In this document: positions 1 to 64,000 of the stretch, in pieces
How positions within the stretch are numbered: the first letter of the stretch is position 1
Layout: the number at the start of each line of letters is the position of its first letter
Assembly (NCBI RefSeq): GCF_014652575.1
Contig: NZ_BMZB01000002.1
Span: forward strand, 186,001 to 250,000
Direction of reading: 5' to 3'
DNA: 64,000 nucleotides
Origin: Asticcacaulis endophyticus
Lineage (GTDB): Bacteria > Pseudomonadota > Alphaproteobacteria > Caulobacterales > Caulobacteraceae
Notes under the pieces: generated by a model
What the model was told of the DNA's origin: nothing
Database searches by the model: none
The model's input: only the letters and a program-made list of their open reading frames with translations
Translations under genes and position numbers: made by a program

Positions 1-985
1 TCTGGGTTTCACCGGTCGCCAGATATGTCCAGTTCGACAGCCAGTAGTCGTGGGCGGTGGCCTTAAAGGCTTCGGCATCATCGCCGGGGTTATAGGTCAG
101 GTCGGTGCCGTACAGGATGCGATCCTGATATTTGATAAAGAAATCGCGCACCTTGTCGTAGTCGCGAACTGATTGGTACTGGATCTGGGTCATGCGGGCG
201 GCCAACTCAATATTGGCATTGGGATGGGCGTCCAGGAATTTGGCGGCTTCATCGACGCTCCACTCCAGGCTGGCCACGTGGGCGCCTAATACGCTGAGTT
301 TCGGGTGGGCCTTTACCATCCGGTCGCGCGCGGCCATCAGTTCTTCATAGCGCGGCATCTCAGGGTGCAGATACATGTGGTATTCGGGATGGTTTTTGAA
401 ATATTCCCGGTCGTTATTGGTGGTCATTTCCTCCAGCGGCAGCCAGCAGTTGCGCGGTTCTCCCTGATGGGCAATCAGCGGGATATGCCTGGCCTCCAGA
501 TGGTTCAGGACGGGGTCAAAGCGCTTATCGTCGATAAAGATCAGCTTGCCGTCCACATCACGCTCGACCATGCCGATGTTTTTCCAGACCTTGACCGCCA
601 GAGCGCCCTGCTTGAACTCAGAATCAAGATAGGCCTTGGTGGTGTCGGCCCAGCCGGGCTCGGTAAAGCCCTTCATGGTAAAGGTGGCCGCATAGTGAAA
701 ATGCTTCGGGTCGGCAGTGTGGAACTTATGGGACGCTTCGGCCTGGGAGGCGATGGACGGAAAAGCCGGGTAATCGACATTGATCGACAATATCTCGAAA
801 TTGTCGGCCTTGGCCTGCTCGACAAAGGCCGGGTCGGTGACATTAACATGGACGTGGGCGTCGAATTTGCGCACCTTGGCAAAATCCGCCACCGTATAGG
901 TGGGACCAGCAATCGCACAGCCGGCGATCATGGTGCTTAAGGTGAGGCCCAGCAGGGTCGAAGATACACGGGTTTGAGACACCAT
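1..985 (-). CDS. Amidohydrolase (amidohydrolase_2 type) lipoprotein, 3' end beyond window
   Basis: An open minus-strand frame runs from an ATG at 985 to the window edge (328 codons visible, no stop). The N-terminus is a short hydrophobic signal ending in IAGC, a lipobox, so the product is probably a lipoprotein. The body shows TIM-barrel amidohydrolase landmarks in order: DAHVHV (about residues 43-48, metal-binding HxH), KVWKN (possible bridging lysine), HQGEP, LGAHVAS and, near the edge, YGTDL with the late aspartate. Family members hydrolyse or decarboxylate small cyclic or aromatic substrates; the substrate here cannot be read. It is divergent from the GH36 gene and shares its operator-like intergenic region, so it may belong to the same sugar locus. 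The C-terminus is missing only because the window ends. Confidence 0.82.
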   Translation of the reverse strand, partial: MVSQTRVSSTLLGLTLSTMIAGCAIAGPTYTVADFAKVRKFDAHVHVNVTDPAFVEQAKADNFEILSINVDYPAFPSIASQAEASHKFHTADPKHFHYAATFTMKGFTEPGWADTTKAYLDSEFKQGALAVKVWKNIGMVERDVDGKLIFIDDKRFDPVLNHLEARHIPLIAHQGEPRNCWLPLEEMTTNNDREYFKNHPEYHMYLHPEMPRYEELMAARDRMVKAHPKLSVLGAHVASLEWSVDEAAKFLDAHPNANIELAARMTQIQYQSVRDYDKVRDFFIKYQDRILYGTDLTYNPGDDAEAFKATAHDYWLSNWTYLATGETQ

Positions 986-1010
986 AACAACCGATCCTTG
1001 TTCAAAAGCA

Positions 1011-1040
1011 AACAAAACGAAATATAAAGTTTCGTTATTC
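1011..1040. promoter_or_regulatory. Operator-like inverted repeat between divergent genes
   Basis: ACGAAA (1017-1022), a 7-base spacer and TTTCGT (1030-1035) form a perfect inverted repeat in the AT-rich gap between the amidohydrolase and the GH36 gene. On the minus strand the left part reads as TTTCGTTTTGTTT. Repeated TTTCGTTT words are typical of DeoR-family operators, including AgaR sites of amino-sugar regulons. The same word recurs upstream of kbaZ. No DeoR-type regulator is encoded in the window, so the cognate protein is inferred. Confidence 0.55.
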
Positions 1041-1140
1041 TGTCTTTTTGTTTGCCTTCTTAAAATGATTTATGCAAGACTAAAAATCCACAGCTTTGTG
1101 ACGGCTGATATTTTGACCACTTTGCAGGGAAGGTGACCAG

Positions 1141-3252
1141 ATGATTCCACACGCACATATCCAAAGGCGCAGCTTGCTTAAGCTGATGACGGGTACAATT
1201 GTGGCGTCAGGTCTGGGCCATGCCGGTCTGGCCTTTGGGGCGGACATGGTGGCGGCCAGCGCCGGTGATAAGGTGATGACGCTGGAATTTGATCAGCGCC
1301 TGTTTGGCCGGATCGTGTCGCGCCTGAACGGGCAGGCGGTGGCGTTGAGCGATTTTGCGCCGTCTGAAACCGTCACCCTGAATGTCAGTACTGACCCCAA
1401 GGTACCCGCCACCAAAACCATCGACAGCTTCAGCTTTACCGGCAAATCTCAGGCCGCCGTTCGCGATGTCCACGGTAAGGGCGTTAAACACACCATCTCC
1501 GGCGCATCGGCCGAAGGTGTGGAAAAAACACTCAATATTACTTTCTATGATCGCTATCCCGGTTTTGCGCTGATTAGCGCCACCTATCGCAACCGCACGG
1601 AGGCGCCCCTTGAGATCGCGGGCTGGCGGCTGGGTGGCCATACCCTGAAACCGACCGGGACAGGCTTCTGGTCATGGTCGGGCTCGTCCCATGCCGATCG
1701 CCGCGACTGGGTGCAGCCGGTCGGGCTTGAGTTCAATCAGCCGAATTTCATGGGCATGAATGCGTCAGACTATGGTTCCGGCACGCCGGTGGTCGATGTC
1801 TGGCGCCCGGATGCCGGCATTGCGGTCGGCCATATCGAATTGACGCCCAAGCTGATCTCTCTGCCTTTGCTGGCGACCTCAGCCGGTGCAGCCATTGCGC
1901 TCGATAGCGCCGACGCTCAGATCCTTATGCCAGGCGACAGCTTCACGACGCTGGACGGGTTTGTGACCGTGCACCGCCGCGACTATTACGCCACCCTCGA
2001 TACCTACCGTAAGGTCATGGCTGATCGCGGGCTGGCAGCACCCAAGCCGACCGAGGGTTGCTATGAGGCTATATGGTGCGCGTGGGGTTATGACCGCAAT
2101 TTCACCATTGCGGAGATCGAGGGCACGCTGGCCAAGGTCAAGGATATGGGGCTTAAATGGGCGGTCATAGACGACGGCTGGCAAACCTCAGAGGGCGACT
2201 GGTACATCGACGCCAAGAAGTTCCCGCGCAGCGATGACGACATGCGCGCTCTGGTCAAATCGATCCGGGCGGCGGGCCTGAAGCCCAAACTATGGATCGC
2301 CCCGCTGGCGGTCGATCCGGGCACAGACCTGTTGCGTGACCACACCGACATGCTGTTGCTGGACGCCAATGGCGCGGTGCAGAACGTGACCTGGTGGAAT
2401 GCCTTTTACCTGTGTCCGGCCTATGGCCCGACGCGCGACTATACCCAAAAGCTGGTCCATAAGATCATTGCCGACTGGGGCTATGAGGGCCTTAAGCTGG
2501 ACGGGCAGCACATGAACGGCGTCGCTCCCTGCCATAACCCGGCCCATAACCATAAGCACCCGAACGAGTCGGTTGAGCAAACGCAGGACTTCTGGAAGAT
2601 GGTGTTTGATACGGCCATCGCCGCCAATCCCAACGCCGTGGTCGAGTTCTGCCCGTGCGGCACGTCCTACGCTTTCCACAATCTGCCCTATACCAATCAG
2701 GTGCCGGCGTCCGATCCGCTGACCTCGTGGCAGGTGCGCCTGAAGGGTAAGTCGCTCAAGGCCCTGATGGGGGCGGATGCCGCCTATGCCGGCGATCACG
2801 TCGAATTGAGCGACAAGGGGCGCGATTTCGCCTCATCGGTCGGTATCGGGGCAGTGATTTCGACCAAGTTCACCTGGCCGCATGAGGGCCGCGGCAAGGA
2901 CGCCAACTTCCGGCTGACGGCTGAGCGCGAGACCGAGTGGCGCAAGTGGATCGACATCTATAACGCCCGCATGTTGCCCAAGGGGCAGTACCGCGGCGAG
3001 CTATATGACACCGGCTTTGATAAACCCGAAGCCCACGCCGTTGAAAAAGACGGTAAGCTCTATTACGCCTTCTATGCTGACACTTGGCGCGGGCCGGTTG
3101 AGTTGCGTGGTTTGGGCAAGGGGACGTACCGGGTCCATGATTATGTCAATGACAAAGCCTTGGGCACGGTGACGGCGTCTACCAACCGGATTGAGGTCGC
3201 CTTTCAGCAATCCCTGCTGATCGAAGCCATTCCGGCGGGAGCGAAAGTATGA
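1141..3252 (+). CDS. Tat-exported GH36-type alpha-galactosidase / alpha-N-acetylgalactosaminidase
   Basis: The 703-residue protein starts with a twin-arginine signal (RRSLLK at 9-14, hydrophobic to about 34), so it should act in the periplasm. An N-terminal beta-sandwich region is followed by a TIM barrel of clan GH-D. Visible barrel motifs are WCAWGY (about 312), VIDDGWQ (about 343), KLWIAPL, LKLDGQ with the presumed nucleophile D454, and PASDP with the presumed acid/base D525. A beta-rich C-terminal domain closes it. GH36 enzymes release terminal alpha-galactose or alpha-GalNAc; the downstream amino-sugar genes favour GalNAc or galactosamine, but this is inferred. An SD sequence (GGAAGG) lies about 8 bases before the ATG. 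It overlaps the transporter gene by ATGA. Confidence 0.85.
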   Translation: MIPHAHIQRRSLLKLMTGTIVASGLGHAGLAFGADMVAASAGDKVMTLEFDQRLFGRIVSRLNGQAVALSDFAPSETVTLNVSTDPKVPATKTIDSFSFTGKSQAAVRDVHGKGVKHTISGASAEGVEKTLNITFYDRYPGFALISATYRNRTEAPLEIAGWRLGGHTLKPTGTGFWSWSGSSHADRRDWVQPVGLEFNQPNFMGMNASDYGSGTPVVDVWRPDAGIAVGHIELTPKLISLPLLATSAGAAIALDSADAQILMPGDSFTTLDGFVTVHRRDYYATLDTYRKVMADRGLAAPKPTEGCYEAIWCAWGYDRNFTIAEIEGTLAKVKDMGLKWAVIDDGWQTSEGDWYIDAKKFPRSDDDMRALVKSIRAAGLKPKLWIAPLAVDPGTDLLRDHTDMLLLDANGAVQNVTWWNAFYLCPAYGPTRDYTQKLVHKIIADWGYEGLKLDGQHMNGVAPCHNPAHNHKHPNESVEQTQDFWKMVFDTAIAANPNAVVEFCPCGTSYAFHNLPYTNQVPASDPLTSWQVRLKGKSLKALMGADAAYAGDHVELSDKGRDFASSVGIGAVISTKFTWPHEGRGKDANFRLTAERETEWRKWIDIYNARMLPKGQYRGELYDTGFDKPEAHAVEKDGKLYYAFYADTWRGPVELRGLGKGTYRVHDYVNDKALGTVTASTNRIEVAFQQSLLIEAIPAGAKV

Positions 3253-4148
3253 CTGACGCTGTAATCTCACCGGGAAAGCCCGCCTCAAAACGCTGGCTTT
3301 GGTTTGCGGTCGCCACCGTTGTCCTGTGGGGCGTATGGGGCGCATTTGCCGGTATCTCCGCCCAGCGCGGCTTCCCCGAAACCCTGACCTATTGTGTCTG
3401 GGCCCTGACCATGATTCTGCCAGCAGTCTTCGTCATGGCGCGCACCGGTTGGGCGCTGGACCGTGATCCGCGCTCTATCCTGTATGGCCTGATTATCGGC
3501 CTGTTGGGGGCAGGCGGCCAGATGGTGCTGTTTTACGCGGTCACGACCGGCCCGGCCTATCTGATCTTTCCGGTCATATCCTTATCGCCACTGGTGACCA
3601 TACTGATGTCGCTGGCGTTCCTGAAAGAACGCACGACCTGGGTCGGCTGGCTGGGGGTGGCATTGGCCCTGATTGCCCTGCCGATGTTTGATTTTTCGCC
3701 GGAGCAGGGCTTTGCCTCGCTGCAGGGCGGAAGCTGGTTCCCGCTGGCCCTGATCATCATGGCGTGCTGGGGCGTGCAAGCTTATTTCATGAAGCTGGCC
3801 AATAACCGCATGAGTGCTGAGAGCATCTTTTTTTACATGATGCTGACGGGGCTGATGCTGATCCCGGTGGCGATTGGCATGACGGATTTCAGTAAGCCGA
3901 TCAACTGGGGCTTTGACGGGCCTTATCTGGCGGCAGGGATTCAGCTTCTGAACGCCATAGGTGCGCTCTGTCTGGTGTTTGCGTTTCGTTACGGCAAGGC
4001 GATCGTGGTGTCACCGCTCACCAATGCGGGCGGGCCGCTGGTGACTGCTGTCATTTCTCTGGCGGTGGCCGGCGTTATTCCGGGGCAGCTTAAGATCATC
4101 GGCCTTATTCTGGCGTTCATAGCCTCGGCGCTTTTGGCCTTGGTGTAG
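3249..4148 (+). CDS. DMT-superfamily (EamA-like) inner-membrane permease
   Basis: The 299-residue, strongly hydrophobic protein shows about ten predicted membrane helices in two similar halves, the usual EamA/DMT layout. The signature region of helices three and four is visible around GAGGQMVLFYAV and PVISLSPLVTILMS, followed by FLKERTTWVGWLGV, the conserved loop between the halves. Its ATG overlaps the stop of the GH36 gene (ATGA), so the two are translationally coupled and it probably imports the sugar released by that enzyme. The substrate cannot be read from sequence; DMT proteins also export metabolites. The intergenic region after its stop begins the kbaZ operator zone. Confidence 0.83.
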   Translation: MTDAVISPGKPASKRWLWFAVATVVLWGVWGAFAGISAQRGFPETLTYCVWALTMILPAVFVMARTGWALDRDPRSILYGLIIGLLGAGGQMVLFYAVTTGPAYLIFPVISLSPLVTILMSLAFLKERTTWVGWLGVALALIALPMFDFSPEQGFASLQGGSWFPLALIIMACWGVQAYFMKLANNRMSAESIFFYMMLTGLMLIPVAIGMTDFSKPINWGFDGPYLAAGIQLLNAIGALCLVFAFRYGKAIVVSPLTNAGGPLVTAVISLAVAGVIPGQLKIIGLILAFIASALLALV

Positions 4149-4200
4149 CGCATCCTGCCCTGGATGACTCAGGTGGCCTGTCTTTCGGGATGGGTCGCTT

Positions 4201-4312
4201 TTTTTGTTTCGTATTGTTTCGTTTATTTAGATGAAATCGTAACCATCTGGTTTATATTGCCATTTATCATACAAAATCGAAATTTATTATGTTTCGTTTT
4301 CATTGTTTTCGT
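4201..4312. promoter_or_regulatory. Cluster of TTTCGT operator-like repeats upstream of kbaZ
   Basis: TTTCGT occurs at 4207-4212, 4217-4222, 4292-4297 and 4307-4312, i.e. in two pairs spaced 10 and 15 bases. A further CGAAA (4278-4282) faces TTTCG (4292-4296). The surrounding 110 bases are markedly AT-rich compared with the genes. The arrangement matches the AgaR/DeoR style of repeated TTTCGTTT boxes and shares its core with the inverted repeat at 1017-1035. It probably lets one regulator control both transcription units. An SD (AAGGGAG) precedes the kbaZ ATG. Confidence 0.55.
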
Positions 4313-4374
4313 TGCGTTGTTCCGGGTTCTGCGTTAGGGTGAGTCCGTAATCAAGAGGCATAAGGGAGCTTTCC

Positions 4375-5673
4375 ATGAAAGCCATGCTGGATCTGGTGGC
4401 GCGCCATAAGGCGGGTGCCCCTTACGGCATATATTCGGTCTGTTCGGCCCACCCGCTGGTGATCGAGGCGACCTTTCGGCACGCGCTGAAAACCAAAAGC
4501 GATGTGGTTCTGATCGAAGCGACTTGCAATCAGGTCAATCAGGACGGCGGTTATACCGGCATGACACCGGACGCCTTTCGTGATTTCGTCTTTGCCATTG
4601 CCGAGCGGGCGGGGCTTGAGCGCTCGCGCATCCTGCTGGGCGGCGACCATCTGGGTCCAAACCCGTGGACGAAACTGACCGCCGATGAAGCCATGACCAA
4701 GGCCGAAGTGCTGATTGAGCAATATGTCGCGGCCGGTTTTCGTAAAATCCACGCTGACTGCTCTATGTCGTGCGCTGACGACCCAATGCCTTTGCCCGAA
4801 GACACAATTGCCCACCGGGCCGCGCGCCTGATCGCCATTGCTGAGGCGACCCAAGCCCGCGTCGGCGGTGAGCCGTGCGTCTATGTCATTGGCACCGAAG
4901 TGCCGGTGCCGGGTGGGGCCTCCGAAGACCTGCCAGAGCTTGAGGTCACCACACCTGACGCTGCCTTGGCCACGATTGAGACCCACCGAGCGATCTTTGA
5001 GGAAACCGGTATCAGCGCCGCCTGGCCGCGGGTTGTGGCCGCCGTGGTGCAGCCCGGTGTCGAGTTCGATCACCATAAGGTCATCGACTATGATCGCCCC
5101 AAGGCCGTCAAGCTTAGCCGCGCCATCGAGGCCGTGCCGACCATGGTGTTTGAGGCTCACTCCACCGATTATCAGACCGCTAAAGCGCTGAAGGCACTGG
5201 TTGAGGATCATTTCGCGATCCTGAAAGTCGGTCCCGGCGTGACCTTTGCGCTACGCGAAGCCTTCTGGGCGCTGGATGCCATTGAACGCGAATGGATCGG
5301 TGAGGATGCCGAGTCGCATTTCCGTCAGGTGACGATTGAGCGCATGAAGGCCGAACCCGGCAACTGGGCGAAATATTATCATGCGACGGGGACTGAACTT
5401 CAGTTCGACTTGCAGTATAGTTTGTCGGACCGCATTCGCTATTACTGGCCCGATGCCAAAATCAGCGCGGCGCAGGAAGTGATGTTTGCTAATCTGACCC
5501 GTAATCCGCCGCCTTTGGCGCTGATCAGTCAGTATTTGCCGGAAGCCTATGCGGCGATCCGTAATGATGGTTTGAGTTTTACCCCCGCTAATCTGGTCAT
5601 GGCGCATATTGGTGCGGCCCTTGACGGATATTATGCGGCCTGTACCCCGGTTCCGGAGTTGATTGATGCCTGA
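4375..5673 (+). CDS. kbaZ: D-tagatose-1,6-bisphosphate aldolase subunit KbaZ/GatZ family
   Basis: The 432-residue protein matches the GatZ/KbaZ family along its length. Recognisable segments are GIYSVCSAHP, VLIEATCNQVNQDGGYTGM, ILLGGDHLGPNPW, KIHADCSMSCADD, YVIGTEVPVPGGA and VFEAHSTDYQ. The family has a class-II aldolase-like barrel and supports the catalytic subunit KbaY/GatY in cleaving tagatose-1,6-bisphosphate to glyceraldehyde-3-phosphate and dihydroxyacetone phosphate. No KbaY/GatY gene is in the window. In some reconstructed GalNAc pathways such proteins have been proposed to act as tagatose-6-phosphate kinases; I cannot decide between the roles. It heads a three-gene operon with agaS-like and kinase genes. 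Confidence 0.9.
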   Translation: MKAMLDLVARHKAGAPYGIYSVCSAHPLVIEATFRHALKTKSDVVLIEATCNQVNQDGGYTGMTPDAFRDFVFAIAERAGLERSRILLGGDHLGPNPWTKLTADEAMTKAEVLIEQYVAAGFRKIHADCSMSCADDPMPLPEDTIAHRAARLIAIAEATQARVGGEPCVYVIGTEVPVPGGASEDLPELEVTTPDAALATIETHRAIFEETGISAAWPRVVAAVVQPGVEFDHHKVIDYDRPKAVKLSRAIEAVPTMVFEAHSTDYQTAKALKALVEDHFAILKVGPGVTFALREAFWALDAIEREWIGEDAESHFRQVTIERMKAEPGNWAKYYHATGTELQFDLQYSLSDRIRYYWPDAKISAAQEVMFANLTRNPPPLALISQYLPEAYAAIRNDGLSFTPANLVMAHIGAALDGYYAACTPVPELIDA

Positions 5674-6832
5674 GAATATTACCCGACTGGGGATTAGTGA
5701 GGCCGAACTGGAACGCTTAGGCGGCCTGTGGACGGCGCGTGAAATCGTCCAGCAGCCGCACATGCTGCGTAAGACCCAAACCATTCTGATGGCCCATAAG
5801 GCTCAGATTGAAGCATTTTTAGCGCCGATCCTGTCTAAGCCCGGCGTGCGGGTTATACTGACCGGTGCGGGGACTTCGGCCTTTATCGGCGAGTGTCTGG
5901 CACCCTATCTGGCCGCAAAGCTAAAGGTGCGCGTAGAGGCGATTCCGACCACTGATCTATCGTGCGCACCGCAGCTTTATTTTGGCCCCGATACGCCGAC
6001 ACTTTTGGTGTCGTTTGGCCGATCCGGCAACAGCCCCGAAAGCGTGGCGGCGGTTGAGTTGGCTGACCGCTTCGTCAAGGATCTGCACCATCTGGTTATT
6101 ACCTGCAATGCGGACGGCGCGTTAGCCGGCTACGGGCAGGGCACTAAGGGCCTGACCATTCAGTTGCCCGAAGAGACCCACGACCGCAGTTTTGCCATGA
6201 CGTCGAGTTTCAGTTGCATGACCTATGCGGCTCTGGCCAGCCTGTCGGGCATTGAGGCGATGAATGGCCGGGTAGACGCTATTGCGAGCGCCACGGAGGC
6301 TGTTATTGCCGACTATACCGCCATGATGAAATCGGTCGCGTCCGAAGGCTATGAGCGGATCGTCTATCTGGGCAGCCATATTTTTCAGGGACTGGCGCGC
6401 GAAGCGGGTCTCAAGCTGCTGGAACTGACCAATGGCGGACTGGTGACCATGTTCGATTCACCGCTCGGCTTCCGGCACGGGCCGAAAACCATTGTCAACA
6501 ACAAGACTTTGGTCGTCGTATTTTTCTCCAACAATGCCTATACCCGCGGCTATGATACCGACCTGCTGGATGAGTTGCGCCGGGATAACGACGCCGCCCG
6601 CGTCATTGCCATAACCGCACAGGGCGGGGTCAGCCTTGACGCTGCCGATCAGGTGCGCCTGAAAGGGCTTGAAGGGGCCGACGATGTCGATTTGTTGTTC
6701 CCTTATATTGCCGCCCCGCAGATTTTTGCGTTCTTTGAGGCCCTGCGTCATAATCTGACGCCGGATAAGCCCAACACCTCCGGCACGGTCAACCGGGTGG
6801 TGCAGGGCGTGCGCATTCATGAACTGGGGTAG
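5666..6832 (+). CDS. agaS: SIS-domain sugar isomerase/deaminase, AgaS-like
   Basis: This 388-residue cytoplasmic enzyme has two SIS (sugar isomerase) domains. The first contains LTGAGTSAFIGE and SFGRSGNSPESV, the phosphosugar-binding loops; the second contains YLGSHIFQGLAREAGLK and the conserved FRHGPK. AgaS converts galactosamine-6-phosphate to tagatose-6-phosphate with loss of ammonia. I take the ATG at 5666, which overlaps the kbaZ stop by 8 bases; a TTG one codon upstream is also possible. A GTG three bases after its stop begins the kinase gene. The neighbourhood of KbaZ and a kinase supports AgaS over GlmS- or FrlB-like alternatives. Confidence 0.87.
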   Translation: MPENITRLGISEAELERLGGLWTAREIVQQPHMLRKTQTILMAHKAQIEAFLAPILSKPGVRVILTGAGTSAFIGECLAPYLAAKLKVRVEAIPTTDLSCAPQLYFGPDTPTLLVSFGRSGNSPESVAAVELADRFVKDLHHLVITCNADGALAGYGQGTKGLTIQLPEETHDRSFAMTSSFSCMTYAALASLSGIEAMNGRVDAIASATEAVIADYTAMMKSVASEGYERIVYLGSHIFQGLAREAGLKLLELTNGGLVTMFDSPLGFRHGPKTIVNNKTLVVVFFSNNAYTRGYDTDLLDELRRDNDAARVIAITAQGGVSLDAADQVRLKGLEGADDVDLLFPYIAAPQIFAFFEALRHNLTPDKPNTSGTVNRVVQGVRIHELG

Positions 6833-6835
6833 AGC

Positions 6836-7795
6836 GTGGCCGCATCCTATTTTCTCGGCGTCGATGGCGGCGGCACCAAGACCGAATTTGTCCTGACCGA
6901 TCAGGCGGGCACGGTTCTGGCGACTCATCAGGGCGGCCCCAGCTACTACATCCAGATCGGCTTTGAAGGTCTGCATCATCTGCTGGCCGAAGGCGTGTCT
7001 GCGGTTCTAAAAAAGGTGGGCGCGACGACCGCCGATATCGACTATGCCTTCTTTGGCCTGCCGGCTTATGGCGAGGACTCCTCAGCCCAGACCTTTCTGG
7101 ATGTAATCCCCGAAGCCGTTTTAGGTCACCATCGCTATGCCTGCGGCAACGATATGATCTGCGGCTGGGCCGGGTCTCTGGGGGGGCGTGACGGCATCAA
7201 TATCGTCGCGGGTACCGGCTCGATCGGCTATGGCGAACGCCAAGGCATTGCGGCGCGCGGTGGCGGTTGGGGCGAGGTCTTTTCCGACGAAGGCTCGGCC
7301 CACTGGATCGCCATTCAGGGCCTAAACGTCTTTTCGCGCATGGGCGATGGCCGTCTGCCCAAGGGGCCGCTCTATGAAATTTTCATGACTGAGCTTGACC
7401 TGAAACATGACCTCGATGTGTGTGGCTATGTGTTCGGCCGCGAAGGCCACGGCCCGTCGCGGGACAAGATCGCGGCCCTGTCCAAACTGGTCGCCCGCGC
7501 GTGTGTCCAAGGGGACACCGAGGCTAAGCGCATTTTCGACCGGGCCGGCTATGAACTGGCGCTGATCATCGACGCCATCCGGGTAAGCTTAGGTTTTACG
7601 GGCGAAGAAGAGGTGCCGCTCTCCTATTCCGGCGGGGTGTTCCGCGGTGAGGGCCTGATCCTTGAGCCGCTGAAACGCTATCTTTCGGCCCTTTATCCGC
7701 GCTATAGTCTGGTGACACCGGTCATGTCGCCCAGTCTTGGGGCTGCCCTCTATGCCGCCCGTTTGGCGGGGACACTGGCTAAGGTCTCGCAATAG
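6836..7795 (+). CDS. BadF/BadG-type ATPase, probable N-acetylhexosamine kinase
   Basis: The 319-residue protein is an ASKHA-fold kinase of the BadF/BadG/BcrA/BcrD family that includes N-acetylglucosamine kinases. The N-terminal phosphate-1 loop is GVDGGGTKTEFVLTD (about 8-22); GNDMICGWAGS and INIVAGTGSIGYG form the middle nucleotide-binding region; a GGGWGE loop follows; LSYSGGVFRG supplies the adenosine loop. It begins with GTG three bases after the agaS stop. In context it should phosphorylate GalNAc or galactosamine at C6, feeding AgaS. A deacetylase, needed if the substrate is GalNAc, is not present here. Specificity for GlcNAc cannot be excluded. Confidence 0.83.
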   Translation: MAASYFLGVDGGGTKTEFVLTDQAGTVLATHQGGPSYYIQIGFEGLHHLLAEGVSAVLKKVGATTADIDYAFFGLPAYGEDSSAQTFLDVIPEAVLGHHRYACGNDMICGWAGSLGGRDGINIVAGTGSIGYGERQGIAARGGGWGEVFSDEGSAHWIAIQGLNVFSRMGDGRLPKGPLYEIFMTELDLKHDLDVCGYVFGREGHGPSRDKIAALSKLVARACVQGDTEAKRIFDRAGYELALIIDAIRVSLGFTGEEEVPLSYSGGVFRGEGLILEPLKRYLSALYPRYSLVTPVMSPSLGAALYAARLAGTLAKVSQ

Positions 7796-7826
7796 GCCGA
7801 CGTGGCTTAGTATCATTCACAACTTG

Positions 7827-7843
7827 ACAGGGGTAATGCCTGT
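7827..7843. repeat. Short inverted repeat upstream of the DUF885 gene
   Basis: ACAGG (7827-7831) and CCTGT (7839-7843) surround a 7-base spacer in the 86-base gap after the kinase gene. A TTGACA (7824-7829) overlaps the left arm and could be a -35 box, but no convincing -10 follows. It may be a small operator or chance. Confidence 0.2.
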
Positions 7844-7881
7844 GGCAACGAATGAGGGATACCATTTGCGGGGCCATACAC

Positions 7882-9702
7882 ATGTTCGATCGCCGTCAGT
7901 TGCTTATTTCCGCCGCCGCCGTAGCGGGCGCGTCTAGCCTGCCGCTCAGGGCAAATGCCGCAGCGACAGTGAACGACACTGTAGGCGCCATGAACGCCCT
8001 ATTCGACCGGATCATGCAGCATCGGTTGCAGCGCTTTCCTGAAGAGGCGACCTCTCTGGGATTGGACAAGGGGGCTCTGGCGGGGAGCAAACGCCGGCTG
8101 TCGGAGGTGTCGCTGAAGGCGCTGGAGGCAGACCGCGCTACCACGGTCGGTTTCCTGAGCGAGCTACGCGCCATCAACCGCACGGCCCTGAGCGGGATGG
8201 ACGTTGTCAACTACGACACGGTCGCGTTCACGCTGGCAACCGCGGCTGAGGGGGATCGCCAATTCAATTATGGGGCTGCCTCGTCGGGGGAGCCCTATGT
8301 CATCAGCCAGTTGACCGGTTCCTATCAGCAAACCCCGGACTTTCTCGATTCTCAGCACGTGATCGCGGACAAGGCCGACGCGGACGCCTACATCGCCCGT
8401 CTGGACCAACTGGCCGGGGTGATGGACGGTGAGCTTGAGATCGCGCGCCATGACGCGGGTCTGGGCGTCACGCCGCCTGACTTCGCCATCGATAAGGCAT
8501 TGGGTATGCTCAAGGGGCTGGCCGCCACGCCCGCCGCCCAATCGGTTCTGGTGCAGTCGGTGGCCGGCCGCGCCCACGATAAGGGCATAGCCGGCAACTA
8601 TGCCGCTCAGGCGACAGCGATCTATGAGCAGAAGATCCAGCCAGCAATGGCCCGCCAGATCACCTTTCTGGAAAGCGTTCGGCCTGCGGCGTCGCACGAG
8701 GCGGGTGTCTGGCGTCTGCCAAAGGGCGACGAATACTATGCCGTGTCGTTGAAGGACGCGACGACAACTGACATGACAGGGGAGGAGATTCACGGTCAAG
8801 GTTTGGCGCTGGTGCAAGAAATCTCAGCCCAGATCGATGCAATCTTTAAGGCCAACGGCCTGACGCAAGGCTCGGTCGGTGCACGGCTGAAGGCGCTGGG
8901 TGCGCGTCCCGACCAGCTTTACGCCGATACGGATGAGGCCAAGGTTCAGTTGATCGCAGACCTGAACGCCAAGGTCGAAGCGATCCGCCCCAGACTGCCG
9001 CCATATTTCGGGCAACTGCCCCAGGCACCGGTCGAAATCCGCCGTGTGCCCAAGGCCATTCAGGACGGCGCGCCGCGCGGGTACTATAACTCACCGACTC
9101 TGGACGGATCGCGTCCCGGCATCTACTGGATCAACCTGCGCAACGCCGCCGAAGTGGCGAAGTTCACCCTGACGTCGCTGACCTATCACGAAGCCATTCC
9201 GGGCCATCATCTGCAACTGGCCCTGAGCGGTGAGAGCGATGCTATACCGCTCATCCGCAAGGCCGCGGGCTTTTCGGCCTATATCGAAGGGTGGGCGCTC
9301 TATGCCGAACAGTTGGCGGTTGAGATGGGCATGTATGCCGACGATCCGTTCGGCCATGTGGGCCAACTGCAAGGCAGTCTTTTCCGCGCTGTGCGCATGG
9401 TCGTCGACAGCGGCATGCACCATAAGCGCTGGAGCCGCGAGAAAGCCATCGCCTATTTTGTCGAAACTCTGGGCTGGCCGCAGACCCGCGGCGCCACCGA
9501 GATTGAGCGTTACGCCGTTTGGCCGGGGCAGGCGTGCAGCTACATGGTCGGCAAGATCACCTGGCTGAAGATCCGTGAGGCTCAGAAGCGCAAACAGGGC
9601 GGAGCGTTTGACATCAAGACCTTTCACGATACCGGTTTACTGGCCGGATCGGTGCCGCTGGCGGTGCTGGAACAATTGTATCAGAGTAAGGGTTTGATTT
9701 GA
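7882..9702 (+). CDS. Exported DUF885 family metallo-hydrolase
   Basis: The chosen ATG at 7882 gives 606 residues starting MFDRRQLLISAAA, an RR-containing signal peptide that ends near ANAAA; an ATG at 7852 would add ten residues that do not resemble a signal. The family hallmark is YHEAIPGHH (about 435-443), a variant HExxxGHH zinc site, followed by a YIEGWALYAEQLA segment that supplies the second glutamate. DUF885 proteins are helical, M32/thermolysin-like putative peptidases with no firmly assigned substrate. It stands alone between the amino-sugar operon and the convergent xylanase locus. A role in periplasmic peptide hydrolysis is plausible in view of the other peptidases in the window. 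Confidence 0.85.
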   Translation: MFDRRQLLISAAAVAGASSLPLRANAAATVNDTVGAMNALFDRIMQHRLQRFPEEATSLGLDKGALAGSKRRLSEVSLKALEADRATTVGFLSELRAINRTALSGMDVVNYDTVAFTLATAAEGDRQFNYGAASSGEPYVISQLTGSYQQTPDFLDSQHVIADKADADAYIARLDQLAGVMDGELEIARHDAGLGVTPPDFAIDKALGMLKGLAATPAAQSVLVQSVAGRAHDKGIAGNYAAQATAIYEQKIQPAMARQITFLESVRPAASHEAGVWRLPKGDEYYAVSLKDATTTDMTGEEIHGQGLALVQEISAQIDAIFKANGLTQGSVGARLKALGARPDQLYADTDEAKVQLIADLNAKVEAIRPRLPPYFGQLPQAPVEIRRVPKAIQDGAPRGYYNSPTLDGSRPGIYWINLRNAAEVAKFTLTSLTYHEAIPGHHLQLALSGESDAIPLIRKAAGFSAYIEGWALYAEQLAVEMGMYADDPFGHVGQLQGSLFRAVRMVVDSGMHHKRWSREKAIAYFVETLGWPQTRGATEIERYAVWPGQACSYMVGKITWLKIREAQKRKQGGAFDIKTFHDTGLLAGSVPLAVLEQLYQSKGLI

Positions 9703-9771
9703 TTTGGCAGGTTTCCGGCGGCCTTCGGGCATAAGGCGCACGCCCCCTCCGTAAGTTTACCGCCTGTAGGT

Positions 9772-10890
9772 TTAGGTTCGATCCGGCGCGCTTTGAAATG
9801 AACGGCTCATCGCATCCCACAGCGGTTTTTTGCGGAACTGATCATCGTAAGGTGTTGGCCGCAGGGGCAGGCGGTCCTCACGCGGCGTGGTGGTTTGCAG
9901 CCAGCTATATTTATCGTCCATCCCCCAGCACAGCACGTCCTTAACCGCCGTATTGGACAAGGTGAGATCGAGATAGTCTTTGGCCGTTTGAGCCACGACC
10001 TGATCGCGTTTATTGATGTCACCCAAAACCCGGCGGTCATTGACATCAAATTCGGTGACCATCAGGCCGTAACCCAGACCGGCCGCCTCCTCCAAAAACG
10101 CTGTCCATTCGGCATATTGCGGGGCATTATCGTCGGCGGTGGCGTCCCAGCCTGCGCCCTGATCGGTGCCGAGATGGCCTTGAATCCCCAGAGCATCGAC
10201 CGGGATGTTGTGATCTCGGAACCAGCGCAGCAGACGGATCGCGCCTTTGCGGTGCAGGCCGTCCTTGACGCGCCAGCTCATGTAATCGTTATACACCAGC
10301 TCCATTTTCGGCAGATGTTCGCGCGCCGCCTCAAAGCAAATCCGTAGAGTATCTTCGCCCAGTATGCGGGTGAAAACATTGGCGCGGATATCGCCGGTTT
10401 TCTCATCAATGGCTTCGTTAATGACGTCCCATGAGGTCAGCCGATCACCATAGTGCGTGGTGACCTTGGCGATATAGTCCCGCAGCAGTTTTTCGGCGGC
10501 CCGTTTGGGGTTTGTCCCAAAATCGTGGGTCAGCAGCCATTTGGGCGTAAATTCATCCTTGGCCCAGAACAGGGTGTGGCCACGCAGGGGCAGTTTGTGC
10601 TTTTCACAAAAAGCCAGCATCTCATCGCCCAGTGAAAAGTCATAAACCTCCGCCGGGGTATTGCGGATGGTGTACATTTTCATCTCGTTTTTAGCGACGA
10701 TGATCCGGCAGTCACGCTTAAGGATTTCAGCCACCTGTGGGTCGTGCAGACCGCCCTTAATGATCCCCGCCGCCGAGCCGAACCGGATGCCCTTGGTGGC
10801 GGCGATATCACCCAGAGACGGTGTTTGGGCTTGGGCGGGGATGGCCACCGCCGTCGCTGTTAGGCCCGCTAAAACCTCACGCCGGTTCAT
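9772..10890 (-). CDS. Exported endo-1,4-beta-xylanase, GH10
   Basis: The 372-residue protein starts MNRREVLAGLTA, an RR signal ending at AQA, followed by a single GH10 barrel. Diagnostic motifs are RGHTLFWAKDE, SWDVINEAI with acid/base E159, GLGIQGHLG-type text reading ALGIQGHLG, and MVTEFDVND with nucleophile E280; CWGMDDKYSW closes the barrel. It hydrolyses internal beta-1,4 bonds of xylan in the periplasm or outside the cell. It is the last gene of the four-enzyme operon; its ATG overlaps the stop of the preceding glycosidase by ATGA. No carbohydrate-binding module is visible. Confidence 0.95.
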   Translation of the reverse strand: MNRREVLAGLTATAVAIPAQAQTPSLGDIAATKGIRFGSAAGIIKGGLHDPQVAEILKRDCRIIVAKNEMKMYTIRNTPAEVYDFSLGDEMLAFCEKHKLPLRGHTLFWAKDEFTPKWLLTHDFGTNPKRAAEKLLRDYIAKVTTHYGDRLTSWDVINEAIDEKTGDIRANVFTRILGEDTLRICFEAAREHLPKMELVYNDYMSWRVKDGLHRKGAIRLLRWFRDHNIPVDALGIQGHLGTDQGAGWDATADDNAPQYAEWTAFLEEAAGLGYGLMVTEFDVNDRRVLGDINKRDQVVAQTAKDYLDLTLSNTAVKDVLCWGMDDKYSWLQTTTPREDRLPLRPTPYDDQFRKKPLWDAMSRSFQSAPDRT

Positions 10891-12440
10891 AGCGATATCC
10901 TCTCGTTGGCTTTGATCATCACGTTACGGGCAGGTCGGCCCGTCAGGCGCAAAGTGACCTTTTGCGGGGCCTCCGAAACCCCCAGCAGGGCCGTGGGCGC
11001 ACCGGATTTATCGGTAATTAGCCGCGCCAACCCTTCAATTCGACCAAGTTTTTTGCCACCAAGGGTAAGGTCGGCCCCGCGTCCGCTGTAGCGCACCTCG
11101 GCGGTCGATTTGGCATCGGTCGGCAGGCGGAACTGCGCCCCTTTTGACGCCGCATGGTTGGGGCGGATATTCCATTCCAGCCGGTCAACCTCTTCGACCA
11201 CGCCTGCCAGCCGCCAGGTGTAGTCCATCATTACAAGTGCTGCCGGTGAATAGTCCGGCTCATCGCCGTCGCGGGTAAATTCGGCGGTTAGCGGGTTCAT
11301 CTGCTGACGGAAGGTCATGTCGGTGATCAGTCCCTCGCACCAGCGCTCCATCATGACGGTGAACTCAGCCGACCGGCCATAATGCCCGAACCAGCGCGGG
11401 GCACGCAGGGCGGTCAGCGCCTGCGACGGGCCGCCCCAGGTATTGGCTGTGATGGGGCGCACAAAGGAGGGGTCATCGAGCGCGATCGAGGGCAGGGGAT
11501 AGGGCGCCCAGAATGCCGCAGGATTATGGATTTGCCGCGTCCACAGACCATCAAACAGGGCCTGATCCGGGACGTGCTCCCCGCACACACGGCTTAAAAT
11601 GTCGCTGCGGATGCGGATGAACTGGCGGCCTGCGTCTTCGTCATAAAAGGCGGCGTCTTCGGCGACATATAGCCGTTTCAGGATCAGGTCACGGATCGTG
11701 GCGGCGCGCTCTGCCCACATATCGGCCTCTGATGTTTTACCCAAGGCGCGCGCCATCTCCGACAGGGCCTTGCGTGCGCCGTATGTGGTGGCCGACAGGT
11801 CGGGACAGAGGCGTGGCAGTTTAAAGCCTTCGGGGTAGTATTTGGCGTCTTTGTTGGGGCATTGCGGCGGGATGCCCTGCCATCTGGGGCTGTTGTCGTG
11901 GCCGGTATCGTAGGTGCAAAAGCCCTCAGTTAAGCCCGTGCCGCGGGTGTTGCGGTACTTTAAAAGCCAGCCGTCCCACATCGATGCGCCGCGATAGGCG
12001 GTCTCCAGCAATTCCTGATCGCCGGTCGCGCGCGCCAGTTCCAACGCGGTGGCGGCAATCGGCACGACCATCTGGATCTGGCCAAAGCCAGTTTCGGTCA
12101 CCTTATTGTTACACGGCAATTGTCCGTCGGCGCGTTGCAACTCAAAGAAACACATATGGCTGTTGCGGGCGACATCAGGCCGAAATTTGCGGTAGACCAG
12201 CGCTTCATGCGGGCCGCATTCCATCCAGATGCCCTGATAGACCGAACCTTCGATCAGCACCGGCTTGGAATAGCGCGGCATAACTTGCGTGTTTTTAACA
12301 AGGATCGACAAGGCCTTATCATAGGCCGCCTGCCATGCGGCATTAGTCGTCGTATATTCAGGTTGCGAGGCGGATTGCGCGATTGCTGGGGCCGCCATCA
12401 GGGCGGCGGTGCTGGTCGTAATAAAGGTGCGCCGTCTCAT
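10887..12440 (-). CDS. Exported six-hairpin glycosidase-like protein (GH63/MGH1-like), family uncertain
   Basis: The 517-residue protein begins MRRRTFITTSTAALMAAPAIAQ, a Tat-like signal. The mature part looks like an (alpha/alpha)6 barrel of the trehalase/GH63/mannosylglycerate-hydrolase kind: IWMECGPHEALVYRKF, QIQMVVPIAATALELARATGD, MWDGWLLKYRNTRG, an active-site-like YDTGHDNSPRW, and FWAPYPLPSIAL ahead of ANTWGGPSQALTAL. A small beta-rich C-terminal domain follows from about residue 430. The acidic residues of YDTGHDNSP and a later DGDEPDYSPAAL are candidates for catalysis. The substrate is unknown; the position between GH43 and GH10 genes, with ATGA overlaps on both sides, suggests side-chain removal from a hemicellulose. 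Confidence 0.6.
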   Translation of the reverse strand: MRRRTFITTSTAALMAAPAIAQSASQPEYTTTNAAWQAAYDKALSILVKNTQVMPRYSKPVLIEGSVYQGIWMECGPHEALVYRKFRPDVARNSHMCFFELQRADGQLPCNNKVTETGFGQIQMVVPIAATALELARATGDQELLETAYRGASMWDGWLLKYRNTRGTGLTEGFCTYDTGHDNSPRWQGIPPQCPNKDAKYYPEGFKLPRLCPDLSATTYGARKALSEMARALGKTSEADMWAERAATIRDLILKRLYVAEDAAFYDEDAGRQFIRIRSDILSRVCGEHVPDQALFDGLWTRQIHNPAAFWAPYPLPSIALDDPSFVRPITANTWGGPSQALTALRAPRWFGHYGRSAEFTVMMERWCEGLITDMTFRQQMNPLTAEFTRDGDEPDYSPAALVMMDYTWRLAGVVEEVDRLEWNIRPNHAASKGAQFRLPTDAKSTAEVRYSGRGADLTLGGKKLGRIEGLARLITDKSGAPTALLGVSEAPQKVTLRLTGRPARNVMIKANERISL

Positions 12441-14038
12441 TTGGCCACCTCATGGTCAACGCGGAACGAGTCGATATCGACATGGCCGCTCGCGCTATCT
12501 TTGTTGAAGGTGAATACCCCCGGTCGTGAGCCTTTCCACCATGAGAATTTGGCCAAGGCCGTGGGTTTGCCCAAAGCTGTAAACGCCTTGCCATCGAGGC
12601 TGTAGGCAAGGTGCGCCACCTGATCTTCACCAACCTCAGCGCGTAACATCACTGTGTCGCCGGTCAATACCGGGCCTGTGGTCTCGATCCCGGCGGAGGT
12701 AAAGGTGATCCGGTTGATGCCATTCTCACGCACCGCGCCGATCCACACCGGCTTAACGCCAAACAGGGTAAGCCCCGCCCGCTGACCGTCCGTCATGCCG
12801 GAGATATCCAGCCGTGCGGTCGAGCGCATAAACGGCCCGGTCAGCATCTGGGTCAGGGTATTGCGCGAGGTCGTCAGATGATCGGCCTGACCGGCCTTAA
12901 GGCGCAGGTATCCGGGCCGCTCGCTCAACGACCAGCGGGTGTTGTCGGGATTGTGGTTCCATTGCCATTGCAGGCCGAGTGTGGTCGAACTAAATTCATC
13001 GGACGCCTGCATCTTATCACGCCCCAGCACGCCGGTATCTGGCCGTGGATAGGTCATGACCGGCTGACCTGAGACCTTGCCCGCAATCGGCTCCCCCATG
13101 ACCGGCCAGTCATCGACCCAGCGCACGGGTTGCAGATGGTTTATCCGCCCGAACGCGCCGGTCGAATTAAAATGCAGGAACCAGCCTTCGCCGGACGGCG
13201 TTTCAACATAGCCGCCCTGATGAGGGCCTTGCACCGCGGTCGTGCCGGGTTCCAGAACGACCCGCCATTCGTAGGGGCCGTAGATATCCTTGGCGCGGCC
13301 TACCGCCTGCGGGCCTTTGTCGACGCCGCCAATGGGCGCGAAGATGTAGTAAAAGCCGTTACGTTTGATGAATTTCGGGCCTTCTAAGACCGGCAGATTG
13401 ACCTTATCTTCGGCGATTACCACCCCGTCATCCAGCGCGCTCAGGCCATCGGGGGCCATTTTTCGTAAAATGAGCGGCCCGGCCCCGACGCGACCGTGAA
13501 CCAGATAGGCCTGACCGTCATCATCCCAGATCGGGCAGGGGTCCTCAAGGCGGGCTTGCTTAATGACATGCACAGGCTCAGACCACGGGCCTTCAGGCGT
13601 GGCGGCGGTTGACATAAACACACCCTCATCAGGTGTCGCCCAATAGACGTAGAACAGGCCGTTATGATGACGGATCGACGGCGCCCACACCCCGCTGGCG
13701 TAACGGGTACCGGTGACCGGCTTTGACTTGGTGTCGTCGATCTCAAACGGCCCCGGCATGTCGTATTCGGGCGCGAAAGGTAATTTCGGCAGCACATGGC
13801 CGATGATCGTCCAGTTGATCAGGTCGAGCGATTTGAGCACCGGTATCCCTGGCGACAGGTGAAAGCTGGACGAGACATGATAATAATCTTCGCCCACGCG
13901 GATCACGTCCGGATCGGAATAGTCGGCATAGAGGACGGGATTGGCATAGGTCGCCGTTTCAGGTGTGACGGTCGCACAGCCTGTGAGCAGCGGAAGCGTG
14001 ATTAGCGCGGCGATCAGGGCGGGGACCATGCGGTTCAC
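12437..14038 (-). CDS. GH43 beta-xylosidase/alpha-L-arabinofuranosidase lipoprotein
   Basis: A GTG at 14038 overlaps the GH28 stop (GTGA) and has GGAG seven bases upstream, so I prefer it to a GTG at 14044 or ATG at 14029. The signal ends LPLLTGC, a lipobox, implying membrane anchoring. The five-bladed GH43 propeller starts with ANPVLYADYSDPDVIRV (catalytic base aspartate in SDPD) and GEDYYHVSSSFHLSPG; SGVWAPSIRHHNGLFYVYWATPD and LEDPCPIWDDDGQAYLVHG (DP for pKa modulation) and VLEGPKFIKRNGFYY (acid glutamate) follow. From about 345 a lectin-like beta-sandwich domain is seen, as in two-domain GH43 xylosidases. It should trim xylo- or arabino-oligosaccharides made by the co-transcribed GH10. 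Confidence 0.9.
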   Translation of the reverse strand: MNRMVPALIAALITLPLLTGCATVTPETATYANPVLYADYSDPDVIRVGEDYYHVSSSFHLSPGIPVLKSLDLINWTIIGHVLPKLPFAPEYDMPGPFEIDDTKSKPVTGTRYASGVWAPSIRHHNGLFYVYWATPDEGVFMSTAATPEGPWSEPVHVIKQARLEDPCPIWDDDGQAYLVHGRVGAGPLILRKMAPDGLSALDDGVVIAEDKVNLPVLEGPKFIKRNGFYYIFAPIGGVDKGPQAVGRAKDIYGPYEWRVVLEPGTTAVQGPHQGGYVETPSGEGWFLHFNSTGAFGRINHLQPVRWVDDWPVMGEPIAGKVSGQPVMTYPRPDTGVLGRDKMQASDEFSSTTLGLQWQWNHNPDNTRWSLSERPGYLRLKAGQADHLTTSRNTLTQMLTGPFMRSTARLDISGMTDGQRAGLTLFGVKPVWIGAVRENGINRITFTSAGIETTGPVLTGDTVMLRAEVGEDQVAHLAYSLDGKAFTALGKPTALAKFSWWKGSRPGVFTFNKDSASGHVDIDSFRVDHEVAK

Positions 14039-15525
14039 AGGCACACTCCGCTGACATTAGTTTTGAGGACATATTCAGGGCGTGGGTCGGTTCCGGTCGG
14101 CGTGACCTTATAGTCGATCAGGGTCAGGCCCTTGATATGGCGCGCCCACAGCCCGTAGGCCGGCGCATCACCGATACCGTCGATCATATGCGGGTCAGGG
14201 TATTGCCCGTACATTTCGCCAATCGCCGTCTCAGCCAGTACCGGTTTGGTGCTGGGGTTCTGGGTGACCTTAAAATCGCGGATGACGACATCTTCGATGC
14301 TCTTTTCGGGGATGCCGATAAAGTACGACCCGCGCGGGCCGTTATCTTCGCCGATGATACGTTCAAACAGCACGCGCCGCAAAGTCCCGATCGGGGCCGG
14401 AGGATCGCCCGGCTTGACCCGCCCGCGTTTTTCCAACCGCATGAAGATCGGGCTGCGGGCGCGGATGATTTTGACATCACTGATCAGCAGGTTCTCGGCC
14501 GTGCCGCCATCGACCATCTTCCAGGCCACGCCGGAGTCCGCGCCCACCACCTTGACGCGGCGCATGTCCTCAGACACCCCGCCGATAAGGCAATGCCGCA
14601 CAAAGACATTGCGGAATAGGCTTTGGCTATCCGTACCCAGTTTTACCGCGTTGCAGGACGTAAAGAACGTGCAGTGCTCGACCAGAATGTTCTCACCGGG
14701 GCTTTGGGCCGCACCCTTAAAGCACATGGCGTCGTCGCCAGAGCTTATATAGCAATGGCGCACGATGACATGCCGGCAGCCGTCGATATCAAGGCCGTCA
14801 TTGTTGAAATTGACCTGATTTTCGACCTTGATATGCTCGATCAGCAGGTCGTCGCAGTTGAGGTAGTTCTGCATCCAGCACGGCGAATCTTTTAAGGCAA
14901 TGTCGCGGATATGGATGCGCTGGCAGTCGATGATGCGGATGACAAACGGCCGTCCCGGCGTGCCGTGAATGGTCTCCAGCCCCGGAAAGTTTTCTTTTGA
15001 GCCCCGTCCGTCGATTTCGCCGTGGCCGCAGATCGAGATATTGGTCAGGCCCTCACCAAAGATCAGCGACTGATGCATGCCCATATTGGTGTCCTGCACG
15101 GTCAGCCGTTTGGCGATCCGCTCAGGATAGTTGTTGAGGTCGAGGCTGCCCAGCAGGCGTGCACCCTTGGCCACTTCAAACCGGATATTGGATTTCAGGT
15201 CGATCGTGCCGGACACATAATCGCCCTTAGACAGCCTGACCGTGCCGCCGCCGCGCCGTGCCACATCATCAATCGCGGCCTGAATGGCCTGTGTGGCCAG
15301 CCCTGTGGTGTAGCCATGATCTTCGGGGGTAGCGACCAGATCCGGCCCCGACCACGGCTTCAGTCGCGCCGTCAGGTCGGTCGCCATCTGTTCAAGATCC
15401 GCGCGCAGTTTTAACGCCCAGTCGGGCATGGCACAGGCGGCGGCATGGCTTAAACCGGGCAGGGAAAGCGCCCCCGCCATAGCGGCCGCACCGGCACCAA
15501 AGCGGCGTCTTGAAACTTGTGTCAT
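14035..15525 (-). CDS. Tat-exported GH28 polygalacturonase-like protein
   Basis: The 496-residue protein has a clear Tat signal (SRRRFGAGAAA) and then a right-handed parallel beta-helix. GH28 landmarks are GHGEIDGRG, DSPCWMQNYLNCDDL, NNDGLDIDGC and SGDDAMCFKG, containing the paired aspartates of the active site, then HCTFFTSCNAVKLGTDS in the place of the usual GHG/RIK region. That last region differs from classical polygalacturonases, so the substrate may be another uronate- or rhamnose-containing linkage. It is the first gene of the GH28-GH43-GH-GH10 operon, separated from the upstream TBDR by a terminator-like hairpin. The start ATG at 15525 has a GGAA SD-like sequence upstream. Confidence 0.85.
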   Translation of the reverse strand: MTQVSRRRFGAGAAAMAGALSLPGLSHAAACAMPDWALKLRADLEQMATDLTARLKPWSGPDLVATPEDHGYTTGLATQAIQAAIDDVARRGGGTVRLSKGDYVSGTIDLKSNIRFEVAKGARLLGSLDLNNYPERIAKRLTVQDTNMGMHQSLIFGEGLTNISICGHGEIDGRGSKENFPGLETIHGTPGRPFVIRIIDCQRIHIRDIALKDSPCWMQNYLNCDDLLIEHIKVENQVNFNNDGLDIDGCRHVIVRHCYISSGDDAMCFKGAAQSPGENILVEHCTFFTSCNAVKLGTDSQSLFRNVFVRHCLIGGVSEDMRRVKVVGADSGVAWKMVDGGTAENLLISDVKIIRARSPIFMRLEKRGRVKPGDPPAPIGTLRRVLFERIIGEDNGPRGSYFIGIPEKSIEDVVIRDFKVTQNPSTKPVLAETAIGEMYGQYPDPHMIDGIGDAPAYGLWARHIKGLTLIDYKVTPTGTDPRPEYVLKTNVSGVCL

Positions 15526-15585
15526 TGGGGTTTCCTCTTATTTTTATGCTGTCACTATCCCGCAAGATCGGCCGTTAAACCAAAT

Positions 15586-15617
15586 GAAAAAAATCCGGCA
15601 GGCACCGCCCGCCGGAT
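15586..15617 (-). terminator. Rho-independent terminator between TBDR and GH28
   Basis: On the minus strand ATCCGGC (15617-15611) pairs with GCCGGAT (15599-15593) and is followed by a run of T (15592-15586). It lies downstream of the TBDR stop and upstream of the GH28 gene, so the glycosidase operon must either read through or have its own promoter in 15526-15590. Partial termination could set receptor expression above the enzymes. Confidence 0.65.
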
Positions 15618-15736
15618 GTATGAGTTTACGCAGAACCGCGGGAGGACCCGGCTCTGGCGGGTGGGTGTTTTCAAAAGTAAGACGCGGAAGGCGAGCACAG
15701 GGAGTAAAGGGGTATCCCACCTTCCGCTTATCGGGA

Positions 15737-18700
15737 TTAAAAGCGCAAATTCATCCCGAGGTAATAGACCCGGCCTTCGACATCATAGGTCGCCGTCCAG
15801 GTATTGGCATTGGCCTGAGCGCTGCCGGTCACCGGCGGGCTCTCATCGCTCAGGTTGTTGATGCCGCCGTAGACTTCAATGTTTTTCGGCAGCTTATAGG
15901 CGAACGACAGGTCAAGATAATGCTGCGCGTCCAGCACCGGATTGGTGATGGTGTTGAGTGCCGGCGGGGTGCCGCCGGAACGGAGCGGTAACAGGTAGTT
16001 ATCGCGCGTAACCTCACCGATGTAGCGGTCACGCAAACTTAAGGTCAGCGGGCCGTTGCGCCAGGTGACGCGCGACACGCCTTTCCATTCCGGGATCGGC
16101 TGGCCACAGGTCGGGCCATAGGCGCCGACACATTCGTTGGTCAGGTTGGGCAGGGCCTGAAGCGGGGTGCCGGTGAATTCTTCGGTGTAGGTCCAGTTGG
16201 CGCTTAGCTCAATCCGGCTGCCGCCGTCGAACAGGCCCCAGTCGATACCAAAGCCATAGCGGCCGTTGAGGTCGATACCGGAGGTTTTAAGCCCGCCGGT
16301 ATTGGCATTAGTGGTCGCCACATAGTTCGGGCCGGTGATTTCGCCGGTGACCGAGTTGCGGGTAATGCCCTGACAGAACTCGCTCGAAGCGTCACCGATG
16401 ATGCGGTAACACAGATCCAGCGTGTTTTGCAGACCGCCACCCAGAGGTGCTATGGCCCCCTCAAGCTCGATGCTGAACCAGTCGACGCTGACCGCCAGAC
16501 CGGGCACGGCCCGCGGTGTGAAGATCAGGCCGAAAGTATAGGTATCGGACTCTTCTTCCCCGACCAGCGGGCTACCGCCGACCGTATTGCCGATGATGGT
16601 GTTGGGCTGAACGCCGGTGCCGAACACGGCCGAGACCGGCACGCCGGTGGCAACACAAACATCGCGCACGGCCTGAGTTTGCTGGGCCACAGGCGCGCGG
16701 CTGGAGCACGGATCGGTGGCGGAAGCGAAATTCAGCGACTGACCGCCGTACAGTTCACCCACGTTCGGCGCGCGGATGGCGTGCTGGAATTGGCTTCTGA
16801 ACGCGACATCATCAATCGGTTGCCATTCGGCCCCGACCGAATATGTCCATACACCGCCAACCCCTTCGAGGGTGTAATCCGAATAACGGAAGGCGCCGTT
16901 GACGTTCAGGCGTTTGGCAAAGGGCACATCCGCCAGAATGGGGGCGCGCACTTCGCCGTAGATTTCACGCACAATCGTGCTGCCCGACGTGGGTTTGGCG
17001 GCATTGAAGCCGGACACATCGCCTGAGGACAGGAAGGTATCCGGGGTATATTTGGCGTAGTTATAGCGCCATTCAAAACCGGCGTTGAAATCGACCGGCC
17101 CGGCGGGTAGGTCAAAGGCTTCGCCAGCGATATTAGCGGCAATCACCTGCTGTTCGGCGATCTGGACGTTGGTCGAATTGACCGCAATCGCGGCGGCGGC
17201 GGTGGGCGTGATATTCGGGCCGAACGGGTTCAGCACGGGGGCGGCACCGCCGACGGACAGAAGGGCCTGAGCAAAACGGCTGCGTGAGGCGCTGCCGCGC
17301 TGGCTGTCGGTGTTCTGAGTGCGGGCGTAGGAATAATAGGCATCATAGCTGAGGTTTCGTAAGAAACCCTCAGACACGCTGCCCAGATCGCCGCGCAGAC
17401 CAAACGCCGTGCGGAACACGTTGCGCTCGGATGAGTTGAAGCGATTGCCGACCTCAGCCAGACGCCGCCCGATCCCAAGCACAGCCAGACCATCGCCCGG
17501 TGTGGTCGAAAAGCTGGCTGTCCCTTGCGTGATATTGGTCGTGCCGGTTTCACGCAGGTCAAGCTGGCGCACCACTTCCTGCATCTGCGTCGACAGGTAA
17601 GGATTGTTGGCGTTGATCAGGAAGTTGCCGTTCACATTGGTCGGCGCCAGCTGCATATTGACGACGTTGTTCGAGAAGTGGGCCTCGATATAGCCGGTGA
17701 CTTTCTCGTTGAACTCATAGTCGATGAAGCTGTTGACCATCCAGCGGCGCTGCGGAATGATCAGGTAGTTGGCGGGACCGAGGTTGAAATCATCCTGCGG
17801 GGAGACGGCGGCGCGGGCTTGGGTACCGGTGTCGCCAAAGGTAAAGCCGCGTGAGGTGGCGCTTTGTAAGCCCGCAGCCAAAAGGGCCGCATCAAGACCG
17901 GCATTGGACTGGGCCGAACCATAGGTCGGGATGCCAAAGAAGCGGCCATTGGGGATATCACCGGAACCACCGGCGATCAGGCCGGGTCGGCCACCCGCGC
18001 TCAGGCAGGTCTGGCCGCCGGGCACGCTAAGCGGTGTACCGGCCTGACTGTCGCTCCAGCTATCGGCAGTGACACAACCATCCGACAGCGAAAAGAACGC
18101 AAAGTCACCGCGTTCACCGCGTGTGATCGAGCCACGGTTGAGGTAGTTGAGCGACACGACCGCATTGCCTTTATCATCAGCGAAATTGCCGCCTAAGGTC
18201 AGGTCAACCGTGTTGGTCGGGGTATTGGTTGGCTGATCCCAGCGCGTCTGGGCGCTGATTTCAACGCCTTCAAAATCGTCGCGCATTATGAAGTTGACGA
18301 CGCCGGTGATGGCGTCCGAGCCATAAACCGCCGAAGAGCCGCCAGTGACGACTTCGGTGCGCTTAATCAGGGCGGCGGGGATGGTGTTGATGTCGGTGAC
18401 CTGATCGGTGCCGGAAATCGCAAAGCGGCGGCCATTGACCAGCACCAGATTACGCTGAGCGCCAAACCCGCGCATATTGAGCGTGGCCGTACCGCCCGGC
18501 ACCGTATTGGCGGTCGGGCCGTTATTTTGTGAGCCGATGAACTGCGGCGTGGAATTGAGCAGGGTTTCAATGTTCTGGGTGCCGGTCAGCTTGACCTCTT
18601 CGGCATCGACGACCGTGACCGGGGTTGGGGCCTTAAAGCCGCGGTTGGCCAGACGTGAGCCGGTAACCACAACGGTCTGAGGCTCGGCCTCCGGTTCTTC

Positions 18701-19069
18701 GGCGGTATCGCCTGCGCTTTGGGCCAGGGCGGGTGTGGCGGCGGTGGTGACGCTTGCGGCGTCCCGCGCCCGCAGGGATATCACCTTGCCATTGTCTGAG
18801 GCGACTTCGAGGCCGGTATTGGCGATCAGTTGATTAAGCGCTGCGCGGGGTTCCAGATTGCCGGACACGGCGCGGGTCTGGATGCCTTTCAGGCGACCGG
18901 CGGGGGCGATGATCTGTACGCCGGCTTGACGGGCAAATTCCGGAATGGTCTTGACCGCGTCTTCGGCCGGGACGTTGAAGGTTTTGGCTTGGGCATAGGC
19001 ACCGGTAGCAAACACCAGTCCCAGAGTGGCCGCTCCGACAAGGAGCAGCGACTTTCTCGAATGTCTCAT
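15737..19069 (-). CDS. TonB-dependent receptor with STN signalling domain (plant polysaccharide locus)
   Basis: This 1110-residue outer-membrane protein has a signal peptide ending at AYAQA, then a secretin/TonB N-terminal (STN) domain at about 30-105 that would contact FecR in the periplasm. A TonB-box-like TVVVTGSR (about 133-141) precedes the plug (TPVTVVDAEEVKLTG, GFGAQRNLVLVNGRRF, VVTGGSSAVYGSDAITGVVNFI), and a 22-strand-type barrel ends in aromatic F (LGMNLRF). STN-TBDRs transduce substrate presence through FecR to an ECF sigma factor. Its neighbours, fecR and sigma upstream and four glycosidases downstream, make oligosaccharides from xylan or pectin the likely ligands rather than siderophores. 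This is inference from context. Confidence 0.93.
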   Translation of the reverse strand: MRHSRKSLLLVGAATLGLVFATGAYAQAKTFNVPAEDAVKTIPEFARQAGVQIIAPAGRLKGIQTRAVSGNLEPRAALNQLIANTGLEVASDNGKVISLRARDAASVTTAATPALAQSAGDTAEEPEAEPQTVVVTGSRLANRGFKAPTPVTVVDAEEVKLTGTQNIETLLNSTPQFIGSQNNGPTANTVPGGTATLNMRGFGAQRNLVLVNGRRFAISGTDQVTDINTIPAALIKRTEVVTGGSSAVYGSDAITGVVNFIMRDDFEGVEISAQTRWDQPTNTPTNTVDLTLGGNFADDKGNAVVSLNYLNRGSITRGERGDFAFFSLSDGCVTADSWSDSQAGTPLSVPGGQTCLSAGGRPGLIAGGSGDIPNGRFFGIPTYGSAQSNAGLDAALLAAGLQSATSRGFTFGDTGTQARAAVSPQDDFNLGPANYLIIPQRRWMVNSFIDYEFNEKVTGYIEAHFSNNVVNMQLAPTNVNGNFLINANNPYLSTQMQEVVRQLDLRETGTTNITQGTASFSTTPGDGLAVLGIGRRLAEVGNRFNSSERNVFRTAFGLRGDLGSVSEGFLRNLSYDAYYSYARTQNTDSQRGSASRSRFAQALLSVGGAAPVLNPFGPNITPTAAAAIAVNSTNVQIAEQQVIAANIAGEAFDLPAGPVDFNAGFEWRYNYAKYTPDTFLSSGDVSGFNAAKPTSGSTIVREIYGEVRAPILADVPFAKRLNVNGAFRYSDYTLEGVGGVWTYSVGAEWQPIDDVAFRSQFQHAIRAPNVGELYGGQSLNFASATDPCSSRAPVAQQTQAVRDVCVATGVPVSAVFGTGVQPNTIIGNTVGGSPLVGEEESDTYTFGLIFTPRAVPGLAVSVDWFSIELEGAIAPLGGGLQNTLDLCYRIIGDASSEFCQGITRNSVTGEITGPNYVATTNANTGGLKTSGIDLNGRYGFGIDWGLFDGGSRIELSANWTYTEEFTGTPLQALPNLTNECVGAYGPTCGQPIPEWKGVSRVTWRNGPLTLSLRDRYIGEVTRDNYLLPLRSGGTPPALNTITNPVLDAQHYLDLSFAYKLPKNIEVYGGINNLSDESPPVTGSAQANANTWTATYDVEGRVYYLGMNLRF

Positions 19070-19126
19070 CCTAGGTTTTCCTCTTTTTCAGTTCGCTTGT
19101 TGAAAGGCTCGCGAACTTCTGAAACC

Positions 19127-19151
19127 TAGACGCAGGGGGCGAATTATTTCC
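19127..19151 (-). promoter_or_regulatory. Possible ECF-type promoter of the TBDR gene
   Basis: On the minus strand GGAAAT (19151-19146) and CGTCTA (19132-19127) lie 58-80 bases before the receptor ATG, separated by 13 bases. GGAAA/CGTC-like boxes are typical of ECF sigma factors, but the spacer is shorter than the usual 16-17, so this is only a candidate for recognition by the FecI-like sigma encoded upstream. Confidence 0.3.
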
Positions 19152-19161
19152 GCTATGCTGA

Positions 19162-19189
19162 TGCGCAACTTTTTTAACCCTGTTGCGCA
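19162..19189. repeat. 8-bp perfect inverted repeat between fecR and TBDR genes
   Basis: TGCGCAAC (19162-19169) and GTTGCGCA (19182-19189) flank a 12-base AT-rich centre. It sits 13 bases after the fecR stop and before the receptor promoter. Without a following T tract on the minus strand it is a poor terminator; an operator or mRNA hairpin is equally possible. Confidence 0.4.
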
Positions 19190-19202
19190 GGGCCTTATCC
19201 GG

Positions 19203-20159
19203 TCAGGATTTGCGGCTGAGGCGCACCTGATTTTCGCTAACCTCAGCCGTGAGGCCAAAGCTTAAAGCCACGGCTTGCGCAAAGCCCACCGGGTCAGTCG
19301 ATTGGAACAGGCCGGTGATTTCTTCGCGTGCCAGCGCCGGATCATCAATCACAATGCGGGTGTCGCTATAGCGGGCGAAGGTCGATATGGCCTCGCTTAA
19401 TGTCTGGCCTTCAAACGCGATGCGCCCCTCGCGCCAGGCCAGTGCCCGCTCAACCTTATCGGCGGGCAGGGGGGCGGTGGTCAGGGTCAGGGCCTCGGCG
19501 CGGGCCAGGGTATTGGCGGTCAGCCGTAAAGTGCCGGACTGGCGGTCGCTGAGTTCGACCACGCCTTCGCGCACCATGACCAACAGCGGGGTGGCCGCAA
19601 GATTTTGCACGGTAAAGCTGGTGCCAATGGCGCGGATGGTGGCGTCACCGGCCTTGACGATAAACGGACGGGCGGCGTCCCTGGCGACATCGAACAGGGC
19701 TTCGCCATCGATCAGGTGCACAAGGCGCTGGGCGGCACTGAAACTGACCTTGACCTTTGACGCGGTGTTCAGACTGATGACCGAACCATCAGACAAGGGA
19801 ATGACCTTCATCTCACCGCGGCGGGTTTCAAAAATCTGACCGTGATTCAGGGCAACGGCCCCAATACCAGCCGCGGCCAAACCCGCCGCCAGCCCGCCGC
19901 CCCACATCACCTGACGGCGCGAAACGGCCGGGGGCGGGGCAAATTTGGCGGCGTCAAAGCCGGTTCCCAGCGCCTGAGCGCGTTCGGACGACATTGAGAT
20001 GGCCTGGGCACGCGCAAACGCCCCCACGCGGCGGGGATCGCCCCCCAGCCACGTCTCAAGCGCACGATCCTCCTGCGGTGATAAGGCACCCCGATCCAGC
20101 CGCGCGACCCAATCGGCCGCCGTTCTGTCGATATCCTTAGCTGTCTCGTTTGCGCTCAC
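19203..20159 (-). CDS. FecR-family anti-sigma/sigma regulator
   Basis: The 318-residue protein has the FecR layout: an N-terminal cytoplasmic DUF4880 region (DRTAADWVARLDRGALSPQE, ending near AFARA), a membrane helix at about 86-106 (WGGGLAAGLAAAGIGAVAL), a periplasmic FecR beta-domain (VIPLSDGSVISLNTASKVKV, IDGEALFDVARDAARPF, IGTSFTVQ) and a C-terminal STN-like part that meets the receptor's STN domain. It relays ligand binding from the TBDR to the ECF sigma. Its start overlaps the sigma gene by 23 bases, so both are co-translated. The same trio occurs twice more in this window. Confidence 0.93.
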   Translation of the reverse strand: MSANETAKDIDRTAADWVARLDRGALSPQEDRALETWLGGDPRRVGAFARAQAISMSSERAQALGTGFDAAKFAPPPAVSRRQVMWGGGLAAGLAAAGIGAVALNHGQIFETRRGEMKVIPLSDGSVISLNTASKVKVSFSAAQRLVHLIDGEALFDVARDAARPFIVKAGDATIRAIGTSFTVQNLAATPLLVMVREGVVELSDRQSGTLRLTANTLARAEALTLTTAPLPADKVERALAWREGRIAFEGQTLSEAISTFARYSDTRIVIDDPALAREEITGLFQSTDPVGFAQAVALSFGLTAEVSENQVRLSRKS

Positions 20160-20736
20160 GCCGGGCCTGATCTTTGTTCAACTTACTACCCCATGCCCTT
20201 GACGCACGGGCACTGTCATTTCCGCCATGTGAAATCATTTTCATGAGCATGTAAATGCTGCGGCTCATGTGTTTCTCAACCGTGCTTTCGGATAAACCCA
20301 GCGTTTTGGCGACATCGCGCTGCGACAGGCCATGGACCCGGCGCAGGATAAAGACCTCACGGATCTTGCCGGGCAGGGTGGCGATGACGCCTGCCAGACG
20401 GCGCAGTTCGTCACGATCGGCGACCTGATCTTCGGGGGAAAATTCAAGGGCGGCGGCTTCGAAATAATCCAGATCGCTGACCGCCTGAAACGGCACGACC
20501 TTGGCGCGGCGGATGTGGCTGACCATGACGGAATAGGCCGTCTGGAACATGTAATTGCGCACATTGGTGATGGCCGTCACCGACTCGACCGTGATCAGAC
20601 GGGCATAGGTTTCCTGCACGATGTCGTCGATTTCCAGCCCGGCAATCTTACGCCCGCTCAGCCAGCCGCGCAGGGCCGGTTCATGCGGCAGGACATGTCG
20701 CGATAACCACAGGGCACGCTCCGTAGAGACCCGCAT
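20137..20736 (-). CDS. ECF (FecI-like) RNA polymerase sigma factor
   Basis: The 199-residue protein contains sigma region 2 (LEIDDIVQETYARLITV, NVRNYMFQTAYSVMVSHIRRAKVV at about 35-80) and region 4 (LPGKIREVFILRRVHGLSQRDVAKTLGLSESTVEKHM at about 122-160), with no regions 1 or 3, as in ECF factors of the FecI type. It probably drives the adjacent receptor and perhaps the glycosidase operon when FecR signals. The basic tail beyond about 175 is unusual but short. No clear SD precedes the ATG at 20736; another start slightly downstream cannot be excluded. Confidence 0.9.
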   Translation of the reverse strand: MRVSTERALWLSRHVLPHEPALRGWLSGRKIAGLEIDDIVQETYARLITVESVTAITNVRNYMFQTAYSVMVSHIRRAKVVPFQAVSDLDYFEAAALEFSPEDQVADRDELRRLAGVIATLPGKIREVFILRRVHGLSQRDVAKTLGLSESTVEKHMSRSIYMLMKMISHGGNDSARASRAWGSKLNKDQARRERKRDS

Positions 20737-21062
20737 GGCCGGGGCTCACCCAAACCAATCGATTGAAACACAAACCTGCGTCATAAATCTCATCTCCCCG
20801 TCAAGGTCCGCCGTTAGCCGGCCGGACTGGTGTCTTCCCGAAGTGATCCTGATCGGATCTTATGCTTTTTTGGCGACACCGGTGTCATGTTGCGATGATC
20901 GATGCCGACGTTTTGTTAGCGGTAACATGCGTTTTGTGATCTGTCAATTTCATATGTGATCGATTTTGATTTGTGGCTTTCCAGTACAAAAAGGGCATTC
21001 CGAAGTCGGCTAAGATCTTCGCGATCCGGGCTTCGATCGACTTACAGCCGTAAATTAAGCGA
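20737..21062. other. 326-base intergenic region, no gene assigned
   Basis: The stretch upstream of the sigma gene and downstream of the esterase gene becomes AT-rich from about 20870. A minus-strand open frame crosses it (IEARIAKILADFGMPFLYWK-like text at about 21040-20975), but it lacks an SD, overlaps the esterase 3' end and is not a family I recognise. It probably holds the sigma gene promoter. Confidence 0.4.
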
Positions 21063-22043
21063 TCAAAGGGCAAAAATCTTACGAAGCCACTGCGACCCGT
21101 CTTCCAGAGCTTGCGCCGCCAAAGGGGCGATGGAGACGGCCTCAAGGAAACTATGGGACGCGCCGGGGTAGATGATGGTGTGGGTATCGCCCCCGGCGGC
21201 CTGCATTTTTTCGGCCAGTTTCAGGCTCTGTCCACGCAGGACATCGCACTGGGCCACCGCGAAAAAAGCCGGCGGCAGACCGGCCATATCGCCGCGCATC
21301 GGCACGACGAACGGGTTTTGGCGCTCAGTGTCGCTGTTAAGGTAATTGTCCCAGAACACGACCATTTCTTCGGCGGTCAGCATATAGCCGTCGCCGCCGT
21401 AGCGTTCGACATCCTCCGGGGCGCAGGTGTCATCAAAGGCACCGTAATTGAGCACCAGACCTTTGAGGAGATTGCCTTCACCGCTATCGCGCAGGCTCAA
21501 AGCCGCCGCCACCGACATATTGCCGCCGACCGAATCCCCGCCGATAGCGATACGATCCGCATCGACGCCCAAGGCTTTGGCATGGTCGCGCACCCAATGA
21601 ATAGTGGCCAAGACTTCGTTCAGAGCCACCGGAAAACGGGCGGCCGGGGCGTGGCTGTAGTCCACGCCGATGACCACAAAACCGCCGCGGGCGGCATATT
21701 CGCGCATCAGCCGGTCATGGGTATCAATGGAAAACAGCATCCAGCCGCCACCGTGGACATAGATCAAAACCGGCTTTGGGGTGTCTGAGGGCGGCAGGGG
21801 ATCATGCAACCGTACCCTCACCTCACCATACGGCGTCGGCACACTATGTTCTTCGGTGCGCACCATGACCGGGCCGCCCTTCACCCACGGTTCGCGCACC
21901 GCTTCGGCCACGGCGCGGATCTCGGTGGGTGACAGGGTCTCAAACGGCGGATGGCTGCGGTAGGCCTCAGAGGTGATGGCGATGAAGCGCGCAATATCCG
22001 GGTCTAAATCGGTCCCTGCCAAGGTCAATGTCTGCGCCGTCAT
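21063..22043 (-). CDS. Alpha/beta-hydrolase, HSL (family IV) esterase
   Basis: The 326-residue cytoplasmic enzyme shows the HSL-family oxyanion motif HGGGW (97-101) and nucleophile elbow GGDSVGG with S171 (a GDSVG variant of the common GDSAG), plus a late GASHSF histidine region and an acidic residue near VAQCDVLRGQ. Such enzymes hydrolyse short-chain esters, including acetyl or feruloyl esters. It neighbours the plant polysaccharide sigma gene on the same strand but is 326 bases away, so a role in removing acyl groups from oligosaccharides is only a suggestion. It is divergent from the AraC regulator, which may control it. Confidence 0.88.
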   Translation of the reverse strand: MTAQTLTLAGTDLDPDIARFIAITSEAYRSHPPFETLSPTEIRAVAEAVREPWVKGGPVMVRTEEHSVPTPYGEVRVRLHDPLPPSDTPKPVLIYVHGGGWMLFSIDTHDRLMREYAARGGFVVIGVDYSHAPAARFPVALNEVLATIHWVRDHAKALGVDADRIAIGGDSVGGNMSVAAALSLRDSGEGNLLKGLVLNYGAFDDTCAPEDVERYGGDGYMLTAEEMVVFWDNYLNSDTERQNPFVVPMRGDMAGLPPAFFAVAQCDVLRGQSLKLAEKMQAAGGDTHTIIYPGASHSFLEAVSIAPLAAQALEDGSQWLRKIFAL

Positions 22044-22137
22044 AGTGTCTGCTTTCCGTGAACTGAAGGTATATTTCTAATCAACTGTGTCTGGCGCGCT
22101 ATAGAAAATAGCGCGAAAATCGTCTAATTTGGGCCAT

Positions 22138-22947
22138 ATGGTTCTTAAGGCATCGCGCAGCACCCACGGCGAAGATTATCAGCACGTCAATCGCCCGATT
22201 GCGGTGCTGATCGACGAATATCCGACGGGCTTCGTCGATCCGCCCCACGCCCATGAACGCGCCCAGCTTTTGTACGCCACCGAAGGCGTGATGACGGTGA
22301 TCACCGATGCGGTCAGCTTCACCATCCCGCCCCAGCGCGGGGTGTGGATGCCGGCCGGTGTGCGTCACGAAGCCCATTGTCGTGGCCATGTGTCCTTAAA
22401 AACCCTTTATGTCGCCTCTGAAACCGATCCGCGTTTGCCGACCCGGTGCCAGAGCCTGAAGATTTCCCCGTTGCTCAGGGAACTGATTATCGAAGCCAGC
22501 CACCTGCCGATCGAATATGCCCTGACCGGACGCGATGCGCGGATCATGGAACTGATCCTGGATGAGATTGCCGAGGCGGTTGAACATCCGGTGTCGGCGC
22601 TCAATGTGCCCATGCCGTCCGATCCGCGTCTGGTGCGCATCTGCCGGGCGATCATGGACGATCCCTCAAGCGAAGATGACCTCGATCACTGGGCCGATAT
22701 CGCCTGCATGGGCCGCCGTACCTTTACCCGTGCCTTTCGCCGTGAAACCGGCGTCAGCTTTTCCGAGTGGCGCCAGCAGGTCAGATTGGCCGAAGCCATC
22801 TCCATGCTGTCGCAGGGCAAGTCGGTCACTTCGGTTGCCTATGATGTCGGCTACAACAGCCCGTCAGCCTTTACCGCCATGTTCCAGCGCGCGTTCGGTG
22901 CCTCGCCCAGCCAATATTTCGACCCCAAAGGGCAACCCAGAAGCTAG
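22138..22947 (+). CDS. AraC-family regulator with N-terminal cupin domain
   Basis: The ATG at 22138 gives 269 residues; a TTG nine bases upstream is the alternative. The N-terminal half is a cupin sensor (HVNRPIAVLIDEYPTGFVDPPHAHERAQLLYATEGV and FTIPPQRGVWMPAGVRHEA). The C-terminal about 100 residues hold two helix-turn-helix units: DHWADIACMGRRTFTRAFRRETGVSFSEWRQQVRL and GKSVTSVAYDVGYNSPSAFTAMFQRAFGASPSQYF, the AraC signature. It is divergent from the esterase gene with a 94-base shared promoter region and converges on the PaiB-like gene (4-base tail overlap). The likely target is the esterase or its own gene. The effector is unknown. Confidence 0.92.
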   Translation: MVLKASRSTHGEDYQHVNRPIAVLIDEYPTGFVDPPHAHERAQLLYATEGVMTVITDAVSFTIPPQRGVWMPAGVRHEAHCRGHVSLKTLYVASETDPRLPTRCQSLKISPLLRELIIEASHLPIEYALTGRDARIMELILDEIAEAVEHPVSALNVPMPSDPRLVRICRAIMDDPSSEDDLDHWADIACMGRRTFTRAFRRETGVSFSEWRQQVRLAEAISMLSQGKSVTSVAYDVGYNSPSAFTAMFQRAFGASPSQYFDPKGQPRS

Positions 22948-23570
22948 GCGCGGTCGGTATTGTAGGTGCGCATGTGCTGAGTCAGGCCGTGCTCTCCTTC
23001 CTGTGCTAAACCGTTCAGAATATCCGTGAATACATCGTCGCGCTCATCCTGCCCCAGCTTGAAGGCGGCGTTTTGGGAAACGATATCGGCGCGAAAGCCG
23101 ATGATGCCGCGCGCCAGCCGGTGAGCGCGCTCACCCATCTCCGCCATCGACCAGCCATTGGACCGGTCAGTTTCCATCGCGGCAATCAGGTCATTAAGAT
23201 CGGCTTCGATCTCGTCGGCATCCTCAATAAAGCTCAGGTCACATTCAAATGCCGCCGACATGTAATTCCAGGTCGGAGCCTGCGTGCGGTCGGCCATCCA
23301 TGACGGCGACATATAGGCGTGCGGGCCCATAAACAGGATCAGGGCGCGCGGGTGCGATTTGAGCCGTTCGACCTGCGCATTTGAACGCGCAAAGTGGCCC
23401 GCAAAGGCGATCAGCTTACCGTCAGTGTCACAACGCGGACGTAAGGGTAACGGCGTGGCGCCAAACCCGCTGCCCGCCGACACGATCCAGGCGAACGGGT
23501 GAGCTTCGATCAGGCTGACAATATCCGCATCACTGTGCGGCGCGTATTTAGACGGTTTCGGGTCCATCAT
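22944..23570 (-). CDS. PaiB-like FMN-binding protein
   Basis: The 208-residue protein matches the PaiB family, described as FMN-binding negative transcriptional regulators: YAPHSDADIVSLIEAHPFAWIVS, TPLPLRPRCD, GKLIAFAGHFARSNAQ, ALILFMGPHAYMSPSWMADR and APTWNYMSAAFECDLSF, the split-barrel flavin site. PaiB of Bacillus affects protease and sporulation genes; the biochemical role is not settled. Here its ATG overlaps the stop of an oligopeptidase gene (ATGA), so it is co-translated with a peptidase, consistent with a link to peptide use. No DNA-binding domain is visible. Confidence 0.88.
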   Translation of the reverse strand: MMDPKPSKYAPHSDADIVSLIEAHPFAWIVSAGSGFGATPLPLRPRCDTDGKLIAFAGHFARSNAQVERLKSHPRALILFMGPHAYMSPSWMADRTQAPTWNYMSAAFECDLSFIEDADEIEADLNDLIAAMETDRSNGWSMAEMGERAHRLARGIIGFRADIVSQNAAFKLGQDERDDVFTDILNGLAQEGEHGLTQHMRTYNTDRA

Positions 23571-25711
23571 GCGTCATACACACTCAGTTGCGCGAAGGCC
23601 CAGAAGGTTGCCATCTGGGCATAGATATCCGACAGGCCCGACGCGCTTTGGTGACCGGCGGTCATGTTGATCTTGAACAGGATGGGTTTATCCGAGGTCG
23701 TGTGGACGCGCAGATTAGCGACCCACTTGGCGGCTTCCCAATAGCTGACGCGGTCATCACGCACGCCGGCGGTGGCCAGCACCATCGGATAGGCGGCTTT
23801 GCGGACATTCTCATAGGGCGAGATCGAGGCGATATAGTCATAGGCGACCGGATCAGCCAGCGGATCGCCCCAGTCCGGCCGGAAGGCGGGCACCAGCGGG
23901 TGGGTGTCGTCGGACATGGTGTTGAGCATATCAACAAACGGCACCTGCGCGATCACCCCGGCATAAAGATCAGGTCGCAGGTTCATGGCCCCGCCGACCA
24001 AAAGACCGCCCGCCGACAGACCATAGGCCACGATCTTACGTTTGCGGGTATATTTGTGTTTGATCAGATAGTCGGCGCAGGCATTGAAATCGGTAAAGCT
24101 GTTGGCCTTTTTGAAGCGCCGTCCGTTCAGGAACCAGTTGCGGCCTTTTTCGGAACCACCGCGGACATGGGCGATGGCATAGATAAAGCCCTCGTTGACC
24201 AGGGCGAGGGCGGGGATCGAAAACTCCGCCTCCGATGACAGCCCGTAGGCGCCGTAGCCGTAGATCAGCAGGGGCGACTGACCGTTAAGTTTGGTGCCTG
24301 TCGGCATCAGCACGGTCAGCGGCACGGTCTCGCCATCGGGGGCGGGGGCCATCAGGCGGCGCACCTCATAGTTGGCGGGATCGAAATTGGCGATGGTCTG
24401 GCGCACCACAACGGTCTGGGTGCCAGTCGCCATGTCGTAATCAATATGTTGCGGGGGGGTGCGTGGCGATTGATAGATCAGGCGCAAAATGTGGCCGTCA
24501 AACACCTGCCCTTCGGCCACCGTCACATCATAGGCCGGTTCGTCAAACGCGACATTCGCGGTTTGACCGTCCTTAGCGACCACCACGATCTCCAGCTTGC
24601 CGTCGCGGCGCTGACGGATCACCATATGATCCTTAAACGGCGTAACGCTGAGGATATGGGTGCCTGGCGCATAGGGCCGCAGCGGCTGCCAGTCGGTGGC
24701 CGATTGACCCGGCAGGGCGGTCATCAGCTTGCCATCGACCGCACCGTCAGCATCGGTTGTAATGACCAGCCTGCCGTTCCAGTCGCACACTTCGTAATGC
24801 AGACCAACCGTGCGCGCCTGCATCAGTTGCGGCTGGGCGGTCGGCGCATCCGCCGGGATCAGCCTCCATTCATCGACATCGGGGCCTGAAATATGAATGA
24901 AGTTATAGGCATCTGACGCCATCCGCCCGATCGAGACGAACAGGGCCGGATCTTTTTCTTCGTAAATCAGGGCTTGCGCGACCGGCCCGCGGGCATTGGC
25001 GCGGTAGACCTTGGCGGGGCGGCCATATTGATCGCGCCATATCCAGAATACCCATTGCGAGTCCGACGATATGGTCAATCCCGACCAGCCATAGCCGTCT
25101 TCCCATGACCGGATGTCTCCGGTTTTGAGGTCATGGACACAGATGCGGTGCCTGTCGGAACCTTTCAGGTCTTCGGCCCAGACAAACAGGCTATGGTCGG
25201 GTGAGACTTGCGCCTCAATGACGCGGTAATAGCTTTGGCCGCGTGACCGTGCCTGTTCATCAAGCAGCACCTGCTCATCGCCGCCGCCTGCGGGTTTGCG
25301 GGCATGCACCAGATGGTCTTCGCCGGGGCGGATATAGGTGTAATAGATAAATCCGCCTTTGGGCGCGGACGGGATCGGGTCTGACGCCGCCGTCATGGCC
25401 ATCATATTGACGGCAAAGGTGCCTTCCCACGCCTGAGCCGCGATCATCACCTGATCGGCATAGGCGTTTTCGGCGTTCAGATGGGCTTCGATCTCAGGGT
25501 CGAGCGGCCGCTCACCTTTCAGGAAGGCGCTGTAATTGGGGTCGCGCAGCCAGGCGTAGTTGTCGATACGCACCCGCCCAAGCTGCTCGATCCGTTTTGG
25601 CCGTATCGCGGGCAGGGGCGGGTTAAGTGCCCCCGCCTGAGCCGCGAACACAGGCAGACCCGACATGAACGCGGCGGCAGAGGCTGATACTAAAAACTGT
25701 CGCCGGTTCAT
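23567..25711 (-). CDS. Exported S9 prolyl-oligopeptidase family peptidase, oligopeptidase B-like
   Basis: The 714-residue enzyme starts with an RR-containing signal (MNRRQFLVSASAAA) ending near AAQA. RIDNYAWLRDPNY at the N-terminus and the seven-bladed propeller are typical of oligopeptidase B. The C-terminal alpha/beta-hydrolase domain shows LIYGYGAYG, AHVRGGSEKGRNW, the nucleophile elbow AYGLSAGGLL with S566, VPFVDMLNTM, ATAGVRDDRV with the aspartate, and TAGHQS with the histidine. It would cleave short peptides after basic or proline residues in the periplasm. It lies between a TBDR gene (32-base gap) and the PaiB-like gene, all on one strand, forming a probable peptide-uptake unit. Signal peptides are not universal in this family. 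Confidence 0.9.
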   Translation of the reverse strand: MNRRQFLVSASAAAFMSGLPVFAAQAGALNPPLPAIRPKRIEQLGRVRIDNYAWLRDPNYSAFLKGERPLDPEIEAHLNAENAYADQVMIAAQAWEGTFAVNMMAMTAASDPIPSAPKGGFIYYTYIRPGEDHLVHARKPAGGGDEQVLLDEQARSRGQSYYRVIEAQVSPDHSLFVWAEDLKGSDRHRICVHDLKTGDIRSWEDGYGWSGLTISSDSQWVFWIWRDQYGRPAKVYRANARGPVAQALIYEEKDPALFVSIGRMASDAYNFIHISGPDVDEWRLIPADAPTAQPQLMQARTVGLHYEVCDWNGRLVITTDADGAVDGKLMTALPGQSATDWQPLRPYAPGTHILSVTPFKDHMVIRQRRDGKLEIVVVAKDGQTANVAFDEPAYDVTVAEGQVFDGHILRLIYQSPRTPPQHIDYDMATGTQTVVVRQTIANFDPANYEVRRLMAPAPDGETVPLTVLMPTGTKLNGQSPLLIYGYGAYGLSSEAEFSIPALALVNEGFIYAIAHVRGGSEKGRNWFLNGRRFKKANSFTDFNACADYLIKHKYTRKRKIVAYGLSAGGLLVGGAMNLRPDLYAGVIAQVPFVDMLNTMSDDTHPLVPAFRPDWGDPLADPVAYDYIASISPYENVRKAAYPMVLATAGVRDDRVSYWEAAKWVANLRVHTTSDKPILFKINMTAGHQSASGLSDIYAQMATFWAFAQLSVYDA

Positions 25712-25743
25712 GTCGGTTATCCTTGTTACGCTATCTAACTAAA

Positions 25744-27978
25744 TCAGTACGCCCACGACAGCGAGACGCCAACCATGCGCGGACGCACGATGCCTTCGCC
25801 GATACCGTTGATTTCGGCGACGGTGCGGGTAACGCCGCGCTCATCCGAGATGTTGTTGGCAAAGACCGCAACCGTGGTCTTACCCAAGGTGGCGCGCAGA
25901 CGGGCATTGATCAGGTTATAGTCGCCCTGAAGGTTTGGCGTCGCCCCCGGAATGGACGAGTTCATGTCGCTATAGCCTTCGGACACAAACTGATGGGTCA
26001 GCATCAGCACCGGGTTATAGCTGCCACCAAAACGATAGGTGGCGGTGTTGGCGACCGTCCATTCCGACGACCCGGCCAGACGCGAGCCCTTGGGCGCCGT
26101 ACCTGACCACAGGATGAACAGGTCTTCGGTCAGGACCGCATCCGTGTAGGTGATGGCGGTCGACAGATCGAGGTTTTCGGTCGGCCGGAAGGTGATCGAG
26201 GTTTCCACCCCTTGCGACTTGGCCGAACCGCCATTGGCCGCATAGTTGAAGAAGTCCGGCGTTTGCAGGCGAAGCTGGATATCCTGCCAGTCCACATAGA
26301 ACAGGGTCGCATCGACCAGCAGCTTATTGCCCAGCCAGTTCGTGCGCATACCCAGTTCATAGTTGACCAGTTCGTCCGACGTCGAACCCGACGGGATCGG
26401 GAAGGCGCTTAAGCCCGCCGTATTGGGCGTGCCAAACCGGAAGCCCTTGGAGACCAGACCGTAAACCATCAGGTCGTCGGATGGCTTATAGGTCAACGAT
26501 GCCTTGGGCGAGAAGCCTTCTTCGGTGGTTTTCGACGTCACCGGCGTGGACGCAGGCGCGCCATAAACGCCAAAGCCAGCCGAGGTCGGTGTATCGGATA
26601 CGGTCGTCTTGAACAGACGGCCACCGAAGGTCAGTTTCCATTTCGGGGCGAAGTAGTAGTTGGCTTCCCCGAACAGAGCGGTCTCGGAGCCTTCGACGCG
26701 ACTATAGAAGGCGTTGAAGATGTCGTCATTAGGCGCGATGACGGCACCTGCCCCCGGCCCGAACAGCGGCGAGGCGTCAAACTGCGCAGCCGCACCAACC
26801 GAGCCCAGTTGCTCATAAAGGTCTTTGTCAGAACGGAAATAGCTGGCCCCGATCAGCCATTCAAACGTATCGCTGGGCGCAGAGGCCAGGCGGGTTTCAA
26901 TGGAGCGACCCTCCGAGCGGCCACCGCTTTGGATATAGAGCGGATTGGTCAGGTTGAGGCCCAGATCAGCATTATAGATCGCGCGCAGGCCGTCGAAATC
27001 GAACTGCCAGTCCTGCGCCTTTTTTTGGTAGGAGGCCAGCCCCGTAAAGGTCGCCCAGCCCAGATCATGATCAACGCGAAGGCTGTGGATCTGAATGTCG
27101 GTATTGACGGGCTCGTCTATGGCGGTGGAGCGCTTAAGATCGCCCAGCGCCGGGATCTGATAGGACGAATCCTCGGCATCAATGGTCTGGAACAGGCTGA
27201 GCCAGGTGACGGTCGTGTCGGCGGTCGGCGTAAAGGTCAATGAGACCCGTCCTCCCGACGTGGTGATGTCGTTGGAACCGTCTTTACCTAAGCCAATATT
27301 GTCGAGATAGCCCGATTGCTTATCGTAATTGCCGACGATGCGGATGGCCAGCTTATCGTCGATGATCGGAATATTGGTCATGGCCTTAAGGCCGGGGCTG
27401 AGTTCGGCGTTTTCGGTCTGCGAAAGCGTGGCCTCAATGGCGGCGTCATAGCCGCTGGTGTTGGCGGTATTGACGATATAGTTGACCGCACCGCCCAAGG
27501 AGGCCGCGCCAAACAGCGAGCCTTGCGGGCCGCGCAGCACTTCGACGCGGTTGACATCAAAGGTGTCGATATCGGGTACAGCGATGGTCCAGCCGGGCTC
27601 GGTCAACGGCACGTCATTGAGGAAATAACCGGTGGTGCCTTGCCCCTGTGCGTTGCCGGAGGTGGTGGCAATACCGCGCAGAGTGACGTGGGAGACGCCC
27701 GGCAGGTATTTGTTAAACGTCACACCCGGCACGCGGCCGATATAGTCCTCAAGGCTCTGGGCGCCGAGGGCTTTGAGTTCATCAGAGCCTACCGCGCTGA
27801 CCGAACCTGACACGGCCCGCACGCGCTCGGAGCGCTTGGAGGCGGTGACGATCACTTCGACGGTCTCTTCGGCAGCGGTGGTCTCTTGGGCCGTCGCGGC
27901 GACAGGCACGATGAAAGCGGCGGTAGCCAAAGACGCGCCGGCGAGCAGATATGTTTTTAAGTCACTCAGTTTTTTCAT
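25744..27978 (-). CDS. TonB-dependent receptor, probable peptide uptake
   Basis: The ATG at 27978 has AGGGGA eight bases upstream and opens a signal peptide (MKKLSDLKTYLLAGA to ATAQ), giving 744 residues; longer frames upstream lack a signal. No STN domain is present. A TonB-box-like EVIVTASKR is followed by the plug (LGAQSLEDYIGRVPGVTFN, SHVTLRGIATTSG, VEVLRGPQGSLFGAASLGGAVNYI) and a barrel that ends in VSLSWAY with a terminal aromatic residue. The domain style (VEVLRGPQGSLFG) is that of siderophore/vitamin-type receptors in sphingomonads and caulobacters, used for many ligands. The oligopeptidase and PaiB-like genes directly downstream suggest peptides, but this is inferred. Confidence 0.92.
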   Translation of the reverse strand: MKKLSDLKTYLLAGASLATAAFIVPVAATAQETTAAEETVEVIVTASKRSERVRAVSGSVSAVGSDELKALGAQSLEDYIGRVPGVTFNKYLPGVSHVTLRGIATTSGNAQGQGTTGYFLNDVPLTEPGWTIAVPDIDTFDVNRVEVLRGPQGSLFGAASLGGAVNYIVNTANTSGYDAAIEATLSQTENAELSPGLKAMTNIPIIDDKLAIRIVGNYDKQSGYLDNIGLGKDGSNDITTSGGRVSLTFTPTADTTVTWLSLFQTIDAEDSSYQIPALGDLKRSTAIDEPVNTDIQIHSLRVDHDLGWATFTGLASYQKKAQDWQFDFDGLRAIYNADLGLNLTNPLYIQSGGRSEGRSIETRLASAPSDTFEWLIGASYFRSDKDLYEQLGSVGAAAQFDASPLFGPGAGAVIAPNDDIFNAFYSRVEGSETALFGEANYYFAPKWKLTFGGRLFKTTVSDTPTSAGFGVYGAPASTPVTSKTTEEGFSPKASLTYKPSDDLMVYGLVSKGFRFGTPNTAGLSAFPIPSGSTSDELVNYELGMRTNWLGNKLLVDATLFYVDWQDIQLRLQTPDFFNYAANGGSAKSQGVETSITFRPTENLDLSTAITYTDAVLTEDLFILWSGTAPKGSRLAGSSEWTVANTATYRFGGSYNPVLMLTHQFVSEGYSDMNSSIPGATPNLQGDYNLINARLRATLGKTTVAVFANNISDERGVTRTVAEINGIGEGIVRPRMVGVSLSWAY

Positions 27979-28220
27979 GATTAATCCCCTAACATGAAAC
28001 GCCGTCGGGGGTGGCCCGCCGGTAGATACCGCCTTAGACTCTCCACAAATGCGAGCGCGTCTTAAGTGCGTGTGTGACGACTGTATGACGGCCCTATGAA
28101 CCTGACTCAGCATGTGGGGCCAATTATTAACGCAAACGGGCCACCGCATAAGGTCGTGGTTTTCTGTGGCAAAAAGGCGCGTTACTAATATCAGGCGCTT
28201 TAATTTCAGGGTTTTTGTTC

Positions 28221-29228
28221 ATGATCTGCATCCATTCGCCCGCAAGTACAGGCCAGAACCCGCAAAGCTTTTTCCGGCATGGCAATCTGCGCGATCATCC
28301 GGAAACGTCTGAGCGTTATCGCATTTTGCTTAAGGCCATAACAGGCCATGAGATCATTGATGCGACCGATCACGGTACGGCCCCGATCACGGCGGTGCAT
28401 AGCCCTGACTATGTCGAGTTCCTGATGACGGCGTGGGGGCGGCGTCAGGAACTGGCGGGCATCACCGATCAGCTTGTCGCCACTCAGTTTCCGCGGGTCG
28501 GCATGAATGCCCGCCCTACCGGATTGCAGGGCCAGCTTGGGTTTTATCTGGGGGATACCTCAACCTCAATCCGTGACGATACGTGGTCGGCCATTGCAGG
28601 CTCGGCCCATGCCGCAGTGGATGCCGCCGATTATGCGCTTAAAGCCGGTAAGGCCTACGCCCTGTGCCGACCGCCGGGGCATCATGCCTACGGCGGCTAC
28701 GGCAGCGGGTTTTGTTACCTTAACAATGCCGCCATCGCCGCCCAGAGACTGCGCGATGCAGGCGCAAAGGTCGCCGTGCTCGACATCGATGTCCACCACG
28801 GCAACGGCACCCAAGGCATATTTTATGGCCGTGACGATGTGCTGACGGTCTCCATTCATGCCGAAACTTCAGCCTATTTCCCGTTCTATTCCGGCTATGA
28901 GACAGAAACGGGAACCGGTGCGGGTGAGGGGTTCAATATCAATCTGGCCCTCGATCATGGTCTGGGCGATGAGCCTTGGCTGGCGGCCATTGCGCACGGG
29001 CTTGAGGCGATCCACGCCTACGGGGGCACGGCGCTTGTGGTGTCGCTGGGGCTTGATGCCTCTGAGCACGACCCGATCGGCGTGCTTAAGGTCACAACAT
29101 CAGGCTTTGAACGTGCGGGGGCGCTGATCGCCTCAGCCGCCCTTCCGATGGCGATCATTCAGGAAGGCGGCTATATTTGTGACGCCCTGCCGCACAATCT
29201 GGCGGCATTCCTGAACGGCGCGGATTAG
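28221..29228 (+). CDS. Histone deacetylase-like amidohydrolase (acetylpolyamine-type)
   Basis: The ATG at 28221 gives 335 residues. The arginase/deacetylase-fold motifs are complete: CRPPGHHAYGGYGSGFCYLNNAAIAA with the HH pair, VLDIDVHHGNGTQGIF with the zinc-binding DxH, SIHAETSAYFPF, SLGLDASEHDP with the second zinc aspartate and EGGYICDALPHNL with the gly-gly-tyr. Bacterial members deacetylate acetylpolyamines or other small N-acetyl amines. It is a cytoplasmic enzyme with no signal peptide. It is divergent from the TBDR and oligopeptidase unit with a 242-base gap. A link to acetylated amino compounds taken up by that unit is possible but unproven. Confidence 0.92.
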   Translation: MICIHSPASTGQNPQSFFRHGNLRDHPETSERYRILLKAITGHEIIDATDHGTAPITAVHSPDYVEFLMTAWGRRQELAGITDQLVATQFPRVGMNARPTGLQGQLGFYLGDTSTSIRDDTWSAIAGSAHAAVDAADYALKAGKAYALCRPPGHHAYGGYGSGFCYLNNAAIAAQRLRDAGAKVAVLDIDVHHGNGTQGIFYGRDDVLTVSIHAETSAYFPFYSGYETETGTGAGEGFNINLALDHGLGDEPWLAAIAHGLEAIHAYGGTALVVSLGLDASEHDPIGVLKVTTSGFERAGALIASAALPMAIIQEGGYICDALPHNLAAFLNGAD

Positions 29229-29272
29229 GCACCTCACGCAGAACTGTCACAAAATTTTGCTAAGCCCGCCGC

Positions 29273-29793
29273 ATGGCGGATACCTGTGCAATGACGATGG
29301 CTTACGGAGGCGGCAGCTTTGATGCCTTGTCCCGCCGTCTGCGCACACCGCTGATGCAGTTCTTTATGCGCCGCACAGGCTCGCAGGCGGATGCCGAGGA
29401 ACTGGTTCAGGAGTTGTTTTTGCGTCTGCTACGCCGCAAGGATCTGTTCAGTCTGCAAAATCTCGACGGTTATGTGTTTGAAACCGCCTCGAACCTGATC
29501 CGCGATAAGGTGCGGCGTGATACGGCGCGATCTAAGGATCGCCACGATGATGTCAGCGATCTCGACATTGCTGCCGACGCGCCATCAGCCGAGCAAAGCC
29601 TTGAGTCGCGCCAACGCCTGAACCGGATGCTGGCGGCCCTGGATACCTTACCTGCCCGCGCGCAAACCATTGTATCCTGCGCCGGTTTGAGGATATGAGC
29701 TATGCTCAGATCGCCAAACGGCTTGGGATCTCGATCAGCGCCGTCGAAAAACACATGGTCAGGGCGATGGACGCCCTCAAGCAAATCGACTAA
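29273..29793 (+). pseudogene. ECF (FecI-like) sigma factor gene with a one-base frameshift
   Basis: From ATG 29273 the frame encodes sigma region 2 (LRTPLMQFFMRRTGSQADAEELVQELFLRLL, NLDGYVFETASNLIRDKVRRD) up to LPARAQTIV near 29673. It then leaves frame and stops at 29696. The rest of region 4, RRFEDMSYAQIAKRLGISIS followed by AVEKHMVRAMDALKQID, is intact in another frame from 29683 to the TAA at 29793. Insertion of one base at about 29670-29674 (for example a third T in ATTGTATCC) would restore an uninterrupted protein of 173 residues. The fecR gene follows 12 bases later, as expected for a FecI-FecR pair. This is either a sequencing error in a short T run or a recent inactivation. Confidence 0.85.
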
Positions 29794-29805
29794 TCACAGG
29801 GCGTT

Positions 29806-30750
29806 ATGGATATACCTAAAACCGCTGACGAATGGTTCGTCCGCCTGCATTCAGGCCACCCGGTGTCACCGCAGGACGACGCCGAATTTCGGGCGTGGCT
29901 GGCACAAAATCCTGACCATGAGGCTCAGTTGCGTCAGTGCGAGACCCGCTGGGCGCAACTGTCAGCGCTGTCGCTGTCGCCGGAAGTTCTGGCGCGGCGG
30001 GCGCGGGCGTTGCGTGAGACGTCGCCAATGGGGCGGCGCGGTCTGTTTAAAATGGCCGGCGGCGGTATGGCTGCCGCCCTTGTGCTTGGTATGGGGTGGA
30101 CTGCCCTGACGCCCGGTGGGGCGCAGGCGGCCTATGTCACGGCCGCCGGAGAGAGACTGACCACCCAACTGCCGGACGGTTCTGAACTGACGCTGGCCCC
30201 ATTGAGTGAAGCGCGTGTCGCGTTCATGGGCGGTAAGCGCGAAATAAGTCTTTTGTCGGGTCAGGCGTTCATTACGGCCGTCCGTAAGGGAGAACCGTTA
30301 TCGTTCAAAGCCGGAAACTGCACCGTCGAAGGCTCAGGCTGTCAGTTTCAGGTCACGCTGGAGGACGGGCGCGCCCATGTCGTCATGGTTGGCGGGGGGG
30401 CTAAGGTCACGTCCTCCGACGGCGGCGCGCACCATCTCTGGTCAGGCCAGAAGCTTTACGACGCAGGTGAGAAAACATCGCGGGTCAGTGTTACGGATGT
30501 CCGCACAGAAACGGAATGGCGTCTGGGTCGGCTAGTGTTTCGTGATCAACCCTTGTCCGAAGTGGTTGCCGATTTCAACCGCTATTCCTCCGATCAGTTT
30601 GTGGTCGAAGATCCGGATTTGGGATCGCTTAGGTTATCGGGCTCATTTCGTTACGACGGCGTTGAGGATTTTCCCGCAGCGCTCGAAACCGTTCTGGGGC
30701 TTAGGGTTGAAGCCAACGGCCCACATCGCTGGGCCATTCGTAAAGGCTAA
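29806..30750 (+). CDS. FecR-family sigma regulator (organophosphate module 1)
   Basis: The 314-residue protein has the DUF4880 N-terminus (ADEWFVRLHSGHPVSPQDDAEFRAWLAQNPDHE), a hydrophobic helix at about 78-104 (GLFKMAGGGMAAALVLGMGW) and the FecR periplasmic domain (TTQLPDGSELTLAPLSEARV, LLSGQAFITAV, WRLGRLVFRDQPLSEVVADFNRYS). The last motif is the usual C-terminal part that contacts the STN domain. It follows the frameshifted sigma gene by 12 bases and precedes an STN-TBDR. Two cysteines in GNCTVEGSGCQF could form a disulphide in the periplasm. If the sigma gene is truly broken this FecR would have no local partner. Confidence 0.9.
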   Translation: MDIPKTADEWFVRLHSGHPVSPQDDAEFRAWLAQNPDHEAQLRQCETRWAQLSALSLSPEVLARRARALRETSPMGRRGLFKMAGGGMAAALVLGMGWTALTPGGAQAAYVTAAGERLTTQLPDGSELTLAPLSEARVAFMGGKREISLLSGQAFITAVRKGEPLSFKAGNCTVEGSGCQFQVTLEDGRAHVVMVGGGAKVTSSDGGAHHLWSGQKLYDAGEKTSRVSVTDVRTETEWRLGRLVFRDQPLSEVVADFNRYSSDQFVVEDPDLGSLRLSGSFRYDGVEDFPAALETVLGLRVEANGPHRWAIRKG

Positions 30751-30753
30751 TTA

Positions 30754-30778
30754 CACATCCTGAGAATGTGAATTTTTT
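30754..30778 (+). terminator. Weak terminator-like hairpin between fecR and TBDR
   Basis: CACAT (30754-30758) pairs with ATGTG (30766-30770) and a run of six T follows (30773-30778). The stem is only five base pairs, so it would at most attenuate transcription from the sigma-fecR unit into the receptor gene. Confidence 0.35.
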
Positions 30779-30858
30779 GCGACGTAGTGTGGATTGGTTA
30801 ATCGGGTGCGTTCCTGAAGATGGGCCGGGTTGATTGCCCTGTATCAGGAAAGACCACG

Positions 30859-33339
30859 ATGACTTCTAACCGTTTCAAGCCGTTTCTCATGACGTTCTGC
30901 GCGGCTGCCGCCTGTATGGTGGCGCCTATGTCGATGGCGCAGGCGCAAAGCCCGGTGGCCTTTGCCATTCAGGATCAGCCCCTTGATCAGGCCCTCATCG
31001 AATTCGCCCGCGTCGCCAATGTGCAGGTTCTGTTTACACCGGATATGGTGCGCGGTAAGCGCGCTAACCGGGTCAGTGGTACCTTGCCGGCCGATAAGGC
31101 CCTGAACGCCCTGCTTAACGGCACTGGGGTGGGCATCAAGAGCATCAGCGCCGATGGCCGCACCTTCTCACTGGGGGCCACGGCCATTGCCGAAGACGAG
31201 CCGGAACTGGTCGTCGTCACCGCGTTAAAGCGCTCATCCGCCATCGCCAGAGTTCCGGCGGCTGTGGTCGCCATGAATGCCAGTGAAATTCGTGAGCGCG
31301 GCATCAACGGCGCGGACGGTCTGGTCGACGAAGTGCCGGGTGTCTCCATCAACTATTCGACCGGTGGCACCGGCTATGGCCTTTTGAGCATCCGCGGCAT
31401 CGGCGGGGCGGACGACTATAAGCCCAATGGCTCGCCTTCGGTGGCTTTGCATGTTGATGGCATCTATCAGACCTCGAACGCCTATGTCGGCATGCCGTTA
31501 TTTGACCTTGACCGCATCGAGGTTCTGAAAGGCCCACAAGGCACGCTCTATGGCCGTAACACGACCGCAGGCGTCATTAACGCCCTGACCAAAGGCCCAT
31601 CGGAAAGCTTTGAGGGCTACGCCGATGTTCGCGCCGGCAATTATGACTATACCCGCTTTGAAACCGCATTTGGCGGCAAGGTCAGCGAAAACTTCGGCGT
31701 GCGTCTGGCGGTCATGGCTGAGAACGGCGGCGGCTTCATGGACGGCGAAGGGGCGGGCACCCTGGCCGGTTTTCGCCCCAGCATTAGCGGCGTGGTGCAA
31801 ACCCAGGTGCCTGCGGTCACCGATCCGGGTAAGCGCGAAGGCTTTGGCGATAAGGATCTGGTGGCCGCCCGCGCCACCTTTTCGTTTGATTTCGCGCCTG
31901 AGACCAATCTGACACTTAAAACCTTTGCCAGCCGCGACCGGGGCGACAGCCGCCAATATGACCGTCTGGCCCGCACTCAGGACAATACCCAGTTCAACGC
32001 CGGTGAGAATGCTGACCCCTACAGCTTCTATTCGCAGAAATACTTTACCCATGCCTATGATATCCGCGGCCTGTCGGGCACGCTGACGCACCGCCTGAAG
32101 GACAACCTCAACCTGACGGTTGTGGGCGGTGTTCAATCGACCGATCGCACCGACGGCGGCAATGGCGACGGCTCACCCTATCCCGGTTATGAGTACGCCT
32201 TTGACGAAACCTTGTCGCAGGCTTCGCTGGAAATGCGCCTGAGTGACGATAACGGCGGCAAGTTCGACTGGATTTTGGGGGCGTTTTACCTAAGCGACTC
32301 GGCTGATTTCGACTCGACCTGGACCAGCTTTACCGTGCGCTCAGTCTACGACAACAATCACGAGCAGCGCCGTAACTCCTTCGCTCTTTTCGGTCAGGGC
32401 GATTACAATGTCACCGATAAGCTGCGTCTGTCGGCGGGCCTGCGCTATACCCGCGACACGGTCGATTACAAAGGCCAGAACATCGACCATAATCCATGGG
32501 GCATCTCGATCTACAACACGACCTTTGCCACGGTCAGCGGTTTTAGCTGGGACCAGAATTTTGAGGACGACAATCTGTCGGGCCGCCTGACGGCGCAATA
32601 TTTCATCAGCGATAATCTGAATATCTTCGCGTCGGCCTCTACCGGCTATCGCGGCGGCGGATTTGACGGCACCTCGATCATGACGCTGGAAGAAACCCTG
32701 CCGTTTGATTCAGAAACCGTCACCGCCTATGAAGCCGGGGCGCGCTGGTATAAGGGCCGCTTCCGGGCGTCGGCAGATGTCTTTGGTTATAAATTCAAGA
32801 ACCTTCAGGCGACGACCCGTCTGGCCAACGACACCAATGGCCGTACCAACGTCGGTAAGGCGGAAACGTCGGGTATCGATCTGGCGGTTGGGGCGCGTCT
32901 GTTTAACGGCGAGACCCAAAAGCTGGATGTCGACCTGTCGGCCGCCTTCCTGGAGTCGGAAATCACCGAATACATCTCCCGTCGTGCGGCAGATGTGACG
33001 GCGACCTTGGGCGATCCCTTGCCGGGCGCGCCGGATGTTACGGCTAACCTCAGCCTGACGCACCGGGTGGCTTTCAGCGGTGGCTGGGATCTGACCTCGC
33101 GTCTGACGGTCGCGCATCACGGCGAAGAGTCTAATCGCCTGAACGCCCTGCCGAATAATACGGCTGAAGCCTATACCCTGACCAATATCCATATTGATCT
33201 GGCTTCGCCCGCCGCATGGTCGGTCTATGCCTATGGTAAGAACGTCACGGATGAGGTCTATTTCCCCGAAATGAACGGTGCGTCGCGTCTGGTGGGCGCG
33301 CCGGCGACCTATGGCCTGGGGCTGCGTTACAGTTTCTAA
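30859..33339 (+). CDS. TonB-dependent receptor with STN domain (organophosphate module 1)
   Basis: The ATG at 30859 has CAGGAAAG about seven bases upstream and begins a signal peptide ending at AQAQS, giving 826 residues. The STN domain (VAFAIQDQPLDQALIEFARVANVQVLFTPDMVRG) covers about 32-100. TonB-box-like ELVVVTALKR leads to the plug (GADGLVDEVPGVSINYST, LSIRGIGGADDYKPNGSPSVALHVDGIY, IEVLKGPQGTLYGRNTTAGVINALTKGP) and the barrel ends LGLRYSF. It belongs to the FecA-like signalling receptors and is flanked by fecR upstream and a PhoD-like phosphatase downstream, so phosphate esters or their products are the suggested ligand. Confidence 0.92.
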   Translation: MTSNRFKPFLMTFCAAAACMVAPMSMAQAQSPVAFAIQDQPLDQALIEFARVANVQVLFTPDMVRGKRANRVSGTLPADKALNALLNGTGVGIKSISADGRTFSLGATAIAEDEPELVVVTALKRSSAIARVPAAVVAMNASEIRERGINGADGLVDEVPGVSINYSTGGTGYGLLSIRGIGGADDYKPNGSPSVALHVDGIYQTSNAYVGMPLFDLDRIEVLKGPQGTLYGRNTTAGVINALTKGPSESFEGYADVRAGNYDYTRFETAFGGKVSENFGVRLAVMAENGGGFMDGEGAGTLAGFRPSISGVVQTQVPAVTDPGKREGFGDKDLVAARATFSFDFAPETNLTLKTFASRDRGDSRQYDRLARTQDNTQFNAGENADPYSFYSQKYFTHAYDIRGLSGTLTHRLKDNLNLTVVGGVQSTDRTDGGNGDGSPYPGYEYAFDETLSQASLEMRLSDDNGGKFDWILGAFYLSDSADFDSTWTSFTVRSVYDNNHEQRRNSFALFGQGDYNVTDKLRLSAGLRYTRDTVDYKGQNIDHNPWGISIYNTTFATVSGFSWDQNFEDDNLSGRLTAQYFISDNLNIFASASTGYRGGGFDGTSIMTLEETLPFDSETVTAYEAGARWYKGRFRASADVFGYKFKNLQATTRLANDTNGRTNVGKAETSGIDLAVGARLFNGETQKLDVDLSAAFLESEITEYISRRAADVTATLGDPLPGAPDVTANLSLTHRVAFSGGWDLTSRLTVAHHGEESNRLNALPNNTAEAYTLTNIHIDLASPAAWSVYAYGKNVTDEVYFPEMNGASRLVGAPATYGLGLRYSF

Positions 33340-33365
33340 ACTTAGTATAGTAAGCGTTGCGTAAC

Positions 33366-33393
33366 GGCGTCCTCTCCTGATGGAGAGGGCGCC
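33366..33393. repeat. GC-rich hairpin after the TBDR gene
   Basis: A 12-base stem with one G-T pair, GGCGTCCTCTCC (33366-33377) against GGAGAGGGCGCC (33382-33393), lies 26 bases after the receptor stop and 23 bases before the phosphatase ATG. No strong T run follows, so it may stabilise the receptor mRNA end or reduce read-through into the phosphatase gene. Confidence 0.5.
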
Positions 33394-33416
33394 ATCGCTG
33401 TTTTCAGGAGAGGCTC

Positions 33417-34829
33417 ATGTCTGTGGATCGCCGTACCGTTATTGCGAGCGGGCTTTTTGCCGCCTCGCCCTTCAAGGCCCTGGCGCAGTCCAATGTGCAT
33501 TGGGACGGAATACCGCGTCTGATGCAGGGGCCTGTGCTGGGGTGGTGCGCCAGTACGGAAGCTACGGTCTGGACGCGCGCCAGCGGGGCCTATGCCGTAT
33601 CCATTCAGTACGACAAAGACCCGCGTTTTTCGTTGGCAACGACCACACCGGCCCTGACGGCGGCTGCGAGCGATGACTTTACGCAGGTGCACAGGCTGAG
33701 CGGCCTCACGCCCGGTGAGACCTATGCTTACCGTGTGCTGATCAATGGCAAACCCAACCCCGATGAGGTGGGGTTTGAGCCGCATCGTTTGCGGGCCGCC
33801 TCAGTGGGCCCCAGCCGGTTTAGGATGGCTTTTGGCTCATGTGCCAGACGGGCGCGCTATCCGGTGCAACCGATCTGGAAGGCGGTTGAACAGGCGCAGC
33901 CGGATCTGTTTATCTGGGCCGGTGATGCGGTCTATGCTGACAGTCCCGATCCGGCGGTGGTGGCCGAAGAATACCGCCGTCAGCGCGATCTGCCTGAAAT
34001 CCGGCCGTTCATGGCGTCAGTGCCGCAACTGGCGATCTGGGATGATCATGATTACGGCCTGAACGACCATGACCGCAGACATCCGCACAAGGAGGGGGCG
34101 CTGCGGGTATTTAAGCAGTACTGGCCAAATCCGGTGGCGGGCTTATCCGGCGTGCCGGGCACGTTTTTTAAGCATAGTCAGGGCGGCGTCGATTTTTTCT
34201 TTCTGGATGTACGCTATAACCGCGACCCCAATATGGACCCGGACACGCCGCGGAAAACCATGCTGGGTAAGGCGCAGTTCGACTGGCTGATGGCGGGGCT
34301 GCGCGCCTCAAAAGCGCCGTTCAAGGTGCTGGTTTCGGGGTCTGGCTGGAGCGACGCCAAGGTGGTGGGGGCGGATTCGTGGGCCTCATTTACCCATGAA
34401 CGTGACCGCCTGTTTAGCCTGATCATGAAAGAGGCTATCACCGGCGTGATCCTGCTGTCCGGCGATACCCATTTTGGTGAGATGAACTGCCTGCCGTGGT
34501 CAGATAAGGGCGGTTATGACCTTTATGAATTTGTAAGCTCACCTCTGGCGCAGGACACCGAAGATCTGTTTTTGGATTATCGGCCCATTCTGCGCGTCCG
34601 GCAGGCTTACCCCAAGGATGTCAATTTTGGCGTGGTCGATTTTGATTTAACCCTGTCCGATCCAACAGTGACCTTTGACCTGCGCGACGAAGGCGGTCAA
34701 TCGGTATGGGCACCGGTGACAGTGCGGGCCTCAGACCTCACGCCGGGCCGGATATCGTGGCCCAAAACACTGGATACGGTGTCTAAGTTGCGCTGGGAGC
34801 GCTTTGTCGCCACGGGGCGGTATTATTAA
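33417..34829 (+). CDS. Exported PhoD-like alkaline phosphatase/phosphodiesterase
   Basis: The 470-residue protein has an RR signal (MSVDRRTVIASGLFAAS to LAQS), as is usual for Tat-exported PhoD enzymes. A short N-terminal beta-sandwich (PVLGWCASTEATVWTRASG; LSGLTPGETYAYRVLING) precedes the metallophosphoesterase domain: MAFGSCARRARYPVQP, PDLFIWAGDAVYAD, LAIWDDHDYGLNDHDR (metal-binding DDHDYG/ND), VDFFFLDVRYNR and VILLSGDTHFGEM. PhoD enzymes hydrolyse phosphodiesters and monoesters with calcium and iron. AGGAGAGG just before the ATG is a strong SD. It is the last gene of module 1 and should deliver phosphate or an organic moiety for the adjacent receptor system. Confidence 0.92.
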   Translation: MSVDRRTVIASGLFAASPFKALAQSNVHWDGIPRLMQGPVLGWCASTEATVWTRASGAYAVSIQYDKDPRFSLATTTPALTAAASDDFTQVHRLSGLTPGETYAYRVLINGKPNPDEVGFEPHRLRAASVGPSRFRMAFGSCARRARYPVQPIWKAVEQAQPDLFIWAGDAVYADSPDPAVVAEEYRRQRDLPEIRPFMASVPQLAIWDDHDYGLNDHDRRHPHKEGALRVFKQYWPNPVAGLSGVPGTFFKHSQGGVDFFFLDVRYNRDPNMDPDTPRKTMLGKAQFDWLMAGLRASKAPFKVLVSGSGWSDAKVVGADSWASFTHERDRLFSLIMKEAITGVILLSGDTHFGEMNCLPWSDKGGYDLYEFVSSPLAQDTEDLFLDYRPILRVRQAYPKDVNFGVVDFDLTLSDPTVTFDLRDEGGQSVWAPVTVRASDLTPGRISWPKTLDTVSKLRWERFVATGRYY

Positions 34830-34923
34830 ATGTCGGGTTTTGGCTACCTTGCGCATCATCTCATGAGTCTGTCACAAAAGGCGGCTAAAGCGAGGCGGTG
34901 TGAGTATTGGCTGGAGACGCGGC

Positions 34924-35478
34924 GTGGAGCCTCAGCGGCATGACGATGAATGGGCGGCCATCCGCCTGATTGTGCGCCGCTATGCCCTAAGCCGGACCCG
35001 CCAGCCTGATCTGGCCGACGATATTGCGCAGCAAGCTGTGCTGAACGCCATTGAATATCAGCAAAATCATATTGTTATCAGCCTTCACGCTTTGGCGTTT
35101 CGTATCGCGGATAACCTGATCAAGGGTCATTACCGGCGGCTTAAACCCATTTCGGACATTAGTGAAATTGACGGTATGGCTTGCGCGCGCCCCTTGCCGG
35201 ACCGGATCACCGAGGATCGCGCTGAAACGCGGGCCATGCTGGAGGCGCTGAATAAGATGCCGCCGCTCAGGCGCGATGTGTTTATGCGAAGGCGCCTTGA
35301 TGGCCAAAGCTGCGAAGATATCGGCCGGGCCCTCAATCTTAACCCCAAGGCGATCGAAAAACATATTACGCGGGCGCTGGTCGATCTGCATGCCGCGCGC
35401 CGCAAATGGCGAGAGGTTGAAACGCCCGACAAAACTATAAAACCAGATAACGATATAGAAGAAGGGTGGGCGTCATGA
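34924..35478 (+). CDS. ECF (FecI-like) sigma factor (organophosphate module 2)
   Basis: A GTG at 34924 has GGAGA at proper spacing; a GTG at 34900 in the same frame is the alternative and adds eight residues. The protein of about 184 residues has region 2 (LIVRRYALSRTRQPDLADDIAQQAVLNAIEYQ, HALAFRIADNLIKGHYRR) and region 4 (LNKMPPLRRDVFMRRRLDGQSCEDIGRALNLNPKAIEKHITRALVDLHAAR). It is intact, unlike the sigma of module 1. The stop overlaps the fecR start (ATGA). It probably activates the STN-TBDR gene downstream. Sequence identity to the module 1 sigma is low by eye, so the modules are not a recent duplication. Confidence 0.9.
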   Translation: MEPQRHDDEWAAIRLIVRRYALSRTRQPDLADDIAQQAVLNAIEYQQNHIVISLHALAFRIADNLIKGHYRRLKPISDISEIDGMACARPLPDRITEDRAETRAMLEALNKMPPLRRDVFMRRRLDGQSCEDIGRALNLNPKAIEKHITRALVDLHAARRKWREVETPDKTIKPDNDIEEGWAS

Positions 35479-36440
35479 TCAAGGTTGTGAACGAGCCAAG
35501 CCTTTTGTCGGTTGAAGATGAGGCTGCGGCGTGGGTTGTGGCCATGATGGCGGAGACGGTGCCGGCCCATACCGAGCGTCAGTTTGAACTATGGATCAAG
35601 GCCCATCCCGATCATGCGCAGGCCTATGCGGATATGTGCGCAAGCTGGCAGGCCGCCCCGGTTGAGGACGCCCTGACGTTTAAGCGACGTCAGGGGGCCT
35701 CGCGCCAATTTATAAGCGTGGTAGTTGGTGGGGCGCTGGCCGCCTGTCTGGTGCTGGGGTTTGTGGGCGTGAATACGAGATCGGTAATGTTGCCGTCCTT
35801 TAAGCCGCAGCCGACCTATAGCGCCAGCCTGATGACCGGGCCGGGCGACATTCAGGATGTGGCCTTGCCCGATGGCACACGCATCGCCCTCAGCGGCAAT
35901 TCAGCACTGACGGTGCGTTACGAAGGCCGTCGTCGTCAGGTCAATCTGACGCGCGGTGAAGCCTGGTTCGATGTCGCCCATGACGAAAGCCGCGCCTTCC
36001 ATGTGGCGGCGGGCGAGGCTGAGGTCAAGGTGGTCGGTACGGCCTTTAATATCGATCTTCTGGATGCCGTAACCACCGAGGTTTCGGTCTATCGCGGTAA
36101 GGTGCAGGTGGCGGCGGGTGAGCGGTCCGTGGATCTGACTTTGGGGCAAAAGGCGATCAGTCAGAATGGCCGGATCGCGCGGTCGATGTTTGATGCGCAG
36201 GCCATACCGGACTGGCGCGAGGGCTGGTTTGAGGCCGAGGATATTGAACTGGGGCGATTGATTGCCGAGGTTAATCGCTTTGCCAAAACGCCGGTCAGGA
36301 TAGCTGATCCGGACCTTGCGGCAAAAACCGTGTCCGGACGTTTCAAGGTCTCTGATCCGGCGCTGGTGTTAAGCGGGCTGAAGCAGGTCTACGGCATTGA
36401 GGTCAGGCAGGGAAAAACCGTCACGGTACTGACGAAATAA
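35475..36440 (+). CDS. FecR-family sigma regulator (organophosphate module 2)
   Basis: The ATG at 35475 overlaps the sigma stop (ATGA) and is preceded by an AAGGGTGGG stretch; a GTG at 35466 is the alternative. The 321-residue protein has a DUF4880 N-terminus (EAAAWVVAMMAETVPAHTERQFELWIKAHPDHAQAYADM), a membrane helix at about 80-98 (VVVGGALAACLVLGFVGV), the FecR domain (DVALPDGTRIALSGNSAL, LTRGEAWFDVAHDESRAFHVAAG, VVGTAFNIDL) and the C-terminal LIAEVNRFAKTPVRIADPDL segment. It would connect the downstream STN-TBDR with the upstream sigma. Confidence 0.93.
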   Translation: MIKVVNEPSLLSVEDEAAAWVVAMMAETVPAHTERQFELWIKAHPDHAQAYADMCASWQAAPVEDALTFKRRQGASRQFISVVVGGALAACLVLGFVGVNTRSVMLPSFKPQPTYSASLMTGPGDIQDVALPDGTRIALSGNSALTVRYEGRRRQVNLTRGEAWFDVAHDESRAFHVAAGEAEVKVVGTAFNIDLLDAVTTEVSVYRGKVQVAAGERSVDLTLGQKAISQNGRIARSMFDAQAIPDWREGWFEAEDIELGRLIAEVNRFAKTPVRIADPDLAAKTVSGRFKVSDPALVLSGLKQVYGIEVRQGKTVTVLTK

Positions 36441-36570
36441 AGGGTGGGTGAGAAAATGTGTCTGATTTCATTCATAAAACATTCATAATAAATTTTGTCG
36501 GGAGCCGGGACCCGCGCGCATCTCCCCTCATGCGAGGCCGATGGGGGCCGCGTTTACCGGAGATTTAAAC

Positions 36571-39500
36571 GTGACGACGAAATTCAGACTTGTGCAGGGA
36601 CTGTCCGTGCTGGCGCTTATGGCTGGGGGGATGGCCGCGCCGCTGATGGTTCAGGCCCAGACCCAGGTTACCGCCACCCAATCCTTCAAAATTGCGTCCA
36701 AAGACCTGTCGGCAGCTTTGAAAGACTATTCAAAGGCCACCGGCCTTCAGGTCATGGTCGATCCCGATCTGGTGCGCGGGAAACGCTCGGCAGGCGTGTC
36801 GGGATCGCTGACGGCGCGTGATGCCCTGACGCAGCTTCTTAAGGGCACCGGCCTGAGCGCCGATATCTCTGGCGGCTCAGTTGTGGTACGGGCCGTGCCT
36901 GTTGTAACGGCGGCGACCTCTGGGACGGCCACTGCGGCACCGGTCGCGGATGCTGAGATCGAAACCGTCGTTGTGCGCGGTTATGCCGCCGCTATGCGCG
37001 AATCCCTCGATAACAAGCGCAAGAACAAGAACATCTCCGACCGCGTCAGCGCCGACGACATGGGCAATCTGCCGGTCGCCAACGTCGCTGAAGCCTTGGC
37101 CAAAGTGCCCGGCGTCAATGCTGTGCGCGACAGCCGCACCGGCGAAGGCGACCGCATCACCGTGCGCGGCCTGTCGACTGAACTTAACAACTACACCATG
37201 AACGGCGTGAAAATGTCGGGCGCTGGCTCGCGCGACGCTCAGTTTTACCGTGGTGTGCGCCTAAGCTTCCTGCCGCCGGAAGGCATTTCTGGCATTACGG
37301 TTCATAAGACCATCATGCCGAACATGGACGGCGATGCCCTGGGCGGCACGGTCGAAATCGACACCCCGACCGCGTTCAGCTTCAAGAAAGACACCCATAT
37401 CGGCCTGTCGGTTCAGGGCGGGGTGATGGATAAGTTCGATAATCCGACCTCATCCAAGGCAGCGATTTCCTTTGCGCGTAAATTCTCGGATCGTCTGGGC
37501 GTGTTCGTGACGGCGTCCTATTCCAAGCGCAATACGCAGTTTGAGGAAAACGGCGGTGACGGCGACAGTCAGCCGCGCACCTGGTATTCCAACTCTGAGA
37601 CACTGGATGTCGATTTGAACGACTTCGTGTTCCGCGGCATGCAAATCGCCACCGGCGAAACCGAAGTTGAGCGCAAAGGCCTTAACGGTTCGCTCGACTG
37701 GCGCGGTGATGACCATGAGTTCCACCTGCGCGGGACCTATAACGAATATAACGAAAAAGAGTTCTCGACGCGTCTGAACTTTCGTAACGACACGGGCCAA
37801 TTCTCGCGTCGCCTGACGCAGGTCAATCTTGGCGATACGACTCTGAAATCCCCCGATCAGATGATTATCGGCAGCGATAGCCGTGGCAATATCTATGGCT
37901 ACACCACGGCGCAGATCATCGACCGCCCGACGGTTAAAGTCATCATTGATGGTAAAGAGACGATGGTCGGTGATGGCGTTATCACTGATCAGGACATGAC
38001 CAGCACTGCAAATGCCAACTCGCTGTATTCGCTGAATGGCGCATCCGGTGTGTGGGACCCGCAGGGCTTTCGTCTGCGCAGGTTCTGGGAAGGCAGCTAT
38101 TCGACCGGGCTTTTATCGTCGCTGAACTTTGGCGGTAAGAGCCGCTTCGGTCAGTTGACGGTCGATTATGATCTGTCGGTATCAAAATCCGAAGATGAAT
38201 CCGACGGCGACTACGAACTGGAATTCCGTTCAAACAAGTATCGCTGGCTGGGCAATGAAGGCGTGGGCGTCGATAGCTCCGGCGACAGCCGTTACCCGAA
38301 GTGGGTGCTGAACGATGCGGGCCTGAAGGCCGTTCATGATCCGGCGAACTATGCCTTTTCCGGTCTCGAAGCCGGGGTGTCATCGGTCAGGGAAGACCTG
38401 AAGCAGGCCCAGTTTAACCTCAACTATGAGTTCAACCATGACTGGCTGCGTAACTTCAAGGCCGGTGCCAAGTATTATAAGTCCGACCGTACCAAGTTCG
38501 AAGGCTCATTCCTGAACCTTGATATGGACGGCACTCTGGCCGATTTTGCACCGTTCTACGGCGATCCGGTCAATAGCTTGTTTGACGGGGAATATAGCGG
38601 GGATTACCGCCTCGGCATCGTGCTGGATAACGATAAGATGCTGGCGGAATTGGCGCGCGCGACGGCCGGCACCAGCACGTTCTTTGACGGTGAGGCCTTA
38701 ACCCCCGATGCTGCCACCATCTCTGATGAAGACAGCTTTGGCTTTGAGGAGCAGGTGACGGCCCTTTATGCGATGGGCGAAGCCGAGTTCGGCAAGCTTC
38801 AGGTCATCGCCGGGGCCCGTATCGAAAAAACGGAAAACACGGTCCGCGCCTGGACCATGGACCCTAAGATCGGCAACGAATATAACCTGACCCAAAGTGA
38901 TTTCACCAACGTCCTGCCGTCGATCCACGCCACCTATAAATTCCGCCCGGATCTGTTCCTGCGCGGCGCTATCTGGACCAGCTTTGCCCGTCCGGACATC
39001 GCCCGCATGAGTTCGGCCAACGAATATGGCTATAATGTCGATCCCGATGGTGATGGTGATGAAAACCCGACAGCGGACTGGGAACTGGTGTCGATCGCCA
39101 AGGGTAACCCTGACCTGAAGCCGATGGAAGCGATCAATTACGACCTGTCGCTGGAGTGGTATAACGGCAAGACCGGCGCCTATTCGGTCGCGGTATATTA
39201 TAAGGACATCGAGAACTTCCTGTTCCGTTCGTCATCCTCCAATATCCGCAACGGTACGACCGGTGAAAACGAAGACCCGAACGGCGTGGTCATCTCCATG
39301 CCGAACAACGGCAAGAAGGCGACCGTCGAGGGCATGGAAGTCAGCGCCCGTCAGATTTTCCACTGGCTGCCGTCACCGCTGGATGGCTTTGGTATCGGCT
39401 TCAACGGCACTTTCCAGACCTCAGAAGCGGTTACCGGCCTGAGCTGGCACCCGGATGGCTATACCTTGCCGCTGATGGAGACGCCGGAGCGGGTCTTAAA

Positions 39501-39795
39501 CCTTGAACTGTTCTACGAAAAGCATGGCTGGGAAGGCTATATCGCCGTCAATCACCAGTCTGAAATGCTCAACGGCATTCAGGATTTCGGCAACAATCCC
39601 TATGAGCAGGACTATACCTTTGTTGACATGAAGGTGCGTAAGGCCCTGACCCAAAAGGCCACCGTCAGCCTCGATGTTCAGAACATGTTCGATGAACATA
39701 CCTACTGGATTTCCTACGGCCCGACCGAAGCCTCCAGCCGCGCGTTCATCAAAAACGGACGCACGATCAATCTGAGCTTCAGCTACGTCTATTAA
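36571..39795 (+). CDS. TonB-dependent receptor with STN domain, TIGR01782-like (organophosphate module 2)
   Basis: I take the GTG at 36571 (CCGGAG about eight bases upstream), which opens a signal peptide ending near VQAQT; the ATG at 36541 would put ten non-signal residues in front. The product is 1074 residues. The STN domain covers about 35-110 (FKIASKDLSAALKDYSKATG, LVRGKRSAGVSGSLT). The plug has the caulobacter/xanthomonad hallmark text AEALAKVPGVNAVRDS, RITVRGLSTELNNYTMNGVKM and VHKTIMPNMDGDALGGTVEI, and the barrel ends LSFSYVY. This subfamily is abundant in Caulobacterales and often linked to oligosaccharides. Here it is followed by a purple-acid-phosphatase gene, which points to phosphorylated substrates. 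Confidence 0.93.
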   Translation: MTTKFRLVQGLSVLALMAGGMAAPLMVQAQTQVTATQSFKIASKDLSAALKDYSKATGLQVMVDPDLVRGKRSAGVSGSLTARDALTQLLKGTGLSADISGGSVVVRAVPVVTAATSGTATAAPVADAEIETVVVRGYAAAMRESLDNKRKNKNISDRVSADDMGNLPVANVAEALAKVPGVNAVRDSRTGEGDRITVRGLSTELNNYTMNGVKMSGAGSRDAQFYRGVRLSFLPPEGISGITVHKTIMPNMDGDALGGTVEIDTPTAFSFKKDTHIGLSVQGGVMDKFDNPTSSKAAISFARKFSDRLGVFVTASYSKRNTQFEENGGDGDSQPRTWYSNSETLDVDLNDFVFRGMQIATGETEVERKGLNGSLDWRGDDHEFHLRGTYNEYNEKEFSTRLNFRNDTGQFSRRLTQVNLGDTTLKSPDQMIIGSDSRGNIYGYTTAQIIDRPTVKVIIDGKETMVGDGVITDQDMTSTANANSLYSLNGASGVWDPQGFRLRRFWEGSYSTGLLSSLNFGGKSRFGQLTVDYDLSVSKSEDESDGDYELEFRSNKYRWLGNEGVGVDSSGDSRYPKWVLNDAGLKAVHDPANYAFSGLEAGVSSVREDLKQAQFNLNYEFNHDWLRNFKAGAKYYKSDRTKFEGSFLNLDMDGTLADFAPFYGDPVNSLFDGEYSGDYRLGIVLDNDKMLAELARATAGTSTFFDGEALTPDAATISDEDSFGFEEQVTALYAMGEAEFGKLQVIAGARIEKTENTVRAWTMDPKIGNEYNLTQSDFTNVLPSIHATYKFRPDLFLRGAIWTSFARPDIARMSSANEYGYNVDPDGDGDENPTADWELVSIAKGNPDLKPMEAINYDLSLEWYNGKTGAYSVAVYYKDIENFLFRSSSSNIRNGTTGENEDPNGVVISMPNNGKKATVEGMEVSARQIFHWLPSPLDGFGIGFNGTFQTSEAVTGLSWHPDGYTLPLMETPERVLNLELFYEKHGWEGYIAVNHQSEMLNGIQDFGNNPYEQDYTFVDMKVRKALTQKATVSLDVQNMFDEHTYWISYGPTEASSRAFIKNGRTINLSFSYVY

Positions 39796-39815
39796 TTCCC
39801 TTATCCCCTAAACTT

Positions 39816-39857
39816 GCGGAGTTTCCGGCCAACCGGAGACTCCGCCTTTTGCTTTTT
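39816..39857 (+). terminator. Rho-independent terminator after the module 2 TBDR
   Basis: GCGGAGTTTCCGG (39816-39828) pairs with CCGGAGACTCCGC (39833-39845), one mismatch, and T-rich sequence runs to 39857. It ends the sigma-fecR-TBDR unit but lies only 12 bases before the phosphatase ATG, so the phosphatase may be expressed by partial read-through. Confidence 0.8.
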
Positions 39858-39869
39858 AAAGGCAGCTTC

Positions 39870-41258
39870 ATGACCTCATCTGCGAAATATCTGGCCGTGC
39901 GGGCCCTGCTGACGGCGGCGGGGCTGGCCATCAGCGTGCTGGCAACGGCGCAAACCGTGCCTGCGCCTGCGCCCCCTCTGGCGGCGGCGACGGTTGAACC
40001 GGAACGGATTATCCTCAATCTCACCGGCGATCCACAGCATGAGATGGCCATCACCTGGCGCTCAGCCGCCGGATCGGCTCCGGGTAAGGTGCAGTTTGCA
40101 ATATCGGAACCCGGCCCGAATTTTGTGGCCCGCACTACCGAAGTGGCTGCAAAGACCGAGGCCCTGACCCTCGATGTGCAGGAGCAGGCAGGTTTTCAGG
40201 CGACCTATAATTCGGTGGTGCTGACGGGACTGAAACCGGCCACCCGCTATGTCTACCGTGTCGGTGATGGCACGAACTGGTCGGAATGGTTTCAGTTTTC
40301 GACGGCGGGTGCGCCTGGCGATAAGTTCACCTTCATCTATCTGGGGGATGCCCAGAACAATGTCAAAGAGCACTGGTCGCGGGTATTGCGCGAAGCCTTG
40401 CGCGAAGACGGCAAGGCGTCATTTATGCTGCACGCCGGTGACCTGATCAACCGCCACGCCAGCGACCGGGAATGGGGCGAATGGTTCTCGGCCGGTGGGT
40501 TTATCCATGCGCAAACCCCGTCGATCATGACGCCGGGCAATCACGAATATGGCCGCCCGATTGATGACTCTGGGGCACGGTTGTCGCCTCAGTGGCGGGC
40601 GCAATATACCTTGCCCGAAAATGGGCCGGAAGGCCGTGACAAGCTGAAAGAAACGGCATTCTACGTCGATTATCAGGGCGTGCGAGTGATCTCGGTCGAT
40701 GCGCCGCTGCTGCATGGCGATGAAGCTGAGCGGGCCGCCCAGGTTGCGTGGCTGGATAAGATTCTGGCCAATAATCCCAACACCTGGACGGTTATCAGCC
40801 TGCATTTTCCACTCTATTCGTCTGAGCCTGACCGCGATAATCCGCGCGTGCGTGAGGCGCTTAAACCGCTGATCGATAAATACAAAGTTGATCTGCTGCT
40901 GCAAGGCCATGACCACGGCTATGCCCGCGGGGCGGCACCTACGGCGCGGTCAAAGCAACACCCAAAGGATGATGCCACGGTCTATGTGGTCTCGGTCGCG
41001 GGGCCTAAGATGTATGCCGTCTCGGATCTTGCGTGGGCCGACCGCAAGGCCTCACAGACCCAATTGTTTCAGGTGCTGACCGTTGAGGGTAAGTCCCTGA
41101 ACTATAAGGCGTTCACTGCCAATGGTGAGCTTTATGATGCGTTCTCGCTAACCAAGGACGCTAAGGGCCGCAAAACGCGCAAAGACCTGAAACCGGCAAC
41201 CCCGGAATTGTGGACGCCGGGTAAAAAACCGCCAAAAAACGGCGACCTGTCCCAATAG
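39870..41258 (+). CDS. Exported purple acid phosphatase-like metallophosphoesterase
   Basis: The ATG at 39870 gives 462 residues with a Sec signal (MTSSAKYLAVRALLTAAGL to ATAQT). An N-terminal fibronectin-III-like purple-acid-phosphatase domain (IILNLTGDPQHEMAITWRS, YNSVVLTGLKPATRYVYRVG) is followed by the metal-binding domain: YLGDAQNN, LHAGDLINRHASDREWGEW, MTPGNHEYG, SLHFPLYSS and LLQGHDHGYAR, matching the GDxx/GDxx/GNHE/H/GHxH pattern. Such enzymes release phosphate from monoesters. It is the second secreted phosphatase in 8 kb and closes module 2. The C-terminal tail (TPGKKPPKNGDLSQ) is basic and low in complexity. Confidence 0.92.
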   Translation: MTSSAKYLAVRALLTAAGLAISVLATAQTVPAPAPPLAAATVEPERIILNLTGDPQHEMAITWRSAAGSAPGKVQFAISEPGPNFVARTTEVAAKTEALTLDVQEQAGFQATYNSVVLTGLKPATRYVYRVGDGTNWSEWFQFSTAGAPGDKFTFIYLGDAQNNVKEHWSRVLREALREDGKASFMLHAGDLINRHASDREWGEWFSAGGFIHAQTPSIMTPGNHEYGRPIDDSGARLSPQWRAQYTLPENGPEGRDKLKETAFYVDYQGVRVISVDAPLLHGDEAERAAQVAWLDKILANNPNTWTVISLHFPLYSSEPDRDNPRVREALKPLIDKYKVDLLLQGHDHGYARGAAPTARSKQHPKDDATVYVVSVAGPKMYAVSDLAWADRKASQTQLFQVLTVEGKSLNYKAFTANGELYDAFSLTKDAKGRKTRKDLKPATPELWTPGKKPPKNGDLSQ

Positions 41259-41265
41259 TTACAGC

Positions 41266-41296
41266 AAAGGCGGCATATTATTTGCCGCCTTTTTTG
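41266..41296 (+). terminator. Rho-independent terminator after the purple acid phosphatase gene
   Basis: AAAGGCGGCA (41266-41275) pairs with TGCCGCCTTT (41283-41292) around a TATTATT loop and runs into TTTTTTG. It separates module 2 from the biosynthetic-looking cluster that follows. Confidence 0.88.
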
Positions 41297-41353
41297 TTGC
41301 CAATTTATAGGCTAAGTTCATGCCCGAAAAGACCAGAGGGGGATGGGCGTCAA

Positions 41354-42412
41354 TTGAGCGGTTTTCAGTCCCCTGCGGTCTCAAGCTTAATAAGTAATCT
41401 CCAAACCGAATGTACGACCGTGAATGTGGGGGGGCATGACCTGCCTGTGACGCGCAATGACGGCGGCGACGTGACCAACTATCTGTGCTGCCCCAGTGCG
41501 GCCTATATCGATTATGCGATTGATGAGCTGCGGCATTTTTCGGCCAAACCGTGGCTTAAGGGGCTGTTGCGCGGCCTGATCGAATGTGCCCGTCCGCTGA
41601 TGACGGCGTCACGGCTGGATCGGCAGGTCCAGCCCAATAATGGCCTTGTGGCCACCAACCTTTTTCCCGATCTGTCGCAGGCCGATATTGCGCAAGCCAC
41701 CCGCGCCCTGACGGCCTTATATCCGAGCCATAGCCTAATCTGGCGGTCAGTCAATGATCAGTCCATGGCTCAATTAAAGGCGCGGTTTGAGGCCGCAGGA
41801 TATCACGCTTTTCCCTCGCGGCAGATATATTTGTTCGATGCGCGGGCGGTGGCACCAAAGGTCAGCCGTGACGAAGCGCGCGACATAAAGCTGCTGGCCC
41901 GTGGCGACTATAACTGGACGCAAGGGCCATGGCGGCCCCAAGATTTCGACCGCATGGCTGACCTGTACCGGCAGCTTTATCTCGATAAATATACCTGGCT
42001 GAACCCGGTCTATACGCCTGTGTTCTTAGAGCAAGGCCACGCGACGCGGACGCTTGATCTGCACGCCCTGCGCAATCATGACGGACGGATCGACGGGGTT
42101 GTTGGCTTTATCGACCATGGCGATTCCATGGCAGCCCCTGTGGTTGGCTATGATACGGAACTGCCCGCCGAACGGGGCCTATACCGGCGGTTAATGGGGA
42201 TTGCGATGACGCGGGCGCGTGAACGGCGGCTGTTATACAATATGAGCGCGGGGGCGGCGGGTTTTAAGCGCAATCGCGGTGGCACGCCTGCGCTGGAATA
42301 TCTTATGGTCTATAATCGCCACTTGGGTCTTGGCCCGCGTCTGGCAGCGTATCTGGTGCGCAGCATTCTCAACACCATAGGTGTGCCCATTCTCAAAAGG
42401 TTTGAACTGTGA
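41354..42412 (+). CDS. GNAT-like acyltransferase of the unassigned cluster
   Basis: The start is uncertain: a TTG at 41354 follows AGAGGGGG by about 11 bases, and GTG codons at 41420 and 41447 are alternatives; the frame upstream runs into the terminator. The 352-residue product has a GNAT-like C-terminal half (MADLYRQLYLDKYTWLNPVYT, IDGVVGFIDHGDSMAAPVVGYDTEL, GLYRRLMGIAMTRARERRLLYNMSAGAAGFKRNRGG), the last part resembling an acyl-CoA binding loop and the N-acetyltransferase C-terminal strands. The N-terminal half has no family I know. It overlaps the Rieske gene by GTGA. The proposed role is transfer of an acyl or aminoacyl group within the cluster's pathway. Confidence 0.65.
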   Translation: MSGFQSPAVSSLISNLQTECTTVNVGGHDLPVTRNDGGDVTNYLCCPSAAYIDYAIDELRHFSAKPWLKGLLRGLIECARPLMTASRLDRQVQPNNGLVATNLFPDLSQADIAQATRALTALYPSHSLIWRSVNDQSMAQLKARFEAAGYHAFPSRQIYLFDARAVAPKVSRDEARDIKLLARGDYNWTQGPWRPQDFDRMADLYRQLYLDKYTWLNPVYTPVFLEQGHATRTLDLHALRNHDGRIDGVVGFIDHGDSMAAPVVGYDTELPAERGLYRRLMGIAMTRARERRLLYNMSAGAAGFKRNRGGTPALEYLMVYNRHLGLGPRLAAYLVRSILNTIGVPILKRFEL

Positions 42413-43401
42413 CCCCGGTAACGCCCTCTTCGTGGATAGCGGTGTGTGCAGCCCGTGATCTGAAACGCACGCCGCGCCGCTTTGTCATTGCGGGGCAGGC
42501 GGTGGTGGTTTTCCGCTCCGGTCGGGACATAGCGGTCTTTGCCGACATATGCCCCCATCGTCTGGCGCCGCTGTCCGAAGGCCGTGTGATCGACGGAGGC
42601 ATTGAGTGTCCCTATCATGGCTGGCAATTCGATGGCACCGGTTTGTGCCGGATGATACCGGGAGCGGTCGGGCCCGTACCGCGGGTACGTCTCGCTCCCA
42701 TGGCCGTGTGTGAACATGACGATCTGATTTTCGTATCATTGACGCCTACTGAGGCCCCACCCTATTCGGGGCGTCTTAGTGGGGCGGGGAATGTCTCCGC
42801 TCTGGTCGAAAGCCGCGTACAATCAACCCTGATCGATGTCGCCGAAAACATTCTGGACGCCAGCCATACTCACTTTACGCACAAGGGGCTGCTGCGGGGG
42901 CTTAGCGCACGCAGGCACAGGGTTCGCGTCGACATTACCGGCGGCCTTGGCTGGGTTGAGGCGCGGTATGAAGGCGAGCCGCGTCAGGAGGGCCTGATCA
43001 GCCGACTGCTGGAGGGCGGGCGTGGCATCAGCATAGGCCGCTTCATGGCGCCGGGTATTGCTGAGATCGAGTTCTGGGGGCCGCAGCGCCTCAATCTGGT
43101 GACCACGTTTCACCTGCGTCAGGAGGTGGACGGGCAGGTCGCGGGCCTGGGTATCCTGTCGGGGCCAACCGAATACGGGCTGGGTTATGTTAAGGCGGCG
43201 ATTTTCAAGCCCCTGTTTGCGGTGGCGCTGGCGCAGGATCGCCATATCCTTCAGGCCGCGTCGGGCAACCGGAAAGTGTTCGGTGACCCTAAGCCGGTGA
43301 TCGGGCCTCTGGATATATTGCGCTCATCAATTGAGGCGATTTTGAAAGGCGAGCTTCCGCCGGTGACGCATCAGCCCGTCCGTATGATTATGGAGCTATA
43401 G
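42409..43401 (+). CDS. Rieske non-heme iron oxygenase
   Basis: The 330-residue protein begins with GTG overlapping the preceding stop. It has a complete Rieske [2Fe-2S] centre, CPHRLAPLSEG (C48, H50) and CPYHGWQFDGTG (C67, H70), and a catalytic mononuclear-iron motif NILDASHTHFTH, i.e. N147-x2-D150-x2-H153-x4-H158, the bridging aspartate and iron ligands of ring-hydroxylating and demethylating oxygenases. It is therefore a true oxygenase rather than an electron carrier. The reductase and ferredoxin partners are not encoded nearby. It should hydroxylate, desaturate or demethylate an intermediate of the cluster. Its stop directly abuts the convergent ATP-grasp stop. Confidence 0.92.
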   Translation: MTPVTPSSWIAVCAARDLKRTPRRFVIAGQAVVVFRSGRDIAVFADICPHRLAPLSEGRVIDGGIECPYHGWQFDGTGLCRMIPGAVGPVPRVRLAPMAVCEHDDLIFVSLTPTEAPPYSGRLSGAGNVSALVESRVQSTLIDVAENILDASHTHFTHKGLLRGLSARRHRVRVDITGGLGWVEARYEGEPRQEGLISRLLEGGRGISIGRFMAPGIAEIEFWGPQRLNLVTTFHLRQEVDGQVAGLGILSGPTEYGLGYVKAAIFKPLFAVALAQDRHILQAASGNRKVFGDPKPVIGPLDILRSSIEAILKGELPPVTHQPVRMIMEL

Positions 43402-44538
43402 CAGCGGCGTGCCGTTCCATTCGATATCAGCGGTGGCGGCGGCCTTAAGGCCTTGGCCGCTTCGGACGGCGCGAACCGTGGCCTCAAGCAGGGCCAGCAT
43501 CTGCCAGGGCCTTGTGCTGCGGTCAGACGGATGTTCCAGCAGGTGGGACATGGTGGTGAAATCGCGCCACCACGGGCCAAACTGGCCACGACTCAGGCTG
43601 TCGGGCAGGCCATAGATCAGCATGGCCAGAGGCACGCCCATGGGTTGATCACCGCTCGCCGTGGCCGGATGGCCCTCAATCAGTGCCTTGGCCAGTTTGT
43701 CTTCGAGACGGAAAAAATGTGCGCCGGTTGTAGCGCGCGGATTACATTCCAGCACATGGATTTTGCCGGAACCATCGCGCCGGAAATCAAAGGAGATCTG
43801 ACCCGTCCAGTTTGTGTGGCGAACAAAACCGGTGACGAACTGATCAATGACCGGCTCGGATACCGGCGCAACCATAACGCCCGCGCCAATGCCGCGACCG
43901 GCGCGGTACAGCGGCCGGTACGCCTGAAGAGCCGCCACCCGACCGTGATGGGCCACGGCGTAGACACACAGTTCTTCGCCGTTTAGGTAGCGTTGGGCGA
44001 TCCATGGATCGTCCAGCGTCGGGCAAAGGTCGTCCAGGGTTTCAGGCTGCACGCGGACGCGGTCGCCAAAGCGCGACCAGATTGGCTTGAACACCCATTC
44101 GGCCGGAGAGCTGAATGTGCGCGCGTCATCCGAAGCGGTCAGTAAACGGGTTTCCGCGGCATCCGCGCCAAACCCCTGCGCCACCTGGCAAAAGCGGTAC
44201 TTATTATGAACCTCAGCCAGTCGATCAAAAGGCGGGGCCAAAAGCGGAAGGGAATAGCCAAAAAGGTCTCTGGCGGCGGCCAGATAAAACACCTCTTCGC
44301 AAGTCGGCAGGATGAGATCAATGCCGTGCCGTTCAACCACCTCGGCCACGGCGGCAGCATAGGCTTTAGGCGACGTACGGGCCGGGGGCAGCGGTGCGAA
44401 GGCTTGCGCAAAACGGCTGGCGCGCGCCAGAGGAAAGCGCAGGCTGTCGGCCAGTATGACACTGTGGCCTTCTGCCGCCAGACAGCGGGTCAGGTGCAGG
44501 GCGACGGGGGCGCGGGCACCGGCGATGAGTATGCGCAT
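43396..44538 (-). CDS. ATP-grasp ligase of the unassigned cluster
   Basis: The ATG at 44538 follows AAGGGA by about six bases and starts MRILIAGARAPVALHLTRCL, a PreATP-grasp Rossmann-like domain; an ATG at 44553 would add five residues. The 380-residue protein continues with a central domain (DLILPTCEEVFYLA, NKYRFCQVAQGFG) and an ATP-grasp fold with EWVFKPIWSRFGDRV (lysine for ATP), WIAQRYLNGEELCVYAV and VLECNPRATTGAHFF (magnesium-binding glutamate/asparagine). ATP-grasp ligases join a carboxylate to an amine or thiol through an acyl-phosphate. It is the last gene of the minus-strand operon and probably forms the amide bond of the product. Confidence 0.88.
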   Translation of the reverse strand: MRILIAGARAPVALHLTRCLAAEGHSVILADSLRFPLARASRFAQAFAPLPPARTSPKAYAAAVAEVVERHGIDLILPTCEEVFYLAAARDLFGYSLPLLAPPFDRLAEVHNKYRFCQVAQGFGADAAETRLLTASDDARTFSSPAEWVFKPIWSRFGDRVRVQPETLDDLCPTLDDPWIAQRYLNGEELCVYAVAHHGRVAALQAYRPLYRAGRGIGAGVMVAPVSEPVIDQFVTGFVRHTNWTGQISFDFRRDGSGKIHVLECNPRATTGAHFFRLEDKLAKALIEGHPATASGDQPMGVPLAMLIYGLPDSLSRGQFGPWWRDFTTMSHLLEHPSDRSTRPWQMLALLEATVRAVRSGQGLKAAATADIEWNGTPLL

Positions 44539-44540
44539 CC

Positions 44541-45800
44541 CTATCCCTTCCATATCCTCTCAACCCGCCTGAGTTTGCGCGCCGAGGTCGAAAGGGTTTC
44601 CTGTCTGAGGGCAATATGGGCGGTGATGTTGAGCCCTGACAGCAGGTTCGATACAGCTTCTTTCGCCTTCAGCGCGGCCTCTGGCGGCGTATCGATTGGC
44701 AGGATGAGGTCTATGTCGGACGGCCCGGTCTGGTTCAGGCGAAAATCCGTGATACGCCGGTCGGCATCGACAATGGCATTGCGCAGAATATCAGGCGTTA
44801 TGGTCTGGCCCGACAGTTGAAAAAGATCATCGCAGCGTCCGGCAATCTCCGTCACCGCCTGATAGGGTGAGCCGCACGGGCAGGGCGTCTGAGACAGGCG
44901 CATCAGGTCATTCATGCGGTAGCGGCACATGGCCTGTGTCGTGCGGGTGAAATCGGTAATGACGGGGCTGACGAGGTCGCTGCCCGCCACCGCTTCAAAG
45001 TCAAAGTGCATGACATCTTCGCACAGATGCAGGGTGCCATGGTCACAGGCAACACCGAGCAGGCCCTCTGTGGCCATGTAGATCTCACGCACGCGGATAT
45101 GAAACCGCGCCTCGATCACCGTCTTATCAAGCGGATCAAGGACTTCGGCACCGGAAAATATGCGCCGCAGGGGCAGGTTCATCCCCTGTTCGGCCAAAGC
45201 GCGCAAAACCTTGGGCGGGGCAATGATCGTGTCGGGGCGGTAGTCCGGCAGTCTGGCAAAAATAGCCTCCAGACCATCATTCAGGTCGAAGAACCTTAAA
45301 GTCAGGCGCGGTGTTACGGCGGCGGTCTTATAGAGGGCCGAATTCAGCGGCAGGATCAGGGCGATGCGCGCCGTATCGCGCGGAAAACGCGGCAGGGTTT
45401 TGGCCAGCATAACCCCCAGCCACGCTTGCCGCTCCTGATCTGATACCACATAAAGCCCACGATTACCGCTGGTGCCGGTACTGGCGCCAATGCTGTAGCC
45501 GCGTCTTTGAGGGGCATGGCCACTGAAGATTTTCCAGCCCTCATCCGCCGTAATGCCGGGGGCATTGAGCTGTGCAAAGTTGGCCATAAGTTGCGCCTTA
45601 TCCATGACCGGCAGGGCATCAAAACGGCAGTCATGGAGGTGTGCATAATATGGGAAGGCGGGCAGGGTTTTACGCATCAGGCGCTTAAGCCCGCGCGCCT
45701 GCCATCTGGCTACGTCTTCGCGAGTTTTTAAGAGTCTGGCCAGCCAGAGCGTGCGAAAAAAGGCGCTAAGAAACGGGATCATGACACAGCGCAATCTCAT
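44541..45800 (-). CDS. F390-synthetase-like adenylate-forming enzyme
   Basis: The 419-residue protein is an ANL-superfamily adenylating enzyme of the clade related to coenzyme F390 synthetase and phenylacetate-CoA ligase. The nucleotide loop GASTGTSGNRG (105-115) corresponds to the SSGTTG motif; IFSGAEVLD, YMATEGLLGVACD and ITDFTRTTQAMCRYRMNDL follow, then CPCGSPY, a cysteine-rich turn found in this clade, and GRCDDLFQLSGQTI at the hinge. It activates a carboxylate as acyl-AMP. The gene overlaps the MBL gene; the start may be ATG 45800 or ATG 45782. The small size suggests a reduced C-terminal domain. No carrier protein is encoded nearby. Confidence 0.85.
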   Translation of the reverse strand: MRLRCVMIPFLSAFFRTLWLARLLKTREDVARWQARGLKRLMRKTLPAFPYYAHLHDCRFDALPVMDKAQLMANFAQLNAPGITADEGWKIFSGHAPQRRGYSIGASTGTSGNRGLYVVSDQERQAWLGVMLAKTLPRFPRDTARIALILPLNSALYKTAAVTPRLTLRFFDLNDGLEAIFARLPDYRPDTIIAPPKVLRALAEQGMNLPLRRIFSGAEVLDPLDKTVIEARFHIRVREIYMATEGLLGVACDHGTLHLCEDVMHFDFEAVAGSDLVSPVITDFTRTTQAMCRYRMNDLMRLSQTPCPCGSPYQAVTEIAGRCDDLFQLSGQTITPDILRNAIVDADRRITDFRLNQTGPSDIDLILPIDTPPEAALKAKEAVSNLLSGLNITAHIALRQETLSTSARKLRRVERIWKG

Positions 45801-46533
45801 ATCCGGCCAGACTCGCGCGACGCAGCAAAGCCATGGAGTCCGTCATGGCCGCCTCATCGTCATAGACCCACCGTGCCGGGCCGCGCGGGGGGCGATCCTG
45901 AGCTATGGCCTCACCCAACCACTGGGCATCGGCGGCATAGATCAGCTTATGCTGCGGCCACACCAGACCGCAGTGGCCGGTGGCATGACCGGGTAAATCA
46001 ATGGCCAGCAGGCTGGCATCACCAAAAAGGTCGTGGCCGCGCCCGAAGGGCAGGTCGGCTACCGGAAGGTCTTCGATGGCGATCAGGCGGTCTTCGAAAT
46101 CGTCGGGCAGGAGTTCCGTGAACAGGCCATGGCGCAGCTTTTGCCACATCGGTTGGGCGTTGATTTTATCCCAGCCTGCGGCGATAAAGCGGGCCTTTTC
46201 GAACCGGCGCAGTCCGCTGATGTGGTCGGCATGGAAGTGCGTCACGAAGATATATTTCACATCATCGGCCCTAAAGCCCAGATCGGTCAGAACGTCTTCG
46301 GGCTGGATCTCAAGGCGCGGGCGCAAAACCCCGGCATAGAGCCTGAGTGCCAGACTGCGGCGTCCTGTGGTCACTTCGGGCCCATAGCCGGTATCGATGA
46401 CAATCGGGCCGTGACGCGGATGCACCCAGACGCCAAAGCGCACCCCAAGTTTGATGGTGCGCAGGTGGCCTTTGGCCAGAACCAGCCATTCGGGAATGCT
46501 GAGGGTCGCGCTGTTGGCGAAGACCGGTCTCAT
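45766..46533 (-). CDS. MBL-fold metallo-hydrolase (lactonase/thioesterase-like)
   Basis: The 255-residue enzyme has the metallo-beta-lactamase signature THFHADHISG (H99, H101, D103, H104), the preceding PIVIDTGYGP strand, the zinc-ligand histidine in LPGHATGHCGL and an aspartate in IYAADAQWL. The pattern with an N-terminal SIPEWLVLAKG insertion is like N-acyl-homoserine lactonases and related quorum-quenching hydrolases. In the cluster it could hydrolyse a lactone or thioester intermediate. Its ATG overlaps the reductase stop (ATGA) and its end overlaps the adenylating enzyme gene, so the proteins are made together. No signal peptide is visible. Confidence 0.9.
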   Translation of the reverse strand: MRPVFANSATLSIPEWLVLAKGHLRTIKLGVRFGVWVHPRHGPIVIDTGYGPEVTTGRRSLALRLYAGVLRPRLEIQPEDVLTDLGFRADDVKYIFVTHFHADHISGLRRFEKARFIAAGWDKINAQPMWQKLRHGLFTELLPDDFEDRLIAIEDLPVADLPFGRGHDLFGDASLLAIDLPGHATGHCGLVWPQHKLIYAADAQWLGEAIAQDRPPRGPARWVYDDEAAMTDSMALLRRASLAGYEIALCHDPVS

Positions 46534-47489
46534 GAGGCAAGGGTCCGGCGCAAACCTTCGCTGAAATCGATCTGCGGGTTATAGCCCAGATCACGGCGCG
46601 CCGCCGTCAGATCGAGGGTCTGGCTGAACGCCAGTATGCCTACGCCGTAAGCCGTGATCGGCGGTTCCGGCTGCCCGATACGATGTCGTGCGATATATTC
46701 GGCAGCGCGCGCCGCCGCCAGTGCCAGCCATACGGGCACGGGCCGAAAGCGCGCGGTCACGCCTGCGGCCTCACTGGCGCGGGAGATGATGTGGTGAACC
46801 GCTATGGCTTCCCCGCCTGAGATGTTGAAGGTGCGGCCATTATAGCTTTGCGGGGCGTCAATGGCGCTCACGATGGCGGCCACCACATCGTCAACATGGG
46901 TGAGGTCGGTCACTGCGGCTCCGTTGCGCAGCAGGGGCAGGCGCTGTGTTTGAGCCGCCCGGATAAGCCGTGGCAGCAGGGCGGTGTCGCCCTGACCATA
47001 GATGCCACGGGGGCGTAAGATAAGGGTGTTCAGGTCTGAGGTGCGCGCCATGTCTTCTGCGATCGCCTTGGTGGCGGCATAGTCATTGACTGGCGGTGGT
47101 AGCGGGGCGTCCTCAGACAGGTTCAACTGGTCGCAAAACCGAAAGGCGACGCTGGGCGAGGATATGGCCACAAAGCGCCTGACCTTAAGTTGGCGGGCGA
47201 TAGTGATGGCGTGTTGTGTGCCGGTGACATTGGCCTGTTCAAACGCCGTGCGCAGCCCCCACGCCGACGACAGGGCCGCGGCATGAACAAAGGCATCGGC
47301 CTGATCCCACGCATTAAGGGATGACGCATCGCCAAGGTCTATAGTTTCAAATTCAATCCCATCGGCGCGCAGGGCTTCGCCTTTCAGGACATCACGGCCG
47401 AGCCCCAGCACCTGATGACCAAGGCCATGCAGATGGCGGCACAGATGTCCGCCCAGAAAGCCCGTGGCACCGGAAACGACAATTTTCAT
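46530..47489 (-). CDS. NAD-dependent epimerase/reductase, 3-beta-HSD-like
   Basis: The 319-residue protein is an extended short-chain dehydrogenase. The NAD-binding SGATGFLGGHL (6-16), a conserved D51 region (IDLGD), SSPS and YAATKAIAED with the catalytic Y137 and K141 are all present, along with RPRGIYGQGD. Its likeness is to 3-beta-hydroxysteroid dehydrogenase/OleD-type enzymes that reduce beta-keto groups. Directly downstream of a ketosynthase (ATGA overlap), it most likely reduces or oxidises the beta-keto acyl product. The cofactor preference cannot be assigned with confidence. Confidence 0.9.
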   Translation of the reverse strand: MKIVVSGATGFLGGHLCRHLHGLGHQVLGLGRDVLKGEALRADGIEFETIDLGDASSLNAWDQADAFVHAAALSSAWGLRTAFEQANVTGTQHAITIARQLKVRRFVAISSPSVAFRFCDQLNLSEDAPLPPPVNDYAATKAIAEDMARTSDLNTLILRPRGIYGQGDTALLPRLIRAAQTQRLPLLRNGAAVTDLTHVDDVVAAIVSAIDAPQSYNGRTFNISGGEAIAVHHIISRASEAAGVTARFRPVPVWLALAAARAAEYIARHRIGQPEPPITAYGVGILAFSQTLDLTAARRDLGYNPQIDFSEGLRRTLAS

Positions 47490-48466
47490 AGGATCATCGC
47501 CAGTCCGCCCAGAGACATACCGGCGGAAGTGCCCAGTATCAGAGTGCGCAGACCTGCCGGATGGCGTTGCCGCGCCAGATGCAGGGCGGTCGGAATAGAG
47601 GCCGCGATCTGGTTACCGTAATCGCGCACAATGTTCATGACGATATCGGCAGAAAAACCGCACCGGCGGGTCAGGTGCGCCAGAGCGCCGGGGCTGGCCT
47701 GATGAGGCACAATCAGTTCGACATCGTCGCGCTGCCATCCGGCCTGATCCAGCAGGCGGTCCAGAAACGGCTCGAAATGGCGCAACGTCAGCTTAAACAA
47801 AGCGTCGCCTTCCATGTGAAACCGGCTGTGCCTGTCGAAAGCCTCACGATCGGTATGATAGTCATAGCGGGTGCCACCCGCCCCCAGTGAGCAGGCGTCA
47901 TAGCCCGACGGATAGGTTTCCATGCGTGAGGCCAACAGGCGGCCATCGCCTTGGCCGGTGATGACAACCGCCGCCGCGCCGTCACCGAACAGGGCCGCCG
48001 TCGCCGGGTCCTGCGCCCAGGGCAGGGCGCGTGAGGCGACTTCTGAGGCGACCACCAGCGCCACCTTATTGCCGACCATGCGGCTGGCGATATCAAGCGC
48101 CGTGACAAAGCTCAGGCAGGTCGAATTGATATCGAACGCCATGCAACTACCGTCGGTTATGCCTAACCGCGCCTGTATCAGAGGCGCCGTGGACGGGATC
48201 GACTGATAGGGCACGGCGGCGGCAAACAGAATGAACTCTACATCGTTTGGCGACAGGCGGGCTTCGTTGAGGGCTGCGCGGGCCGCACTTACAGCCAGGT
48301 CAATCTGGTCTTCCTTATCGCAGACATAGCGACCATAAACCCCTGAGCGCCGGTAAAGCCATCCGGCCGGGCGTCCGATAAGGGCATCAAGATCTTCTGA
48401 CAGGCGTAAGGTTTCGGGCACGGCCATGCCACTGCCTAATATTGTCAAAGGACGAACTTCCGTCAC
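47486..48466 (-). CDS. KAS III-like 3-oxoacyl synthase
   Basis: The 326-residue protein has a full KAS III catalytic triad: C117 (DINSTCLSF), H255 (LIVPHQAS) and N285 (DYGNQIAAS), and the C-terminal GTSAGMSLGGLAMIL glycine-rich loop where FabH has GAGLTWG. The N-terminal part (GSGMAVPETLRLSEDL, WLYRRSGVYGRYV) is divergent from housekeeping FabH. It starts at GTG 48466. It probably condenses an acyl-CoA starter and a malonyl or acyl unit. As first gene of the minus-strand operon KAS III-reductase-MBL-adenylate enzyme-ATP-grasp it defines the pathway as acyl-derived. It is not the chromosomal fatty-acid fabH by context. Confidence 0.9.
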   Translation of the reverse strand: MTEVRPLTILGSGMAVPETLRLSEDLDALIGRPAGWLYRRSGVYGRYVCDKEDQIDLAVSAARAALNEARLSPNDVEFILFAAAVPYQSIPSTAPLIQARLGITDGSCMAFDINSTCLSFVTALDIASRMVGNKVALVVASEVASRALPWAQDPATAALFGDGAAAVVITGQGDGRLLASRMETYPSGYDACSLGAGGTRYDYHTDREAFDRHSRFHMEGDALFKLTLRHFEPFLDRLLDQAGWQRDDVELIVPHQASPGALAHLTRRCGFSADIVMNIVRDYGNQIAASIPTALHLARQRHPAGLRTLILGTSAGMSLGGLAMIL

Positions 48467-48587
48467 GCTGGTCCCGTTCTCAACTCTTTGGCTCGCCCCT
48501 ATGGAATGCCCGCCAAACTATATGTAGCCCGCCGGTCATGGCAAGCGACTGTTTGTCCTGAATATCAGCTTTCAGGGAGGTAAACCT

Positions 48588-48632
48588 ATGGCCCGGATAT
48601 TAAAGTGGAGATATCAAGCACGGCTACTTTAA
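48588..48632 (+). CDS. Possible 14-residue small ORF with perfect SD
   Basis: AGGGAGG (48574-48580) stands seven bases before an ATG (48588) that encodes MARILKWRYQARLL and a TAA. The peptide is cationic. It lies antisense in the gap between the Lrp gene and the KAS III operon, and the coding bases overlap an inverted repeat. It may be a leader peptide, a small protein or chance. Only the SD supports it. Confidence 0.25.
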   Translation: MARILKWRYQARLL

Positions 48633-48633
48633 T
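48599..48633 (-). terminator. Inverted repeat downstream of the Lrp gene
   Basis: ATTAAAGT (48599-48606) and ACTTTAAT (48626-48633) form an 8-bp stem with a 19-base loop, seven bases beyond the Lrp/AsnC stop on the minus strand. The stem is AT-rich and no T run follows, so termination is weak; it could be an operator. Confidence 0.3.
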
Positions 48634-48639
48634 CTGTAT

Positions 48640-49125
48640 TTATCCGTGGAATATTATCGGTGGGGTTGTCAGGTTTCTGACTTCGCGCATGACGAAACTG
48701 CTTCTAATCTTGGCAACATGGGGCAGGGTCGACAGTTCCCGGCGATAGATTGAGTCGTAGGTTTCAAACGAGGCCACGTTCAGGATCATAATAAAGTCGG
48801 TGTCGCCTGAAACAAAGCTGCAGAAAGACATGGATGGACTTCTGAGAACGGCCTGTTCAAAATCGTTCAAGGCGTGTTCTGCCTGAGAAGACAACTCAAT
48901 CGAGACTATAACAATCATGCTCAGGCCAAGCGTTTTGTAATTCAGATTGACTGTGTAACCTGAAATTATGCCGGATTCTTCTAAGATTTTACGGCGACGG
49001 GCAACGGCTGTACTTGACAGATTGAGCCGCTCGCCTAACGCAACATCCGACATACGCCCGTCTTCAGTCAATTGTCGTAAGATTTTGTAATCTGTAGCAT
49101 CAAGCCGCTTAGTGTCGAAATTCAT
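48640..49125 (-). CDS. Lrp/AsnC-family transcription regulator
   Basis: The ATG at 49125 has AGAGGA nine bases upstream (a TTG one codon earlier is less likely). The 161-residue protein has an N-terminal winged HTH (LDATDYKILRQLTEDGRMSDVALGERLNLSSTAVARRRKILEESGII) and a C-terminal RAM/ligand domain (IVIVSIELSSQAEHALNDFEQAVL, VSGDTDFIMILNVASFETYDSIYRRELSTLPHVAKIRSSFVMREV). Lrp-type regulators sense amino acids. It is divergent from the TBDR-M20-M20-protease operon, whose expression it probably controls in response to peptide-derived amino acids. It could also act on the KAS III operon, whose start lies 174 bases beyond its stop. Confidence 0.93.
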   Translation of the reverse strand: MNFDTKRLDATDYKILRQLTEDGRMSDVALGERLNLSSTAVARRRKILEESGIISGYTVNLNYKTLGLSMIVIVSIELSSQAEHALNDFEQAVLRSPSMSFCSFVSGDTDFIMILNVASFETYDSIYRRELSTLPHVAKIRSSFVMREVRNLTTPPIIFHG

Positions 49126-49203
49126 CAAAAAAATCCTCTTTTGGTTCCGATTTCAAACCATATGCTAATAAATAGACTGAAATTTCCGAGATATTCAACC
49201 CAT

Positions 49204-49223
49204 CGTCATGTTAACGTCATGTT
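49204..49223. promoter_or_regulatory. Direct repeat in the Lrp-TBDR divergent promoter region
   Basis: CGTCATGTT occurs at 49204-49212 and 49215-49223, an 11-base period that places both copies on one helix face. The 186-base gap also carries AT-rich sequence typical of Lrp binding. It is a candidate operator for the adjacent Lrp/AsnC regulator. A GGAGG at 49275-49279 is not followed by a start codon. Confidence 0.35.
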
Positions 49224-49311
49224 TATAAAGTTCCGCGGCGCGTATTTGCCGGCCTAAGCCACATAAATATTACAGGAGGAAACCACACTTCGACACATAA
49301 GGGGATTTAGT

Positions 49312-52122
49312 ATGTCGAAAACAAGGTTTCCAAAGTTACTAACGGCTACATCATTGGTCGCACTATTTACCTGCAGTTCCGTATGGGCGCAGGAAGCCCC
49401 GGCACCCGCACCGGACTCCGCTGAGGAAGAGGTGCAGGAGGTCGTGGTCACCGGCTCACGCGTTGTGCGCAACGGCTTCGCCGCCCCCACCCCGGTCAAC
49501 GTACTGGGCAAGGAAGAAATCAAGGCCGAAGCCCCCGCCAATATCGCTGATTTCGTCAACACCTTGCCATCGGTTAAGGGCAGTGCGACGGCTTCCAACT
49601 CATCGGGGGCCTTGTCGAACGGTCAGGCGGGCATCAGTGCGTTGAACCTGCGGGCTCTGGGGACGGGCCGCACGCTGGTTCTGTTTGACGGGCAGCGCTC
49701 GGTGATTTCGTCCGCCACCGGCCTTGTCGACACCAATACCTTCCCGCAGTCGCTGATTGAGCGCGTCGAAGTCGTGACCGGCGGGGCCTCTTCGGCCTAT
49801 GGTTCCGATGCCATCGGCGGGGTGGTCAACTTTATTCTTGATAAGAAATATACCGGCTTCAAGACGACGGCTGAATACGGCGAAACCGCCGAAGGCGATG
49901 CCGAAAACTGGAAGCTGAACGCCACCTATGGCACCGGCTTTGCCGATGACCGCGGCCATTTCCTGCTGAGCTACGAAAAGGCCAAGCAGGAAGGGGTGCA
50001 TTATACGGCGCGCGATTGGGCCCAAAAGGGCTATTTCTCGATGCGTAACCCCAATACGGCGGCGGGGCAGCCCTTTTATATCGTCTCTGACGGCATTGGT
50101 TTGTCGAGCCTAACGCCGGGCGGTCTGATCACGGCCGGGCCGCTGAGAGGCACCTATTTCGGTGAAGGCGGTTCGGTCAATCAACTGACCTACGGCGCAT
50201 CATCAGGCCAGTGGATGCTGGGCGGTGACTGGCAATATCCGACATCAGGCATGATCGGCACCAACAGTCTGGTGGCCGGTGATGATCGCGACAGCCTGTT
50301 TACGCGTCTGAGCTATGAGGTCACACCGTATCTGAACGTGTTCGCTCAGGCGTCCTACGCTAAATACGAAGGCCTGAGCTACTATATCCAGCCGACCACG
50401 ACGGGCGTGACGATCCGCTCAGACAATGCCTATCTGCCCGCATCGGTCCGCACGGCCATGACCAATGCTGGCGTTACGTCGTTTGTTATGGGCACCAGCA
50501 ACGGCGATATGCCCGCGTCTGGCAGCACTATGGAGCGCGAAACTCAGCGTTATGTGGTCGGCGCGGACGGTAACTTTGATGCGCTCGGCTTAGGCTTTAA
50601 GTGGGACAGCTATTATCAGATGGGCATCACCGATACGGTCGAAGCCCTGACCGATACCTATAACAACGCCCTTCTGACGCTGGCGACTGACGCGGTTTTC
50701 CGTCCCGGCACGACCGAAATCGTCTGCCGCTCGACCCTGACCAATCCGACCAATGGCTGTGTGCCGCTCAACCGCTTGGGTATCGGTGTCGCGGATGCCG
50801 CAGCGCTTGACTATGTGCTGGGCACGCCGACCCGTAAGCAGCGCTTTGAGCAGGATGTGGCGGCCGTCAACTTCTCGACCAGCGACATCATGGGCTGGGC
50901 CGGGCCGATCTCTCTGGCCTTCGGGGCGGAGTGGCGTCGTGAGGCGATGGATGGCTTTGTGCCGCCGCAGTACCAAAGCGGGTGGAAGTACGGTAACTTC
51001 AAGGTCTCGACCGGCTCCTACGAAGTGGCCGAAGCCTATGTCGAAGCCGTGGTGCCGATGTTCAAAGGCTTTGATCTGAACGCCGCCTTCCGCTATGCGG
51101 ACTACTCGACCTCCGGCGCGGCCCGTCCGTGGAAAGTCGGCTTTACCTATGCGCCGATCGAAGACATCAAGCTGCGCTACACCATGTCGCGGGATATCCG
51201 CGCGCCGAACCTGTCGGAGCTTTACGATTCCGGCACGGCCCGCTCGAACTCGGTGGCCATTAACGGCACGTCGGTAGCCTTCGTGCAAAACCTTCAGGGC
51301 TCGACCCTGGTGGAGCCCGAAGTGGCCGATGGCATCGGTGTCGGGGTGGTGGTGCGTCCGCGCTTCTGGCCGGGCTTTGAAGCTTCGGTCGATTATTATG
51401 ACATCGAAGTCGAAGGCGTCATCAGCTTCGTTACCGCCCAGCAGGTTGCCGACTATTGTAACATCAACGGTATCCAGAGCTACTGCAATAACATGATCTA
51501 TAGCGGCCCGACGCTGCAGACCATCAACCTCTATTATGACAACCTCAACCGCATGCTGGCGCGCGGTATGGATATCGAGGCCTCCTACCGCTTCAATCTG
51601 GCCGATGTCTACTCCAAGGCCAGCGGGTCTTTAAGCCTGCGCGGTATGGCGACCCACTACATCACCAACATCACCGATGATGGCGTGACGGCGGTGGATT
51701 TTGCTGGCTCCAACTCCGGTTCGACACCTAACTGGGTTTACCGCATTACAGCGCTCTATAAGCTTGATCCGTGGACGATCAATCTGACGGCGCGCGGGGT
51801 CTCCGACGGGGTTTTGTCGAACGCCTATACCGAATGCACCAGCGGCTGCCCGGTCAGTGTCGCCCCTTACTACACCATCAACGACAATACAGTTGACGGG
51901 GCGGTCTATTTCGATGTGGCGGTCAACCGCGTCATCGAGATCGGTGGCGTCAAGGCCGAAGCCTATCTGTCCATCAAGAACCTGATGGATAAGGACCCGG
52001 TACTGTTGTCCAGCCCGGCAAACCTCGGTGCCGAAAATACCCCGGCCTATCTGCAAACCAACCGGGGGCTCTATGATGTCATGGGCCGCGTCTATCGCGT
52101 TGGCCTGCGGATGGAGTTCTAG
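49312..52122 (+). CDS. TonB-dependent receptor, probable peptide uptake
   Basis: The 936-residue receptor starts at ATG 49312 (AGGGG about seven bases upstream) with a Sec signal ending at VWAQE. It lacks an STN domain. A TonB-box-like EVVVTGSRVVRNG leads to the plug (TPVNVLGKEEIKAEAPANIADFVNTLPSV, LNLRALGTGRTLVLFDGQRSV, VEVVTGGASSAYGSDAIGGVVNFILD) and the barrel ends VGLRMEF. The same operon continues with two M20 peptidases and a metzincin-like protease and stands opposite an Lrp regulator, so peptide or amino-acid-derived ligands are likely. The first 25 residues of the mature protein are acidic and proline-rich, a common TonB-access linker. Confidence 0.93.
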   Translation: MSKTRFPKLLTATSLVALFTCSSVWAQEAPAPAPDSAEEEVQEVVVTGSRVVRNGFAAPTPVNVLGKEEIKAEAPANIADFVNTLPSVKGSATASNSSGALSNGQAGISALNLRALGTGRTLVLFDGQRSVISSATGLVDTNTFPQSLIERVEVVTGGASSAYGSDAIGGVVNFILDKKYTGFKTTAEYGETAEGDAENWKLNATYGTGFADDRGHFLLSYEKAKQEGVHYTARDWAQKGYFSMRNPNTAAGQPFYIVSDGIGLSSLTPGGLITAGPLRGTYFGEGGSVNQLTYGASSGQWMLGGDWQYPTSGMIGTNSLVAGDDRDSLFTRLSYEVTPYLNVFAQASYAKYEGLSYYIQPTTTGVTIRSDNAYLPASVRTAMTNAGVTSFVMGTSNGDMPASGSTMERETQRYVVGADGNFDALGLGFKWDSYYQMGITDTVEALTDTYNNALLTLATDAVFRPGTTEIVCRSTLTNPTNGCVPLNRLGIGVADAAALDYVLGTPTRKQRFEQDVAAVNFSTSDIMGWAGPISLAFGAEWRREAMDGFVPPQYQSGWKYGNFKVSTGSYEVAEAYVEAVVPMFKGFDLNAAFRYADYSTSGAARPWKVGFTYAPIEDIKLRYTMSRDIRAPNLSELYDSGTARSNSVAINGTSVAFVQNLQGSTLVEPEVADGIGVGVVVRPRFWPGFEASVDYYDIEVEGVISFVTAQQVADYCNINGIQSYCNNMIYSGPTLQTINLYYDNLNRMLARGMDIEASYRFNLADVYSKASGSLSLRGMATHYITNITDDGVTAVDFAGSNSGSTPNWVYRITALYKLDPWTINLTARGVSDGVLSNAYTECTSGCPVSVAPYYTINDNTVDGAVYFDVAVNRVIEIGGVKAEAYLSIKNLMDKDPVLLSSPANLGAENTPAYLQTNRGLYDVMGRVYRVGLRMEF

Positions 52123-52133
52123 CTGTAATCCCC

Positions 52134-52166
52134 ATGCCCTGTCGTCCCCACGGCAGGGCATTTTTA
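52134..52166 (+). terminator. Rho-independent terminator after the TBDR
   Basis: ATGCCCTGTCG (52134-52144) pairs with CGGCAGGGCAT (52151-52161), one G-T pair, followed by TTTTTA. It ends most receptor transcripts before the M20 genes; read-through or a promoter in 52167-52227 must serve those genes. Confidence 0.8.
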
Positions 52167-52227
52167 TTACCGGTCACGTCTGAAACGGGCGTGCATATCC
52201 TCTTTAAAATTACAGGAGTAAACGCGT

Positions 52228-53832
52228 ATGACTGTGTCCAGACGTTTTTTGAGTGCCCTGCTGCTGGCGACCTGCCTGACAGTGCCGTCTTTAGCCCATG
52301 CCGAGGCCAGCCCCAAACTGAAAGCCGCCGCTCAGGCCGGCGTCAAGGACCGCACGGTTCTGGCCCAGCAGATGGTCGATTCGATCTATAGCTTCGCCGA
52401 GCCGGGCTTTCAGGAATATAAGACTTCTGAATATGTGACCGGTATTCTGGAAAAGAACGGTTTTACCATCACCCGTGGTGTCGCCGGTATCCCTACCGCC
52501 TGGACGGCGACGTGGGGTGAGGGCGGGCCGCTGATTGCGCTCGGTTCCGATATTGACGGGCTACTGGGCCTGTCGCAGGTGCCGGGCAATCCGGTGATCA
52601 CGCCGCAGGTGCCGGGTGCGCCCGGTCACGGCGAAGGCCACAACTCCGGTATGCCGCTGGTGGTGGTGGCAGCATTAGCCGCCAAGGATGTCATGGTGGC
52701 CAACAACATCAAAGGCCGCCTGATGATCTGGCCCGGCGTGGCTGAAGAGCTGCTGGCGACCAAGGCCTTTTATGTCCGTGACGGCGTGTTCAAAGGCGTT
52801 GATGTCTCCATCTTCACCCACGTCAGCAACGATCTGGGCACTTCATGGGGGCCCATGTTGAGCGGTATGGTGTCGGTCGAATATAGTTTTAAGGGCAAGA
52901 CTTCGCACTCGGCCGGCGCACCGTGGGCGGGTAAGTCCGCGCTCGATGCCGTGGAGTGGATGGATCTAGCGTGGAACATGCGCCGCGAGCATTTGCCAGT
53001 GACGCAGCGTTCGCACTACATCATCACCAATGGCGGCAGTCAGCCCAATATCGTCCCCGGCGACGCCAGTGTCTGGTACTATTTCCGGGAGCTGGATTTC
53101 GCCTCCGTGCGTAATATGTACGAGACGGGTAACACCATTTCCGAAGCGGCGGCGCAGGCGACGGGCACAACCGTGACCCGCAAACTGCTGGGCTATGCGG
53201 CACCAAACTACGGCAATAAGCCTCTGGCCGAAGCCGCCTATGCCAATATGCAAAAGGTCGGTTTGCCGCAATGGTCAGCCGATGATCAGGCCTTTGCCAA
53301 GGCCGTGCAGGAAACCAACGGCTTTAAACTAAAGCCGCTGACGACCACGCTTTCGCCTTTGTCGACGCCGGAAATGCGGGCGGGCATGAACTTTGGCGGC
53401 TCGGACGATATCGGTGATGTCATGTGGACCGTGCCGACCATCACTATTTTCTATCCCTCAAACGTGCCCAACACTATCGGCCATAACGTGACCGCGGCTA
53501 TGGCTATGGCGACGCCGATCGCCCACAAAGGGGTCGTCAATGGCGCTGAGGTGTTGGCCATGACCATCATGGATATCGTCACCACCCCGTCACTGGTGAA
53601 AGAGGCCAAGGCCTTCCAGCAGAACGTGCAGTTCAAGGACGTCAAATACGATCCGGTGCTGACGGCTGAGGATACGCCGGCCATCCACCTCAACAAGGAA
53701 ACCATGGAGCGTCTGCGCCCGCAGATGGAGGCGTTCTATTACAATCCGTCCAAATATAGCTCCTACCTTGAGCAACTGGGCGTCAAATATCCGGCGGTGG
53801 CCGTGCCGCCTGCCGCCAAAAGCGGTCAATAA
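52228..53832 (+). CDS. Exported M20-family metallopeptidase/amidohydrolase, copy 1
   Basis: The 534-residue protein has a Sec signal (to SLAHA) and an M20D/AbgB-like body. The metal-site regions are IALGSDIDGL (aspartate), GHGEGHNSGM (histidine) and GVAEELLATKAF (general-base and metal glutamates), and NTIGHNVTAAMAM supplies the last histidine. The dimerisation domain begins at VEYSFKGKTSHSAGAPWAGKSAL. M20D enzymes cleave amino-acid amides, such as aminobenzoyl-glutamate, or dipeptides. ACAGGAG precedes the ATG. It is followed after 28 bases by a close paralogue. A periplasmic location is unusual for M20 enzymes, in keeping with a TBDR-linked scavenging role. Confidence 0.9.
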   Translation: MTVSRRFLSALLLATCLTVPSLAHAEASPKLKAAAQAGVKDRTVLAQQMVDSIYSFAEPGFQEYKTSEYVTGILEKNGFTITRGVAGIPTAWTATWGEGGPLIALGSDIDGLLGLSQVPGNPVITPQVPGAPGHGEGHNSGMPLVVVAALAAKDVMVANNIKGRLMIWPGVAEELLATKAFYVRDGVFKGVDVSIFTHVSNDLGTSWGPMLSGMVSVEYSFKGKTSHSAGAPWAGKSALDAVEWMDLAWNMRREHLPVTQRSHYIITNGGSQPNIVPGDASVWYYFRELDFASVRNMYETGNTISEAAAQATGTTVTRKLLGYAAPNYGNKPLAEAAYANMQKVGLPQWSADDQAFAKAVQETNGFKLKPLTTTLSPLSTPEMRAGMNFGGSDDIGDVMWTVPTITIFYPSNVPNTIGHNVTAAMAMATPIAHKGVVNGAEVLAMTIMDIVTTPSLVKEAKAFQQNVQFKDVKYDPVLTAEDTPAIHLNKETMERLRPQMEAFYYNPSKYSSYLEQLGVKYPAVAVPPAAKSGQ

Positions 53833-53860
53833 TTACACATAATCTCACGGAGTAAACTTC

Positions 53861-55459
53861 ATGCACATTTCCAAACGCTCACTTATGGCCGCGCTGATGG
53901 CGAGCGCCCTAGTCCTGCCCGCAGGTCTGGCTCAGGCCCAGGCCAGCCCCAAATTGAAAGCCGCGGCTCAGGCAGGCGTCAAGGATCGCGCCGTCCTGAC
54001 CCAGCAGATGGTCGATTCGATCTACAGCTTCGCTGAGCCCGGTTTTCAGGAATATAAGACCTCTGAGTACGTCACCGGCATCCTAGAGAAGAACGGCTTT
54101 ACTATTACGCGCGGTGTCGCCGGTATCCCTACCGCCTGGACGGCGACCTGGGGTGAGGGCGGGCCATTAATTGCGCTCGGTTCCGACATTGACGGGCTGC
54201 TGGGTCTGTCGCAGGTGCCGGGCAATCCGGTGATCACGCCGCAGGTGCCGGGGGCTCCCGGTCACGGCGAAGGCCACAATTCCGGTATGCCGTTGGTGGT
54301 CGTGGCCGCTCTGGCCGCTAAGGATGTGATGGTCGCCAACAACATCAAAGGCCGTCTGATGATCTGGCCCGGCGTGGCTGAAGAACTGCTGGCGACCAAG
54401 GCCTTTTATGTCCGCGACGGCGTGTTCAAGGACGTCGATGTGTCAATCTTCACCCATGTGGCCAATGAACTGGGGACATCATGGGGCCCCGCCGGCAATA
54501 ACGGCATGGTGTCGGTGGAATACACATTTAAGGGCAAGACCTCGCACTCGGCGGGTGCGCCGTGGGCCGGTCGCAGCGCCCTTGACGGGGTGGAACTGAT
54601 GAACGCCGCCTGGAACATGAAGCGTGAGCATCTGCCGGTCACGCAGCGGTCGCACTACATCATCACCAATGGCGGCAGCCAGCCAAATATCGTCCCCGGC
54701 GAGGCCAGTGTCTGGTACTATTTCCGGGAGCAGACTTTTGAGTCCATCCGCAACCTTTATGAGACCGGCAATACGATCTCAGAGGCCGCCGCTAAGGCCA
54801 CCGGCACGACGGTCACCCGCCGCGTTCTGGGCTATGCCGCGCCGAACTATGGCAACAAGCCTTTGGCCGAAGCCGCCTATGCCAATATGCAAAAGGTCGG
54901 CCTGCCCAAATGGTCAGCCGATGATCAGGCCTTTGCCAAGGCCGTGCAGGAAACCAACGGCTTTGCGCTGAAACCGCTGACGACCAAACTGGCACCGCTG
55001 TCGACGCCGGAAACGCGCGGGCCGTCTATGGGCGGCGGATCAGACGATATTGGTGACATCATGTGGACGGTGCCCACCATCACCATCCGCTTCCCGTCCA
55101 ATATCCCCAATACTATCGGCCACAACGTCACGGCGGCCATCGCTATGGCCACCCCGATTGCCCACAAAGGGGCGGTCAATGGCGCTGAGGTTCTGGCCAT
55201 GACCATCATGGATATTGTGACGACCCCGTCGCTGGTGCAGTCCGCCAAGGACTATCAGCAGACCGTGCAGTTTAAGGATATGAAATATGATCCGGTCCTG
55301 ACCGCCGAAGATACCCCAGCCATCCACCTCAATAAGGAAACGATGGAGCGTCTGCGTCCACAAATGGAGCCGTTCTATTACGATCCGACCAAGTATAGCT
55401 CTTACCTTGAGCAGCTTGGTGTCAAATATCCGGCGGCGGCAGTCCCTCCGGCTAAGTAA
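53861..55459 (+). CDS. Exported M20-family metallopeptidase/amidohydrolase, copy 2
   Basis: The 532-residue product is a tandem paralogue of the upstream M20 enzyme. All metal-site motifs are identical (GSDIDGL, GHGEGHNSGM, GVAEELLATK, IGHNVTAAIAM), and the first 200 mature residues are almost the same. Differences concentrate in the signal peptide, around THVANELGTSWGPAGNNGM (two extra residues) and in the loop LSTPETRGPSMGGGSD. At the DNA level many third positions differ while the protein is unchanged, which points to an old duplication under selection. CGGAG precedes the ATG. The two copies may differ in substrate range. Confidence 0.9.
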   Translation: MHISKRSLMAALMASALVLPAGLAQAQASPKLKAAAQAGVKDRAVLTQQMVDSIYSFAEPGFQEYKTSEYVTGILEKNGFTITRGVAGIPTAWTATWGEGGPLIALGSDIDGLLGLSQVPGNPVITPQVPGAPGHGEGHNSGMPLVVVAALAAKDVMVANNIKGRLMIWPGVAEELLATKAFYVRDGVFKDVDVSIFTHVANELGTSWGPAGNNGMVSVEYTFKGKTSHSAGAPWAGRSALDGVELMNAAWNMKREHLPVTQRSHYIITNGGSQPNIVPGEASVWYYFREQTFESIRNLYETGNTISEAAAKATGTTVTRRVLGYAAPNYGNKPLAEAAYANMQKVGLPKWSADDQAFAKAVQETNGFALKPLTTKLAPLSTPETRGPSMGGGSDDIGDIMWTVPTITIRFPSNIPNTIGHNVTAAIAMATPIAHKGAVNGAEVLAMTIMDIVTTPSLVQSAKDYQQTVQFKDMKYDPVLTAEDTPAIHLNKETMERLRPQMEPFYYDPTKYSSYLEQLGVKYPAAAVPPAK

Positions 55460-55501
55460 AAACTACTCGGCCCTATCCCCTTGGTCTGGTTCTTTTGGGC
55501 C

Positions 55502-55540
55502 TGATCCGCGCCGGGAAGCGACGGCGCGGATCATTTTTCT
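55502..55540 (+). terminator. Rho-independent terminator after the M20 pair
   Basis: TGATCCGCGCCG (55502-55513) pairs perfectly with CGGCGCGGATCA (55522-55533) and TTTTTC follows. It separates the M20 genes from the metalloprotease gene 25 bases downstream. Confidence 0.9.
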
Positions 55541-55558
55541 ATTTTGTGATTTTTATCA

Positions 55559-58069
55559 ATGAGGTACGCGGTGCGGCACGTAAATTATCAGGTCTCAACC
55601 CTTCTGGCCCTTATCCTTATGGCGCAGGCCCCGGCTGAGGCGGTGGCGCAGACAAAACCCGCGGCGTCTGCCCCGGGCCCCGGATGGGCGGCGCAATCGG
55701 CGGCCTATAAGCGCCTTGACGGCCTGCTGCCGCTGTTTGTCGACGCGACCGGCGGGAAGGTATTTATGCAGTTGCCACCCGCTAAAACCGACGGGGTGAT
55801 GACTGAGGTTTTGCACCACACCCTGATCAAGGAAGGCATGGGCTCGGCCAGCGTGCGCCCTGAGCGCGGTCAGTTCGGCCCGACGCGCCTGCTGCAATTC
55901 CGCAAAATCGGCGGCAAGGTTCTGGCTGAATATAAGACGCCGGAATTCAAGGCATCGGGCACCAAAGAAGAGGCCAAAGCCGTTGAGGACGCCTTTGCCA
56001 ACTCCGCTGTTTGGGCCGGGCCGGTGGTGACAACCCTTGGCGACGGATCGGTGATCGTTGATATCACCGCCTTTCTGACCCGTGACGCCTGGGGGATGCG
56101 CGACAGCCTTAACCGCTCAGGCCAAGGCACGTTCCGCGCCGCACCTGAACTGACCTTAGCCGACACTACGACCGTCAAGGCCTTTCCCGACAATCTTGAG
56201 ATGGACGCCATCTTTAGCTTCGCATCGGAAAATCCGGGCCGTGAAATCAGCAATATCGCCTCTGATCCGACCAGCCTGACCTTTACCATGCACCACAGCT
56301 TCATTCGCTTGCCGGATGCCGGTTACGTGCCGCGCGTGTTTGATCCGCGCACGGCGGAAAACGATATACTGATAACCGATTTTTCAACCCCGCTGGGGCA
56401 GGCGCTGGTGACACGGCTGGCGCGCCGGTTCCGTTTGGAAAAAACGGACCCTGCGGCGGCACGATCGACGGTCAAAAAACCGATCGTGTTTTATGTCGAT
56501 AATTCCGCCCCTGAGCCGATCCGCAGCGCCCTCGTTGACGGGGCTATGTGGTGGAAGGATGCGTTTGAGGCGGCAGGCTATATCGATGCCTACCGCGTCG
56601 AGGTCTTGCCCGAAGGCGTCGATCCGATGGATACGCGCTATAATGTCATCTTCTGGGCCAACCGCCTGACGCGGAGCTGGTCTTATGGCCAGACCGTGAC
56701 GGACCCGCGTACCGGAGAGATTGTGCGCGGGGCGGTCATTCTGGGCTCGCAGCGCATCCGCCAAAATATTATCATGTTCGAGACCATGCTGGGCGTCGAT
56801 AAAACCGCCAAAGGTGGGCCTAACGATCCGGTCGAGATCGCTCTGGCGCGGGCGCGGCAGTTGTCGGCCCACGAAGTTGGCCATGCGCTCGGCTTTCAGC
56901 ACAATTTCGCCGCCTCCGGGCAGGGGCGGACCTCGGTCATGGACTATCCGGTCGCCAAGATCGACATCAAGGGGGAGGCGCTTGATTTTGCCGACGCCTA
57001 TGCGGTCGGGATCGGTGAGTGGGATAAATTCTCGGTCAATGCCCTCTATGGCGCTGAGGCGGGCCTGAAAGACCGCATCGATGCGGGGGCTGCGCGTCTG
57101 CGATTCCGTGCCGATATCGACGGACGCGCGGATTCGACCGGCAACCCTTATGCCAGTTCGTGGGACAATGGCGCCGATCCGGTGGCGGAGATCACCCACC
57201 TGATGCAGGTGCGCCGGATTGCGCTCGATGATTTTGGCTTGAACAGCTTACCCGCCAGCGTGGCGGTCAATGAACTGCGCCGCCGACTGGTGCCGGTGTT
57301 CCTGCTCCATCGCTATCAGGTGTCGGCGACGGCCAAGCTGATTGGCGGCACGGACTATGCCTATCCGGTCAAGGGCGGCGGGGCTGAGGCCGTGTTGACG
57401 CCGGTGCCGATCTCACAGCAATCAGCGGCGCTGGACGCCCTGATTGCCACGCTGAAACCGTCGGAGCTGGTCTTGACCGACGCGCAACTCAAACTTCTGG
57501 CGGCACAGACCACAGGCGATGCCGATCCGCAGTATGAAACCGAGATTTTCGGCAGCCGTATGGGCCGGTCGTTTGATCCGGGTGTCGCGACCGAAACCGC
57601 CGCCGAAGTGACCCTGTCGGCCCTGTTTGCACCCGAACGCCTCAACCGGCTGGCGGTTGCAGAAGTGCGTGACGGGGAGGCGCTGAAGCTTGAGGCCGTG
57701 CTCGACCGCATCATATCGGCGGTGTTTACGCCATCGGTTGCAACCCCGATGGAGGCCGAAGCGGCGCGCAGGGTGCAGATGCGCACCGTGTTGATGATGG
57801 CGCGTCATATCAACGGCGTGGCGCTGGGGACGACACCGGGGGCGATTGCCGGACGTAATGACGCGGTGCTGTCGCCGGTAGCCGCGGCGGTGGTCTCAGG
57901 CCGTCTTAAGGCCTTGGGGAATAAGCTCAAAAAAGCAAAGTCGAAAGATGCCTTACAAGCCGCGCAGGATATGTGGCTTGCGGAACTGATTGCCGATCCT
58001 GACGCCATGAAGTCTCTGCTGGCCAGCGGGCGCTATGATGTCCGCATTCCCCCCGGTGAGCCGATCTAA
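55559..58069 (+). CDS. Exported zinc metalloprotease (DUF5117/DUF4953-like metzincin)
   Basis: The 836-residue protein starts at ATG 55559 with a signal peptide ending at AVAQT. The central domain has a metzincin zinc motif HEVGHALGFQH (H438, E439, H442, G445, H448) followed by a methionine turn SVMDYP at about 460. N-terminal (DUF5117/5118-like) and long C-terminal helical (DUF4953-like) regions flank it; this layout occurs in large secreted proteins of Bacteroidetes and alphaproteobacteria, mostly uncharacterised. It is likely a periplasmic or surface protease producing peptides for the M20 enzymes and the TBDR. The catalytic residues are intact. Confidence 0.87.
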   Translation: MRYAVRHVNYQVSTLLALILMAQAPAEAVAQTKPAASAPGPGWAAQSAAYKRLDGLLPLFVDATGGKVFMQLPPAKTDGVMTEVLHHTLIKEGMGSASVRPERGQFGPTRLLQFRKIGGKVLAEYKTPEFKASGTKEEAKAVEDAFANSAVWAGPVVTTLGDGSVIVDITAFLTRDAWGMRDSLNRSGQGTFRAAPELTLADTTTVKAFPDNLEMDAIFSFASENPGREISNIASDPTSLTFTMHHSFIRLPDAGYVPRVFDPRTAENDILITDFSTPLGQALVTRLARRFRLEKTDPAAARSTVKKPIVFYVDNSAPEPIRSALVDGAMWWKDAFEAAGYIDAYRVEVLPEGVDPMDTRYNVIFWANRLTRSWSYGQTVTDPRTGEIVRGAVILGSQRIRQNIIMFETMLGVDKTAKGGPNDPVEIALARARQLSAHEVGHALGFQHNFAASGQGRTSVMDYPVAKIDIKGEALDFADAYAVGIGEWDKFSVNALYGAEAGLKDRIDAGAARLRFRADIDGRADSTGNPYASSWDNGADPVAEITHLMQVRRIALDDFGLNSLPASVAVNELRRRLVPVFLLHRYQVSATAKLIGGTDYAYPVKGGGAEAVLTPVPISQQSAALDALIATLKPSELVLTDAQLKLLAAQTTGDADPQYETEIFGSRMGRSFDPGVATETAAEVTLSALFAPERLNRLAVAEVRDGEALKLEAVLDRIISAVFTPSVATPMEAEAARRVQMRTVLMMARHINGVALGTTPGAIAGRNDAVLSPVAAAVVSGRLKALGNKLKKAKSKDALQAAQDMWLAELIADPDAMKSLLASGRYDVRIPPGEPI

Positions 58070-58084
58070 ATCCTGAATTTAACG

Positions 58085-58119
58085 CGAAAAAAGAGCGCTG
58101 CCGGAACCGGCAGCGCTCT
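58085..58119 (-). terminator. Rho-independent terminator of the cyoABCD operon
   Basis: AGAGCGCTGCCGG (58092-58104) pairs perfectly with CCGGCAGCGCTCT (58107-58119) around an AA loop. On the minus strand a run of T (58091-58086) follows, so it terminates cyo transcripts. It also lies just after the convergent metalloprotease gene and may partly serve it. Confidence 0.92.
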
Positions 58120-58145
58120 GAACTTTATCACGATAGGGATGGAGC

Positions 58146-58583
58146 CTAGCCCATGCCCCCGGCCATCATGCCGGGGTGCATATTGTGGTTGAGGTGGGTC
58201 ATGACCCAGATCGTCCCGATGATCAGTATGCCCAGAATAATTGCCGTGAATACGAAGGCTGCATTGTTCCAGACCTGACTGGAGGAGGTGTCCATGTGCA
58301 GGAAGTAGTGCAGATGCACCAGAATCTGCACGACGCCAAGGATCAGGATCACCGGCACCAGCATCTGGGACGGCAGAACCTTCATCATGGTCAGGGCGAA
58401 CGGGATGGCCGTCAGAATAACCGACAGCGCAAAACCGATCAGATAGGACTTTACCGAACCGTGGCTGGCGCCATGATCGTGACCGTGGTCATCTTTTTTG
58501 AGATGATCGACCGCGTGATGGTCGGCCAGTTCCGTGTGTGGGTCTTTGGCTTTGTGCAGGGTGGGCTTATCAGGGATGTGCAT
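58146..58583 (-). CDS. cyoD: Cytochrome o ubiquinol oxidase subunit IV
   Basis: The ATG at 58583 shares one base with the cyoC stop (TGATG), giving 145 residues. The His-rich N-terminus (DHHAVDHLKKDDHGHDHGASHG) is followed by three membrane helices, the first SYLIGFALSVILTAIPFALTM, then VPVILILGVVQILVHLHYFLHMD, and VFTAIILGILIIGTIWVM. This is the CyoD layout with the conserved VHLHYFLHM motif. Subunit IV stabilises the oxidase and helps CuB assembly. It is the last cyo gene; cyoE (heme O synthase) is not in the operon here. Confidence 0.95.
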   Translation of the reverse strand: MHIPDKPTLHKAKDPHTELADHHAVDHLKKDDHGHDHGASHGSVKSYLIGFALSVILTAIPFALTMMKVLPSQMLVPVILILGVVQILVHLHYFLHMDTSSSQVWNNAAFVFTAIILGILIIGTIWVMTHLNHNMHPGMMAGGMG

Positions 58584-59248
58584 CAGGCGGCTCCCATGAG
58601 GTAAACGATGCTGAAAACGCCGATCCAGATGATGTCGAGGAAGTGCCAAAACAGGCTCAGCTCCATCATGCGGATGCGGTTGGCGGGGGTAAGGCCGCGG
58701 CGGAAGAGGTGAACGAACATCACACCCATCCACACAAGGCCCGACGTGACGTGCAGGCCGTGGGTGCCGACCAGGGTGAAGAAGGCCGACAGGAACGCCG
58801 AACGGTCGGGGCCTGCGCCTTCGTGGATCAGGTGGTTGAACTCATAGATTTCCATGCCCATGAAGCCCAGACCCAACAGACCGGTCACGGCCAGCCAGCC
58901 GATCGTACCTTTGAGCTTATTGGCCTGCATCGAAATCATCGACAGACCAAAGGTCAGGGACGACAGCAGCAGCAACGCCGTTTCAAAGGCCACGAAGCTG
59001 AGGTCAAATAGTTCCCGACCGTTGGGCCCGCCCGCGGTTGCGTCTTTCAGCACAGCGAAGGTGGCAAACAGGGTCGCAAAGATCAGGCAGTCACTCATCA
59101 GATAGATCCAGAACCCAAGGGTAACCTTGGCGGCTTCGTCCTGATGATGGTGATCGTCCGTGTCGTGGGCGTCGTTCGGGTTATGGTCGTAGGCGGACTT
59201 CAGTTCGTCCTTCAGGGCGTCTACAGGGTTAGCGGGATGAGGGCTCAT
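58583..59248 (-). CDS. cyoC: Cytochrome o ubiquinol oxidase subunit III
   Basis: The 221-residue membrane protein has a charged His/Asp-rich N-terminus ([16 protein letters not shown]), then five helices with [83 protein letters not shown] and [19 protein letters not shown]. These match subunit III of heme-copper oxidases, with the conserved E in MEIYEF and GTHGLHV. It is an integral part of the bo3-type quinol oxidase. It starts four bases after the cyoB stop. Confidence 0.97.
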
Positions 59249-59251
59249 GGA

Positions 59252-61276
59252 TTAGGCCTCCGTCTTGAGTTTGGCGAAGCGCGCGTCTTCGATCGCCTTG
59301 ATCTCATCCGGCTGCACATAATAGTCGCGGTCTTCGTTAAAGGTATGGGCAATGGCGATACCGACCATGGCCACAAACGATGCGATGGCCAGCCACCAGA
59401 TATGCCAGATCAGGGCAAAGCCGAGCGGCACGCTGATCAGGCCGATCAGCAGACCGGTAGCGGTATTGCGCGGCATGTGGATTGGCGCATAGCTTTCCGG
59501 CTGAACATATGCCTGACCGGTTTGCTTGGCGTCCCAGAACGAGTCGTGGTTGCCGATCGCCGGTGTGACCGCAAAGTTATAGAACGGCGGCGGCGAGGAG
59601 GTCGCCCATTCCAGCGTGCGTCCGTCCCACGGATCGCCGGTTTCGTCACGCAGTTCATCGCGCTTGATGACGCTCCATACGATCTGAGCGATCTGCGCGG
59701 CGATGCCGACGGCGATGATCAGGGCACCGATCGCGGCCACGATCAGGTACTGCTGCCAGATGGGGTTATCCATGTGGCTCAGGCGGCGGGTCATGCCCAT
59801 CAGGCCCAGCACATAGAGCGGCATGAAGGCGACATAAAAACCGATCAGCCAGCACCAGAACGAGACCTTACCCAGCCCGGTGTGCAGCTTAAAGCCGAAC
59901 GCTTTCGGGAACCAGTAGTTCAGGCCCGCAATACAGCCAAACAGCACGCCGCCGATGATAACATTGTGGAAGTGAGCGATCAGGAACACTGAGTTGTGCA
60001 GTACGAAGTCTGCGCCCGGAATGGCCAGCATGACGCCGGTGGCGCCCCCTATGACGAAGGTGATGATGAAGCCCAGCGTCCACAGCATCGGCAGTTCAAG
60101 GCGTACCCGGCCGCGATACATGGTGAACAGCCAGTTGAACACCTTCACCCCGGTCGGGATGGAGATGATCATGGTGGTGATGCCAAAGAAGGCATTGACG
60201 TCGGCACCGGCGCCCATGGTGAAGAAGTGGTGAAGCCACACCAGGAACGACAGCAGGGCGATACACATGGTCGCATAGACCATGCCGTCATAGCCAAACA
60301 GGCGCTTGCGCGAGAAAGTCGCCACGATTTCCGAGAAAATGCCAAAGGCGGGCAGCACAAGGATATAGACTTCCGGGTGGCCCCACGCCCAGATCAGGTT
60401 GACGTACAGCATGGCATTGCCGCCGCCGTCATTGGTGAAGAAGTGCATACCCAGATACCGATCCAGCGTCAGCAGGGCCAGCGTCACGGTCAGGATCGGG
60501 AAGGCGGCCACGATCAGGATGTTGGCGGCCAGCGACGTCCACGTAAAGATCGGCATACGCATCAGGGTCATGCCCGGGGCACGCATTTTAAAGATGGTCG
60601 CGATCAGGTTGACCCCGGACAGCGTCGTCCCAAGCCCCGATATCTGCAGCGCCCACAGATAATAATCGACCCCGACACCGGGCGAGAATTCTATCCCCGA
60701 CAACGGCGCATAGGCCAGCCAGCCAGTATGGGCGAATTCGCCCACCACCAGAGAGACGTTGACCAGAATGGCCCCTGCGACCGTGAACCAGAAGCTCAAA
60801 GAGTTCAGGTACGGGAAGGCCACGTCGCGCGCGCCGATCTGAAGCGGCATGATGATGTTCATCAGGCCAATTACCAGCGGCATGGCCACAAAGAAGATCA
60901 TGATCACACCGTGGGCGGTAAAGATCTGGTCGAAGTGATCGGGCGGCAGATAACCCGCGCCGCCTGCCGATGCTAAGGCCTGCTGGGCGCGCATCATCAG
61001 GGCGTCGGCAAAACCGCGCAACAGCATGATCAGCGCCAGAATGACGTACATCACCCCGATCTTTTTGTGGTCGACGCTGGTCAGCCATTCTGACCAGACA
61101 TAGCCCCATTTTTTGAAATAGGTGGTCAGGCCGATCACGAGTACGGCGGCGCTAACCATGCCGAAACCGGCACCCATGATGATGGGGTCGTGCCAAGGCA
61201 CGGAGTTGATATCGAGTTTACCGAAGATAAAGCGAAGAAGCGGATCTTCGTGAAGTTCGGCGACAGGGCTGGACAT
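59252..61276 (-). CDS. cyoB: Cytochrome o ubiquinol oxidase subunit I
   Basis: The 674-residue protein is the catalytic subunit, with about 15 membrane helices. Heme-copper landmarks are [16 protein letters not shown] (low-spin heme histidine), [23 protein letters not shown] (CuB histidine and cross-linked tyrosine, E in the channel), [12 protein letters not shown] (CuB histidines), [16 protein letters not shown] (K channel) and [13 protein letters not shown] (heme histidines). It reduces oxygen to water with ubiquinol and pumps protons. The length and CyoB-specific text, such as [19 protein letters not shown], match the quinol rather than cytochrome c type. It lies 81 bases after cyoA. Confidence 0.98.
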
Positions 61277-61357
61277 GAGTTACATCACTTCAGAAAAGAA
61301 GGTACAGTTAGTATGAAGACGACCGGTTGCCCGGCCGCTTTTGTCGGTTTTTAAGGC

Positions 61358-62419
61358 TTAGCTGGCCGGGGTAGCGTTATCTTTGAAGGCGACGTTGCCG
61401 ATGGGTTTAGCGCCTTTGACGCTTTGGCCTGTCGCGGCCGCCAGCTTCGGGTCTTCGCACTCTTCGGCATTGGGGGCCAGTTTTTTCATGACGGCCATGT
61501 TGTGGGCGTCGTCGCGGCACAGGCCGCCCTCAGCGCAACCATTCAGAACCTTGCTGAACATTAGCGGCTCAACGGCGGCAAAATAAAGCGGCTGAGGGGC
61601 GACGTTCTTTTGGTTCAGGGTTTTGTAGGCGACGGTGTCAAGCGACTGCGCTGAGGTCTTGGCGCTGGCGATCCAGGCTTCGAATTGGGCGTCGGTCATG
61701 GCCTTGGCCTTAAAGCGCATATGGGCAAAGCCATTGCCGGAATAGTTGGCCGAAATGCCGTCATAGGCACCGGCGTGATCGGCCCGCAGCGACAGCTTGG
61801 TTTCCATGCCGCTCATGGCATAGATCTGGCTGCCCAGTTGCGGAATGAAAAAGGAGTTCATCACGCTGGCCGAGGTGATCTTGAAATGGACGGGGGTGCC
61901 GACCGGCATGGCCATTTCGTTGACCGTAGCGATGCCGTACTGCGGATAGATGAACAGCCACTTCCAGTCCATGGCGACAACTTCGACCTCAATCGGGGCG
62001 ATATGGCTGCGGTCGGCGGCGGCTTCTATCTTTTTGTGCGGGTCAAGCTGGTGGGTGGTGATCCAGGTCACGGTGCCGAGCGCAATGATGATCAGGGTCG
62101 GCACGGCCCACACCACGGCTTCGATGCGGTTGGAGTGCTCAAAATTCGGATCGTAGGTCGCCTTGTCATTGGAGGCGCGGTAGCGGTACGCAAACCAGAT
62201 GGTCATGACGATAACCGGAACGACCGGAATCATCATGAGCAGGGTCGCCAGAATAATCAGGTCCTTTTGTTGCAGACCAATCGGGCCCTTGGGGTCCATC
62301 AGGGCCATCTCGCAGCCGCTTAAGGATACGGCGGCCAGAATGATCAGCGAGGCACCCAATGTTCTGCGGATGACGGATTGGGCGGTTCCAGCACACTTAA
62401 CGGGACAGGGTAAGGACAC
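61358..62419 (-). CDS. cyoA: Cytochrome o ubiquinol oxidase subunit II (lipoprotein)
   Basis: The longest frame starts at GTG 62419, with a stop just upstream, and gives 353 residues. The signal has RRTLGASLIILAAVSLSGC, a lipobox with C36. Two helices (IILATLLMMIPVVPVIVMTIWFAYRY and VVWAVPTLIIIALGTVTWITTHQLD) anchor a cupredoxin domain (VVAMDWKWLFIYPQYGIATVNEMAMP, SVMNSFFIPQLGSQIYAMSGMETKL). The CuA-binding cysteines are absent, as expected for a quinol oxidase. A C-terminal tail beyond about 270 contains a few cysteines (NGCAEGGLCRD, AEECED) not usual in Escherichia coli CyoA. No SD is obvious at this GTG. Confidence 0.94.
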   Translation of the reverse strand: MSLPCPVKCAGTAQSVIRRTLGASLIILAAVSLSGCEMALMDPKGPIGLQQKDLIILATLLMMIPVVPVIVMTIWFAYRYRASNDKATYDPNFEHSNRIEAVVWAVPTLIIIALGTVTWITTHQLDPHKKIEAAADRSHIAPIEVEVVAMDWKWLFIYPQYGIATVNEMAMPVGTPVHFKITSASVMNSFFIPQLGSQIYAMSGMETKLSLRADHAGAYDGISANYSGNGFAHMRFKAKAMTDAQFEAWIASAKTSAQSLDTVAYKTLNQKNVAPQPLYFAAVEPLMFSKVLNGCAEGGLCRDDAHNMAVMKKLAPNAEECEDPKLAAATGQSVKGAKPIGNVAFKDNATPAS

Positions 62420-62725
62420 AGATATTCACCGAGGCTGTCTCCTCAAAGAGGAGGTTTTAAATGTCAAAGTGCTTGCGTACTAATGAAATTCTGCGCGATG
62501 GCAATAGGCAAAATGTCGCAGGTGCAGCATGGGGCGGTGAAATAATTTCGCAGCAAAATTCGTCACTTATGTAAAAAAGTAGAGCGGTGGCTGTGCGGCG
62601 CATATAAAATAACTGACATATGGGTCAAATTGTCGCATATTTTACTTGCGCAAACGCTTGTTCTACCCCAACTATATGAAAACTGACGCTAATGTGAAAT
62701 TTTGGCGTCGCACAGGAGACGCGTA
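62420..62725. other. 306-base divergent region between cyoA and the small membrane protein gene
   Basis: It holds the cyoA promoter region, an inverted repeat CTCCTC-AAA-GAGGAG (62439-62453) whose right arm overlaps an SD, the small ORF 62461-62574 and an AT-rich stretch (62560-62700). No recognised operator consensus was found by eye. Confidence 0.5.
62461..62574 (+). CDS. Possible 37-residue small ORF with strong SD in a hairpin
   Basis: GGAGG (62450-62454) lies six bases before an ATG (62461). The frame reads MSKCLRTNEILRDGNRQNVA and 17 further residues to a TAA at 62572-62574. The SD sits in the right arm of the CTCCTC/GAGGAG inverted repeat, so folding would hide it. It has no known family and no membrane helix. 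It may be a regulatory small protein divergent from cyoA, or a leader; chance is possible. Confidence 0.35.
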   Translation: MSKCLRTNEILRDGNRQNVAGAAWGGEIISQQNSSLM

Positions 62726-63160
62726 ATGACTGAGCCGTTGCACACCTACCGTTTTGGTATCATCGTAAAGACCGGGCTGTTTGTTGCCGCTATGCTGCAA
62801 ATTGTCGCAGGCGTGCTGTTGATGGCGAATGGCTACATGGCCGGGGATTCGGTTCTGACGCAGTTTTCCGGCATTGTTCTGGGCATGATTCCGGTCAGCA
62901 TCGCTTTGTTCGTGGTGCCGGTGCTGTGGCGCTGTGAACTGCGCGTGTTCGAAGACCGTCTGGAATATCAGGGCGTCCTGCTCGATATCGCTATTCCACG
63001 CAAGGATATCGTCGTAGCCGCCGCTGCACCCCGTCCGGGTTTTGGGATGTTCGATGTCTCGCTTGAGATGATGAACGGGCCGTTCCGTCGCCTGCATCTG
63101 GCGATCATGGCGCGCAACGAAGACCGCCTGATGAACTGGTTCCAGTCGGCAAAAGCCTAA
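62726..63160 (+). CDS. Small membrane protein, two helices and PH-like domain, unknown function
   Basis: The ATG at 62726 has CAGGAG seven bases upstream and gives 144 residues. Two membrane helices (TGLFVAAMLQIVAGVLLMANG at about 15-35 and FSGIVLGMIPVSIALFVVPVLW at about 48-70) are followed by a beta-rich C-terminus, CELRVFEDRLEYQGVLLDIAI then PRKDIV, resembling bacterial PH-like domains. I do not recognise a named family. It converges with SURF1 (4-base overlap of ends) and sits between SURF1 and the cyo operon, so a link to respiratory membrane assembly is possible but unsupported. Confidence 0.7.
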   Translation: MTEPLHTYRFGIIVKTGLFVAAMLQIVAGVLLMANGYMAGDSVLTQFSGIVLGMIPVSIALFVVPVLWRCELRVFEDRLEYQGVLLDIAIPRKDIVVAAAAPRPGFGMFDVSLEMMNGPFRRLHLAIMARNEDRLMNWFQSAKA

Positions 63161-63876
63161 TATTTTGGGGCCTGAGTTTTTGGGCGACGCAACCACCAGA
63201 CCGTGAACCCCGCCAGAAACGCCGCCATGGCAAACCAGGTGAGGGCATAGGACAGGTGGTTGTTGGTGAACTTCACCACTGTCATCCCGCCTTTGGGCCA
63301 CCCGCCGGTAATCGGTGAGGCGTCCGCATCAACAAAATAATCAGCCACATGGCCAAGGCCCCGCGCCTTGGCCATTTGTTTTGTGTCGCGCAGGGACCAT
63401 TGCTCGGCCACGGGATCATTTGGCGGCAAAAACAGCCAGCCCTTATCCTGCGACATGCGCACAAGGCCGGTCACGGTGACCGGGCCGGACATTTGCCCTT
63501 CAGCGCGCGTCGCCGGATCGCGACGGTCGGTCGGCACATAGCCGCGATTAATAAATATGGTAGCACCGTTTGCGGTGGTCAGCGGCGTCATTACCCAATA
63601 GCCCGCGCCCGCTTCGGTCAGGGCGTAGACCTGCACTTCTTTGTCGTGCCGGAACTGCCCCGTCACGGTGACGCGGCGATATTCGTCACGATCTTGGGTG
63701 AGGGTGGGCCACTGACCGTCTTTGGCGTCCAGCGCGATCGGGGGGCTTTGCGTGCGTTCATTGACGGCGGTAATCAGCGCATTTTTCCACATCAGCCGTT
63801 GCACTTGCCAGACACCAAGCCCGGTCAGGGCCAACACGCACAGGGTAACCAAACTCAGGGCAATAAGACGACGCAC
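63157..63876 (-). CDS. SURF1-family oxidase assembly protein
   Basis: The 239-residue protein starts at GTG 63876 with AGAGG about eight bases upstream. It has the SURF1 form: an N-terminal helix (LIALSLVTLCVLALTGLGVWQVQRLMWK), the soluble domain with EYRRVTVTGQFRHDKEVQVY, GYWVMTPLTTANGATIFINRGYVP and GPVTVTGLVR, and a C-terminal helix (HLSYALTWFAMAAFLAGFTVWWLRR). SURF1 helps heme insertion into subunit I of heme-copper oxidases. Its location beside cyoABCD suggests a role in this oxidase. The gene is transcribed in the same direction as cyo but separated from it by the small membrane protein gene. Confidence 0.93.
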   Translation of the reverse strand: MRRLIALSLVTLCVLALTGLGVWQVQRLMWKNALITAVNERTQSPPIALDAKDGQWPTLTQDRDEYRRVTVTGQFRHDKEVQVYALTEAGAGYWVMTPLTTANGATIFINRGYVPTDRRDPATRAEGQMSGPVTVTGLVRMSQDKGWLFLPPNDPVAEQWSLRDTKQMAKARGLGHVADYFVDADASPITGGWPKGGMTVVKFTNNHLSYALTWFAMAAFLAGFTVWWLRRPKTQAPKY

Positions 63877-63945
63877 CGCAGCACCTCTTCACGGATCAGG
63901 ATTGGGGCCTGATTATCATGAAATGAGGGCGGCGGTGCGGATGGC

Positions 63946-64000
63946 TTAAAACTTTTTCGATAATGTGATGAAGGTGGCGTCGCCGTACTTGTCGCCCAGA
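63946..64000 (-). CDS. C-terminus of a probable outer-membrane beta-barrel protein
   Basis: A minus-strand frame entering from the right edge reads LGDKYGDATFITLSKKF and stops at TAA (63948-63946). A final beta strand ending in F is the BAM recognition signal of outer-membrane proteins. Only 17 residues are visible, so the family cannot be named; a TBDR or porin is likely. The TAA lies 70 bases upstream of the SURF1 start, in the same orientation. Confidence 0.5.
   Translation of the reverse strand, partial: LGDKYGDATFITLSKKF

What the first reader, a model, noticed from the sequence alone, without database searches (positions are those of the whole stretch)
41354..48466. Compact unassigned biosynthetic cluster: acyltransferase, Rieske oxygenase, ATP-grasp, F390-synthetase-like, MBL, reductase and KAS III
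Seven enzymes in 7.1 kb form two convergent, translationally coupled groups whose stops abut at 43398/43399. Seen in sequence: complete KAS III triad (C117, H255, N285), intact reductase YxxxK, MBL HxHxDH, adenylating loop, ATP-grasp motifs, Rieske CxH/CxxH plus N-x2-D-x2-H-x4-H, and a GNAT-like protein. Inference: acyl condensation, beta-keto reduction, hydrolysis, carboxylate activation, amide formation, hydroxylation and acyl transfer, giving a small hydroxylated acyl-amide. There is no carrier protein, NRPS/PKS module or transporter, so it is outside the standard cluster classes I know.
Basis: partly seen in the sequence, partly recalled or inferred. Interest (0 to 1): 0.85.

Follow-up and report, generated by a model that had tools for sequence, protein, structure and literature searches.

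The report
Lipid cluster with swappable head groups
Seven neighbouring enzyme genes form an unassigned pathway, probably for an unusual lipid, built from a conserved four-gene core shared by distant bacteria plus a head-group part that differs from lineage to lineage.

Summary
In detail: seven intact enzyme genes, two convergent coupled groups, 41354-48466. A same-genus genome has matching flanks joined directly, so the cluster comes and goes as one ~7.4-kb unit.

It is far from local. KAS III, OleD-like reductase, metallo-beta-lactamase (MBL) hydrolase and F390-like ligase form a core, complete in 96 of 105 non-redundant loci selected by the ligase: Alpha-, Beta- and Gammaproteobacteria (672 of 5426 complete E. 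coli genomes), Bacillota, Fusobacteriota. Beside the core lies ATP-grasp (57 of 95 loci), a BtaA-type DUF3419 protein (12), GT28 glycosyltransferase (12), sulfotransferase (4), fatty-acid hydroxylase/desaturase/PAP2 (4) or GT21 (2). These coincide in one locus only, and some have been exchanged repeatedly. The KAS groups with the chain-joining ketosynthases CorB/MxnB, not FabH or OleA.

Best reading: the core joins two acyl chains into a reduced, carboxyl-activated lipid backbone; the variable genes attach its head group, here an amino acid, with acyl transfer and oxidation. The lipid and head-group inference is fairly strong, two chains about even. No product is known, and searches of an open-licence paper library showed no description.

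The parts
41258..48640 (.). The unit present here and absent from the same place in a same-genus genome (G089)
   Evidence: Homology to G089 ends at window 41257 and resumes at 48641; in G089 the two flanks are 110 bp apart. Flanking genes are 96% and 99% identical.
41354..42412 (+). GNAT-type acyltransferase (Acetyltransf_6)
   Evidence: PF13480 22.5 bits, cut-off 22; 27 invariant columns over 34 cluster sequences; 10 of 18 relatives match PF13480 at E<=0.01
42409..43401 (+). Rieske non-haem iron oxygenase
   Evidence: PF00355 4.9e-22; best NCBIfam hit is a sterol monooxygenase model, 46.3 bits against a cut-off of 600; cluster, iron ligands and bridging Asp conserved
43396..44553 (-). ATP-grasp ligase
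44541..45800 (-). F390-synthetase-like (PaaK-type) adenylating enzyme
   Evidence: TIGR02304 291.2 bits, cut-off 251.9; nearest solved structure is a phenylacetate-CoA ligase, 2.8e-9; S107, G109, Y241-x-A-T-E-G, D298, R322, K409 invariant in 16
45766..46533 (-). Metallo-beta-lactamase-fold hydrolase with a full two-metal ligand set
   Evidence: PF00753 1.2e-18; H99 H101 D103 H104 H183 D202 H251 in 111 of 111
46530..47489 (-). Extended SDR reductase, nearest named family OleD (2-alkyl-3-oxoalkanoate reductase)
   Evidence: NF042422 204.8 bits, cut-off 580; next families 162 and 97.6; all 23 cluster members tested match it, as they do HpnA
47486..48466 (-). KAS III-type ketosynthase, relative of CorB/MxnB
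   Evidence: Profile against solved structures: CorB (4yuc) 271.5, 4v2p 268.9, best FabH 228.8 bits; tree
48517..48544 (-). Promoter-like site upstream of the KAS gene (TTGCCA-16-TATAGT)
   Evidence: Consensus scan, 10 of 12; 5 such sites found in the region against 3.4 expected, so weak

Best explanation
The cluster makes a membrane-type or surface lipid in two stages. Stage one (core: KAS, SDR, MBL, F390-like) builds the backbone. The KAS joins two acyl chains by a C-C bond, as CorB/MxnB do. The OleD-like reductase turns the resulting beta-ketone into a hydroxyl. The MBL hydrolase frees the acid from its thioester (or opens a lactone). The F390-like enzyme adenylates the carboxyl group and passes it to a nucleophile. 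Stage two installs the head group and differs between lineages. In this window the ATP-grasp enzyme couples an amino acid or amine, the GNAT-type enzyme transfers an acyl group to it, and the Rieske oxygenase hydroxylates or otherwise oxidises the product. Shown here: gene content, intact active sites, conservation, exchange of tailoring sets, presence or absence as a unit, and the kinship of KAS and SDR. Inferred: that the product is a lipid (about 0.75), that two chains are joined (about 0.5), that ATP-grasp adds an amino acid (about 0.6), the order of steps, and the roles of MBL, GNAT and Rieske.
For: Core of four complete in 96 of 105 non-redundant loci; tailoring sets vary. In 95 full-core loci ATP-grasp 57, DUF3419 12, GT28 12, sulfotransferase 4, FA hydroxylase 4, GT21 2, never together except GT28+GT21 in one locus; outside the clusters, in 1182 kb of the same loci, these six gave 1 hit in all. 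DUF3419 needs 5 changes on the core tree, sulfotransferase 2, GT21 2, and three DUF3419 loci keep GNAT and Rieske (L029, L090; L059; Pfam check on the two L090 proteins only), so DUF3419 stands in for ATP-grasp. DUF3419 is the Pfam family matched by BtaA (PMC6642084, passages), which puts a homoserine head on diacylglycerol (PMC10685587, passages). KAS: CorB and 4v2p (recalled as MxnB) outrank every FabH in the profile search; 31 cluster KAS plus these two form a 97/97 group apart from 10 FabH and 2 OleA-like rows; the position of OleA's catalytic Glu is I/L/V in 110 of 110 ungapped rows, V in CorB/MxnB, F in 10 of 10 FabH. MxnB joins two beta-keto thioesters and has two binding tunnels (PMC5724707, passages). 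SDR nearest to OleD. ATP-grasp model resembles C-N ligases.
Against: No product, expression or knockout data. OleD match is far below the family cut-off (204.8 against 580). A published tree puts MxnB/CorB inside the FabH clade (PMC4578411); my tree lacks PpyS, DarB, PqsD and BioZ, is midpoint-rooted, and its two OleA-like rows were named by me from a PRK09258 hit and the Glu, one being a long branch. Lacking the Glu base, the KAS could simply use malonyl-ACP like FabH. MBL's closest named family is an AHL lactonase (51 bits), which would also fit a signal molecule. No NCBIfam model matched the five DUF3419 proteins tested, so BtaA activity rests on the Pfam family alone. The 'Rieske' protein of L083, in a DUF3419 cluster, shows only the catalytic-type domain in Pfam. 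The fold match of the ATP-grasp does not separate amide ligases from PurK or biotin carboxylase. 9 of 105 loci lack part of the core (some are cut by contig ends), and 5 of 95 full-core loci have none of my six modules. Modules are mostly inherited: 23 changes in all on the tree against 47.8 in shuffles and a minimum of 7, so the 95 loci are not independent.
Confidence: 0.5

Rival explanations
1. Single-chain acyl-amide. The KAS elongates one acyl chain with malonyl-ACP, the SDR reduces it to a 3-hydroxyacyl chain, MBL releases it, and F390-like and ATP-grasp enzymes form an amide that GNAT and Rieske modify.
For: CHN triad without a Glu base; FabH-type Pfam domains; all steps represented by intact enzymes.
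Against: KAS is nearer to CorB/MxnB than to FabH, SDR nearer to the two-chain reductase OleD than to any other named family. BtaA-type, GT21 and sulfotransferase partners suit a lipid alcohol rather than an amide.
Confidence: 0.25
2. A diffusible signal or antibiotic: a two-chain pyrone, butenolide or lactone, with the MBL acting as lactonase or self-protection and the tailoring genes decorating it.
For: MxnB makes an antibiotic pyrone (PMC5724707); MBL resembles AHL lactonases; patchy distribution, 4 of 385 class genomes and 10 of 398 phylum genomes at E<=1e-30, and presence or absence as a unit are typical of secondary metabolism.
Against: No transporter, receptor or resistance gene in the unit; partners in other loci include BtaA-type, GT21, fatty-acid hydroxylase, desaturase and PAP2 enzymes.
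Confidence: 0.17
3. An Ole-like pathway to beta-lactones or olefins with replaced enzymes (F390-like in place of OleC, MBL in place of OleB).
For: SDR nearest to OleD; same four activities in count: condense, reduce, adenylate, hydrolyse (Ole scheme recalled).
Against: OleA's Glu is I/L/V in 110 of 110 ungapped rows; KAS apart from OleA-like rows in the tree; no alpha/beta-hydrolase; the ligase gives no Pfam hit at all at E<=0.01; olefins offer no site for the head-group enzymes.
Confidence: 0.08

Closest known systems
CorB and MxnB, stand-alone ketosynthases of corallopyronin and myxopyronin
   Same: CHN triad, aliphatic residue instead of the OleA/PpyS Glu, conserved Gln two residues before it; best solved-structure match; 97/97 group with the cluster KAS. 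The chain 4v2p is labelled only 'ketosynthase'; that it is MxnB is recalled
   Different: They finish large PKS/NRPS assembly lines and make alpha-pyrones; here there is no assembly line in the unit, and a reductase, hydrolase and ligase follow
OleABCD olefin / beta-lactone pathway (scheme recalled)
   Same: Reductase closest to OleD; similar sequence of activities
   Different: KAS is not OleA (no Glu), no OleB- or OleC-type protein, MBL and PaaK-type enzymes instead
BtaA betaine-lipid headgroup transferase (DUF3419)
   Same: Proteins of this Pfam family occur in sister clusters in the place of the ATP-grasp gene
   Different: Not in this window; substrate in the clusters unknown; no NCBIfam match; BtaB not searched for
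TIGR02304 'F390 synthetase-related protein'
   Same: The window ligase is over its cut-off
   Different: The family has a name; the searches made returned no paper that gives it a function
MBL-fold acyl-homoserine lactonases (AttM)
   Same: Nearest NCBIfam family to the MBL protein
   Different: 51 bits against a cut-off of 390

Membership tests
TIGR02304 F390 synthetase-related protein | Score over the curated cut-off | tested here: met
   291.2 bits against 251.9
FabH (housekeeping KAS III) | Score over the TIGR00747 cut-off | tested here: not met
   182.9 against 292.1; the genome has a separate FabH with 404.7 bits
CorB/MxnB chain-joining ketosynthases | CHN triad and no Glu at the OleA E117 / PpyS E105 position | tested here: met
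   feature from PMC4578411
CorB/MxnB chain-joining ketosynthases | Same branch in a tree | tested here: met
   97/97 with FabH and OleA-like rows as the only alternatives, midpoint root; a published tree puts CorB/MxnB within FabH
CorB/MxnB chain-joining ketosynthases | Condenses two beta-keto thioesters | not testable with these tools
   Needs enzyme assay
CorB/MxnB chain-joining ketosynthases | Partner PKS/NRPS assembly lines | tested here: not met
   None in the unit 41258-48640; other regions of the genome not examined
OleABCD pathway | OleA catalytic Glu | tested here: not met
   I90; I/L/V in 110 of 110 ungapped relatives, E in 2 of 2 OleA-like rows
OleABCD pathway | OleC (AMP-binding) and OleB (alpha/beta-hydrolase) partners | tested here: not met
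   Pfam scan of all seven proteins
OleABCD pathway | OleD score over cut-off | tested here: not met
   204.8 against 580, though the best-scoring family
ATP-grasp C-N ligases | Fold and catalytic Lys/Glu/Asn | tested here: met
ATP-grasp C-N ligases | Amino-acid or amine substrate | not testable with these tools
   PurK and biotin carboxylase folds match nearly as well
Anti-phage defence systems | Match to a PADLOC model | tested here: not met
   0 of 7 proteins match at E<=1e-4
antiSMASH/MIBiG cluster classes | Rule or reference-cluster match | not testable with these tools
   No such library on hand

The most novel reading that the evidence does not exclude
A widespread, undescribed class of two-tailed lipids whose chains are joined by a carbon-carbon bond instead of through glycerol or sphingoid base: a diacylglycerol or ceramide mimic made by KAS-SDR-MBL-F390. 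It would receive amino-acid, homoserine, sugar or sulfate head groups from interchangeable genes, in lineages from Asticcacaulis to Rhizobium, E. coli, Paenibacillus and Fusobacterium.
Probability: 0.33. Interest if true: 0.92.

Novelty: new variant of a known kind. Interest (0 to 1): 0.73.

Why it matters
If right, one conserved four-gene core explains an unassigned gene family (TIGR02304 ligases and their neighbours) in at least three phyla, including about one in eight of the complete E. coli genomes searched, and defines a lipid class whose head group can be read from the neighbouring gene. It would give BtaA-type and ATP-grasp enzymes new substrates and a ready test bed for how bacteria exchange lipid head groups. 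Even if the product is a single-chain amide, the conserved core with swappable tailoring sets is a concrete, testable orphan pathway.

Tried and rejected
Ole olefin pathway: rejected as membership (no OleA Glu, no OleB/OleC). Housekeeping FabH: rejected. Anti-phage defence: no PADLOC match. RNA elements: no Rfam match at gathering score in the window. Lineage-restricted cluster: rejected by distribution. Simple vertical inheritance in Caulobacteraceae: disfavoured, because the window KAS sits with two Rhizobium rows (98/90) and apart from the five other Caulobacteraceae rows, one of them of its own genus; whether G089 lost or never had the unit is not settled. G068 as a second empty site: uninformative, its two flanks lie on different contigs. 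Ladderane-type explanation: one paper mentions an F390-synthetase-annotated ligase in a fatty-acid cluster (PMC2649909, passages), with no other link. An early gene-calling script lost high-GC genes and an overlap rule dropped MBL in L026/L027; I replaced it with profile scans. No fold was obtained for the GNAT protein.

Literature: the searches cover open-licence PMC papers only. Searches returned no paper; one search listed 25 of 98; two searches listed all 10 and all 3; two searches were for BtaA/DUF3419 and MxnB/CorB. None of the listed titles or passages describes this cluster. Read: PMC4578411 parts 1-2 of 3; passages only of PMC5724707, PMC6642084, PMC10685587, PMC2649909, PMC5467263.

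Rows left out of counts: of 24 other family genomes with a hit, 20 stretches were fetched and the 18 with other cluster genes counted; L044 and L045, ligase relatives at 25% with no other cluster gene, were dropped, and the four weakest hits were not fetched. Of the hits, six more stretches were fetched; G488, G524, G863 and G653 were not. The 80 named loci are the best of 444 relatives, not a random sample. Of 65 plasmid records with a hit (30 listed) I chose 13 for spread of organisms and counted them; a 14th (H3) and L140 were viewed but not counted. 118 loci were reduced to 105 at 90% ligase identity; of 96 full-core loci, L105 (cut by a contig end) was left out of the 95 used. One search used the redundant set. 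Module models for DUF3419, GT28, sulfotransferase, GT21, FA hydroxylase, desaturase and PAP2 were built from 2-8 sequences of these same loci, so seed loci match by construction and distant variants may be missed.
Full report
1. The observation. Family scans agree with each name. The GNAT-Rieske pair on the plus strand and the KAS-SDR-MBL-F390-ATP-grasp series on the minus strand meet tail to tail, their stop codons abutting in CTATAG at 43396-43401. All five same-strand junctions overlap by 4 to 35 bp. A 10-of-12 promoter-like site lies about 50 bp upstream of the KAS start, but such sites are only slightly more frequent than in shuffles.

2. The unit. The window's genome is of the genus of Asticcacaulis sp. 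UBA2476 (94% ligase identity). The same-genus genome G089 has the left-hand phosphoesterase and the right-hand Lrp-type regulator at 96% and 99% identity, yet no TIGR02304 match at E<=0.001. Aligned to the window, its sequence matches up to 41257 and again from 48641, with 110 bp between. The seven genes therefore come or go as one piece of about 7.4 kb. In the KAS tree the window sits with two Rhizobium rows (98/90) rather than with the five other Caulobacteraceae rows. This favours horizontal gain, but loss in G089 is not excluded.

3. Distribution. TIGR02304 hits at E<=0.001 occur in 25 of 199 genomes of the family (5 over the cut-off). At E<=1e-30 they occur in 4 of 385 genomes of the class and 10 of 398 of the phylum: patchy. 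Of the 14 control genomes one, Deinobacterium chartae, also has a match over the cut-off; its surroundings were not looked at. A scan of the named genome collection gave 444 relatives, of which the best 80 were kept: Rhizobium, Mesorhizobium, Bradyrhizobium, Shinella, Ruegeria, Roseobacter, Hyphomonas, Maricaulis, Sphingomonas, Brevundimonas, Ramlibacter and others. Plasmid records added Paenibacillus, Pontibacillus, Fusobacterium, Paracoccus, Ketogulonicigenium, Paraburkholderia, Burkholderia and E. coli (65 records with a match, 13 read and counted). In E. coli the core lies between narI and tRNA-Tyr/purU in the chromosome read, and 672 of 5426 complete genomes match the E. coli stretch.

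4. Core and variable part. I scanned 118 loci with profiles of the seven genes and of the partners found beside them, and reduced them to 105 at 90% ligase identity. KAS, SDR, MBL and F390-like are all present in 96 of 105; some of the nine others are cut by contig ends. In 95 of these 96, the gene beside the core is ATP-grasp (57), DUF3419 (12), GT28 (12), sulfotransferase (4), fatty-acid hydroxylase with desaturase and PAP2 (4) or GT21 (2); five have none of these. The modules exclude one another, except GT28 with GT21 in L053, and outside the clusters the same loci held one hit to all six together in 1182 kb. Pfam identifies examples of the partners; the PAP2 name comes from the E. coli annotation. 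On a tree of KAS+SDR+F390, the DUF3419 state needs 5 changes, sulfotransferase 2, GT21 2, GT28 1 and fatty-acid hydroxylase 1. All states together need 23, against 47.8 in shuffles and at least 7, so modules are inherited for long stretches but exchanged several times; some of the deciding nodes are weak. In L029, L090 and L059 the GNAT and Rieske genes stay while ATP-grasp is replaced by DUF3419 genes, so the two look like alternatives for one step.

5. What the partners say. BtaA is strongly matched by DUF3419, and in algae the family tracks betaine lipid (20 of 21 positive strains; PMC6642084, passages). BtaA makes diacylglycerol-O-homoserine from diacylglycerol and SAM (PMC10685587, passages). 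No NCBIfam model matched the five cluster DUF3419 proteins tested. The two GT21 proteins have HpnI, a hopanoid glycosyltransferase, as nearest NCBIfam model, far below cut-off; that GT21 holds ceramide glucosyltransferases is recalled. The E. coli-type set carries fatty-acid hydroxylase, desaturase and PAP2. Together these point to a lipid core that bears a hydroxyl or carboxyl group to be capped. This is inference from association.

6. What the core says. The KAS profile finds CorB (4yuc, 271.5 bits) and 4v2p (268.9; labelled 'ketosynthase', recalled as MxnB) ahead of every FabH (best 228.8) and of the entries I recall as OleA (3fk5, 3row; 105-107) among solved structures. In a tree, 31 cluster KAS and CorB/MxnB form one 97/97 group against 10 FabH and 2 OleA-like rows; the last are hits to PRK09258 that I named OleA-like. 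At the position of OleA Glu117 the cluster KAS have I/L/V in 110 of 110 ungapped rows, CorB/MxnB V, FabH F in 10 of 10 and the OleA-like rows E in 2 of 2; the Gln two residues earlier is kept in 108 of 110 and in CorB/MxnB, but also in one FabH and one OleA-like row. Kresovic and colleagues note the same valine in MxnB/CorB and explain it by a beta-keto substrate (PMC4578411, parts 1-2 read); their tree, however, puts MxnB/CorB within FabH. MxnB joins two beta-keto chains and has two tunnels (PMC5724707, passages). The window SDR's nearest named family is OleD, the 2-alkyl-3-oxoalkanoate reductase (204.8 bits, then 162 for its Shewanella sister family and 97.6 for HpnA), but far below its cut-off. 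All 23 cluster members tested match OleD and also HpnA, with best E-values of 2e-80 and 2.9e-45; rankings for the other 22 were not shown. MBL keeps seven metal ligands in 111 of 111, SDR keeps YxxxK in all 109 ungapped rows, and ATP-grasp keeps K156, D256, E269 and N271 in 70 of 70. The ligase keeps adenylation-type motifs and the C-terminal lysine K409 in 16 of 16.

8. Mechanism. Most likely the KAS joins two acyl chains, the SDR makes the beta-hydroxyl, MBL frees the acid, and the F390-like enzyme activates it. Then ATP-grasp adds an amino acid or amine, GNAT acylates and Rieske oxidises. I put about 0.75 on a lipid product, 0.5 on two chains and 0.6 on amino-acid addition.

9. Novelty. The protein families are known. 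The combination, its breadth and the exchange of head-group genes were not described in anything that searches showed; five of these returned nothing, one was seen in part (25 of 98), and all cover open-licence papers only. I file it as a new variant of a known kind (a lipid or secondary-metabolite pathway without a known product), with a bolder reading kept in the section on the most novel reading.

Noticed in passing
L140:6001-12882 (E. coli UPEC 26-1 chromosome): The four-gene core with PAP2, fatty-acid hydroxylase and desaturase genes sits between narI and tRNA-Tyr/purU; 672 of 5426 complete E. coli genomes match the stretch. Searches returned no paper on it.
   Followed up: partly
L130:7905-11493 (Pseudomonas amygdali megaplasmid): An F390-like ligase and an ATP-grasp-like protein occur without the rest of the core among many uncharacterised plasmid genes; in L145 (Pseudomonas Leaf58 plasmid) KAS, SDR, MBL and ligase are scattered over about 9 kb.
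   Followed up: no
L090:4515-9059 and L059:3715-12303: Two different DUF3419-type proteins accompany one core cluster, suggesting two aminocarboxypropyl-type transfers.
   Followed up: partly
L083:11239-12093: A Rieske-oxygenase relative in a DUF3419 cluster that shows only the VanA_C-type catalytic domain in Pfam and no Rieske domain.
   Followed up: no
L132:1-4604 (Paracoccus alcaliphilus plasmid): NRPS, phosphopantetheine-binding, AMP-binding and sulfotransferase genes lie just upstream of a core cluster, so a carrier-protein system may join in there.
   Followed up: no
L119 and L072: Contigs labelled Flavobacteriaceae and Sulfopaludibacter carry clusters that group with alphaproteobacterial ones in the core tree; wrong binning or recent transfer.
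   Followed up: no
window 52228-55459: Two tandem M20-type peptidase genes, about 84% alike in DNA by cross-matches with G089, downstream of a TonB receptor and an Lrp-type regulator just outside the cluster.
   Followed up: no
window 9772-20159: Plant-polysaccharide use locus: GH10, MGH1-like, GH43 and GH28 hydrolases with a TonB receptor and FecR.
   Followed up: no
G000:C1:457796-458731: A further KAS III-type gene in the same genome, below the FabH cut-off (207 bits), role unknown.
   Followed up: no
window 41266-41292: Terminator-like hairpin (10 pairs) directly after the phosphoesterase, at the left edge of the unit.
   Followed up: no
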